DNA of 64,000 bases. Source: Arabidopsis thaliana (Eukaryota; Streptophyta; Magnoliopsida; Brassicales; Brassicaceae). The stretch is taken from contig NC_003075.7 in the NCBI RefSeq assembly GCF_000001735.4, forward strand, positions 8,247,001 to 8,311,000. Reading direction: 5' to 3'. Below, piece after piece: positions 1 to 64,000 of this stretch. The notes beneath the pieces are model-generated. The model was not told the DNA's origin. It saw nothing but the letters and a program-made list of their open reading frames with translations, and did no database searches. Made by a program: the position numbers and the translations under genes. Numbering within the stretch: position 1 is the stretch's first letter; each line of letters opens with the position of its first letter.

Positions 1-1
1 A

Positions 2-286
2 CCATGTGGAGCTCAAGTGGCAAAGGAGAAAGAATCAACAGTTCAAGCTACGAGCCTACCTCTCTGCAACGGACACGCATACCTCGCCACTTTGAGACCA
101 GGAAAGAGCTCACAACATAAAAGTCTTCAACCTGCAAGCCCACTTCCACTTAATCCCATAGAAAACATGATGGAAGTTACCCCCATCTCAAAAGTGACAC
201 CGAACCATCAAGTTGATGAATTTTCATCACCCAATCTCGTAGCTCATCTCAGCTCCACTCCATTCATCACTCTCAGAAGACATTAG
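2..286 (+). CDS. 3' end of a + strand protein gene cut by the window edge
   Basis: Frame 2 is open from the first base to a TAG at 284-286, giving 94 C-terminal residues. The tail is hydrophilic, rich in Ser, Pro and His, and ends in ITLRRH. I see no known domain. An open frame of this length touching the edge, upstream of 3'UTR-like sequence, fits a terminal exon converging on the - strand casein kinase gene. By remembered gene order it would be AT4G14330, a kinesin-like protein (KIN-10A/PAKRP2). The motor domain would lie outside the window, so I cannot confirm this. The other two forward frames close sooner (stops near 110 and 130), which is why I prefer this frame. Confidence 0.45.
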   Translation, partial: PCGAQVAKEKESTVQATSLPLCNGHAYLATLRPGKSSQHKSLQPASPLPLNPIENMMEVTPISKVTPNHQVDEFSSPNLVAHLSSTPFITLRRH

Positions 287-1531
287 TCGCTATGTCTTGT
301 TTTCTCTATTCTTCTTTTGTCTGTCCAAAGGTAGCTTTTGAAAGATGTAGCAGCCTTTGTCTATTTCTCTGTGTTGAGAAAAAAAAAACTCTTATGTACG
401 ACCACTTTTGTAGCTATATATATGTTCTACGATGTTTCAGCAGAGTGGTGTTTATCAGAACGTATAACTGGTGTTTCCCAAAGGATGCTTAGTTCTACTT
501 ATAACATATACATAAGTAGAGAGAATGCTGCAGCCACATAGAGCTACTTCTTACCTCTCTCTGTCATTGTAACATATGGACAAATTCCAAAAGCCCTATT
601 CAATTCCAACCCCAATATCTTTATGATCATCATCATAACGTGAACACCAAAAACAAGGGCAAAAATTTCAAAGGCTCTTAAAAATAACAATATCCCGGAA
701 GCAAAGATTACCTGCAACTGCAAGGGAAAGCCAAGCCCTATTATAGAAAAGCAACTTCATTAGTTAAGCCCTATCTCTCAATATGCTCACATGCATGCAT
801 TGACCAAATGTCTTCTTTTATCTACAGGTACTCAGTCACTTTCTTAGTTACACACTAGATTAACTCAATTCTTCTGCAACCTCATTATCTCCAAAGTAAA
901 AGACCACTGTTATTGATGTTTTTATGGATAATATATGATGATTCATCTTTATTACATTAGCTGAATACAGAACAACAACCAATTAACTCAATTATTTTGA
1001 AAGATGTATGTAGCCTGTCTATTTCTCGGTGTTGAGAAAAAAAACGCTATGTACGACCACTTTCAGCAGTCAAAGTGAGTGACTAGAGCCATCAGCATGG
1101 AGTGTTTTTCAAGTTGTACAACAAGATTTGTCAACAAAGTCTAAAACTTTCTTTTATTCGACCATAATATGACTGACTAGGCACGTTGGTTTTCGATATA
1201 CAGTTTAAAAGGTTGGAGAAGATGACTAGATGAGATAGGTTTTCATATTTTACTTCCACATCGAAGTTTTAGAGAACAGAAAGAGGAGAAAATTGAAGTA
1301 CACATGAGACAAGTTACACTTTAAAGCTTTATTAACAGATTCTTTTAAAAACAGAGACTGAGAGATTGGGAGAGGCAGATTACATTAACTCTCTTTCTCT
1401 CTCTCACTTTCTCATCTTGTTCCCAAGGTTAAAAAACAATTCGAGGACATGTCTTTCCTATTTTCAGAGGAGAGAGCCATCAGCACCGAATGTTGTCTTT
1501 TCACTCTCATCAAACTTCTCCTTCCCTATCT
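287..1531. other. Intergenic and 3'UTR sequence between convergent genes
   Basis: No supported gene. It should hold the 3'UTR of the edge gene on + and that of the casein kinase gene on -. A roughly 70-75 bp stretch beginning TTTTGAAAGATG near 335 recurs near 995, with the same A-run and a shared TATGTACGACCACTTT core, so part of the spacer is duplicated. Confidence 0.5.
335..1065 (+). repeat. Dispersed direct repeat (about 335-410 and 995-1063)
   Basis: Two copies share TTTTGAAAGATGTA, then CTATTTCTC.GTGTTGAG, an A run, and TATGTACGACCACTTT. They are about 660 bp apart and differ by small indels. The first lies just after the stop codon of the edge gene, so a 3'UTR piece was duplicated downstream. 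Confidence 0.6.
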
Positions 1532-4668
<3,137 letters not shown>

Positions 4669-5349
4669 CTTTTTCCGAATTCCGATGATAATCCGATTCA
4701 CCAGTAAAACCCGATTCTCATATACTTAATACGGTTCCAATCAAAACCCTAGTCGCTAAATCAGAAACTGGGTCCAAAGCAAACACAGTGATTGAAGGAA
4801 GCTGATTTAGTGGTGAAAGTTGAGGACTTTCGCAAGAAAAGAGAAAGAAAGTTGTTTTCTTTTACTTGGAGAAAGAAGAAGAATCTCTGGGGGGACAAAG
4901 AATTAGAAGAATCGGATCTGAGTTTGAGGGAAGATTTTGCGGAGATTTGCGGAAGAAAAGAGAAAGAGAAAGAAGAAGAAGGGAATAATAAAGAAATGAA
5001 TATGTGAAAATTGAATTTAACCTAAAGAAAGACAAAACTTCAACGTAAATATTTATCATTCATTGAATCTTTTTATTTTATTTTTGTATACTGTTTTTTT
5101 TTTAATTACTTAGAAGAAAAAATTAGTTGTTTTCGTGCACGGTTTAACATTTAAATTCTCTGTTTTCTAACGACCAAAACTCTAATTCGTAATAACCATA
5201 AACATCACTTAATCAACAACAACACGAAACAAGTTTGCAAAACTTTATAATATATTTTTATTAAAAACAGAATCTACCACCAAAAAAAAAAGTTCTACAT
5301 TTGTCATTTTTCAAGCTGAAATTTTCATTTTACGTTTATATATTTTGAT

Positions 5350-5525
5350 ACATTATTGGGGATAGAGTATAATCTCATTAAGATTATCACTATATATCTT
5401 GTGATAGAGTTATGTCCTATATTTTAGGGATTAGAGTATATCTCATAAGATGTCTCTCTTGTATAAATACTATACTTTGTGAATCAATAAAATCAAGTTA
5501 GTGCAATACCTAAGTCTACATACAT
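5350..5525 (+). mobile_element. Probable LTR relic (Copia-like solo LTR fragment)
   Basis: The segment begins near TATTGGGGATAGAGTATAATC and contains repeated GATTAGAGTATATCTCATAAG-type words. It then runs CTCTTGTATAAATAC...GTGAATCAATAAAATC, the TATA-plus-polyadenylation layout of plant Copia LTRs. No retroelement ORFs and no second LTR are in view, so it would be a solo or truncated LTR. The ends are approximate and I saw no clean target duplication. Confidence 0.4.
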
Positions 5526-6090
5526 CACCCAATTTACATTGATTTATTTAAGTTTTTTTTTACTCATTTACTAATCGTACCAATATGTTGATGAACATTT
5601 TTGGATTTAAACTGTCAACAAATCGTGTACTAGCGCAATATTATCATATTATCACTTTGTTCTATCTTATGATCTCTCGCTTGGACAGATTCTGGAAGTG
5701 CATGTAAAGGACCTGATTTTATAAAAGTTCAAACAATTTAAAAAAGAAAGCATCCATTTACTTGTGGATCTCCCGAACGCTTGGTAACGTCGATACATGG
5801 AACACTTGTTGATGAGTCTTGAGAAATCAAGCTCATACTTAATAACCAGTTTACATGTCGTTAGTAGATCTTCTCGATGAACTCATGAACACAGTGTGAA
5901 ATTCATGAGTTTCTTCTATATGGTAATTTAGTAGGATAGCTAATGTTCTTCTATGCTATATTAAGCATTTTGTTTTTACTTTCATTTTCAATATGAAAAT
6001 TAACATGTGTCTCTAAAGGTAAACGTGTTAGGACCATTCATCTTGAGTCAAGTGATATTTCACATGCATGGGAAACAAAACTTATTGATA

Positions 6091-6182
6091 ATTGTATACA
6101 ATGACTAAAGTTTTATAATGTTTATGAAACTTTCGGATTGTATACAATGACTAAAGTTTTATAATGTTTATGAAACTTTCGG
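6091..6182 (+). repeat. Perfect 46-bp tandem duplication
   Basis: The unit at 6091-6136 starts ATTGTATACAATGAC and ends AACTTTCGG. It is followed without a gap by an identical unit at 6137-6182. Identity of both copies means a recent duplication or conversion. Confidence 0.95.
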
Positions 6183-6788
6183 TATTGTTAAAGTATTATG
6201 ATGGTCAATGAAACTAGGCAAAAATAAGTCAAAGAGAATAAGAAAAATTATCCATAAGTAAGCAAGCTTATAATAGATGCGTATGATTATATCAACTATA
6301 GTGTTTATAGGCTTCCATCGTTGACGATATTACATTATTTATAGTTTAGATTTTAGAATACGTTTGATGAAATGGCTTTTGGTTTAAGTGGCCTAAGCTT
6401 TTTGCTTTTATTTGTCCATTTGTCACACCCGTTGTTTTCTTGTCGTTTGGACATCCCACGGTAAGAATTTATGTCGGGAACTTTTAACAAATCAAACTAG
6501 GCATGCAATAACGGTTATGTCGGATTATTCGGGTTTTTGGATAGTTCAAAAATTGAAAATTTTGATGAATTTGATTAAAACACGAAACCGTGTAAAACCA
6601 ACCTAAAAATCCAAGGTGTTTTGTTTTTTACATTCAAGAAAAGCAAACTTACACAGACAAAGTTGTTTTTTAACAGTCATATAAATCTCTACCAGAAGAT
6701 CAAATTGGACAGTTTTTAAAACTCCAAACCAACATTCCATCACACGAGTTCTTGATAACTTGAAAGACAAATCGAATCCTCATGTCAC

Positions 6789-8405
6789 CTATTCCTCTTC
6801 TCTTTCCGGAGGAAGGCCGCAGGGTAATAGCATTTTCTGGAAATCAAAAGACATCTCAAGTTATTCCAAAACATCATCACATCTACAAAGTGTAACCAAT
6901 TTTTTGAGCAAAGAACACCCCACAAATATTCATATTTTTCTATGCTTTTCGATTAACCCTCAAGAAGACCATATATTCAGATATAAGAGATCGCTATCAC
7001 AAGATTATTCAACCATGTAAGAGACCTGTTTCATGAAAAAACTGAAAGCCAAGGCGAGCTCACAACTGTTTGTGAAAGGAACTAAGCTTCCATTAATTTG
7101 AGAATTGAGGACAAATGAAAACATTTGAGTGAGAGACCACACCATAACCTAATGCTCTATAATCTAATTGTAACCTACACAACTGGAGGCTGCTGAATGG
7201 TCAGTGAAATGTGAAGTCCATAGTCTAGGAAATCAACATATCACGACAAATAGAGAAATACGCCATTGACAAGACCTAAACTAAAACCATACAACAAATC
7301 AATGAATCTGAAAAGGAAAAGGAATGAGATATACCACAAGATAACCACGAAATGATACATTCCTAATCGACTACACATAGAATCATAATCCAAACCTTGA
7401 ACTGTAGATTTGTCACTAGATAAAGGATGAGGCAAAAGGAAAGTACAGAATTTTACTGATAAGATTCCTATTAACACAGAGAATAGGAAGCAAACCTACA
7501 TGAAATTCTAACCTATCACACATTTCAACCATGCAAGAGGCGAATAAACCGAAACCAACCGAGTTGAGTAAGACCATGACCCAACGCTCTCTAATATAAT
7601 TGTATCCTACAGAACTAGAGGCTGCTGAAATAGTCAGTCAAAACTGAAGTCCATGGTCTAAGAAATCAAAATATCACGACGAATAGACAAATACGACATT
7701 TAACAGTAAACTAAAAACCATACAACAAAGCAATAAATCTGGAAGGCAACATAAGTTACATAACCATATGATACGCACCTAATCAAATAAACATAGAATC
7801 ATAATCCAAATCTTGAACTGTAGATTTGTCACTAGAGAAAGTAATATGCAAAAGACATGAAAGGAGGCAAACCTGCATGAAATTGTAGCGTTCTCGTCCA
7901 ATAGACTCGTTCTCAGCAATAGCAAAGTATGAAAGCATAGGGTAGTGACCAATGTATGAAGCATAACTATCACGCTGAATGTTCACAGCCCACTCACTGT
8001 ACCATTTAAACCAATTCCACAAATTAGTAGCCAATAAAAACAATGCATATAAAAATTTGAACACTAAAATCAAAAGAAACTCACAATCTACTCAAATCAG
8101 CATGACCGGTTCCAACATATTTAGCTTGAAGATGCTCAAGCTGAGAATTGATGTTAAACCTATCACTTGCCTGCAAAAGAAAAAAACCCAAACCAAAAGA
8201 TGTTAAATTTAAAGCAAATTGTTCCCGATTTCATCTATATATGCTTTATAAGAAACAAATCGACCTAATTTCGTCTAAGCCAATTCTCTTCGACATAGAT
8301 AAATTAAACAGACAGAGAATCAAAGGTAGAAGAAGCTAATTAGGTTATTTCTTCTTCCAATTTACCAACAAAAGCTAGGGTTTCGGATCGAGAACATACC
8401 TGCAT
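6789..8405 (-). CDS. SF3B5: Splicing factor 3B subunit 5 (SF3b10/RDS3 complex subunit 10)
   Basis: Four coding exons (8405-8400, 8170-8085, 7996-7873, 6836-6789) give 87 residues, the usual size of this highly conserved family. The first coding exon is only ATG CAG. The product runs MQASDRFNI...YVGTGHADL...YIGHYPMLSYFAIAE...FMQKMLLPCGLPPERE and ends EEE. It is a small subunit of the SF3b complex of U2 snRNP, which stabilises branch-point recognition in the nucleus. The third intron (6837-7872) is long because it contains a tandem duplication that copied the 3' end of exon 3. By gene order this is AT4G14342. The leader just upstream of the ATG is a long CTT repeat in the mRNA sense. Confidence 0.93.
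7005..7890 (-). repeat. Diverged tandem duplication inside SF3B5 intron 3
   Basis: About 7005-7514 and 7525-7890 align with indels. Shared blocks include TTCAACCATG.AAGAG, GAGGCTGCTGAA, CATAGAATCATAATCCAAA, CTTGAACTGTAGATTTGTCACTAGA and GCAAACCT.CATGAAATT. The second copy runs into the real exon 3 donor. The first carries a decayed version (TTCATGTAG|GTTTGC on the coding strand). The duplication therefore included the 3' end of exon 3 and its 5' splice site. Confidence 0.8.
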
Positions 8406-8430
8406 CTTTTTCAGAGTTTCGCAGCAACTA

Positions 8431-8477
8431 GAAGAAGAAGAAGAAGAAGAAGAAGAAGAAGAAGAAGAAGAAGAAGA
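8431..8477 (+). repeat. GAA trinucleotide microsatellite in the SF3B5 leader
   Basis: About fifteen GAA units in a row. In SF3B5 mRNA sense this is a CTT-rich tract beginning 26 nt before the ATG. Pyrimidine-rich CTT leaders are common in Arabidopsis housekeeping genes, and the length may vary between accessions. Confidence 0.95.
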
Positions 8478-8699
8478 TCTAAACCCTATCTTTCTTCAAG
8501 TCCTTTATCTGCTAATTGTTTTCGGTTAATATTTAAATCCGAAATAACCGACCGGTTCGTTCGGTGTACCCGAAGTAGTAGATCATAAAATGAAAACGTG
8601 GTCGTTTCACATAATAAAGAAGTTAAGGCAAGAAGCTTGGAATTTGGCTAACAATTGTGGATTCTTTAATCATTATCAATCTACAGAATACAAACAAAA

Positions 8700-8771
8700 G
8701 TGGCTGTAGTTTAGTGGTTAGAATCCCACGTTGTGGCCGTGGGGACCTGGGCTCGAATCCCAGCAGCCACA
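8700..8771 (+). tRNA. tRNA-His (GTG anticodon)
   Basis: The acceptor stem GTGGCTG (8700-8706) pairs with CAGCCAC (8764-8770). The A box is TAGTTTAGTGG and the B box GGCTCGAATCC. The anticodon arm CCACG-TTGTGGC-CGTGG carries anticodon GTG. The CCA end is not encoded, as expected for a nuclear gene. A T-rich stretch just downstream (from 8778, TTTTTTC) can act as the Pol III terminator. Confidence 0.96.
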
Positions 8772-9448
8772 CTTAGTCTTTTTTCTTTTTTATACTATTT
8801 TGACATTTGAAGAAGGTCTCTTAAGGGCCTACGAATACTCATAGAGGTACATTTGTTCTCTACTTCTTTTGTATGCACTTTTTAGTCTTCAGTCTTCACA
8901 CGCAATTGGTTCCAAAGGCCTACATATAGTGTAGACTGTAGACTTTTAGCACCAAATCTGAGGTGCCATTAAGCCATCTGTTTCACTCTTGAGTGTACTC
9001 AATTAAACACATTCAGTGAGAACAGTTTTTCAGATTGGCGCTTTTTCTAATCTAATAAATAGTAAATACTTTTGCTTATAGCATTAGAGGGTGAAGATTT
9101 CATCTTGAGGTTTAGTAGTACAACCAAGTTTTGATTAACCAAAAAAAAAAAAATCAAATACCAAAGCTCACCTTCTCTCCCTGTGAAAATAAATAAACAA
9201 GCCAATTCCGAAAAGAATATTTACTTTTTCACTTTTCTATGTTGAAAACAATTAAACAAATCCATCTTTCTCCTCTGGGAGAGCCTTCGCTTCCACTGGA
9301 GAGACTGTACTTTGTTGAAAAACCCCTGCTAACTCCAACTTTTAACAGTCGTTTAGAGAAAGCAAAAGGCTTTCAACGAAATCAACAACACACATGTTAA
9401 TATAACAAGAGTCTTCTGGTTCAGGCTGTGCAATGTGTCAAATGAAAT
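8772..9448. other. Spacer between tRNA-His and the NDR kinase stop codon
   Basis: No gene supported. It includes the tRNA terminator T runs and, toward 9448, the 3'UTR of the - strand NDR kinase. Simple A/T runs only (for example the A13 run near 9141). Confidence 0.5.
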
Positions 9449-12934
<3,486 letters not shown>

Positions 12935-14712
12935 TTCTCTCCCCTTTAGCTTACCCCTCAGACCAGATATTTTTAGTTACAAGCTTTATGTACAAGCGAC
13001 CAGACAGTTCAATACGCGCTAAGAACAAGTTCCACTCCAACTTTCAAATGTCATGCATCTAGTGACTGATACTGCTTCTCACACCTGCAACAAAATGACA
13101 TATGTTAGCTAACATTGACTAGAAACTTCAACAGAAGCATGTTTGAAGAAATAAGAATGATTCAATAGAAACTAAGGCAATTCAACTGCTTTGCAAAGTC
13201 ATAAAAAAGCAGTGAAGTTGGTATTCACAAATAACAGAAAGGAGCTTAAAGTTGACAACTTTGTATCCAAATCAAAGACATATCTGAATCTAAATTACAG
13301 AATCCTCCATAGATTACTTACATGATCATTTCAGAGTAGAACACAAAACCTAATAGATCTGAAATCAGAGGAAAACCCCAAATGTACACCAAAATTGGGG
13401 GAAATACGAAATCAAACAAGAAGCCCTATTTGTGAGTCAGCGAAAATGCAACAAACCACAATTGAAACAAAAAAGCTCGATCTCAACGAAGCTTGAAATG
13501 AAGAACATGAAGAAGAAGCGTCAGATTAGGAACACAACATGGTGAGACAAAAACGCAGACACAAAGACAGAGACCCGTAATTTATGGTGAGAGAAAAATA
13601 AAAGAAAGTGAAAAGAAGAGGGAGAAGACCTCGATTCTTGGGATTCGATTCCTCAACTCTTGCTCTTGGTTTTTTTCTTCCTTCAAAATTTGAAGATCGA
13701 AATTCTGGGAATTGAAAGAAAAAGTTGGAAACTTTATAATCCCTCTTTCGATGTGTGTGTGAATTGCAAAAAGACTAAGCACTAATCTTCTTCTTCTTCT
13801 TCCTTCTTTCTCAGTTGTTTTTTGTTTTCTCTTTCTCTCTCTCGAGCAATTTTATATCTTTTTTGTTTGGGAGATTGATTACTACTGTGATTAATATTGT
13901 TCTTTTAGTTACTAAAGTGATTACCCGTAAATTAAGGGTTTAATTGGTTCTAATTAAAACAATGGAATATTAATTTATTTAGGAAGGAAAGTGAATAAAA
14001 AATATAAAAAAAATTAGGTTAGAGAAATGGATTGAGCGGCTTTATTATTCCGCGTGGACCCCGCCACGGGAAATATGTTCGATGGCAATGTCAAAAGCCA
14101 AAGAATAAATGTCAAACTTATTGACATTGTATCTAGTTTTTGTGTTTTTAAATAAATGAATTGATGAGACAATATGTAAAAGCTGAGTTATTTATTTCTC
14201 ACAACATCTTTTAAGTCCAACCTCCATATATTTTTCCTGTAAAATATTTTGTGATTTTTTGGGAGGTTTAATATGAACATGATACTCTGAATTATGCTGT
14301 TTGTTTGGTTGCTAAAATTTCATATTAAAGATTCTTATGCAAATCTGTAGAGAAATCTTTTTTTTGTTAGAGACATTTTGCATATGTAATAGGAAGTAAA
14401 TAAACTTGACTATGTAGGAGTAGATGTTTTACTTAAAAAATACAAAAATTAAGAAATTATCCTAAATTACAGTAACTTTTTTGTTTATACATTAAAAGCA
14501 TAAAATTAATACTTAATTTAAACAGTTCAACAAAATAGTAAGAAATATTGGAGAATAAGAATGGTTAAAAACTAAATAAATTAATATCATATTTAATTTA
14601 ATGGAAAAAATAGAGTAGTAATTTTTTACAGCCAACTATGACACGAACCAATCACCGAGTTTAGTTAGCTTTATTCGTTATGATTCGATTTAATAACTGA
14701 GATTTGAGAGAG
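12935..14712. other. NDR kinase leader and promoter, then AT-rich spacer
   Basis: The - strand leader probably contains an intron: an acceptor-like TTTTGTTGCAG|GTGTG (coding sense) lies at about 13087, and pyrimidine-rich CTTCTT/CTCTCT leader sequence lies at about 13790-13850. ORFs in this stretch look like leader sequence. From about 13900 the DNA is AT-rich with no gene I can support. Confidence 0.45.
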
Positions 14713-14886
14713 TAAGACCATTCTTATTAATGGTTTTTTAAGACAAGTCTTATGTTAAAAGATGTGTCTTATAACTAACAAAAGTGTCTTAAAGTCTCTT
14801 ACTTAAATAGGAGACTTTTGTTAATTATAAGACATGTCTCTTAACATAAAAATTGTTTTAAGAGACCATCAATAAAGATGATCTAA
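14713..14886. mobile_element. Fold-back MITE (about 170 bp, long terminal inverted repeats)
   Basis: The left arm TAAGACCATTCTTATTAATGG... (14713 onward) is the inverted complement of the right arm ending ...GATGATCTAA (about 14886). The arms are about 80 bp with scattered mismatches. The inner core ACTAACAAAAGTGTC pairs with GACTTTTGTTAATT. The whole unit could form one long hairpin. It has no coding capacity. Confidence 0.8.
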
Positions 14887-15384
14887 GAGTTTACTTGGAG
14901 AAGAAAAAAATTGCGGCATACATTGAATGGTAAACTTGTTTTTTTGTTCTTTTGGTCAAAAGTTTTGGCAAAATTTAATATCATCTAATCATTGTTATTT
15001 TGTTTACGGTTCGTCATTATTAGTTGATTATCGTTTCATTGTTTTGCTTGGGACACAACCTACGATTTCTTCCAACAACAACAAAGTCCTCGCTCCGGAG
15101 TCAAAATCAAACTAAGTAAACACTACGCATTCTCTTTACAATTATCATATCTTCTTTAATATTTTTAAGGTTTTCCAAAAAAGAACACTTTTTTTTTAGT
15201 CTAATGTTTCTTATTAAAAACCAAGAGTTAATAGTACTGATACAATGAAAAACAGAGCTATTGTATCTCAAAACAAAGCATATATGTTCTTAAATCTCAT
15301 ACGAGAAACATATGGAGGGTATAGAGTTTTAGTCCATCTATATGGTTGTAATGTACATGCTTAAGTGTAATGTACATGTTTCTT

Positions 15385-15859
15385 GGATTAATGATGCTCA
15401 TAAGTGTGGAAGAGCCTGAATCATTCGGAATGACCATGGTGATATTATGTTCTATGCGAGAGAGATGTTTCTACCTGCCTCAAACCGCATTGCCGCAGAA
15501 TTGCATGGGATCTTTTGGTACTACAAAGTCTGAGTGATTTACATCAGGATAATATTGAAATTTGGTCAGATTGTAATGGTGCTCTAGAAGCCATAAATGA
15601 TTATCTCAATTGGCCAATGTATTTTTCTTACTTATACATGATTCATCGTTTAATCTCAAAATTTGGGAGGATCGTCTTTAAACTACCATCTACAAAAGTG
15701 AATGCAATCGCAAGGGATATAGCTTTGAGTGTCACGAAAGAAGGACAATACATATCATATTTAGCTCGTGGAGGTCCGAGTTGGTTATATGCACAGACTA
15801 AAGCAGAAAAACATAATTTTCTTGTTGTAATCAGCTTATGTTTCTCGTATGAGTTTTAA
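15385..15859 (+). pseudogene. Broken RNase H-like domain of a retroelement-type gene
   Basis: Reading from about 15385 gives WINDAHKCGRA, then a stop, and IIRNDHGDIMFYAREMF...RIAAELHGIFW. Near 15510 the frame must shift by one, after which it continues LQSLSDLH...IEIWSDCNGALEAIN...NAIARDIALSVTKEG...LARGGPSWL to a stop at 15859. This is the layout of the plant RNase H-like domain (RVT_3) found in non-LTR retrotransposons and in domesticated genes: AEL.G, then SDC with the acidic residue, then A..IA..VT. At least one stop and one frameshift break it. The 3' flank is the founder sequence of the tandem array that follows. Confidence 0.65.
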
Positions 15860-18800
15860 GAGAATCTATTCTCTGTTTTGGTATGCAATATCTTTGTTTT
15901 CTCTCTGTATATGTGTTTTTACTCTTGTTTTTTTATTAATAAAACATTAGACTGCAAAAAAAAATTAATGAAAAAATTAGAGAATTTTTTTTTTTTTTTT
16001 GCCTGAAAAAGATCAAAAATGGCATGAATATGAAAAAAAGTCATATTCATTGATTGTGAATTTTTTTGTTAGCTAAGTAATTAAATTAGGAACTATAGAA
16101 GTTTTGTTTTCGTAAACTTACAAAAACAAATATTAAATATGACAAAAATTGATTTCAAGTTCTCTCTCTTTGTCATCTATTACCTACTATAATCTTTCAC
16201 TAATCACAATGCACAACTCAAAATTTTTGGATTTTTTAAAATAGATAATGCAAACAAAAAATTCACCCAAATCGATTTGATATTAATTGAATGAATATCT
16301 TGATCTTCAAATTGAATTACTCTCTAGCTTTTTTTTATTGGTTAAATGTGAAAGTTTATTTTTAGATTTTTACCAAACACAGAGAAAAAAAAAAAAAACA
16401 ATACCGCAAATACGACAAAAGAGCATAAAATTAATGACATTAACGAAATGAGAACGCTCCGATGGTAAAAGTCACGACGAAAATTTTGATGTTGCCACGA
16501 GGAAACTTTTGATGTTGCCACGAGTGAACAGCGATCTGAAATCAACTCTCAAACTTTAGAAAAAACGGTGCTTACACTCTAACAAGACTACTTGCAATGG
16601 AGGTGTTGAATAATTATTCAACTGTTTAATTAATAGAAAGGGGGTGTTGAAAACTGAAAAAACCAACGTGGATTTTAGGGTGTTGAATCTGTATAACATG
16701 TTGAATTATTATTTTTTGGGCTCATGTATGCCACATGTCACTATTTTATTAGATGGTGTGTTTCACACACTCAAAACGAAAATAGAGGGTTTTCTATTAT
16801 TATTTTTCCGATAAAAATAATAAATTATTGTGAAGCTGACACTGGTTATATTATTATTTGAGATTTTAGAGATTTTTATCTCAGGCCTATCTATCTACAA
16901 TCAATTATTATGTAGCAAATAGTTTTAAAAAAAAATATTTATATGAATATCCATAACTATTGAAGCTCTATAAAAAGAAACTTAGTTCATTTCATTTAGA
17001 CACATACAAAAAAATATCATTTCTATCATAATTTTCTTATTATCCTCAAAAAACTTTTGCTTTTATTTTTAATTTGATTTTTATAAAATAGATATCAATA
17101 ATTATTATTAATATGCTATCACAAAAAAATAAATATATATGTAAATATAAATTATAAAATAATAATTGTAGGTTAGAGTGTTGAATTTTATTAAAAGAAA
17201 TTATTGTAGTGTTTAAAAATTATGTTGGAAGAAAGAGAAGATGATGTGGAATAAAGAGAAGATGATGTGGAGTGTTAAAAAGTGAAAAAGAAGGATGTTG
17301 AATAAATTTGCCATTGCAAATAGCCTTAGTTAAAATAAAGTTGATATATCTAAAAAAAGCAAAACACTTTTCTAAACCAAACAATCTTCTATTCAATCGC
17401 GTTAGTTACACTCTAACTTAGTTATAATAAACGAAAACAAAACAGCATATGAGTTTTAAGAGCATTTATGCTCTGTTTTGGGCTGTAATAACTTTATTTT
17501 CCCTTTTTATCAGTATTTTTACACTTGATTTTTTCATAATGAAATATTAGACTGCAAAAAAAAAAATTAAAATAAATTTTTCTTCTTAATTCGCCAGTTA
17601 AAGATCAAAAATAACATGAATATGGAAAACATCATATTCATTGATTGTGAATTTTTTTGTTAGCTAGTTAGTTAAACTAGGAACTATGAAAGTTTTGTTT
17701 TCGTAAATTTACAAAAACAAATATTAATTATGACAAAAATTGATTTCAAATTCTCTCTTTGTCATCTATCGTCTGCCATTATCTTTCACTAATCACAATG
17801 CACAACTCAAATTTTTTGGAGTGTTTAAAATAGATAATGCAAACAAAGAATCTACCCAAATCGATTTGATATTAATTGAATGAATCTCTTGATCTTCGAA
17901 TTGAATTACACTCTAACTTGTCTTTTTTTGGTTAAATGTGAAAGTTTATTTTTAAACTTTCACCGAACACAGAGAAACAGAAAACCAAAAACTATACCGC
18001 AAATACAACAAAACAGCATAAAAGTTAATGACATTAACGAAGTGAGCACGCTCCGATGGTAAAAGAAACGAGGAAACTTTTGATGTTGCCACGAGTGAAC
18101 CGCGATCTGATACGAGCTCTCAAACTTTTTTTGTTACTCTTGATCTTCAAATGGAATTACACTCTAACTTTTCTTTTATTGGTTAAATGTGAAAGTTTAT
18201 TTTTAGTTTTTCACCGAACACAAAGAAACAAAAAACCAAAAACTACGCCGCAAATACGACAAAAAAGCATAAAAATTAATGACATTAACGAAATGAGCAC
18301 ACTCCTATGGTAAAAGTCATGAGGAAACTTTTGATGTTGCCACAACTGAACCGCGATCTGAAATTAGCTCTCAAACTTTGGAAAACGGTGCTTACACCTC
18401 TAACTAAGTTAAAATAAAATGTATATATATGAACAAAAACAAAACACCGTTCTAAACCAAATAATCTTAGATTCAATCTCGGTGGTTACACTCTATCTTA
18501 GTTATAATAAACGAAAACTAAACACCATATGAGTTTTAAGAGCATCTATACTTTGTTTTGGGTGCAATACCTTTGTTTTTCCTTTGCATCTGAACTTTTA
18601 CTTTTAGTTTTTTAATAATGAAATATTAGAGTGCAATAAAAAATTAATAAAAATATGAGATAAATTTTTCTTCTTATTTCGCCTGAAAAATACCATAATG
18701 ACATTAATATGGAAAACATCATATTCATTGATTGTGAATTATTTTGTTAGCTAGTTCGTTCAAATAGGGACTAGGACCTATAGAAGTTTTGTTTTCTTAA

Positions 18801-20135
18801 ACTTACAAAAACAATTATTAATTGTGAAAAAAATTGATCTCAAACTCTCTCTTTGTCACCTATTACTTCCCATTATCTTTCACTAATCACAATGCACAAC
18901 TCAAATTTTTTGGATTTTTTAAAATAGATAATGCAAACAAAAAATTCACCCAAATCGATTTGATATTAATTGAATGAATCTCTTGATCTTCAAATTGAAT
19001 TACACTCTAACTTTTCTTTTCTTGGTTAAATGTGAAAGTTTATTTTTAGACTTTCAACGAACACAGAGAAACAGAAAATAAAAAACTATGCCGCAAATAT
19101 GACAAAAGAGCATAAAATTAATGACATTAACGAAATGAGCACACTCTGATGGTAAAAGTCATGATGAAATTTTTGATGTTGCTACGAGGGAACCGCGATC
19201 TGAAACCAGCTCTCAAACTTTGGAAAAACGGTGCTTACACTCTAACTTAGTTAAAACAAAATTTCTATATCTAAACATAAACAAAATACCGATCTAAACC
19301 AAATAATCTTAGATTTAATCGCGGTGGTTACACTATACCCTAGTTATAAAAACAAAAACTAAACACCATATGAGTTTTAAGAGCATCTACGTTTTGTTTT
19401 GGGTGCAATAGCTTTGTTTTCCCTTTGCCTCTGTACTTTTACTCTTGGTTTTTTAATAATGAAATTTTAGACTGCGATATAAAATTTACTAAAAAATGAG
19501 ATAAATTTTCTTCTTAATTCGCCTAAAAAAGATCAAAAATGACATGAATATGGAAAACATCATATTCATTGATTGTGAATTTTTTTGTTACCTACTTAGT
19601 TAAATTATGGACTAGGGACTATAGAAGTTTTGTTTTCGTAAACTTTCAAAAACAAATATTAATTGTGACAAAAATTGATTTCAAAGTCTCTCTTCGTCGT
19701 CTATTACCTCTCATAATCTTTCAATAATCGCAATGCATAACTCAAATTTTTTGAAGTGTTTAAAATAGATAATGCAAACAAAAAATTCACCCAAATCGAT
19801 TTGATTTTAATTGAATGAATCTCTTGATCTTTAAATTGAATTACACTCTAACTTCTCTTTTTTGGATAAATATAAAAATTTAGTTTTAGATTTTTCATCG
19901 AACACATAGAAACTGAAAACCAAAAACTATGTCGCAAATACGACACGTGAAATTTTTTGATGTTGCCACGAGTGAACCGCGATATGAAACCAGCTCTCAA
20001 ATTTTGTAAAAAACAGTGCTTACACTCTAACTTAGTTAAAATAAAATTTATATATCTAAACAAAAACAAAACACTGTTCTAAACCAAACAATCTTAGATT
20101 CAATCGCGGTGATTACACTCTAACTTAGTTTTCTA
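15849..20135 (+). repeat. Tandem array of about 0.84-1.1 kb units
   Basis: The start word ATGAGTTTTAAGAG recurs at about 15849, 17449, 18530 and 19371, followed each time by the same ordered blocks. These are a TTTTGTTTTGGGTGCAATA-like word, AATAATGAAATATTAGACTGCA, a CATATTCATTGATTGTGAATTTTTTTG block, CAATGCACAACTCAAA, CAAATCGATTTGATATTAATTGAATGAATC, and CGATGGTAAAAG...GATGTTGCCACGA...CTCTAAC. Unit spacings are about 1,600 (enlarged by a 739-bp insertion), 1,080 (enlarged by an internal repeat of about 250 bp, 17885-18130 and 18137-18380) and 840 bp. The first unit overlaps the stop codon of the RNase H relic, so the repeat derives from that gene's 3' flank. No coding function is supported. 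Confidence 0.85.
16587..17325. mobile_element. Non-autonomous DNA transposon inserted in the array
   Basis: The ends are near-perfect 15-bp inverted repeats: GACTACTTGCAATGG at 16587-16601 and CCATTGCAAATAGCC at 17311-17325 (the complement reads GGCTATTTGCAATGG). The sister array units give the empty site, CTCTAACTTAGTTAA. The right flank TTAGTTAA fits a 3-bp TTA target, as in PIF/Harbinger elements, but the left flank reads AACAA, so the duplication is decayed. The internal sequence is AT-rich with no transposase. Confidence 0.65.
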
Positions 20136-20143
20136 ACTTAGTT

Positions 20144-20181
20144 ATAATATATATATATATTATATATATATATATATATAA
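20144..20181. repeat. AT dinucleotide microsatellite
   Basis: An interrupted (AT)n tract of about 38 bp at the right end of the tandem array, self-complementary and likely polymorphic. Confidence 0.95.
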
Positions 20182-20495
20182 ACGAAAACTAAACACTATA
20201 TTAAACCAAACCATCTTAGATTCGATCAAAACCAAAATTCAATATATACTATTTTCATTTAGAAAAAGACAGAAAACCTTTATCTAAAAATTGAAGGATT
20301 TTTTTATACCATCGCATTAAAAGGAAAAAGATAGCATCCAAAATCCAAAAATAAATAAAAAACATGATTACCTCAACGCTTCACAAGACCACACATCCAT
20401 GAAAATGTCACAGATTCATAACCTCAACCTGAGATTCCTCATTCTTAAACCCCAAACCTCCCAAATTCTATCGAACCTTCACAAAGCTCACAAAA

Positions 20496-20759
20496 ATGGA
20501 GGTCGAAGGCAAAGGAGGAGAAGCTGGAACCACCACCACAACCGCACCTCGGAGATTCGCACTTCCGGTGAACGCGGAAAACAAAGCAACACCTGTCCGA
20601 CTATTTTCAGTCGCTAAACCTCACATGAGAGATTTCCATGTCTCATGGTTTCAATTCTTATCAAAAGAATCTATCGTTCTTTACTTATACGTGTCTTCTC
20701 TTCTCTACCAAAATCATACAAACAACATCACTTATAAGAATGTAAGAAAGATACAATAA
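20496..20759 (+). pseudogene. Captured N-terminal fragment of a high-affinity nitrate transporter (NRT2.5-like)
   Basis: The ORF begins MEVEGKGGEAGTTTTTAPRR, then FALPV.AENKAT...LFSVAKPHMR.FH.SWFQF. This matches the N-terminus of Arabidopsis NRT2.5 (AT1G12940) as I remember it, with a few substitutions, up to about base 20663. The next codons (LSKESIVLYLYV...) no longer match and the ORF ends at 20759. None of the roughly twelve membrane helices of the transporter is present, so it cannot transport. It is a truncated, displaced duplicate next to the tandem array. No poly(A) or target duplication was obvious, so the mechanism is unclear. Confidence 0.65.
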
Positions 20760-20868
20760 TTAAAAAAATTAAAAACAACGTTAATAAATAATGTTGCTAC
20801 TACAATAATGAAATTTGTTGGTTGTATGATCATTGGTCGTAATTTTTGTGTATCGTGTGGCTTACTCA

Positions 20869-23191
20869 TCACTCCATATCTCTAAGGCTTTCACTAGTCA
20901 ACCACAGCTTCTTCTGGACAATGAATACAACATTGTCTGAATCTTGATCTGAATCTGAGTCTGTCTTGGTACCTACTTCTTCCCAATGCAATGCCTTTAG
21001 ATACTTCTTCACAAAATCCACCACTCTTTGTTTATCCCTTATGATTATAAACCCGCTCGGGCGCAGTATTCGATCCATCTCCAGTAACAAATCCACTTCA
21101 CTACATCCTTTTTTCTTGATATCCGATATAATATCCCAAGCATGGAGGAGATCATATGTCCTTGGATATGTCGAGAATGCTTCACACCTGTGGTACATTC
21201 AAAAACATGCTAAAAATTTCAAATTCGGTGTAGAAATAATGTGTCATTTCGAAAATTTAAGTATAAAAACTGACCAGCTATGAACCGCGCCCATTAAACC
21301 TCTGTCATATATCAGTTTAAGCGTGTTAGGTCCGTCCTCAGGAACAACATTCATTACCCAGACATCTTTTTCTTTCAGAGCAGCAGCAAAAGAGCCCATG
21401 CTTGCTTTCATGTCCATTATGTTCCTCACTGTATCTGATTCGATTCTTGGACTCAAGAGATCCCAATAAGTATCTACTCTCTGCCTCCAAAGTTCCTGTA
21501 TGAATAAGAAACATATGATGTGACTTAATAGCCCATGGTCTTAGTTTGTCAGTTGCAATAAACAGAGAAGTTATGGGTTTCTATATACCGTGTCCTTCTC
21601 AAACATGCCCGTTGAATATCCAAAATCAGCAAGTCTGGGAGGAGGAGAGGTTAACCGAGCTGGCCATGGAGCTAATCCACTTCCCTTGGTTTTGTGGTCA
21701 TCTAAGACAACCCCAAAAAAGAGTTCAGAGGAAATATACGCTGTTATTGAAAAGCGAGAAGAAGCTTGAAAACTTACGGTCACTGTAAGAAGTAATGCAA
21801 GCTTCCATGTTTACGCCCCACACAGCATCAGGGTCATTATCAGAACGGCAAAGAGGAGGCTGAGTTCCAGGTTCTCTTTCTAGATAACAATCATTTGTCA
21901 AAGGTTTCTGCCAAATAACAGTTTGATTCCTTTTTGCCGCGATCTTCCAACACATGCGCTCCACAAGAGCACTCATTTCTCTCCAGATTCTAAGATCCTC
22001 TTCATCTTGTGCATATGCCTCTGGAGATGAATATGCAAAATAACCACCAGGTCTAAGTACTCTGTCTAGCTCGAGAAGAAGAATCCCGTCTCTTTGTAGC
22101 CAATCGATTCTGCAACGTGAACAGTGAGAAAGTTCAAAAGATCTGCTTGGGTATGGGAGCCTCTTTGTCCCTAAAACACCGAGGGAGGCAGGAATCCCTC
22201 TCTCAAGAGCAAATTGGATTTGGTTCTGATGCACATCATTTGGAGCCAAGGACATTGTGAGAATATCCGATGATAAAAGATAACCTCCAAAACTCGCAAC
22301 ACCACAACCAACATCGAAAACCGTCCTTAGCCTTCCACCGTTGTTCAGCACGTTGTTAGGATAGTTAAGCATCTGAAAAATTTCCAAGAATACAATTAGC
22401 AAATGAAAGAATAATATACGTTCTCTTGTACAAACACCAAGTGTAACTTCCTTACATTTGCCATCGATGCAATATACTTATCAGCACCATAATGAAAATG
22501 TGTGCCTCCACCAGGGAAATTAATCTTATCTCCTTTGACAACCATCCAGTTTTGGTCAGACTTCTCATGTGCAAGATGAGTATGAGGTATGTTCACTTTC
22601 CACACTTCATCTCTGCTTTTTGGCCATTTAATCGGAACCTAAAACATATTGGAAGAGAAAACAGTTATGTCATCGTAACTAATCATATCGATAAAACTGT
22701 ATAACATATCGATAGACACCTTATATCCATTAGGAGGCGGAATCAAGCAATTGAATCGTCTCTCAGGAGGAGGACAATGACGTTCATAATGCTCCATCAA
22801 AGACAAATCCAGCTTCAATCTCATTTGGTATATAAGATTCCTATCTAAGCAAGGAATAAGCTCCGAATGTCGATCATCACACACCTTCGTAAAAAACAAA
22901 CACATTAACATATACCACTTGAACATAACCATCATTGAGAAAACACTCAAGAAGACTCACAGGAAAACTTCTCGGAGTGAAACCATCATCAACACCAAAT
23001 GAGCTAGAAGTGTCATCCTGTTTAGTATCATCATCATCCCCACCTAACCCGAGTTTTCTCCCGTATTCGATAGCCGATGCTCTATGATCAGAAGAGCCGT
23101 AGAACAGATATACGAAAACAAGAACTACCGCTGCAACGCAAACCAAAGCAATCACCCGCTTCTTTTGCCCTCCATCTGATCTTCCTTTCAT
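20869..23191 (-). CDS. PMT3: Golgi methyltransferase PMT3 (DUF248/QUA2 family)
   Basis: Seven coding exons (23191-22961, 22884-22720, 22638-22456, 22372-21778, 21701-21589, 21495-21275, 21187-20869) give 608 residues. It is a type II membrane protein: basic N-terminus MKGRSDGGQKKR, a signal anchor at about 13-32, then an acidic Ser-rich stem. The lumenal part holds the paired methyltransferase modules of the family. The SAM-binding motif FDVGCGVASFGG is near 212, DVHQNQIQFALERG follows, LELDRVLRPGGYF lies mid-protein, and MDRILRPSGF in the second half. Relatives (QUA2, QUA3) methylate pectin in the Golgi. The upstream in-frame extension starts at GTG, not ATG, so MKGRS is the first start. The sequence agrees with AT4G14360 from memory. 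Confidence 0.94.
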
Positions 23192-24659
23192 TGCCTTCTT
23201 ATTTGAGATAAAGCCAAACGGAGACCCAACGTTCCGAGTTAAAGGATGCAGACTACTAAGTGAAGACTTCAGCTTTAAAAATTGATGATTTCTCACTAGT
23301 TACAGATATTTGAATCTGTTCTATATATATATAAAAAAAGACAATGCTTAGTATCTGTAAGAATAGTAACAAAAAGAACACACGCACATATACCAATCTT
23401 AACCACACACAAAAAAAGAGAAATGTGGTCTACTACTACTCACTTAGAGAAACTAAAGTATTCAATTATCAACACTAGCAAAGAATCTGGATTTTTAGGA
23501 TATAAAAGCACTCAATTCACAAAACAGTTGATTCCTCACTGTTCTGTTAGAATTTGGTGTGTTTGTTATTAAGTATTTGGTCCGAATCTTTGCACGAGGA
23601 ATCAACTACAATTTCCCAGAATAAGAACAGATCTGGTGTGAGAATGAAACAGAACAGGATCGACCCATAAATACATTATCCACTGGTGTATCAATCAAAC
23701 GATAGGATTTAAAAATCATAAAAGAAGCTTATAAACAACGAATTCAAATCTACCACAGTAATAATGATAGACAAAGCCTCACAGAGCACAACCGATTCGT
23801 ATCTCAAAATTGAAACTTTAAACAAAACAGCGAAACCCAGAAAGATCAAAAGAAGGGACTTACACAACCCAAGTAAAGGTTCTAGATTTGGAAGAGACAA
23901 TGACAGATCTCAAAGGCAAAAAACCGCAGTGTGTTATTCAAAAGAGAGAAAGAAGGAGATGGGGAGAGAGACTCGGATCTGGGATTGGTTTATCACTCTT
24001 CTAAATTAGGAAAGAGACCAACTTTTTTTAATCTTCGTGTGAAATGAGAATGAAGGCAGCAAAGCGACACACTGCAAGTGAAAGAGAGAGAGAGAGAGAG
24101 AGAGAATCGGTGGAGGTCGTTATTTGTTCATCGGTGTTTATATAAATAAATATACTTTTTCTACTTTTATCATCAACTCTAGTTTTTGTCGGCGTTCGTT
24201 CTGTTTTGTATATTTGGGATAATTCGTAAGTTGTACACCTGTTTCTTTTCTTTCATATTTGCCAATAAAAAAAATCATAGTGTAACAACACGTTCAGTGG
24301 AATGCTAGTCCTCTGGAAAAATTGTTAAAGGGTGAGGTCTTAGATTCGAAAAACTCCAAACATACTAACAAAATGTATAATGGGTCAGAAGGGCTTATAG
24401 GATCGATGCGCTGTAACGCCAACTGAATTCCACGGAACAGGTTGTTACATATAGAGTTTGTAAGATTGAAGGAAAAATTAACATTGATCATGTAACAAAG
24501 ATAAAAAGACAAACTAAACTTGTCGTGATTCTATATTTCGACTTCTTTGACTTCACCACATAACATACACACAATAAAAAAATTTGTAGTTATCTTTTAA
24601 AGACAAAGTAAAAAATAGGAGATAGTTTCAATATCTTCCAGCCATAGAGGAGATATGCT
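23192..24659. other. PMT3 leader and promoter, plus spacer to XBAT34
   Basis: The leader probably has an intron: a donor-like GTAAGTCCC (coding sense) lies near 23865 and an AG acceptor near 23290. A GA/CT microsatellite (24083-24105) and TATA-like TTTATATAAATAAATATAC near 24136 mark the promoter side. Sequence from about 24200 to 24659 carries the 3'UTR of the - strand XBAT34 gene. No other gene seen. Confidence 0.45.
24083..24105 (+). repeat. GA microsatellite in the PMT3 leader
   Basis: Eleven to twelve GA units. In PMT3 mRNA sense this is a CT tract, a common plant promoter and leader element. Confidence 0.95.
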
Positions 24660-26685
24660 TCAAACATGATATAGCTTAATGACCTGATCAATGTTGGCGC
24701 GACAAACAGGACATCCCATTTTCTTGTTTTCAATCTCTTTCAAGCAAGAAATGCATCCGGCGACATGTCCACACGGCACACACACTGCTTCAGATGGTGC
24801 ATCCACACAAATCACACACAGTCCATCTTCTTTATTCGCAGTTTTTGGAGAAGGAAGTGACATGGCGACACGAGTCAAAGCATCATCACTTAGTGCAGGA
24901 ACATTGGTTGTTGTTGTTGTTGCTTGAGATGTTTTCATAAACCTTGGAGGATTCATTGGCTGTATAAATTTCCAATTAGTATTAAAGGTTAAAATGAGAC
25001 AAAGAGACACATATATCACGAAAGTTAATTGTATATATCTTATGGCATATACCTGTGGAACTCCTTTACATGCCTCAGAAAACCAATTCATCTGTTTCAT
25101 GTCGCCTTTGATCTCAGCTGCTAGCTTAAGACGTATTTCTGGAAAAAAACAAAAGAAACTCATGTTTTTAATTCACGAGACATAACAATTTGTATGGTTA
25201 CTGAATCTTAAAAAATAATAAAGAGTTACTTACGTCTATCGACTTGAGCCCAACGCCTCGCCTGAGAAATGAATCCGCTTTCTCTTCTCTGCCTCATGGA
25301 CTTTGGACCTATCCATGATAATAAAGTTCAATCAACAAGGAACAAACAGATTCTTTATAAAATGCATGAAAAGTGTGAGGAATTACTTCTGGAGTCATCA
25401 ATAATCATCACTGAATCATCACACCGAAATGATTTTGGTTCCTCTAAGTTTGCTTTCCACAAAGGTATCACCATTCTTGGTTGTGCATCCTAGTGGTAAA
25501 CATCTCAAAACTTAGAAACAATGACACTATCCAACAAGATTCCCAAACCAGTGAACTAGATAATGAAAAATTCCTCAAGAGACTAAAGGATAATTTTTAA
25601 GTACCTGAATACTATCATACAGAACCAACTCCAACTTTAAAGGCTTTGTAGGGTTTCTTGAACCAGTTGGTACGACAACTACCCATCTGCAAAACATGTT
25701 CCAAAAAAGATTCATATTCATGTGTGCGCTACAAGAAAGTAATTAGGTGCTAAAGATTGAAAAAATTGGTTAAATGGTAAATACTCACACTTTTCTTGAA
25801 AGAAGCTGAGGAGCAAATAAATTAAGCAAGCTGGAGCCAGAATACTCACGCATACAACCAGAGAACAAGCAGATATGACTCTACAAGAATCAACAGTCTA
25901 AAAGTTATAAAAAGCTCATGACTCGTCTAATTGCAGTCAATATGAAATAAGTGTTACAAGCATATACCTCGATTGCGCGTACGACATTACTGTAACCTTC
26001 ATCTCTAGCAACCTCGAGAGCTGTCTTAACATCATCATCAAGAACCAATGGATTTGCTACAAAAATAACAACACATATATGCAAATATAAATGAAAAACC
26101 ATAAAAGAGTTTTTACTCATCAAATTGGTAAAGAAGATTCAAACCAAAACTTACCACCGTGAGACAGAAGTAACTTAACCGTGTGTACGAGACCTCTTTT
26201 TGCAGCATGGTGCAGAGGAGTCCCACCATTGCAACCTAATAAATTTTGAATGAATTAGCTCAAAATATGGTTTGATGAGAGGCATATCAAGAAATTTTAT
26301 AGCTACAAAGAAAATGAATTGATGATAATAGTACCAGAACGATAAGCATTGACATTGGAGCCCAACTCAAGCAGAGTTTTTGCTACATCATATAGATCGT
26401 CGTTCGTACAAGCTAAGATTAATGGTGTTCTCCCTAATTTATCCACCCCCTGAATCCAAAACCATAGTGACAATTCAGAAAACAAGAACAACACCAAGAG
26501 GATAATTACTAGAGATTTGGTTGAAAAACAAAACAAAAAGGCTTTTAAAAAGATGGGAGTAGGGAAAGAAGAAAAACCTCGAGTCCTGCTCCTTCATGGT
26601 GAAGTGATTTGATACCTTCGACGTTGTTGTTACTCACTTCTTGAAACAGCATCTCATCCTTGGACTGTGATTGTTGTTGCCCCAT
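24660..26685 (-). CDS. XBAT34: Ankyrin-repeat RING E3 ubiquitin ligase
   Basis: Ten coding exons (26685-26578, 26449-26335, 26235-26155, 26056-25968, 25880-25789, 25686-25605, 25489-25387, 25308-25234, 25138-25053, 24959-24660) give 376 residues. The start MGQQQSQSKDE has Gly at position 2, a possible N-myristoylation site. Ankyrin repeats lie at about 35-130 (GVDKLGRTPLILACTN, then GGTPLHHAAKRG, then KTALEVARDEG). A C-terminal C3HC4 RING at about 324-364 (LCVICVDAPSEAVCVPCGH...CPVCRANI) recruits E2 enzymes. This matches the short XBAT34/XBAT35 branch of XB3-type ligases; XBAT35 is known in ethylene and defence signalling. By order it is AT4G14365. Its substrate is not visible from sequence. 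Confidence 0.92.
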
Positions 26686-27312
26686 TTTTAGAAGGAATAT
26701 CAAATGAATTGAACTTAGATAGGAGAAGAAGAAAGTCAAGATCTATTTTATAGAAAAGTTCTTGCCTTAAGTTAAGAAATAGGGAAAAGTAAAGGAATAG
26801 ATTATGAAAAAACGCGGCAATAGCCAGGAATTGATTGTATAATTGCTTCAAAAAGACAAAAAAAAAACTATTGCTTTGAAGACTTTTTCAAGAACAATGA
26901 AGTGTCGGAGAAAGTTCAGAGTTGACTGGACTCGGTTAATAGAAAACAAAAAGTGGAGACTTTGGAGTTGACTCAAGAAAATGCCAAATATATCTTCTTA
27001 AGATGGACTTGATGGTAAACTCAAACAAGAATCTAACAATTAGAACATTAATGCAACTCTTGAGATGATTATTATAATCTTTATGTCCAATTTAAACTTT
27101 CATAGGAAAAAAACAAAAATAAATCTAGTTTTGTTTTCCACCTAAGAAAATCGTACGTGGATCAAAACCTTCATACGTTTACATATATTTGTGACATAAA
27201 CTCAAAAGAAAACAATAAATCTTTGTATCTATTTTGGTCCTACAGTAATGACATTCCAATGATGCCTTGTTCCTCAATCTACTTTGCCAAACTGCTATTA
27301 TACACATGATGA
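26686..27312. other. Spacer: XBAT34 promoter and PRAF gene 3'UTR
   Basis: No gene supported. The XBAT34 leader region lies just above 26685, and the 3' end of the - strand PH-RCC1-FYVE gene just below 27313. Short ORFs here have no recognisable content. Confidence 0.5.
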
Positions 27313-30300
27313 CTAGCTTTCATCAAGAACTTCTTTTGAATCCTCTGCTTGATCAGAATTCGGTTGTGTAGGAGAAGCTGGTGGTTGAGGTTGAGTTGGT
27401 GTAGGAACTGAATCAGAAGCTGGTGGTTGAGGTTGAGTTGGTGTAGGAACTGAATCAGAAGCTGGTGGTTGAGGTTGAGTTGGTGTTGGAACTGAATCAG
27501 AAGCCGTTGGACTCGATGATGAAGCATGATGACTATACCTCTTAAGCAACCTATCTTTTTTGCTATTCCACCATTCTTCTGCTTGATGCTCATCAAATCT
27601 CCGTTTGCTACAAAGAAACTCAATTCACAAAAATGATTTACATAAATTTTGATATAAAAGAGAGGAGATTACTATGAAGTTAAAATACCTGAATCTAACT
27701 CTTCTAAATATCTTTCCGCCATTCTTGTGCAATACATAAGTAACATAAACACCCGGTTCAAATTGTTCGATAAGTTCTTTCCCTCCTCCTTTAGACGATG
27801 ATGAAGCTTCTGTTGTCCCTGAAGGTTCTTGAGATCTCATGTTACCTCCATTAGATGATTGTTTTTCCTCTATGTTTTGATCTTGTGTGTTTGTAGAAGG
27901 GGTTGGATCTCGTTGACCCATTCCCAAGGATGTTGTAGGTAAACATGATTCAGATGCTTCGCTCGCATTTAGATAGGCTTCTGCTTGAGAATTCATGGAT
28001 TCAAAAGCTTCACATCTTGATACTTCAGGAGGTAGTTTCTCTTTTAACTCTCTCAACTGTGATAAATAAAGTTTTTTAAAGTCTCATTGCTTGTTTCTCA
28101 AGGAAAAAATCTATTAAGCATGTTTTATATATAAGAAGAAGCTTACATGTTCAGCGACAGATTTCATGACCTCTGTTGCTGCCTTATGCTTTGAAGAATG
28201 TTTTACAGCTAAGTCAGAAGCTTCTCTTGCTGTTTTCTTTAGTCTTTGGATCTCTGTACCTTGATTATCACATTTCTCTTTCAAATTTTTAATCTGAAAG
28301 TGTTCATTAATGTATTAGATCCAATTTTATGTTTAATAAACCTGAGAATTTCGAGATAATATTACGAACCTGGCTTTGCAATTTTGTCATTTCTTTGTTT
28401 ATAACACCGTTAGATTTCTTCAAAGTATCAATCATGCCCCTGGAAAATCCAGAACTGCGTGGAGGGCTTGATATTCTTGATGATCTTGTACCCGAAGGAA
28501 GTGTCGATGTCGAAGATGAGGCAACGGGTTTAAAGGCATTTTGAATCGCGCTAAGAGAGCTTGGGAATGCAACATCTCTAAGTTGCTGGAGAGCTGGAAC
28601 TTGTGAAGCTCTGACAATAGAAGATTCAGATCTTGATGACCTAACCTCAGAATACTTGACTGGTTCTGTTTTGGGGGACAGTAGAATCCTTGAAGACCTT
28701 ATATCTCTGTCTGGTCTTCCTGTCCCATCTAGTGACCGTGTAGGAGTTGTGGAATTTCTATTAGCAACATTAGAGTTATAACCAGACTCTCCAGCTTTAA
28801 GTTTTGTGTAACAAGCATCACATACTCGATGTGGTTTCCCTGGAGTTGGAGCTAATGCTGCTTTCAAAGCTTTCTTGGAACTACACGCATGGCAATGCAC
28901 TAAACCGCAGTTATAACAATTATGCCTCTTTCTCGTAAAACCAAATGCTTGACGACAACCAGAACAAACAGATTGATCAGCTCCTGAGACCCACTTATGG
29001 ATGCATATACTTGATGTAAAGTTGGAACCACATGATATACTCTTCACATGCCTCTCCCTTAGAGCTTCAACTAATGTTGGCGTTTTTCGATCATCCTTGT
29101 CCCCATGTCCTAGTCTTCCATTTGAACCTTTTCCCCAAGTAAAGACTTCACTTCTCGATGTCAGGACAGCAACATGATGATCCCCACATGATATTTCTTC
29201 AACGAATTCACCAACCAATCGATCTTGAACCAAGCAAGGCAGTTTACCATCAGAATTCGAGCTACCAAGCTGACCATGTGAAGTCCCTCCCATAGTAAAA
29301 ACATGTCCTGAGGTTGTGAGCGCAACTGTGAATGTATGACCACACGCGATTTGGTTAAAGTTGTAGTCAATTAGTGAAGATACACAAGTTGGAAGAAGAT
29401 AAGTCTCTTTATTTCCATGTCCTAGCCTGTTTTTATCACCATCGCCCCAAGTAAACAACTTTCTAGATGAGGTACTAGTACCGGTCTGATTCATAACTTC
29501 AACTATAGCTACCGTATGCCACACGCCACAAGCTACTTTCAAGGTTTTAAGACCACTCAACATTTTCACTTCTTTAGGGTATGAAACACTCTCTCTATCT
29601 CCATGTCCAAGAACACCAAACGCTCCATCACCAAAAGTGAATAGTTTTCCATTAGCAGTCGCAAGCGCGGAATGCCACGTGCCACACGCAACAGACAAGA
29701 CTTGAAGTCCTTCCACAGGACCAGAGACTCTTTTCGGTATCCAATGACTAAGATCACTTCCATGTCCCAAAAGTCCAACATTATGGATTCCATCTCCCCA
29801 AGTAAACAAATCTCCGGACGTAGATACAGCACAAGTATGATATTCTCCACAAGCAACAAAATCTATATTGGTAAGAGCAAGAAACTCAACAAGTTTTGGA
29901 CGACAAACGTCGACTTGAATACCATGTCCAAGCCTTCCTCCAGCTTCTTCTTCCCATGTAAAGACTTCACCTTGTCTTGTCACAAGAGCGATATGCCTTA
30001 CACCGCAAGCTATCTGATGAACATCAAGTACTACATTTGATTCCAAGGGTTTTGGAATCAATACATCTATTTTTACAGTTGTGGAGTTTACGACCCCGTC
30101 TGGTGATATCCCGTCGCTCCAAACTTCTCCCCAGACATAAACATCTCCTAAGGATTCTATGTCATCAGGACCAGAAGTTCCAGTTGAACAACTTGGTGTG
30201 CTTGAGACACTAATTCGAAAACCATCAGTACTTGGTCTTAGCATGTTTCCACGTTCATATCCCACATCTGAGCTACCAAACTTTGTTGGAGAGTTCTGGA

Positions 30301-31724
30301 TTCCTAAATCAATGGATGTTCTTCCACGTCGAGTATTGTTTGGTGCGAAATCTATAGATGCAGTAGAAGGACGACCAGTAGAGAAACAATCACTGTCATG
30401 TATCTGAAAACGAGTTACATGCATATAGTTGTATATTAGACGTAAGGAAATTATATATAGTAAAATATAGGAAAATAAAGTCACGTATACACACTCACCT
30501 CAGGGATCTCACTTTTGGCTTGCTTGTTACGGTTTTGTCTAATTAAAGACTTAAGTCCTGCAAACCAAACCTCTGTTTCAGCTTTGTCTTTGCAAATCTG
30601 TAGAGGATAAACATGAATATATGTGACAAAAGAATAGAAAAATCAAAGAAAATTATATGTTATTGTTTTACTAACCAGATCAAGAGATCTATCTCCGTTG
30701 TGATATATGAGAGAAAATGACAAGTAATCCTTTTCGGGACGTAAATATCTTCGAAAAACAGCCTATAAATAAACAACAAGAGTTTGTGAATTCCATGAAA
30801 AATATTTCTTTTTGAGTTATAGAATCAATTAAGTAATCTTTGGCTACACTCACAGTTCTTTGACCTGGGAGAATTCGTGAAACTGTAGCTAACTTCAAAC
30901 CTTTTTCTTCTCCGTGTGATAACCAAAACAATGTTGTTTCATCCTGTTGAAGCGCGATAGATAGTAACAAATCAAAACGGTTTTGGACGCAGAGCCTAAA
31001 AATGTAACGTTGTCGATACACACACTTATATATGCGAAAGAAAGTAGAAATACCGGCGAAAGCCTGAATGAGCGAAATTTAGGCCTTCCTTTGCGGCTAT
31101 ACTTAAGTAATTGAGTTCCTTTTTTCAAAGAAACGAGTGCCTACAAGAAGTTAATGTAAATATTTAGAAGAAAGATGATGGACATATGAAGTTTTTGCTT
31201 CTAAATTCAAACAAGAAAATCCCTAAAACAGATTTTAATCCATCTTCGTTGTTAGCTAATCACAAACTTTGTAGTTTGATTATAGTTTTTGTTTGTTCGT
31301 TTGAGTAAAAGTAACTTAAAATGAATGATGTTTTATAATCAATAACATACACTCAAAGATTAATGGCTGGTTGTAGCCTAATGGTGTAGTTTGTATTAGT
31401 GTCAACGTCATGTCATAATTTAGGTTTAAACAGTTAAACTCTAAAGCGTGTGTGTGAGTTATAAACGAAGAAGAAAACATCAATTCAAAAACAACACTGA
31501 AAGTTTTGGTAAGCGATTGAGATTTGATTAAGCTACAAAAATGAAAAACTATTCCTCGTGGAAAAATTGAAATCCAAGGATTTTCTCTACCGATTTAATT
31601 TAATCCAAGGTTTACTATTGGAAATCCATTCAAATTAATAGAGGAATAGAAAGAAAAAAAATTGGAGAAAACAAACTTGGTCGATGTCACGGTCATGATT
31701 GACATAGCTAGAGGGATCTGCCAT
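27313..31724 (-). CDS. PH-RCC1-FYVE-BRX (PRAF) family protein
   Basis: Nine coding exons (31724-31677, 31140-31054, 30943-30854, 30762-30676, 30597-30499, 30403-28370, 28293-28147, 28056-27689, 27607-27313) give 1,084 residues as I splice it. Domains in order: an N-terminal PH domain (about 15-130, [17 protein letters not shown]...); seven RCC1 blades (about 224-605, repeats of VACG.WH..A...G.LFTWGDG..G.LGHG); a FYVE-type zinc finger (about 612-680, CSGCRQAF...[10 protein letters not shown]...CDAC); a coiled coil in exon 7; and a BRX domain near 955-1010 ([10 protein letters not shown]...FRRVRFS..RF). The very C-terminus has three 14-residue Pro/Gln repeats. FYVE and PH predict phosphoinositide-bound endosomal or plasma-membrane location, and RCC1 blades suggest a GEF-like or scaffold role. 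By order it is AT4G14368. Confidence 0.9.
27374..27499 (-). repeat. 42-bp coding minisatellite, three copies
   Basis: Units begin at 27374, 27416 and 27458 and are identical apart from one base. Each encodes 14 residues of the type [14 protein letters not shown] in the PRAF C-terminus. The frame is kept because 42 is a multiple of three, so copy-number change would only lengthen or shorten a flexible proline-rich tail. Confidence 0.95.
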
Positions 31725-32945
31725 TCCATCTGAGAAAACTCGAAAGAAGAAAGGCGGAGAGAAGGATAAAGCTCAACAAGCATCAGGTGGTTTGATTCAC
31801 CTGTCTTCATAGATGCATCCGTCTTCAATTCCTTCTCCTACTTGATCCACTACTATGCTCATTCAATTCTTTTTTTCTTTTGGGAATTTTAACACACAAT
31901 AATGGTAATCAAAAATTTTAATTTTTGAAATCAATTAGAAAGATTTAGGGTGAGTGTCAATAATGATCCTAAAAATTAGGAGAATGGTCAAAATTATAAA
32001 AAAGGAGAGGACCATTTCTAAGGGAAGATCGCCATTTTAGGAGTGTTTGAAGCTCTCATGCATATTCCCTTCCACATTTCACTCTCAGCATAATTCATTT
32101 AATTAAAATAAAATAAATATTGTTAGCATGTTGTGCATCCATTTTGGTGTTTGCGCATACAAATTCAACATGAAAATGTCTATTTAAATTAGTACAAGCA
32201 CATACTAATTAGAGTTCACCAATCTAGTTTAAAACTTTTGGCAGATATAACACGATCGGGAATATATATAAAAATTAAAAATAGATAAAAGTCTGCAAGA
32301 TGTATTAGACCTATTTTGGGAGGCAAGTCATGTATCTTGTAGAGCTCAAACTTTGTCTATAAATAACCTGATCTTTACCTAATTTGACCCAAATCTAGAA
32401 AAAAGGTACCTAGATTAACACCCAAACATTGTTGCCGCATGTACATATTTTCAATATTCTTAAAATAAACCCCGTGAAAGAATGAAGAATATACTCTAGA
32501 TCTCTAATACGATGAGAAAATTATATACTAGATGTTGCCGCAGGCACATATATTCAATATTCTTAAAATAATTATATATTGGAATTGACTTTTAAAAATT
32601 AGTTCATAAAATTACTTTATATTTCTTCATTTGTTTTTTTCTACTTATCTTCTAATTAGGTATATCAATATTTTGACAAAACATGTTTGTAGAAGTAGAA
32701 CTATCACAAATACATTAGGAGTCTAGAGGACACATAACCACGACTCCTCCACCGAAATAAGGGAGTCCCGTTAAAGACAAGTTAAAGGCAGCTAAAACAA
32801 CATGTATATGATCATCACGTTAATATTTCTTTGGAAAGTTTGGTAAAGCCAAGAAGTAGAAGAACAAAAAAAAAAGAAAAAAAAAGAAGAAAAGGAATCT
32901 CACCTTTGAGAAGTTGTTAAGAGGCATATATATGAGATATAAATG
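31725..32945. other. Spacer: PRAF promoter and TIR-NBS-LRR 3'UTR
   Basis: AT-rich, no gene supported. Two copies of a roughly 40-bp phrase (GTTGCCGCA.G.ACATAT.TTCAATATTCTTAAAATAA) occur near 32431 and 32534. A long A-rich tract with GAAAAAAAAAAGAA words near 32867-32895 lies close to the receptor stop codon. Confidence 0.5.
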
Positions 32946-35900
32946 CTATCTCCTACGCAGCCAACTCCAAAAACCTTTACGTTTATGACCTTTTACATTG
33001 GCTTCTTTTGATGCCTTATCTGATTTGCAAGGATGTCTATCTCTATATTGGTTGACGTCGTCAGAAATATTTTCAGTTTCTATTTCTTCAGATGCATTGC
33101 TCCAATCGCTGATTTGTTCGATTTCTTCTCCATAAGTTCCAACACCGCACTGAACGATCTCGTAGGCGTCAGAAGGTGTGCAGCTAAATTCGAACAATAT
33201 CTCACTATCTACTTCAAAATATCTATCTCTGTCGTGGAAGTCATAGTGAAATAAACAAAGATGTTCCGATTGTGTTCCCGGGGACTGATCAGGTAAGCTG
33301 AAACAATGATAAACTTCGTTGATGGAGTCACCGTTTTTGCTTATGAGACGACACAATAAACTAATAAGCCTTTTTCTCCCCGTGATTAACCTGGTAGGGG
33401 AAATCACAAAGCAAGCTTTAAATCTTGAGGATGCAGAAAATTGACTATCACTCTCCGGACGAATAGTCAAGACATTTCCTTTAGCTTGGTGATTGAACGT
33501 TTCGGGCACTTCTCTTCCTGGTAAAATTCTCAAACTGCGAAAGAATGATTGTTGGATAAGATCTCTTCGTGTTTCTTGGTTCAGTTTGAAGCAATTGGTG
33601 AAATTTAGGTCCACAAATGAATTTAAGCTTGAAACGCAAGCAACACTCTCGAGTGATTCGCAGTCACATGCATTTAACCACCTGATCGAAAGAGGAAGCT
33701 GTGGCAGCGATTTTAGGTTTCTACAGCCCCCTATATGAAGGAAACTTAGCTCATGAAGATCTTTGATCCAATCTGGAATCTTCTCAATACCCGTACACCT
33801 TAGGTCTAGATACGTTAGACTCAGAGGGAGATATGTTAATGTCTTAAAGTTTCCACTGCCGCTTATCATGAGAGTTCTAAGCCGAGTGCAAAGTATTATT
33901 GATGTAGGAAGTTCTTCTACCAGTGTGTCATCTATAACGAGTCTTGAGATGTGTGTAGAAATACCTGGAAATTTTTTCAGTTGGAAGCAACCATGCATGT
34001 TGAAGAAATCAAGAGATGCCAAGTTGATGAGAGTTGGAACAACTTCTAGCTTTGTGCAGTTGTGTATTACCAACGTCTCTAGTTTTCGAAGTTCCGAAAA
34101 TGAGGAAGGAATCTCTACCAAACTCTTGCAATAACTCAGCTCCAACCTCTCGAGATTTGTAGCATTTGAAAGATCTGGAAGTTCCTTCAAATGAGAGGAT
34201 CGTGTCAAATCCATTTTCTTGAGATTTGTAAGTGGCTGAGTATTAATCACAGGCAAAGAAAAAAAACTGAGAACATGATGAGAAAGTAAACGTACGTATT
34301 CAAAATTTCCAAGTAAATATTCTAACCTGTGTTCCTTGCCAAAGCTTCTCAAGCTGGCTCTCCTTCATATCAAGTTCTACAAGATATTCTGGATGAAATG
34401 TAGTAGGAAGAGCATTACTCGGGTATGCTTCCCACCGAAGCAACCGTAGATGAGGTGGAAACTCCAAGTCCTCAGGTATGTCCACTTGATCATTTTTAAC
34501 ATATCTTGTATTGTAGACACTTAGGAATCGAAGATTACGCATTCTTTTGAAAGCTCCCTCACTTATGATAACTTTGTTGATTCCAGATGTATCAAGCGAT
34601 ATGCCTAAAGCAGCTCTAGTATCCTATAATATACCCCAAATGAAGAATATGTTAGTACAACAGGAAAAAAAGAAAAACCTACTTTACTAAAGAATTATTT
34701 AACTCGAACTAAAATAACTTACTGTATCATTCTCAAGAACATAACAAATCTCATGCGCATCTATTAAGATGTGACGTTTCCAAGGCTCTTGTCTTTGAAT
34801 TGCTTTTCTACCCACTTGTTGTAGTAATTTGTGCATTACTATTTTCCCACTGGTAGATCTATATACGAGTGATTTATTGGTTAGGATTTTTAACCCTTGC
34901 TTGACATCCAAGTTACTGTCTGCGAGCATAGCAATCACATGCTCATCTTTGTTGTAGTTGAAAAAGACCGCAATGTGGAGAAATAGAGCTTGTTCTTCTT
35001 CCTGCAAGCTATCATACCCAACTCTTAGCGCTCCCTCGATATTTCGATCTAGACTAGTTTCTAGCCTGTCCAATAGAGCTTCCCACTCATCTTCCCCCTT
35101 CCCGCGTAAAGATGAACCCATGACACGAAGACCCAATGGAAGGTTATCAAAAACATTTGTTACTCTCTTTGTAAGCTTTTTGAAACCATCAGGTGGAGAG
35201 CTTTTTCTAAAAGCATATATACAAAAGATCTCAAGAGCTTCTTCTATAGATGGAAAACCTACATGGTAAGTTTTGTTGATACCATGTTGCTCCAAAAGCC
35301 CTTTATCTTCTGTGGTCACAATGATCCTACTTCCAGGACCAAACCAACTAGTCTCATTAGCCAAAGCCTCTAATTGCTTTAGATCATTCACATCATCAAG
35401 AACGATAAGCACTTTTTGGTCGCATAGCCTTTCTTGTATTGCACCTAAATGGTATATCCTCATACCATTTTGGTTTAAAATCTTTGAAAGAAGTTGCTCT
35501 TGTAAACGCAGCTTAAAACCATACTCGTCAAGACCTCTATTATCGCTTCCACTAAGATTCTCCACAAAACAACTAAGCTGGAAACTACTTAAAAGTAAAC
35601 TATATAAAGCTCTAGCAATAGTAGTCTTACCAATGCCTGCAGGACCACAAATTCCAACTATCATAGCTCCATCCTTATAATCTAAATCTAACAAGTACTT
35701 CATTTCCTCCAAGTGTGCTTCAAGTCCAACCATATCGTCAAAATCTCTAGAGATTGTAGAATTTAGTTTGTTTGAAATATCTCTTGAAATCTTTTCAATC
35801 ATCTTTGATTCATTGTCCCTAACAAGTGAGAATAAAAAATCACAATGTAAAATTGATAATACATATCAGTTTAAGAAAAAAGAATAATCACAAAATTAAT

Positions 35901-36392
35901 TAAAAGAAAACAAACAAACCAGTTTTGGAAGTGTTCTCCAGCTATGTTTCCCACATGGTTCAAAGCTTGACTCCATTTTCGCCTCTTCTCTTTCGTACTT
36001 CGAGAACACGTTTCATTGAAAGACCTCCCGAATTCTCCTGTTTGTTTCCGCACATCAGATGGATCTACTCCGTAGAAGACCGTCATCACTATTTGTCCCA
36101 TAGCTTCCTTGCACTTGACAATCTCCAACAACTCATCCAAACACCAGCTCGAAGAAGCATAGTTCTTCGATAGCAAGATGATTGAGATTCTTGATTCCTT
36201 AATGGCTTTAATGAGAGCAGGTGCGATGGTTTGACTTCTCTCGATCTCCTGATCATCGAACATCGTGATCCCATTGTAGTTAAACTGTTTACGTAAATGG
36301 CTCAGAAATGTTTTACGGACGTCTGCTCCGTGGAAGCTCGTAAACACGCGGTATCTCCAGGTGCGAGACGAAGACGAAGAAGAAGAAGCCAT
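32946..36392 (-). CDS. TIR-NBS-LRR (TNL) immune receptor
   Basis: Four coding exons (36392-35920, 35818-34723, 34623-34327, 34235-32946) give 1,051 residues. The exon plan TIR / NB-ARC / linker / LRR is the classic TNL one. The TIR domain (about 12-150) contains [30 protein letters not shown] (with the conserved Glu linked to TIR NADase activity) and [19 protein letters not shown] contains P-loop GPAGIGKTT, kinase-2 [24 protein letters not shown] and NLPLGL; the MHD site reads VMHKLL. LRRs include [25 protein letters not shown]-type units. A post-LRR (C-JID-like) domain follows, ending in a basic WSWLRRR tail. No interrupting stops, so it looks intact. It detects pathogen effectors or modified host proteins and triggers cell death through EDS1. 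By order it is AT4G14370. An in-frame Met lies 14 codons upstream; MASSSS is preferred. Confidence 0.92.
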
Positions 36393-36860
36393 GAGATAAC
36401 GTGTCAAGAAAAGTTCAAGATCACATATACACAATGTTTCTGAACGCTATGACATATACGAAGAATAAACTGGAAAACGCGTATTCACTATTTTGACTTT
36501 TGACTTTTGAGAAAAAGAGAGATGAAGCTTCTTCGTATTTTCAGTCTCAGCTTTTGATACGTAACGGACAACATTAAACAAGTTTATTTCTGGGTGAATT
36601 TGGTGATTAAAAGACAGTTTGACTAACTACTTATTGACCATAATTTTTTCAAAATGTTTGAATTTCTTAACAAGTTTATTTTTTAAATTTTTAATGTTTG
36701 AAATTAATTAAATTAATATTCATGACAAATATATTTTTGGGCTGACAAGAAAACAACAGTTCAGTCATAATATTTTGTTTTTTCCCAAGAAAAAATAAAA
36801 AAGAAATTTCGTATCACGAGAAAAAAGTTCTATCTAGTTTTGAAAAGAGAATAATTTTTA

Positions 36861-36932
36861 TGTTTTCGAACCCGTAATTTCTAGAATCTCTACGTTGCTT
36901 ACTTAAAAGGTTAACTACTAGACCAACTCATA
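36861..36932 (-). mobile_element. tRNA-like relic, possibly from a tRNA-derived SINE
   Basis: On the - strand TGAGTTGGTCTAGTAGTTAACC resembles a Pol III A box (GGTCTAGTGGTTA type). About 35 nt later, CGGGTTCGAAAAC resembles a B box (GGTTCGANNCC). The intervening arms do not fold into a cloverleaf and no acceptor stem pairs, so it is not a working tRNA gene. A decayed tRNA or the head of a SINE are both possible. Confidence 0.4.
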
Positions 36933-37194
36933 GTTGGTTTGGTTTTCATGGGACTTGGGACACAAGATTCATGATTGAAAACAACTTTTAACTGAACATT
37001 TGCGGTTTTGCAGTATCAGATTAATAGTCTTTTTTCTTCTTTTTTTTACACATAATTCATTCATTGATTTTGAATCGAATACAAGAGTTAGATACATCCG
37101 TAATACATTATTAATAAACACATTCAAACATACATCCACACAATTATAATTAAATATTTTAATAAACGATAAAAAGGTGAATTTCGACTATGCT

Positions 37195-37344
37195 TTAGAA
37201 ACCGAAGTCTTGCTCGTCAACCGTTTCTTTCCTTTTCAGATTCAATCCCAAATTGATGAGATCGTCGTTTTTGGTTATCATCTCTTCGATGAAACTCCAT
37301 AATCGTCTAATGTTATTGATGTTACTTGATATCTTCTCTTGCAT
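37195..37344 (-). CDS. Small unassigned ORF, possible gene remnant
   Basis: From ATG at 37344 (MQEKISSNINNIRRLW) to TAA at 37195 the frame encodes 49 residues, ending KRKETVDEQDFGF. It is open about 14 codons further upstream. Composition looks protein-like: an amphipathic helix with regularly spaced Ile/Leu, then a charged basic tail. About 100 bp upstream, ATGATGCCGGAGATC...CCA|GTAAGT looks like a first exon with a splice donor. I do not recognise the family. It may be a short unannotated gene, a relic, or chance. Confidence 0.25.
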   Translation of the reverse strand: MQEKISSNINNIRRLWSFIEEMITKNDDLINLGLNLKRKETVDEQDFGF

Positions 37345-38814
37345 CAATTCGTAGATTCTCCGTAGACATGTTATACCAAAATTCCAGATTCGTTATACTC
37401 CAAATAACTCTTTGAAATCGAGTATCAATGGCTTTCACTTACTGGAACCTTTGATCTCCGGCATCATCAGATTAATATTGTAATCAAAGTATCAGTAGTT
37501 ATGTTTGTCCTCAAAATTAGTACTTTATATATCAGCTATTTTCTTTTATTAGTAGAGAGAACTAGTAAAAAGTTTAACTGGTCGGTGCCATTAGTGTCAA
37601 ATCTAAATAATAACAGGAAAAAAAAATCAATTATAGCTTTTGGACGTCAATTTTTTTTTAGTCGGCGTAGAAAAAATGCACTTTTCTTGGACATCCAATT
37701 TAAAAATAAAAATTGCATAGACTTACATATTGTTAGGCGGAAATTAAACCTCTAGCATAGAAAAAGAAAATCCATGCTTATTCACTACAAAAATATGCAT
37801 AAATCGTTTGAAAAGGTAAAAGATCCGGTAACGGGCTAAGAAAGAAAACTATTTGGTGCTCCTTAAGCACAATTGGCCAAATAAAAGATTTCAAGCAGAG
37901 TTCGGCATAATTTCCCTTACTCTCAGACCAAGCCGACACAATCGCAAAACATGTTTTTTTTTTTGTAACTTATGAGGCTATTGTGTCCTCCGAAGTACCA
38001 GTTTGGTTTCGGTCTAATGTAATAGCGGATAAACCGCAAAACACAAGATTGTTCGCATTTCAAACCAACGTTGAAAGAGCCTTTCAAGCTTATGTGGAAT
38101 CTTGTAATGCAAGGACGAGACTTACTTGTTGTACTGGAAATATCTGAATTTCTGACTATTGTAAGACAGAATGAAGCAGATAATGTCCAAGACATGTCTT
38201 AAAACAAATTGGTGGGTGCGTATGAGGAATATAATGCTATGGTTAATTATAATTTTCTGGAATGTGTAGAGAAATGTATGATTGATTGATTGGTTGTTGG
38301 TTAAATAAATAATTATTAGCTCAACAGTCCCAATCCAATAATTAGGTTCATTAGTCTTTATCCAATAAAATTATGGGCCTTCCCTTGGTCGGATCTCACA
38401 TGGTCTTAGCTTCAAGGAGCATAACTTACATCTTTACAGAACTTCAAAACAACTCGGATTCATACATCTTTAAAAGAGATTGTGAAGAAATTTAGTTAAA
38501 GAAAAATTCTTAAGATATATAACTTTACTTTCAGAGTGTATGAAAATAATAAACTTCCTCATGAAAACGCTTTAAGACCTGAAGATGTGCAAAAACAATA
38601 TGCCCTTTTTTAAGCCAGAATCTGAGTTTTTGCCATCCAGAGTAAGCTAAGAGAACCCACTTTTTGTTCCCTACTTTTTACCCAAAAGCAATAGCGTTTT
38701 AATATTTTAATCGAAGAATGAAAGGCTCGTAGCAAAATATAAAGCATTTCTTGACAATAATACACATTTGGCCAAACCTATTTTTCAAAAAAAAAAAAAA
38801 AAGTAAGTCTCTGA

Positions 38815-39417
38815 ATGGCTTCGTTGCGGCAAAAGAAGAAGCAAAATCCTGCGAAGAGGGCATGGAAAAACTTTACAAACATGGTCAAGTCGAAGTTCAG
38901 AGACATGGAGATCGCTTCATCGGTCAGAGAATCAACGGCTCGTGTCTTCCGGTTCATTTCTCGCCGTCTCATCGTTCCTTTTAGAACAAGGTACCTTCAA
39001 AACAATAGCTACACGGACAAATACTACTATAGCCGGAACCAAAGTTCTCGACAGTTTCTCAACTTCATTTCTCGATCTCTCACCAAACCAAAGCGTCGTC
39101 AGTATGGATACGATGATGAATACTCTCAAATCTATCAATACCAAAGCCAATCACGCGGTGAGGGGACAAGTGGGAGCAAAGAGAATGTTGTGAGACGAAT
39201 AGAAGAGCAAAAAGAAGAAGAAGAAGAAGAAGAAGAAGGGATGCCGGAGATTGCTGATTCGATGGAAGATGCTTGGAGGAGAGTGGTGGCTGCATCGCCT
39301 CATCTGCAGGTTAACGAGAGAGCCGACGAGTTCATCTACAAGTTTAGAGAAAGTATGAAGATGGAGAAAGAGAGGTCGTTTCTTGAATTCCAAGAAAGGC
39401 TAAAACGAAGTGCTTGA
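38815..39417 (+). CDS. DUF761 (cotton-fibre-like) protein, intronless
   Basis: One exon, 200 residues. The N-terminus is very basic (ASLRQKKKQNPAKRAWKNF) and a run of eight Glu encoded by GAA/GAG codons lies mid-protein. The C-terminal DUF761 signature reads VNERADEFIYKFRESMKMEKERSF. Plant DUF761 proteins are poorly characterised; some affect growth when overexpressed. Many are about 200-300 residues with this same C-terminal motif, so the ORF looks complete. The ATG at 38815 is the first in frame after the A-rich leader. By order it is AT4G14380. Its neighbours give no functional clue. Confidence 0.88.
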   Translation: MASLRQKKKQNPAKRAWKNFTNMVKSKFRDMEIASSVRESTARVFRFISRRLIVPFRTRYLQNNSYTDKYYYSRNQSSRQFLNFISRSLTKPKRRQYGYDDEYSQIYQYQSQSRGEGTSGSKENVVRRIEEQKEEEEEEEEGMPEIADSMEDAWRRVVAASPHLQVNERADEFIYKFRESMKMEKERSFLEFQERLKRSA

Positions 39418-40143
39418 TTGATCGATCACTCATGAGTGTGTTCCATGTTCTTCTTCTGATTTCTCTTGGTTGAATTTTTTAAAGAACTTGGTTTTCTCAT
39501 TCTTTCTTCTTTGTTACAAAATTCGAGAATTTTCAGAAGTGTTAACAAACTTTTTTTCTACATTATATTTTTCTTATGTAATGTGAATACATATGGCTCA
39601 CCACTCTAAAAAATTGTATGCATGGGATAGAAATCATTCTTGTTTTTTTTGTGAATGTATAAACATTCTTCTTCATAGATAATTTCACTTCTTTTTTTTT
39701 GTCAAAGATAATTTCACTTCAATGTAAGAAAAAAATCATTTTATTTGCAATTAAAAAAAAAAGGTATATTAGAAAAGTAATATAAAAAGAAGCAAGAAAA
39801 GGAAAAGTACAGACTAAGTTGGACCCAGAAGAACAAATTCTAATTTAAGCTTCCATCACAAATAATGAATCATGATGATACATGCCAACTAATTCCACTC
39901 TCACATCATGTAATTAAAAAGGTACTATAAACTCATATGATCATATAGTTTTTCACTTTTTCTAGACATAGCTTAAGATATTTGATAAAAGCCTCACTGC
40001 AACTTCATAATAATGGATGATATAAAGCTGGCAGATTAATTCCTAGATTACTTAGATAGATTCAGTTTTGTTCTAGGATGCACAAAAAAGGTTACAAAAT
40101 TATTTGTTTTCTTACTGTTTCTGGCACCAAAACAGAAAATGCC
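39418..40143. other. 3'UTR spacer between convergent DUF761 and EAF6 genes
   Basis: No gene supported. Both flanking genes end here, so the sequence is mainly untranslated 3' ends. A near-repeat, GATAATTTCACTTC, appears twice at about 39678 and 39708. Confidence 0.5.
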
Positions 40144-41622
40144 TTAGATGAGTGAACCATGGCCATACATATTCATATCAGGATCATCTTCATCTTCATA
40201 ATCTGGTTCTGTAGATGGTCTGCTTCTCTTTGCCTCTCTTGCTATTATTGATTGTCCTCTCCCTTTCTTCGGCTTTCCCCTGTAATTTTATCACATTGGT
40301 CAACAAACCAAAACCATGTATCAGAGACATACAGGGCAGGTACGAACGAGGTAAAGTAAGCTAGGTCGGGAAACTAACTGTGTCGACAAACCACCCTTGG
40401 ATCGCCCTGGCCCTAATTCAGCTCGTCCATCTATATCATACAGAGATAAAGTGTGTAAAAACTGATCCAAGATTTGCAAAAGTGAATTCAGTGTAGTTGT
40501 TTGCTGCAGGGCTTACCTTCTCTTCCAACACCAAGTTCTTCAGCCTGAATACATTTCAGGGAAGATCAACATACCAGTCTAAAAACCTTTCTCTCTAATG
40601 AAGGCAGAGTAATAAACTAACAAATGACAGTCACAAGAAAAGACACAGGCATTTCAAAGAACTCCAGTCTCTAGCTATTTGACATCATAGATTCAGCTTT
40701 CACTTAAGTTTGAAGCTGCTAGAGATATTAGCCATGTAGTAATCAACCATATCTAAAGAAACTATATTCTCAAACCTTTTTTCTAAAGAAGGCCGAGTAA
40801 TAAACTAACAAACGACAGTCACAAGACAAGACATATAGTCACAGAACTCTAGCTCTTTCACAATCATAGATTCAGCTTTCACACTTGTTTGAATCTGTTA
40901 GAGATATTTGCCATGTAGTATTCAACCATATCTAAAGACACTGATTCTCAAACCAAACTACCTACTAGAAAGGGAACCATATGTTCTTTCGGCAGTTGAT
41001 TCTATTGCAAACCAACACAACAAAACAAAAAACGTCTTTGCATATGAAAGAAGGTGATAAAAATTGTCTAAAACATACAGCTGGTGATGTAACTGAGGAC
41101 AATGAGAAGACTCTGTCTTCAGGCTGAAACTTCCTTGACCTTTTAGCACTGCAGAAATGGGTTCATAACTTCATATCAAACTCAATTTCTCGTTCCACAC
41201 AACAAAATACTAAAACTGAGAAGTTACCACATTCTCTAAAGTGTATGAAGCTGCAAATAGAATCCAAAGTCAATGTTTTTTCAGAATCAAGAGAAGAGGA
41301 GAATGAGAGACCTAGCAGTACTCTTGGAGGAAGACAAAAACCCTTCAAAGCCTTTCAAAGCATTTCCAATATGACTCGATTCTTGAAGATAGCTTGTCTC
41401 CAATTCATAAACCTAAGATTACAAAGAACCCAAGATTTGAAGTATGCCCCAAACAATAATTTCTCTATGAAATCGAATTTCACAATTGAATCGACTCTGG
41501 ACCATTGGTGCCCTAACCTGTTTCTCGATGCTTCGTAACTCTTGGCGAAGCTTCTCTCGCTTGTTCAGAAGAGAAGTGAGCATCGCACCAGGATCCGTCG
41601 AACTCTTTTGCCCTAACGACAT
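40144..41622 (-). CDS. EAF6: EAF6-like subunit of the NuA4 histone acetyltransferase complex
   Basis: Six coding exons (41622-41518, 41412-41312, 41148-41079, 40544-40517, 40430-40379, 40279-40144) give 163 residues. The conserved EAF6 region is at the N-terminus: LTSLLNKREKLRQELRSIEKQVYELETSYLQ..., a helical coiled-coil stretch, then GNALKGFEGFL. The rest is basic and then acidic (RSRPSTEPDYEDEDDPD) and probably disordered. EAF6 subunits help tether the catalytic module in NuA4 and MOZ-type acetyltransferases, so it should act on chromatin in the nucleus. By order it is AT4G14385. Part of its sequence (intron 2 to intron 3, with exon 3) was copied to 45.7 kb. Confidence 0.9.
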
Positions 41623-42836
41623 TTTCTGAGAAAGAAATCCACAAATTGCGCAGCTTTTTCCCTTCCCAGAAATGGGTGGTCGCTGAAATTCGACGCGGAG
41701 GTAACCGTTGCCTGATTTGAGTCGATTACGATGGAGACGATGATTCTGGAATTCGATTTGGGGGTTTTCACCAATGGTCCGGTTTGATGTCAACAAAAAT
41801 AAAAATGGTCCGGTTCTCTTTTCTTTTTATAACTTTTTTTTATGGGTCAGAGATTTTATTAACTCAACTAGCAAATTGACCAAATAGTCTACGGCCAAAT
41901 GTGGCTACCTGCTTTGCTAAAGAAAGAATCAGCCAAAGAGTTGGCATTGCATGGAATAAACACAAGTAAAGTGAGAAGCATGGAAAAAGAATATTGAAAA
42001 ATATTCTACCTCTTGTAAGAATATTGAAAAATATGGTGGTATTTGCGATCCCATTGAATCTAATGTTTAATATAAAATGTAGTGATGTGCAACAAAATAG
42101 GTAAAATAAGAAATGCTTTGTTAAAAGTCATTGATATAAAAAAGTTTGATGTCCATGGAAAAAAAAATAAGTTTCCAGTATAACGCTTGATTGGTTCGAT
42201 ACTTCAATTTGAAGCTGTTGAATTATTTTACAGTAGAACGTGCATAAGGTCCAACCAATTACTCAGCAAACTATAATAAACGAGTGATGAACTTAGATTT
42301 CTGGTAGCCTAAAATCACTAGCTTCTTTATAAAGTTTCCACTATGTCACATATTCTCGGTGTTTTATGTTAGGAATAGGAGCATCTCCGCTGAAACCCCG
42401 CCGCAACTTTCTCCCAACAAAATAGACATTTAGACTTTATTAAGAGACGACGACTTCAAAGTCTTTAATTATAACTTAATGACTTAATAACTCGGGTCAT
42501 TTTTTAATCTTTGTCTTGAATTTTTCTCCTAATTATTTCCGACTAAAGAAACACTTTCCCTTAATTTATATATAGGTGACCTGACCACCACTCCTTCCGA
42601 TCATCATGACTCGACGTGGCTCGAGACAAAACTTTTAATATAAATGGACGAACTTTTTGTCTCAATCTCGTCAACCTTTAGCAAAACCTCTTGCATTACT
42701 GATCTTCTTCTTCCACTTGGTAAGTCTTTCTCTGCCCCCTCTTCATGCAATGGTTGACTTTTTTGTTTGTGGTCGTGGAAGTTAGTAACTTAAATCTGTG
42801 TTTCCAAACTATTTGTGTGATTAGTTTAGGTTTGCG
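41623..42836. other. Divergent promoter region of EAF6 and AT4G14390
   Basis: Toward the + side, a TATA-like TTAATTTATATATAGG sits at about 42561-42576. It is followed by a leader with its own intron (donor CACTTG|GTAAGTC near 42720, acceptor TTTAG|GTTTGCG just before the ATG). The block from about 42140 matches the region upstream of ACD6 at about 46600-46800, so this promoter belongs to the duplicated unit. Confidence 0.6.
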
Positions 42837-45083
42837 ATGGACAGTTCTGAAGCAGAGCTAGATAGAATTGAGGCACAAAGGTCAACAGATGCGTCTCATG
42901 ATCAACAGAACAGAACATACTTACCCATGAACATACACGGTTCACAAGACTTCTCTCAAAGCGGAGGAGATGGCGTCACGCCACTTACAGGAGACACCGA
43001 ATCTGTGCCAGAGTTCCTTACTAACCTTAGATTGTCGGATCTTTACGCTATCCGTGGTGAAGATGTCCGGATGATTCCAGAGGTTTTTAGTAAAATAAGT
43101 GATGGGAACAAAGAATGTCTGGAGAAGTTGAGAAGCCGTGGAATTTCAGTGGCACGTATCAAGAGCAATACAGGAGATTCAATTCTTCATCTTGCTGTTA
43201 CATGGGGTCATCTAGAACTAGTGAAGGAGATTGTCTGTGAATGCCCGCGTCTTCTCTTGGAGCAAAACTCAAGCGGTCAGACACCGCTACATGTGGCGGC
43301 TCATAGCGGTCATACCACTATTGTTGAGGCTTTTGTCGCATTGGTAACATTTTCTTCAGCTAGACTGTGTAATGAAGAGAGTGAGAGAATGAACCCATAT
43401 GTTCTCAAGGACAAAGATGGAAATACTGCTCTGTACTACGCGATTGAAGGGCGCTATTTCGAGATGGCTGTATGTCTGGTGAACGCAAACCAGGATGCTC
43501 CTTTTCTTGGAAATAAGTATGGAGTATCTTCCTTGTTTGTGGCAATAAATACTGGAGATGTATCTCTTGTGAAAGCAATTTTGAAAATCATAGGCAACAA
43601 GGACCTTAAAGGGAAGAAGTCTAACTTGGAGTCAAAGTTACAAGGGCAGAAATCTCTTGCACATGTTGCTTTGGTGACCCAGAGTATAGGTTTGTTTTTC
43701 GCTTTAACCAGTAGCAGCTGCATTTATTCTATTCAAATATGTAAAACCAGTTTGAGACGGGAATTTCCTCCTCAAGGCGGTAAAAATATTTGTATGTATA
43801 CTAATTGTTGTTCCCAATTGTTTGAGCAGGTGTCCTTGATGTTATTCTTGATGAATATCCAAGTCTTATGGACGAGCGAGATATAAATGGTTGGACTTGT
43901 CTTTCACTCGCAGCACATATAGGGTATTATGAAGGAGTATGCAACCTCTTAGAACGATCAACAAAGGGTGTTTATGTCTGCGACCAAGATGGTTCTTTTC
44001 CAATTCATACAGCTGCAGAGAAAGGTCATGAAAATATTGTTGAAGAGTTTATAAAACGATGTCCAGGTTCAAAACACTTACTTAACAAACTTGGTCAGAA
44101 CGTTCTCCACATTGCAGCAAAAAATGGGAAATTTTGGATTTCGAACATGTTGATAATTAATAAAGATACGGAACATCTGGGTGTTGGGCAAGATGTGGAC
44201 GGGAATACACCTTTGCATCTTGCCGTCATGAACTGGCACTTTAAATCCATTACTTGGCTTGCTAGGAGTAGCAAGATACTGAAAGTGCGGAACAAAAACG
44301 GCTTAAGAGCTAGGGATATTGCCGAGAGAGAGGTGAAACCCCACTACATCTTTCAGGAGGTATGTATAATTTCGTTTCATACAACAAAATTTGATATCAC
44401 ATAAATGATTTATAGCTCGACCCCCATTTTTTGAGTTACAGAGGTGGACACTGGCGCTCTTATTATACGCTATTCACTCAAGGGGTTTCGAATCTGTACA
44501 CTCATTAACAAAACCGTCAGTGCCACTAGACCCTAAAAATAACAGAGATTACGTCAACACTCTTCTCCTGGTAGCTGCTCTTGTAGCCACAATGACGTTT
44601 GCTGCAGGTTTTACAATACCAGGTGGGTTTAACAGCTCTGCTCCACACTTGGGCAGGGCAACTTTGGCCACTAATCCAACTCTCTTCATTTTTCTGGTAC
44701 TTGACATCTTGGCCATGCAAAGTTCCGTTGCAACAATAGGTATTCTTATTTGGGCGCAGTTAGGTGATCCAGTGCTCATTCGCTCATCCTTACATGTGGC
44801 TTTGCCCTTACTGCTTTTTGCTTTACTCTGCATGCCCTTGGCATTCCTTTTTGGCGTGGTCACTGCAGTTGGGCATGTGAAATGGCTTGTAGTCATCATT
44901 TGCATTATATCTGTTTTATTCTTTTCTTGGGCGATCTTTGTCCTTGGCCCTCACGTCATGCTACAACGGTCATACGTTTCTCCCAAGTACGCTGGTGACT
45001 TTCTCGTGACTTTTATGCAGTATAAAGACATAATTGGGCTTTTTGTGTCTTTGATAAAGTTTCTTTTTTGTGGTTGTTATTAA
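42837..45083 (+). CDS. Ankyrin-repeat, four-transmembrane protein, ACD6 paralogue
   Basis: Three coding exons (42837-43689, 43830-44359, 44442-45083) give 674 residues. Start MDSSEAELDRIEAQRS is nearly that of ACD6. About eight ankyrin repeats (about 100-460) include SNTGDSILHLAVTWGH and SGQTPLHVAAHSGH, and later DVDGNTPLHLAVMNW. A PGG domain with four predicted membrane helices follows (LLLVAALVATMTFAAGFTIPGGF, then LDILAMQSSVATIGI..., two more, ending FLFCGCY). ACD6-type proteins sit at the ER and plasma membrane and control salicylic acid and cell-death signalling. The frame is intact and the domain order complete, so it is probably expressed. By order it is AT4G14390. Unlike ACD6 it has no intron after codon 25. 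Confidence 0.92.
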
Positions 45084-45098
45084 GAGTTTGTAGCCTAT

Positions 45099-45509
45099 TC
45101 AAAGGCATTCTTCGTATGAAAAAATCATCAAAAGTTTATTGATGAAAGGAGATTTTTGTTCTCTTTCAAAATAAAAATAAAAAGCTAGATATGATGGTCT
45201 CTCTGAGAAGCGGTATCTTGGTAGCTTTAACTGATAGCTCAACTCACTCAATCCGTAGTCATCGAACACCGACTTCACAAGCTTGTCGTGCGTTATTTCC
45301 GTATCTATTTGCACAACTCTACACCATTTATCGACGGTGTTAAATACAAATTCTTTACCCAATCGTATCGAGAGAAGGATGAAAGAAGAATGAGGAAGAC
45401 GGTGATGAATTGGAAATTCCGATGATGTGAAAAACTCATGTGAAGAAGACGAGTTGAAAAAAAAAACGTTTCGTATTTCCTTTGATGATGATGACATGGA
45501 CTGTTGCAT
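45099..45509 (-). pseudogene. 136-codon ORF, possible transposase N-terminal fragment
   Basis: The product contains DKWCRVVQIDTEITHDKLVKSVFDDYGLSEL. This recalls the PB1-like N-terminal domain of plant MuDR-type (MULE) transposases, where W...V.I....T...LV..V.DDYGL is typical. No zinc finger or DDE catalytic part follows, so it would be a fragment. The last coding part (LPRYRFSERPSYLAF) has a degraded counterpart with a stop downstream of ACD6 at about 51421-51470, so the sequence was part of the duplicated unit. It could also be an unrelated ORF. Confidence 0.35.
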
Positions 45510-45701
45510 CCGACATCATTTTTTTAATTGATGAAGTGACAAGTAAGCCACCAAACAAACATGAAAATTTGCCTAAATAAATCAGCCAAATAAAGTTATA
45601 TGTTAGTCGCAACATGAATACTATTACAGTAATTAAAAACGAAAAAACGGCAAGTTACTTCAGCCGTTTAGCAAACAAAATAAAACACACACACATGATT
45701 C

Positions 45702-45940
45702 GATTGCTAACCAACACAAGAAACAAAACAAACACATCTTTGCCTATAAGATAATGTGTATAAACCATACAACTAGTGATGTGACGGAGGACAATGAGAA
45801 GACTATTTCATTATGCTGAACCGTCCTTGACGTCTTAGCAGTTAGCACTGTAAAATGGGTTCATATCATAGTAAACGAATCACTCTACACAACAATTACA
45901 TGCTAAAAACTAAGAAGCTAAGTTACCAAATTCTCTATAG
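45702..45940 (-). pseudogene. Duplicated fragment of EAF6 (intron 2, exon 3, intron 3)
   Basis: This stretch aligns with 41003-41242 inside EAF6. Shared runs include GAGGACAATGAGAAGACT, CCTTGAC.T.TTAGCA, AATGGGTTCATA, CACAACAA and AGTTACCA.ATTCTCTA. EAF6 exon 3 (41079-41148) is covered but carries substitutions and an indel, and no neighbouring exon follows, so it cannot encode protein. It marks the left end of the tandem duplication that produced the AT4G14390/ACD6 pair. Confidence 0.8.
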
Positions 45941-46922
45941 AAATAGCAATCACTTACAATAACCAATGCTACATAACAACTTTTGAGTCCATAACTGATA
46001 AATTGATAGAAACTGTTTGAATTTGCAAACCCAAAACCGTTTCTTAGGATGGAGAAATGGGTTTGTATTTTTCTATTTCCGATCAAGGAAAAATATATCA
46101 GGCAACAACTGCGGAAGATAGGGCATTTTGGGATGAAGGAGGAAACCATAGTTAACAAGCGGAAACAATTTCAAAGGTTGATTTCAAAGATCATAAAGTC
46201 AAAGTCAAATCCCCATAGAGAGACTCGGTTACGGAAGTGTTGGTATCCGAATATCCGATAGTCATAGCCTCAGAACTTATGTTAGAATCAATAGGTTTAA
46301 CCATGCAGTGTGCACTTTGGAAATCAAGCCAAGAAAAGCTATCCACGCAAACAATTTGCGTTAGAGCGAAATCGGATAAAGAGAAAGAAAATATAGGATT
46401 TAAAAATCTTATAGCGAGTAAGACTTATTTGAAACATCGTCAAATTTACTTCTTTTGGTGTATATTTCTCATTATATGGCGTATATATCTGTTTATGTAA
46501 GAAATTGTTTCCAAAAATTACTGTATACTGACTTTGTAATCTTGTTTTGATATCAATGAATTTATAAGGAAAAAAATAAAATAAAAATATAAAGTATGAT
46601 GTACATGTAAAAAAAGTTGTTTCAAGCGTAATTGTTTTTTGGCTAGAGAATGAATATACAGCAACAGTAAACTAATAAACTTGCGATGAACTAAAATTTC
46701 TGGTATTCCTACAATCAATGAATCACTAATTTATCTATAAGTTTTAGCTATATCCGCTTAAACCCCGCCTCAACTTGCTCTCTGGTCTGGGTATAGTTGG
46801 GCTACAACAGTGAAACCGTAATTAGGAAAGAAATGATAAAAACCCAATCCAGAAGCTTACTGCAAGATAAAGAGAAAGATCATGAAGAGGTAGGAGTGAT
46901 TCATATAACAAACAGGGTCACG
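45941..46922. other. Spacer upstream of ACD6, partly duplicated
   Basis: About 46000-46500 has no match I can see elsewhere and no supported gene. From about 46600 it aligns in blocks with the region upstream of AT4G14390 (for example CGATGAACT.A.ATTTCTGGTA and CCGCT.AAACCCCGCC.CAACTT), as expected for the duplicated promoter. Confidence 0.5.
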
Positions 46923-47530
46923 TTGTCACTTTCTCCCAGAAAAATACAAATTTAGACTAACTATATAAGGAGACGACTTCAGAGTCTTCTAATGGGTTAG
47001 TATAACTCGGGTCATCTTTTAATCTCTGGCTTTAAAGACATGGTAAGATTCCATATATATGAAAACTCTGTGTGTGGTGGATTGCTTTTTTCATTTAAGG
47101 CAAAGATAGGTTTTAAGGCAGAAGACAAGAACGACCTTTGGCTTATTTATAGGAGACCACCACTTTCACTTGAGTCGAGACAGTAACGACATTTAGAATT
47201 TGCATTACTCATCTTGTCACTTTCTCCCAGGAAAAAAAAATACAAATTTAGACCAACTATATTAGGAGACGACTTCAAAGTCTTCTAATGAGTTAGTAAC
47301 TGGGGTCATCTTTTAATCGCCGGCTTTCAAGACATGTACAATTTCATATGAAAACTCTGTGTGTGGTGGATTGCATCCAAGACAGTTTTAAGACAGAAGA
47401 TAAGAACGGCCTTTGCTTATTTATAGGAGACCACCACTCCTCTCGATAACCATGACTCGAGACATTAACGACTTTTAAAACTAAGGGACGAACCTTAAGC
47501 AAAAGCTCTTGCATTACTCAAATTCTTCTG
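46923..47530 (+). promoter_or_regulatory. ACD6 promoter core repeated in tandem
   Basis: Two copies, about 46923-47212 and 47213-47530, share TTGTCACTTTCTCCCAG, AATACAAATTTAGAC.AACTAT, GGAGACGACTTC, AGTCTTCTAATG, GTCATCTTTTAATC, GAAAACTCTGTGTGTGGTGG and TTTTAAG.CAGAAGA. Each carries a TATA box (CTTATTTATAGGAGACCACCACT; about 47142 and 47415) and a TGCATTACTCA leader word. AT4G14390 has one copy of this core. A leader intron follows (donor CACTTG|GTAAGTC near 47537, acceptor TTTAG|GTTTGCG before the ATG). Only the downstream TATA is next to the intact leader; the upstream one may give longer transcripts or be inactive. Confidence 0.8.
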
Positions 47531-47667
47531 CCACTTGGTAAGTCTTTTTCTCTGCCCCTTCTGCATGCAATGGTTGACTTTTTTGTTTGTGGACGTGGTA
47601 GTAACTAGTAAACTTAAATCTGTGTTTTCACTTTTCAAACCATTTGTGTGATTATTTTAGGTTTGCG

Positions 47668-50600
47668 ATGGACAGTTCTGGAGCAGATCTAGATAGAATT
47701 GAGGCACAAAGGTCAATGTTAGTTTCTCATGATCAACGGAAAGGTACATGAGTCATAGGGTGGCCACAAATTTTGAATATTCATTACATGTGCTTTATTA
47801 ACGAGTATAGTGACCCTATATAAATTATTATTGACACCTATGCAAAACCAACCAATCTACATAAAAAAGATAAGGAAAAACTATTCTACTTGATTCTTGT
47901 TATAAACTAGGATATAACACTAGGATATAACTAGCAATATACCACATAACAATTATATTGTTTTATAAAAATTTAATAAAATTAGTCTTATTCAACATGT
48001 CTTTTATTAACAAAATAATTAATAAAAATATAACCCATATGAATTACCGGTTAATAATATTTTAACTTTTTATTAATATCGATTCAAACCTGTTTCACCA
48101 TATAACATGTCTCACAATATAACTTGTCCTATATTATTTTAAATTGTTTATATGTTTAAATATATTTATAATATTTTAAACTTTTTAATTGAATTTGGAT
48201 TTATTAATTATAATATTATAACTTAAAAAATTTACTATATCAGGTAAACTTAAACATTTCAACTATAAAAAAAACCGTATAGAAACTTTGTAAATTTGGA
48301 TATTTACTAAGTTAAATTTCATGTTCATTAAGATTCGAATTCATTTTTTATCTTATTTTTTTTATGGCTCTGAACGATTGTCTAAATATTTTAGCTGATG
48401 TTGGATGTTGAACTCAATTTATTTTCTATTAATTGAGTAATATATGTTCGTTTTAAACAATTGGAATCACAAGAATACAGACAAATTAAACTTTTTATGT
48501 CTTATATGATGATTCAAAATAATTAAAAAATAAATCTTAATGATAGGAGAATCATTCTTTTAAATTTTATGATTTTTTTATTTTATAATTGATGTTAAAA
48601 TCTTTTAATTGTAAAGTTGTTTGGTTATAACTTATAAGTAATGACATTCTTTGTAAATACTAACTGAAAACAAAGTTACTCTCTAAAATGTAATTCAAAA
48701 ATATTAATATAGATAGTTAAGAACTAATAAATGTCACTATCCAAGATTTATATAATTTAGTAAAAAATCTACATAATTTTTTTTTAACAAAACGCGCAAG
48801 TGTTTATGTTCTTTTCTCTTATGAGTCTTCAACTTGACAAATCTCGATTAGTTAAAATTTAGATTAATTTTGAATTGACTATTAGATAAAGATATTTATG
48901 ATTTCATTAACTTATTATATTCTGATATTTACAAATTTATATTTTAGATTTTTCATAAGTTAATTGATTTCATAGTTAGAACTCACAAATTTTGTCTCAT
49001 GAAATGTAAGACGAGTGGTTAATTCGATTGATGAAATAAAACAGTAGAAATATTTTGGCAAAAAGAAAACAATCGTAAGTGATACAAAATAGTTAGAAGT
49101 GATAAAAATTAGCGATAAGAGAGCTGTAAAACTTTCGATATATCTACATAAGATACTAACTACTATACTAGTAAATAACTATTTTGACCCTGGTAACAAA
49201 TTGTTTTACCAGATTTCTCTCACAGCGGAGGAGTTGGCACCACGTCACCTACGGGCGACACCGAACCTGTGCCAAAGTTCCGTACTAACCTTAAATTGTC
49301 GGATCTTTTCGCTCTCCCTGGTGAAGATGTCGAGATGACTCCGGAGATTTTTGGTGGAATGAGTAATGGGGAAAAAGAATGTCTGGAGAAGTTGAGAAGC
49401 AATGGAACGCCAATGGAACGTGTCAAGAGCAATACAGGAGATTCAATTCTTCATATTGCTGCTAAATGGGGTCATCTGGAACTAGTGAAGGAGATTATCT
49501 TTGAATGTCCATGCCTTCTATTCGAGCAAAACTCAAGCCGTCAGACACCGCTACATGTGGCTACTCATGGCGGTCATACCAAAGTTGTTGAGGCTCTTGT
49601 TGCATCGGTAACATCTGCTTTAGCTAGTCTGAGTACTGAAGAGAGTGAGGGACTGAATCCACATGTTCTTAAGGACGAAGATGGAAATACTGCTCTGTAC
49701 TACGCCATTGAAGGACGCTATTTGGAGATGGCTACCTGTCTGGTGAACGCGGACAAGGATGCTCCTTTTCTTGGAAATAACAAGGGAATATCTTCCTTGT
49801 ACGAAGCCGTAGACGCTGGAAATAAATTTGAAGACCTTGTGAAAGCAATTTTGAAAACCACAGACGACAACGTGGACCGTGAAGTGAGGAAGTTTAACTT
49901 AGATTCGAAATTACAAGGGAACAAACATCTTGCACATGTTGCTTTGAAGGCCAAAAGTATAGGTTTGTTTTTTGTTTTCTTTAATAATCAGTAACAGCTA
50001 CGTTTAATCTGTTAAAATTATGTAAAACCAGCTTGGGACGAGAATCTCCTCCCCAAGATGGCTAATTGTTGTTCCCAATTGTTTGAGTAGGTGTCCTTGA
50101 TGTTATTCTTGATGAATATCCAAGTCTTATGGACGAGCAAGATGAAGATGGTAGGACTTGTCTTTCATACGGAGCATCCATTGGGTATTATAAAGGACTA
50201 TGCAACATCTTAAACCGATCAACAAAGGGTGTTTATGTCTGCGACCAAGATGGTTCTTTTCCAATTCATTCGGCTGCAAAAAACGAACATTACGAAATTA
50301 TTAAAGAGTTTATAAAACGTTGTCCAGCTTCAAAATACCTTCTTAACAGACTTGGTCAGAACATTCTCCACGTGGCGGCAAAAAATGAGGCCTCTCTTAC
50401 TGCATATATGTTGATGCATGATAAAGATACGAAACATCTGGGTGTTGGGCAAGATGTGGACGGGAATACACCTTTGCACCTTGCCGTCATGAACTGGGAC
50501 TTTGACTCCATTACTTGTCTTGCTAGCCGTAACCACGAGATACTGAAATTACGAAACAAAAGCGGCTTAAGAGCTAGGGATATTGCCGAGTCAGAGGTGA

Positions 50601-51360
50601 AACCCAACTACATCTTTCATGAGGTATTTCTGATTCCGTTTCATACAACACATTTGATCCCTCATAAATGATTTATAGCTTGACCTCCATATTTTTGGAA
50701 TTACAGAGGTGGACACTGGCGCTCTTATTATACGCTATTCACTCAAGTGGTTTCGAATCTGTTAAGTCATTAACAATACAGTCAGTGCCACTAGACCCTA
50801 AGAAAAACAGACATTACGTCAACGCTCTTCTCGTGGTAGCGGCTCTTGTAGCCACAGTGACGTTTGCTGCAGGCTTTACAATACCAGGTGGTTATATCAG
50901 CGATAGCAAAAAACCAAACTTGGGCAGGGCAACTTTGGCCACTAACCCAACTCTCTTCATTTTTCTGCTTTTTGACATCTTGGCAATGCAAAGTTCTGTT
51001 GCAACAATATGTACTCTTATTTGGGCGCAGTTGGGTGATCTAGCACTCATCCTCAAATCCTTACATGTGGCCTTGCCCTTACTACTTTTTTCATTACTAT
51101 GCATGCCCGTAGCATTCCTTTTTGGCGTGATCACTGCAATTGCCCATGTGAAATGGCTTTTAGTCACCATTAGCATTATATCTGGTGGATTCTTCCTTTT
51201 CGCAATCTTTATCCTTGGCCCTCACGTCATGCTACAGCGCTCACACCTTCCGCCCAGTTCTGGTATATTTCTCAAGACTTTTATGCTGACTATAGACATA
51301 TCTGAGTTGTTTGTGATTTTGATCAAAGCTTGTTTTGGTTGTGTGGCGTGTTCCGAATAA
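47668..51360 (+). CDS. ACD6: ACCELERATED CELL DEATH 6, ankyrin and transmembrane immune regulator
   Basis: Four coding exons (47668-47743, 49213-49962, 50091-50623, 50707-51360) give exactly 670 residues, the length I recall for Col-0 ACD6 (AT4G14400). Ankyrin repeats span about 65-455 (SNTGDSILHIAAKWGH; SRQTPLHVATHGGH; DVDGNTPLHLAVMNW). The C-terminal PGG domain has four membrane helices (VAALVATVTFAAGFTIPGGY; LLFDILAMQSSVATICTLIW; two more) and a Cys-rich end, CFGCVACSE. ACD6 acts at ER and plasma membrane, forms a positive feedback loop with salicylic acid, and affects FLS2 levels. Natural alleles cause lesions, dwarfism and hybrid necrosis. The ORF is intact. Features not shared with the tandem paralogue are a 1.47 kb first coding intron and the doubled promoter. 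Confidence 0.97.
47744..49212 (+). other. Long AT-rich intron 1 of ACD6, absent from the paralogue
   Basis: The junctions are CGGAAAG|GTACATG and TTACCAG|ATTTCTC. The interior is strongly AT-rich, has stops in all frames and no transposon gene. Local motifs (CTAGGATATAACACTAGGATATAACTAG near 47930, an ACGCGCAAG word near 48791) are reminiscent of Arabidopsis Helitron-type remnants, but I could not fix ends. AT4G14390 reads straight through this point in frame. Confidence 0.75.
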
Positions 51361-53076
51361 ATCATCAAAAGTTTATAGATCAAAGGATATTTTTCTTCTC
51401 TTTTTTTTTTCTTTCAAAAAGCTACGAGATATGCTGGTCTCTAGCTCTGAGAAGCGGCATCTTGATCATACAACTCATTCGAAGTCCTATCAGAATTATC
51501 TGTAGTTGTAATAAAGCGTGAAAAGTATATCATTCGAAGAGATTTTCCTCTAAAATAATCGAGTGATATTTTATTATTCGGTTTAGTGGATACCAGTTTA
51601 CTAATCTCTCGAATTTATGAACCACATTCAAAGGAGATGAGTTTAACAAAAAAAAAAGGTAAATTGTTTTTTATTCTCGTCGTGCGTTCCACATGAGTCG
51701 TTTTCAAGAGCAATATAGACGATACTTCACAAGAATTATTATTTTTGTTGGGGTATAAAAATTTGAAGATACGTTTGGCAACGACAATACGACGTTAGAT
51801 TGTTCCAAGAGGTGCAAAAACTTAGGGACCCTCTTTATTCGTTCACTGTAACCACTGACCACAACATGACTAGGTAGACTCTTCTTTTTGTCAATGTTGA
51901 TGTTTATACGATTTTGATGAGACTGGCTCTATCAAGATATGAATCTCTGATCATATCTCCACTAATCTTTCATCTTGTTATTCCCTCATTTACTTTTGAT
52001 TTCCTTCTCTCTCTCTCTTTTTTATGTATACAAATTTTTCTTTATTTCGCTTCACTAAACCCCACCATGTAATTGTGTGAGTTTTGGCGAAGTGGCGCAA
52101 CACCGTAGAGCACACCAACACTAACCCAATCCATTTTATGACCGTAAATTTTGTTGTTGATTAGTGTATTTTTTTCTTGTTTAGTTATTCTGAGAAGTAA
52201 ATTTTTTTTTTACAATTAGTTTTTAAACATAGTAAAATAAATTTATGACAGATTATAATATTATTTTAAAAATCAATAATATCTAACAAATTAAATAAAC
52301 AAATCACAAATTACTATATTTTAAATAAATATTGATAATTTTAATTATATTATTTTGTTTATTGGTTAACTCGCAGGATATGCGAGTTAATTCATTTGAG
52401 ATTGTAATCCGCCATATACTAACTCGATAACCCTGACTTTTTAGAAATCTAAAAGTATAACCCTATAATAAAATAGATTATGTCCAACTCGCGGATTCTA
52501 AACCTGAATTGACATGGCGGAACCATTCATAAAACCATACCAATTCTTGCGTTTTGGAAAGTTGGTTTCCTTTTCATTTCTTTGAATTTGATCCTAGATT
52601 GTGTAGTTCTCAAGCTCATGCTCTTGCTCGTCAAAAACGTATCAACGATTTGCTTTTCCTTTAGACGTTCTTGCATCGGATTGGTTTACTCAACTCCACT
52701 CGATGAAAAAGTTACTATCTTAAAAAGAACAAATGCAAATTCAATAAAATTCCCCAATATCTACGCATGAAAATATGATTCTGTCTTTTTTTTGTTTGTC
52801 TATCTTTCAATACTTTAAAAAGTGTATTTCTAGAGGCGATTTGTCATTTCCCGAATAGGAATTTGAGTAAAAAAAAACACTCTGTTTTTTATTTCCACTA
52901 ATATCAAATCGGCGAATATAGTTCCCACCATTCTTATCTCCTTGTCGTCACTCGGAATTTTTTAAATAATAGGATCGCTTTAATAATATAATCTCTATAA
53001 TTTATAGTTCCTTTTCCAATATTGGCGTCTCCGTTGAAGCTTTCCACAAATCTCAAATTTGTTTGGAGACTCTCAA
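51361..53076. other. ACD6 3' flank and bHLH104 promoter
   Basis: The first 130 bp match the 3' flank of AT4G14390 (ATCATCAAAAGTTTAT, TCTGAGAAGCGG.ATCTTG), closing the duplicated unit. The rest is AT-rich with no supported gene. A short perfect hairpin (TTAACTCGCA, 5-nt loop, TGCGAGTTAA) lies at 52366-52390. The bHLH104 leader lies just before 53077. Confidence 0.5.
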
Positions 53077-54503
53077 ATGTATCCTTCTCTCGACGATGAT
53101 TTCGTCTCTGATTTGTTTTGCTTCGATCAAAGGTTCGTCCTTTCGCACTCTTCTCTTCCTTCACCTTCCTCTGTTTTCTCTATCTCTTTCGATTCAGTTG
53201 TTTTATCGAATTTGATCCCTTTTTTCAATTGCAAAATCATATCTTTAATGTTCAATTCGATTTCTGTGAAAAGTGTTGTTGTTTTTTTCGCATTTCAGGG
53301 GGAAAGGTTGTGTCTTTTGATGATAATTTGACGAACCCTAATGTATCTGAAAGCTGTTAAATTGAATAGGAGAAGAAGTAGCTTTATGGATGTTGTTGTT
53401 TATATTTACTCCTATTGATGGATGTGAATCTTTTTGGTCATGATGACTCTTGTAGCAATGGAGCAGAACTTGATGATTACACACAGTTTGGTGTAAATTT
53501 GCAGACTGATCAAGAGGATACCTTTCCAGATTTTGTGTCATATGGTGTGAATTTGCAGCAGGAGCCAGATGAAGTCTTTAGTATTGGAGCTTCTCAATTG
53601 GATTTGTCCTCGTATAATGGAGTTTTGTCGCTAGAGCCAGAACAGGTGGGGCAACAAGATTGTGAAGTTGTGCAGGAAGAAGAAGTAGAGATCAATTCTG
53701 GTTCATCTGGTGGAGCTGTTAAGGAAGAACAGGAACATTTAGATGACGATTGCTCCAGAAAGCGGTGAGTTTTGAAAAAATATAAACTTTTTGTGATTTG
53801 GTGGTAGTTGGTTGTGTTTTTAATTGAATCTGTGATGGTTGTTGATAGGGCAAGGACTGGATCGTGTAGCAGAGGAGGAGGAACTAAAGCGTGTCGTGAA
53901 AGGTTGAGGAGGGAGAAGCTAAATGAGAGGTATGTTTAGAGCTTAGTCTATGTTTTTGTTTTGTGAAGTGAGTTGTCTCAAGGGGAAAAAAATTGTTGTT
54001 GTTCTGTTAGGTTTATGGATTTGAGCTCGGTTTTGGAGCCTGGGAGGACTCCTAAGACTGATAAACCGGCTATACTCGATGATGCAATCCGTATATTGAA
54101 TCAACTTAGAGATGAAGCTCTTAAGCTTGAAGAAACTAACCAGAAGCTTTTAGAGGAGATCAAGAGTCTCAAGGTTGGTTGTTCATTCACTTTCACCTAA
54201 ACCAAGAATCTTGTTCAATGGGATGTGAACAGATTTCTAAGTTTGTATGTTTCTTTATAGGCGGAGAAGAACGAGCTGAGGGAGGAAAAGCTGGTGTTGA
54301 AGGCGGATAAAGAGAAGACAGAACAACAGTTAAAGTCTATGACGGCTCCATCTTCAGGGTTCATACCTCATATTCCAGCTGCATTTAACCACAACAAAAT
54401 GGCTGTTTATCCAAGTTACGGTTACATGCCAATGTGGCATTATATGCCTCAATCCGTTCGTGACACATCTCGTGATCAAGAACTCAGGCCTCCTGCTGCT
54501 TAA
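53077..54503 (+). CDS. bHLH104: bHLH104 transcription factor (clade IVc, iron-deficiency response)
   Basis: Five coding exons (53077-53132, 53456-53764, 53849-53929, 54011-54173, 54261-54503) give 283 residues, matching bHLH104 (AT4G14410) as remembered. The N-terminal half is acidic (activation-type, FVSYGVNLQQEPDE). The bHLH domain is at about 131-185: KACRERLRREKLNERF with the His/Lys-Glu-Arg type DNA-contact set in clade IVc form, then KPAILDDAIRILNQLRDE. A leucine-zipper-like coiled coil follows (LEETNQKLLEEIKSLKAEKNEL...). Clade IVc factors pair with ILR3 and one another to activate clade Ib bHLH genes and PYE under iron shortage. The C-terminus (YPSYGYMPMWHYMPQS) is conserved in the clade. 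Confidence 0.96.
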
Positions 54504-54724
54504 ACTCTCAATTGTTTTTTTTTGGTACCCATAGGGAACTCATAGAGATTTCTGAATCACTTGGTTTAGGATTCTTCCGTTTGGCAAGTGTAAAAGCTTT
54601 ACTCTTGATCTTGGGTTGTATTTTTCTTATAAAATAAATATAACTCCAGAAACTTGTGATTCTTCTCTGATCTATGAGTTCGAAAAGTTCAGTTATCAAA
54701 AACTTTAGCTCAGACCAAAAATGT

Positions 54725-54798
54725 TGCTCTCGTTGAGAGTTGAACTCAAGACCTCCCGCTTACTAAACGGGTGCTCTAACCAACTGAGCTACGAGAGC
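54725..54798 (-). tRNA. tRNA-Thr (AGT anticodon)
   Basis: On the - strand GCTCTCG pairs with CGAGAGC, discriminator A. The A box is TAGCTCAGTTGG and the B box AGTTCAACTC. The anticodon arm CCCGT-TTAGTAA-GCGGG places AGT in the loop. Length 74 nt, no intron. It lies between the bHLH104 3'UTR and the next - strand gene. Confidence 0.95.
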
Positions 54799-55170
54799 TT
54801 CTTGCTGTTGTATTCTTCGCTATATGAATAATTATTTTTACCATTCACTGAGTAGCAACAAATTAGCCAATTAGGACCAAAGTGACAATGAATTTACAAA
54901 GGTTGAGCTGATGGCTATTCCGTAGGTTAATAAATCAGTCGCGTTGTGAAATAAGTTGGAACAATAACATTGAAGTGGTGTCTCTAAGAAACAATAATCC
55001 ATAAATATTTCTACAAAAAAGTGTCATAAAAGCTTCTTGAAGTAAGCAAAATGATTTGCAGAGATTTTGCCTTTCAATGGCCTCATCAGATAGACTCTTT
55101 AAACCCATCCTGGATTCCAAAATGAAAATAAAATACAGACCGAATAAAACCGATGAAAGATATGGCTTCT

Positions 55171-56738
55171 TCAGTTTGCTTTTGCCTTTGGAGCCTTTTT
55201 CCTGAGTTGCCTACCGTGTTTCCTTGAGTTTTTCATTCCAATGAAGAAGAGCAGTCCTCCAAGAAGAGCCAAGCTCTGAAAAGTTAACACAGAATAGAAA
55301 AAGATCTCAGGTCTATGTCAACAGTTGTTTAAACTTTCATTAAACAACCAATATGACATTAGCTAACCTGTGTAAATTTTGAAAATAGTTGGCCGAATTC
55401 CTTTCTGTCAACATCGTAGTTGTAGAAATCATACAGAATTGGGGTGGCAACGGCTTGATGCAGAAGCTGAAACCAGATTTCATAGAGTTAAACAGGGTTG
55501 TTTTCGTCATTCTGATAAGCGACAATATATTCGAAGGAACAGTTGGTGCATACCAAGAGATAAGCTCCCAATGAGCTGCCAAAGACAAACAATAGTCCCC
55601 CAATACCCTTCAAGGCTATAGCAGCAGCAACAAGAATCTTCATCTGCAAACCAAAGCAAAGTGAATAAAACAGGAAAACAAAAAAAAAAACGATTTGGTT
55701 ACTGTGTTTGGACAAAGAATGGACATGAAGAAGCACATACATCGACTGGTGGCAATTGCTGGCCAGTGTGAGTTGTCACATGGTTTACAAAGGCATTGAA
55801 TTTTGGTTTCAAAGATTTAGCTGATCGGCCACCATCTTCACCAAAATCATTGAACCTGAACAATGAAGTCATTAAAAATATTGGAACTTTCAATCAGTGA
55901 GGGAAAGAACAAAAGTGAGGTAAACTGTCTCTGTAGAGACTCAAATAGCAATGCTTTTCAACTAAACCAAGCAGACAGTCAAGGGGAACAAAGAAAGTTT
56001 TCTTCAATCAACGTATAAAGATACTACATTTGTAACGTCAGAAGAATTGTGTAACTTAAAACAAGAAATTAGAAGAGAAACTCCTTATACAGGCATTCAA
56101 TATATGAGTTCATTGGTTGAGTCAAATTGATTCACAACAACCATAACAAAGCACCTAGTAAGATTTTCTTGGTTTCAAGACTTTAGAATCATGTGCTTAA
56201 ATAACCAACCACCAACTACCAACTACCAACGAGACCAACTCAACAAGAAACTTCGCAACTTCAGGACAACCCACTTAATGAGTAATAAAAGAAAGAACTT
56301 AAAAAAAACAAAGTGCTAAAATTAGAGAATGATGTAATAACAGAAGAAAACATAGCAATGTTCGACAGTTATTGACCAATCAGAAACAAAATCTAACCAG
56401 AGATATCTTATCTATCAAATTCAACCCCAGCAAAGCAAGCAAGATCCATACTTTTCCTTCACTGTCCAACATTCTATTTCTCTTTCTCCTCCAAGAACTC
56501 ACTCACTCAGCTATAATCGAGCTAAAACCTAAATCCATGATTCATAATTTGTGCACTTCTCTAAGACAACAGAGACAAAGAGCCCCCAGATTTTGAATTT
56601 TCTCAGATATAAAGAAAAAGCAGATCCTACTTACAGATCTAAACCGAGTAAAGAAGAGGAAATTGCTTACTCTTGCCATGCGGAGAGAAGAAATACGGAA
56701 ACAAACAGAGCTCTACCAAGGAAAGAAGCTAACTCCAT
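55171..56738 (-). CDS. HR-like lesion-inducing family membrane protein
   Basis: Five coding exons (56738-56671, 55855-55741, 55643-55554, 55466-55368, 55275-55171) give 158 residues. Start MELASFLGRALFVSVFLLSAWQE is a hydrophobic N-terminal helix. Then FNDFGEDGG...VDMKILVAAAIALKGIGGLLFVFGSSLGAYLLLLHQ and SLALLGGLLFFIGM supply about four membrane segments. The tail is Lys-rich (KHGRQLRKKAPKAKAN), as for ER proteins. The family (related to DoxX-like proteins) is named for a tobacco gene that causes hypersensitive-like lesions when expressed; its biochemical role is unclear. The long first intron (55856-56670) separates exon 1. By order it is AT4G14420. Confidence 0.92.
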
Positions 56739-57909
56739 TGAAGCTCTCTCTTTGCCTTTTTTTTTTTTTTCTTCTCCGAATCAAACGCAGATACCAGAAA
56801 GAGAGAGAGAAGCGTCAGATTTGGGTCTTTAAATCAACAGACAGGAGGAGAAAGAAAACGAAGAGGCTGATTTTGAAATATTTAGAAATTTTTGGGGTCA
56901 AAAAGGTGAGATTTTTATTTCGTCGACCTACTCGCGCGAGTACAATGATGTTGGTTTTTGTACTCGCTACTTCGTTGGGAAGTAAACGCCACGTAGGATG
57001 CTTTACACGTTGCCTGGCCAATGACGTTCGTCCGAGTCATTTCAAGTATTTAAGCCGGCAACCAATAAAACGCGACTCATTATTACTAACATTTTAAATC
57101 AAAACTAACCTCAAATCAAATACCAAACTATTTTATCACCCTTTGGTATTTATTTAGAAAATCAATATAAATTTGATATTTTAAATAAATAAAATTAGTT
57201 TTATTTTAGGATAAAACTGAAAAAATTTATATATGAAATCGTGTATATGAATCTGGGCAACTTTTAAATAGTTGAGATTTTGTTTGGGAATTTTTCTATT
57301 TAGATTCATTCTGTTTTATGATAATGGTAATATAAAGAGGTTAAATTTTAAAAAGCAACAATTTTACTTAAATTTATTTCATATAATATAATTTAATACA
57401 ATTTTGCATAAAGTTTTAAAAAGAATTTATACTGTGAAAAAGGGGTCACAACTAAAATTATCATTTTTTGGTGAGTTTTTCTTGTCGTCTTGTATGCTAA
57501 TGCTGGTTTAATTATTACATGTCTGGGAGTGTGTAAATTATCTTTTAGGAACATAAAAGACCAAGATTGATAGATGCGTTTTCGAACGAAAAACAGTTTG
57601 TGTTTTAATACCGGTTTAACATGGCGTAATTTCAGCAATCACAAATTCACAACACCGTTTCTCCTTCTCCGATAACTACTACAACCCGGTTATCTCTAGT
57701 TCATCTAATTAGCTCTAAAACCGATTAAACCGGTTCCATATTTTAAACAACCAAGCCTAAGAACAAGCCCAACAACAACACTGAACAAGCCAACATTGAA
57801 CATGTTTATTATTTCTGTGATCACAGTTCTAGAGTTTAACATTGTCTCTTTCTCCCAAAACATGTGTTTTTCAAATAAACCAAAGATTCACTCTCTGAAA
57901 GACGCTTTC
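56739..57909. other. Promoter of the lesion-inducing family gene and IBR10 3'UTR spacer
   Basis: Just above 56739 lies a CT-rich leader (coding sense GAGAGAG/AAAGAAAAA tracts). ORFs on the + strand here (56551-57097) are antisense to that leader and have no family signal. From about 57100 the sequence is AT-rich up to the IBR10 stop codon at 57910, including that gene's 3'UTR. Confidence 0.5.
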
Positions 57910-58632
57910 TTAGAGCTTAGGTGTTGCAAACACTCTAGTCTCTAAACCAAGAATCCCACAAAGCTCCGGATACAAACTCTTCCTTATCGACGCATAAACC
58001 TCACCGCTCCATTTCTTCGCCGCCAATTTCTCACCAAGGCGCACACTAGCCACAACAACACCTTCCTCACTATCATACGCGGCCGAGTCAACAATCCCCA
58101 AACCCACCGCTTCTTCTCCTCTAATCTTCTTCCCACTCAACAACAGCTCTCTCCTCGCCGCACTCGTCCCGATCTTAGCCCTAACCAACGCCGAGAAATA
58201 ATCCGGCATCGAAAGCCCGATGTCAACTTCACTCATATACAGAACCCCACGATCTTTCCTCATGAACACGTAATCATGGCTCAAAGCCAAAATCAATCCC
58301 GCGGCGGCGGCGTGGCCGTTCAAGGCGGCGATCGTCGGCATAGGGAGATCGAGAAGCGCTGCTACCACCGGTTTGAATGATTCAACCATTTGGTGAAGCC
58401 GGTTTGCGGCTCCGGTTTTGGATCCGGCGGTTTGAGCCCATGCAAGATCGAATCCGTTGGAGAAGAATTTGCCGTTGGCGGTGGTGATGAGGATGGATCC
58501 ACGGGTGGATTGAGATTTGGCTTGTTCGAGAAGGGAGAGAATGGTGGCAATTGTGTCGGGGTGGAATCTGTGTTCGCCGTCTCCGGTTAGGGTTAGGAGG
58601 AAGAGATCGCCGCGTTTCTCTAACGTACACAT
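57910..58632 (-). CDS. IBR10: Peroxisomal delta3,delta2-enoyl-CoA isomerase IBR10/ECI2
   Basis: Intronless, 240 residues, from MCTLEKRGDLFLLTLTG to FATPKL. It is a crotonase fold: oxyanion-hole region ILITTANGKFFSNGFDL, then PTIAALNGHAAAAGLILALSHDY, and the catalytic-loop region LYMSEVDIGL. The C-terminal tripeptide PKL is a peroxisomal targeting signal type 1. The enzyme moves double bonds during beta-oxidation of unsaturated fatty acids and is implicated in converting indole-3-butyric acid to auxin. The frame continues upstream for 29 codons but only to a TTG, so the ATG at 58632 is the start. It is tandemly duplicated with the gene at 59946-60662. By order it is AT4G14430. Confidence 0.95.
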   Translation of the reverse strand: MCTLEKRGDLFLLTLTGDGEHRFHPDTIATILSLLEQAKSQSTRGSILITTANGKFFSNGFDLAWAQTAGSKTGAANRLHQMVESFKPVVAALLDLPMPTIAALNGHAAAAGLILALSHDYVFMRKDRGVLYMSEVDIGLSMPDYFSALVRAKIGTSAARRELLLSGKKIRGEEAVGLGIVDSAAYDSEEGVVVASVRLGEKLAAKKWSGEVYASIRKSLYPELCGILGLETRVFATPKL

Positions 58633-59945
58633 GGTGGTGATCGGAGGAAGAAGAAGATTTCTGGATGATAATGAAAACTTGAAATGTGTGAGAAATCGTG
58701 TTGTTGTTGAATTGTGCAAATATAGAGAGAAATATACCTTATCCTGATTGGTCTATGTTTCCATTTTGGTTCAATCTGTTGTAAAGGCCCATGGGCCGGC
58801 GTGTACGAGATCTCTTTTTTTGGTCAAACATAATTTCATTTGGATTTAATACCAAATATAATTTAGACCTTGAATGGTACTAATATCTAACATGTTTTTA
58901 GTTTTTGATTTTTCTGAAAAAAAAATTTAATTTTTCAATCAAGATTATGAAAATAAATATTTTCTCTACAAAAAGAGCATCTAGTTTTTTTAAAAGGGTT
59001 TTCGCAAATTTCTAGAGAAAATTCAAAATCTCTTTAAAAAGTTTTATCCTCACTAATGTCAATGAGAAATGATATAAACCATCTTTTCCTTTCTCATAGG
59101 ATTCTTCTTCTTTCCTTTTTTCTTTAAAGAAATCTATAATTTTAGTTACACATGTTTTTTTTAATACAATTTATCTTTATAATCGTTTTTTTATATATTT
59201 TATTATCGGATGACTCAGTAAGTCTCGGTAAAAACATACCGAAATGCTACCGAATATACTACTTTCGATCTAAATAGAATTGTACCGTCACACTATCTGA
59301 TCTTCATAGTCGTTTCCTCGTCCGCCTTGGATGTCCACTCACATCTCGTTGGAATTAACGACAGAAGAAGAAAAAGCATAGCTCAAGTGTAACAAGAAAA
59401 TATGTGTTTATTGTTTGGTTTTTCCATCTTCGTTACTGACTTATTGTATTGGTTTTACATTCAAAAAAAAAAAAAAAAATGGTTATTTTTGTGTAACACT
59501 TCCTCTCTCTATATACAATGTTGTCTTTTGGATTAATTCCCCACACCATATAAGGTTTCTCGTGGGTTGTCTAATTCGGTTGAGTTTGGTTGATCAGACT
59601 GCACCCGTTTCTCATTCTATCTTATGGCGATATATACGATTATGGTCATATGACGTAATTTGGATATTATAAATAGATGCATGATGTGACATATATTGCT
59701 GATGCTAGTACGATTATCAAGTATGAATTACAAATATTCTAGCTAATATAACTTATCAATAGTTGTATTGATATGGTTATTAATATTGTTAAAATTTCAA
59801 CTAAATGAAAAATAAAAAGACGTAGGTTAGATTAATTATGTTTTATTGGTGAGAAACAAATACGTGCTTAGTGAAATGGACGTTGACTTTTGTCGGCAAT
59901 ATTCATATTTCAACCATTTTTCTCCCAACAAGACAATGAGAGTTT
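58633..59945. other. Spacer between the two isomerase genes
   Basis: It contains the IBR10 promoter (TATA-like TCTATATTTGC in coding sense near 58718) and the 3'UTR of ECI3. AT-rich, with an A17 run at about 59464. No gene supported; the ORF at 59415-59672 has no recognisable content. Confidence 0.5.
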
Positions 59946-60662
59946 CTAGAGGTTGTGAGTGGCCAAGTTATTTGCCGTTAAATCAACCATCCGACAAAGC
60001 TCCGGATACAAACTCTTCCTAATGGTTGCATACACCTCACCATTCCATTTCTTAGCGGCCAAACTTTCTCCAAGGCTCACTGTAGCCTCCACCACACCTT
60101 CCGCACTATCATGCGCCGCTGAGTCCACGATCCCGAGAGCCACCGCTTCTTCTCCTTTGAGCTTCTTCCCGCTCAGTAACAGCTCCCTTCTCGCGATACC
60201 TGACCCAACCTTAGCCACGACCAACGCCGAGAAGTAGTCCGGCACCGGTAGCCCGATGTCCACCTCGCTCATATATAGAACCCCACGGTCTTTCCTCATG
60301 AAAACGTAGTCGTGGCTCAGCGCAAACATCAGCCCCGAGGCTGCCGCGTGGCCGTTCAAGGCGGCGATCGTCGGCATTGGAAGATCGAGGAGGGCGGCTA
60401 ACACCGGTTTAAAGGATTTGACCATTTGGTGCATCCGTTTTATAGCACCGTGTCCAGCGGATTGAGCCCACGCGAGGTCAAAGCCATTGGAGAAGAACTT
60501 TCCGTGACCGGTAGTGATGAGGACGGATCCTTTTGTGGATTGAGACTTTGCTTGTTCAAGAAGCGAGAGAACAGAGGCGATCGTGTCGGGGTGGAATCTG
60601 TGCTCGTCTTCGCCGGTTAGGGTTAGGAGAAAGAGATCGCCGCGCTTCTCTAACGTACACAT
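59946..60662 (-). CDS. ECI3: Peroxisomal enoyl-CoA isomerase ECI3 (IBR10 tandem paralogue)
   Basis: Intronless, 238 residues, very similar to the product at 57910-58632 across the whole crotonase domain (VLITTGHGKFFSNGFDLAWAQ; PTIAALNGHAAASGL; YMSEVDIGLPVPDYF). The C-terminus is HNL instead of PKL; it resembles a non-canonical PTS1 (small or basic residue, then Leu). A two-residue deletion near residue 75 and a different tail separate the two. Expected role is isomerisation of unsaturated fatty acyl-CoA in beta-oxidation, partly redundant with ECI2. By order it is AT4G14440 (also called HCD1). Confidence 0.93.
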   Translation of the reverse strand: MCTLEKRGDLFLLTLTGEDEHRFHPDTIASVLSLLEQAKSQSTKGSVLITTGHGKFFSNGFDLAWAQSAGHGAIKRMHQMVKSFKPVLAALLDLPMPTIAALNGHAAASGLMFALSHDYVFMRKDRGVLYMSEVDIGLPVPDYFSALVVAKVGSGIARRELLLSGKKLKGEEAVALGIVDSAAHDSAEGVVEATVSLGESLAAKKWNGEVYATIRKSLYPELCRMVDLTANNLATHNL

Positions 60663-62572
60663 GGTGCGTACGTTAAGGACTTACTGATTTAGGATGGTAC
60701 AAGAATAAGGAAAGAGTTAGTAGAAAACTGTGATATAGAAGTGAGTGTTGAGTAATTAATAGAAGGGAACCCAACTGTATATTTATTAGACGTGCTTTGC
60801 CACCGAAGTCTTTAAATTGGGTAATCTTCCCAACCATTTTGGTGTCAATGTTATTAAATGCAGACGAGACAAATGTGTATGAATGAATGTGTGACTTTCT
60901 TGCTGAAAATGATAATTGTAACTGTTTGTCCTTGGACGTAATTACCATTTTGTTCTTTCGCAGCTATTGGCTAAATCAATTTTGGTTTCCTTGTCTCCAC
61001 TTGATTAATATTAACAACCTTTTTTTAGTGCTTACACACTTACAACTGTTCGTATGATTTTTTAGATATCTTGTCATGGCTTTTGAATCTATGAACTTTA
61101 TTTTTGAAGCATGATTGATTGAGATCTCTGCTTTAGCATTACTCATGGACACATTCCATAAGAGACCGACATGAGTAGTTAAATTAGTTCACTAACTCTT
61201 TAAGTTGTGCAAACAACATTAGTTAGGTTAATATTAGTCCGCCAACTCTTTAATTTATTAAATACACAAGCTACATAGAAAAGAACAGTGTCTTTAGATC
61301 CATACTTGACCAGCCGGTCTAACCGATAAAACTGTTAACTAGACATATAACAATCATTATTTTACAAGATCCTATAATTCAAATACATATTCAAATATTT
61401 ATTTAATATGCAAAGATTTTTATTTTATACCGAATAAATACTAAGATTTATCTTGTTTATTGACTTTTATTTTTAAAAAATTTTATACCGTATTTATGTC
61501 CGATCAGAGCCGTCCATGAACGCAATAGGACCAAATTTATGCTTGCGGCCTCAATTACTACAAATAAAATATTGACCTAATTTTTTTATAACTTTCAGTA
61601 AAAACGTTGATTATTTGATTCTTAGATACCTATGGTCGTCAAAAGTTTGAGTCCATCTACCTTCATTTACCTTGTTATTTTTTCATTTTCACTCATTAAA
61701 ATAGGTCTAAATTTTGTTCTTTGCTTGCAATCTATTAAATACTAGAGACGGCTCTGTGTTCGATTAATGACACCACGATGGGACTTATAATACAAATCAG
61801 TATACTCATATATTACAAGATCATGTTAACTTTCTTACTATTTATATTTTGGTTAGCAACATGCAATATGCGGGTTTGAATAAGGCCATAAGGGTGATGA
61901 CACACTGACAACACTAACACAAACCATTGGATTACATTTTTTTGTTCGTGTAGAAGTTAATCAGGCGGCTAGTTGACTTGACTTGGCCTGAAAAATGCAA
62001 AAACCTCACATATTTAAGCACATCGTGACATGGTCCGATTTTTGCTTTCTTTTGTTTTGTGGCTTAGATTGTAAAGCTCTGTCCGCACTAGACTCAACTT
62101 ACATATTCATATTCATATTCACCTCTGGTCCATATATATTATAAAAGTCCAATAGAACATGTTCACGAGAATCTGTATAGGTAAACCTCATCCACCATTT
62201 AACATTTCATGAACATGTTTGACTTCCATTAACAAGATCGATGTCTTTGTAATTTAATATTAAAAAGAACTTTAACATAAAAACAAGCATGGAAAATTCA
62301 AAAAGAATTGGTCAAAGAGTATTGCCAAAACAAAAATGTAAAGAAACGGGAAAAGGGAAGATAAAGCAGCTAATTTTCTTTCTCCAACTCTGACCAATGA
62401 CCATATCCAAGCGTGTATGTAATGTACCTAGTCAACATGTTACAAGTCGTGGCCCTCCTCACCTTATTATATATGTCATCTACATAAACATCAGACATCA
62501 CACACCAACATCATTATTATGTTCTTTGATACAAAAGTACTCAATTATCCTACAATTCACAAATCTATCTCC
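60663..62572. other. Intergenic region with a hAT-type MITE
   Basis: The left part is the ECI3 promoter (TATA-like AATAAATATACAG in coding sense near 60780). The right part is the promoter of the small gene at 62573 (TATA-like TTATTATATATGTC near 62464). In between is AT-rich DNA and the MITE listed separately. No gene supported. Confidence 0.5.
61505..61756. mobile_element. hAT-type MITE (252 bp) with 8-bp target duplication
   Basis: Ends are inverted: CAGAGCCGTC at 61505-61514 and GACGGCTCTG at 61747-61756. Flanks are TGTCCGAT (61497-61504) and TGTTCGAT (61757-61764), an 8-bp duplication with one mismatch, the length expected for hAT transposases. No ORF inside, so it is non-autonomous. 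Confidence 0.88.
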
Positions 62573-62896
62573 ATGGCGTCCACGATGCAAAGAACAAGCA
62601 GCTCCGCGGCCAGTAACGAGAGGCAACTTAGCCAGCTACAGAGACGAGCTCCGTCTTTAATGATCAAACCAACGTCTTTTAGTAACTGGAACGTGGCGAT
62701 CCCTCTCCTTTCACCGCTCGCTCCTTCTCTAACATCATCCTTCGACCAATCACATGTTCCTCCGCCGCAGAACAAGACTGAGATACCAGTGGAAGAAGAG
62801 GTGAAGAAGACACCAGTTTTCAAGAAATGGCAACATCCCGCGTCGCCGTTCTGCTACGAGCCAACAACGTTTGTCCCACCGTTCATCCAGGTTTAG
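62573..62896 (+). CDS. Small unknown plant protein, intronless
   Basis: 107 residues from MASTMQRTSSSAASNERQ to FVPPFIQV, rich in Ser and Pro with no transmembrane segment or known domain. Conserved-looking phrases are FSNWNVAIPLLSPLAPSP-like and FKKWQHPASPFCYEPTTFVPPF; I recall a similar unknown Arabidopsis protein family with this C-terminus but no function. An in-frame ATG at 62519 would add 18 residues. The ATG at 62573 has the better context (CCATGGCG) and is preferred. A TATA-like box is about 100 bp upstream. By order it is AT4G14450. Confidence 0.7.
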   Translation: MASTMQRTSSSAASNERQLSQLQRRAPSLMIKPTSFSNWNVAIPLLSPLAPSLTSSFDQSHVPPPQNKTEIPVEEEVKKTPVFKKWQHPASPFCYEPTTFVPPFIQV

Positions 62897-63481
62897 AACG
62901 GTTCATCAAAATTTTGTAGATTTGATGACTCAGCTACCAGCCCCGTGTGAATTTTGTTCCTGTGATATTACACGCGGTTAACTATTTTTCACGTTTTTGT
63001 ATCAGTTTTATCCTCTAAGAGATAATATTATTCACTAACAAAGTATTAATTCAAGTTCTAAATGGGTAAAAAAAAATGCATAAAACACATGAAACAAAAT
63101 TATGGGAAAAACATGGAGAAAATAGTTGCATGAATTCTTTAAATAAATTGTCAAATTAACCCATCATACATCTAGGGTTGGACTTTTCTTTAAAGTTCAT
63201 TTCTTCAAAGTGTTCACTTTTAACAAATAAAAAAACTAACTTCATGGATTCAATATGGGCCGAACTAAAGCCCAGTAAGCCCAATTCAATTTAATTCTAT
63301 TTTCTTCTTCTTCTTCTAGGGACTTGTAGTACAGTAAGAACTTTCGTACGTTTCTCGCAAACAAAACACGAAAACTTACGCTTCTGGAATTGAATCCAAA
63401 TCGAGAATTTCCTTTACAATGCTCTAAATTCGTCTGTTATGTTGAATCCTTCGTAAGAGAGTAGAATCGAAGACGAATCAA
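62897..63481. other. 3'UTR spacer and BET12 promoter
   Basis: No gene supported. It holds the 3' end of the small unknown gene and the BET12 promoter and leader (CTTCTTCTTCTTCT tract near 63304). Confidence 0.5.
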
Positions 63482-63949
63482 ATGAACTTTCGAAGGTTTG
63501 ATCTATTGATCTCTTCCTCTGCATTCGAATCCTGTTTTTATGTAGATTCATCAATGTTTAACAAATGATATTGATTCTGCTCTCGATCGAATTTGATCTA
63601 GATCTCTTCACAATCTCCAGATTCACTCTTTCTGAAATCTTAGTTTTTTGAATCACCGACATTCGAATTCCTGATTCTGAGTCATTGACCTAATTCTAGA
63701 GTTCTAATTACAGTTTTCCAGATTTTGAATTGAGTGTATCCAACTAGAATTGGAGAAAATTGGATCTGATTAAGAACCAATGGTTTTGATTTCTGTAGGG
63801 AGAATCGTGCTTCGAGAACGTCTCTCTTTGATGGCCTTGATGGACTTGAAGAAGGTCGCTTGAGAGCTTCTTCTTCGTATGCTCATGACGAACGTGATAA
63901 TGATGAAGCTTTGGAAAATCTTCAGGACAGAGTTTCGTTTCTCAAGAGA
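63482..63949 (+). CDS. BET12: BET1-type SNARE, first coding exons only (cut by window end)
   Basis: Coding exon 1 is 63482-63495 (ATG AAC TTT CGA AG) and exon 2 is 63799-63949. Together they give 55 residues: MNFRRENRASRTSLFDGLDG...SSSYAHDERDNDEALENLQDRVSFLKR. The end matches the start of the BET1 Qc-SNARE helix (NDEALENLQDRV). A GTATGT donor follows at 63950 and the rest lies outside the window. BET1 SNAREs act in ER-Golgi vesicle fusion. By order and sequence it is AT4G14455 (BET12). Confidence 0.88.
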
Positions 63950-64000
63950 GTATGTTTCTTTCATCTATATAACTAAAGAATCAAAATATCAACACAAGCA

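Follow-up and report, generated by a model that had tools for sequence, protein, structure and literature searches.

ACD6 is a well-studied gene of the growth-versus-immunity balance and lies in a locus that rearranges in nature, which raises the question of how ACD6 and its neighbour At4g14390 became a pair and how much DNA was copied when they did. We addressed this in a window of 64,000 nucleotides of Arabidopsis thaliana DNA (contig 4, 8,247,001-8,311,000), to whose first position all coordinates refer. The two are ankyrin-PGG genes on the plus strand, both open in this genome. At4g14390, also called ACL1 (PMC7817547), occupies 42837-45083 with three coding exons and 674 amino acids (gene A), and ACD6 (At4g14400) occupies 47668-51360 with four coding exons and 670 amino acids (gene B). 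They follow At4g14385, named EAF6 in PMC7047200, which is read from the minus strand (coding region 40144-41622, 163 amino acids). Its six coding exons were placed with splice sites at 41622-41518, 41412-41312, 41148-41079, 40544-40517, 40430-40379, and 40279-40144, where the length of exon 5 is set by the reading frame and its in-frame tail agrees with tblastn. The product carries the Pfam NuA4 domain (PF09340, E value of 6.7e-28). Comparison of the window with itself also revealed internal repeats elsewhere: a cluster at 15848-20130 with mostly 82-90% likeness, an 80% pair 2 kb apart at 57906-60666, and another 80% pair about 0.4 kb apart at 7141-7854.

Between the two ankyrin genes lies a decayed relic of EAF6 (45696-45940, minus strand, 245 bp), made up of exon 3 together with some of each neighbouring intron (2 and 3). 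Its source in EAF6 (40997-41241, minus strand) contributes 82 bp of intron 3, the 70 bp of exon 3, and 93 bp of intron 2. Local self-alignment of the two stretches spans 263 columns with 73.4% identity when gaps are counted and 34 mismatches in 227 aligned bases, that is, about 85% identity at aligned bases; a second alignment gave 35 mismatches in 225 aligned bases. The local score of 95 stands far above 300 dinucleotide-preserving shuffles (mean 15.8, SD 1.7, maximum 24), and the reverse strand of the relic scored 15. An earlier note on this DNA had matched 45702-45940 with 41003-41242, exon 3 included, and its coordinates proved good to within 6 bp. The note had also envisaged that the similarity might be insignificant or that a closer match might lie elsewhere in the genome. 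The shuffles speak against the former, and when the relic was compared with the whole genome at the DNA level (E value of ≤0.001, passing over very common words), only two places were reported, the relic itself and EAF6. Exon 3 of EAF6 (41079-41148) corresponds to about 45773-45851 in the relic, with insertions and deletions, in boundaries that we drew for the divergence comparison. Intron sequence is kept on both sides of the exon, and the relic is thus a DNA copy and not a retrocopy. It has no capacity to code for the NuA4 domain, and exon 3 alone is still recognizable at the protein level (22 amino acids, 64%, E values of 0.014 to 0.020).

The relic opens a longer series of matching blocks. 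What we call unit A (40997-45220, plus strand, 4,224 bp of surviving homology) and unit B (45696-51464, plus strand, enlarged by later insertions) are neighbours in the same orientation and share their homologous blocks in the same order. Beyond the relic, self-alignment paired 42264-42317 with 46665-46717 (80% with gaps counted, 55 columns), 42406-42918 with 47219-47749 (69% with gaps counted), and 42941-45220 with 49205-51464 (82% with gaps counted). After the relic there follow a promoter, an ankyrin gene, and a 3' flank for the second time, arranged and oriented as one would expect of a tandem duplication, and the collinear blocks bear out what the earlier note had said of this arrangement. 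Unit A reaches at least 137 bp beyond the stop codon of gene A. Past 45220 and 51464 no further homology was found (score of 21 versus a mean of 17.6 and a maximum of 28 in 200 plain shuffles), nor was there any between the sequence left of 40997 and the insert at the join (score of 17 versus a mean of 17.4 and a maximum of 30 in shuffles). The original unit had been put at about 4.6 kb, a size that counts in a repeat fragment lying at the join; we correct it to at least 4.22 kb (40997-45220). Intron 3 of EAF6 holds a tandem repeat of its own (40583-40771 and 40772-40954, K of 0.136), which ends 43 bp from the boundary at 40997 and may mark a break-prone spot.

Divergence between the two units is even wherever they can be aligned. 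With gaps removed and unalignable stretches left out, differences per site amounted to 0.156 in the EAF6 relic (35/225), 0.142 and 0.148 in the two ankyrin introns (17/120 and 12/81), 0.175 in the 3' flank (17/97), and 0.158 at ankyrin synonymous sites (73.9/467.8). Promoter and 5' untranslated region gave 0.141 (54/383), a figure that depends on the alignment, as the longer alignment of 42406-42918 (80 mismatches over 569 columns) shows a somewhat higher divergence. The six partitions are homogeneous (χ2 of 1.03, 5 degrees of freedom, P of 0.96), and a single tandem duplication fits this likeness. The Jukes-Cantor K was 0.174 for the relic (bootstrap range of 0.115 to 0.239 over 225 sites) and 0.166 for the five noncoding partitions pooled, next to an ankyrin dS of 0.177 (0.140 to 0.228). 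This agreement of the relic with ankyrin synonymous sites and introns supports the proposal that the duplicated unit consisted of part of EAF6, an ankyrin gene, and its flank. The relic had further been put forward as a dating marker free of immune selection, which is a fair description of a marker that comprises 225 sites only and in which one of the two copies contains a working exon of EAF6.

Taken with the collinear blocks and the lack of any other match found in the genome, these values lead us to infer, with high confidence, that a single tandem duplication, at least 4.2 kb long and including part of EAF6, gave rise to ACD6 and At4g14390, after which the right copy decayed or lost its EAF6 sequence and gained repeats and an intron. 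The copied segment would have run from intron 3 of EAF6, or from further in, through the 5' half and promoter of this gene and the promoter and body of the ankyrin gene, ending no less than 137 bp beyond the gene A stop codon. The left copy would have retained EAF6 whole, whereas the right copy, the future ACD6, would have opened with a cut-off and nonfunctional piece of EAF6 that then decayed. Later losses would have removed EAF6 exons 1 and 2 and the promoter, leaving only 245 bp of EAF6, and the same copy would later have taken up repeats, a repeat in its promoter, and an intron. The repeat piece at the join would either have been captured as the join formed or be the remnant of a larger insertion. 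Two observations run counter to a single duplication: apart from the 55-column block, the chain of homology is broken on the way from the relic to the ankyrin promoter, and the repeat fragment conceals where the breaks occurred.

This fragment (45223-45671, 449 bp) comes from the interior of a dispersed repeat and lacks both of its ends. Together with a further 25 bp or so it fills the 475 bp (45221-45695) that separate the end of the 3' flank homology (45220/51464) from the start of the relic (45696), and the junction is not directly readable, which restricts the placing of the break point but leaves the duplication itself untouched. At least 44 of the 49 matches listed in the genome search belong to this repeat, a lower bound from 40 of 43 candidates scored that counts matches rather than separate loci. 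In six fetched copies, the relatives extend past the piece by roughly 350 to 1,200 bp on the left and 420 to 720 bp on the right, and in the six relatives with longer flanks neither repeat ends nor inverted repeats of more than 25 bp across the core were seen. When the piece was placed in a tree with seven relatives, its terminal branch was 0.073 (0.046 to 0.102 in 100 bootstraps), similar to the per-lineage divergence of the relic (0.087; 0.058 to 0.120). Judging from this branch length, the repeat piece could have come with the duplication or later, as a larger insertion that was trimmed by deletions, and in the latter case the original breaks can no longer be seen. The repeat fills the join, and the true break could therefore lie further into EAF6 or beyond. 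The claim that the duplication started inside EAF6 holds in so far as homology now stops at 40997, and it is to be read as a bound. The stretches 40050-41000 and 51440-53400 matched only themselves in the genome search, and the join repeat is thus found neither in intron 3 of EAF6 nor downstream of ACD6. Neither flanking stretch has such a copy, and we see no trace of unequal exchange between copies of the repeat.

A tentative further possibility, to which we would give about a quarter of our belief, is that a single event produced both the duplication and the repeat piece. During replication or repair, a template switch would then have joined the ankyrin 3' flank to intron 3 of EAF6 and copied about 450 bp from inside a dispersed repeat elsewhere on the way. 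ACD6 would have been born with a new upstream region made of EAF6 debris and repeat, and its first intron would stem from an insertion with repeat sequence that entered the first exon later. If this were true, two repeat insertions would have built the 5' half that sets ACD6 apart from its paralog.

The stretch of about 1 kb that holds EAF6 exons 1 and 2 and the promoter (41242-42263) has no partner in unit B, where the best score for it was 28 (mean of 21.7 and maximum of 31 in 200 plain shuffles), and neither DNA alignment nor the genome search nor tblastn found exons 1 and 2 there. The part of unit B without EAF6 homology contains a low-copy repeat (46230-46584) that occurs at two other places in the genome. 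Intron 1 of ACD6 (47744-49212, plus strand, 1,469 bp) contains dispersed-repeat sequence at 47919-48710, to which all of its at least 44 nonself matches in the genome search are confined (40 of 229 candidates scored). The coding sequence of At4g14390 and that of an outgroup paralog at chr4:2.58 Mb run through the position of this intron, which they lack, and around it ACD6 has about a dozen codons fewer than At4g14390. This absence from both genes makes it look as if ACD6 had gained the intron when DNA was inserted into its first coding exon. In a nonexhaustive survey of the intron-gain literature, no mention of ACD6 was found. The ACD6 promoter contains a tandem repeat of ∼280 bp (46918-47198/47209-47480), of which a single counterpart is present in the At4g14390 promoter. 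Its K of 0.112 is below that of the duplication, and the repeat is apparently younger than the gene duplication.

Could the relic have reached its place independently of the ankyrin genes? A transposable element might have captured the exon 3 piece of EAF6 and dropped it between them, and repeats do lie on both sides of the relic, the dispersed one on the left (45223-45671) and the low-copy one on the right (46230-46584). We nevertheless regard this as very improbable, given that the EAF6 piece is reported at no other place in the genome, that its position and orientation are those predicted by tandem duplication, and that it has diverged to the same degree as the ankyrin introns and promoter. 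Capture of the Pack-MULE or Helitron type finds no match in a relic that is single and in an adjacent repeat whose six relatives contain no inverted repeat of more than 25 bp. We give slightly less credit still to a series of events in which the ankyrin gene was duplicated first and a stretch of EAF6 was copied locally in a later, independent step. With a central part that does not align, the unit may not have been continuous, which leaves room for such a series, yet divergence is equal over the six partitions (P of 0.96) and the 55-column block (42264-42317/46665-46717) sits within the gap in the right order.

The earlier note had also held that the relic helps to explain why the locus rearranges so often, a claim that the results do not support. 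Lying about 4.7 kb from its source and in the same orientation, the relic forms a direct repeat that might serve as a recombination substrate and so be a partial cause of the rearrangements. The longest exact tracts of the EAF6 pair measure only 18 and 13 bp, however, compared to 54, 50, 47, and 46 bp for the ankyrin pair, and EAF6 would presumably be broken if crossing over at its two copies caused a deletion. In addition, the tandem duplication ACD6A-ACD6B of Se-0/Bla-1 is described in PMC4091793 as one in which ACD6A is a chimera of At4g14390 and ACD6, so that its join lies inside the ankyrin genes. We consider a causal role of the relic highly improbable.

The single tandem duplication that we favour can be roughly dated from the relic. 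At the mutation-accumulation rate of 7e-9 per year, the relic would be 12.4 (8.2 to 17.1) million years old. The rates of 1.05e-8 and 1.55e-8, derived in PMC1865379 from a 5-million-year split, give 8.3 (5.5 to 11.4) and 5.6 (3.7 to 7.7) million years, respectively. The same paper reports mean divergences between A. thaliana and Arabidopsis lyrata of 0.157 in introns, 0.148 at synonymous sites, and 0.105 in intergenic DNA, with a wide spread between loci, and the relic K of 0.174 is near the intron value. Closeness to these published values suggests that the duplication is about as old as the A. thaliana-A. lyrata split or somewhat older; the relic by itself does not discriminate between the two ages. 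A duplication that predates the split is in line with Todesco et al. (2014; PMC4091793), who derive ACD6 and At4g14390 from an "ancient duplication," include A. lyrata MN47 in both of their gene comparisons, and call the Col-0 order likely ancestral.

We used the outgroup paralog to ask how the two genes have evolved since. With ACD6 exon 2 as query (249 amino acids; 38 matches), the best nonself match was At4g14390 (67%), followed by the paralog at chr4:2.58 Mb (62%), which is probably AT4G05040. Over the 553 codons that could be aligned in all three genes, dS was 0.160 between At4g14390 and ACD6, 0.299 between At4g14390 and the outgroup, and 0.279 between ACD6 and the outgroup, with 101, 109, and 190 differences private to At4g14390, ACD6, and the outgroup, respectively. 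On these sequences, and with a clock taken for granted, At4g14390 and ACD6 are sisters with equal branches. Their private differences, at which the other gene agrees with the outgroup, are not clustered (P of 0.32 and 0.21; 2,000 shuffles), and dS between them ranged from 0.066 to 0.261 in 11 windows. We see no sign of a large recent conversion between the two in this genome. The agreement of the relic sites with ankyrin synonymous sites and introns likewise argues against large-scale homogenization of the pair here.

Tandem segmental duplications with a truncated neighbour gene leave an intron-bearing gene fragment at the boundary of the copies. The locus is of this same kind, with adjacent copies in the same order, introns in the fragment, and the same age across alignable partitions (P of 0.96), and its join differs in also having a piece of dispersed repeat. 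The EAF6 relic is thus a real but ordinary duplication scar. That the ACD6 pair stems from an ancient duplication is already published for the same two genes, with Col-0 as the likely ancestral state and A. lyrata compared; the part of PMC4091793 available to us does not mention EAF6, the extent of the unit, the join repeat, or a comparison of neutral with synonymous divergence. The Se-0/Bla-1 event in that paper is likewise a tandem duplication at the same locus, and unlike the one described here it is recent and has a chimeric ACD6A; EAF6 is not mentioned for it in the same part of the paper. A nonexhaustive search of the literature on At4g14385, and on EAF6 together with ACD6, found no description of the relic, and the one review found to treat both genes does so, in the part available, without relating them.

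The relic sets the minimal extent of the duplication that founded the ACD6 pair, and its sites, which lie outside the immune genes, allow a rough, independent dating. The relic sites also make plain that amino acid changes in the pair have accumulated as fast as silent ones (dN of 0.173, dS of 0.177, and dN/dS of 0.98 over 660 codons), with a dN of 0.33 in the last window, residues 613 to 674 of gene A. If the relic were found in other species, it would offer a presence/absence marker for sorting haplotypes of the ACD6 region.
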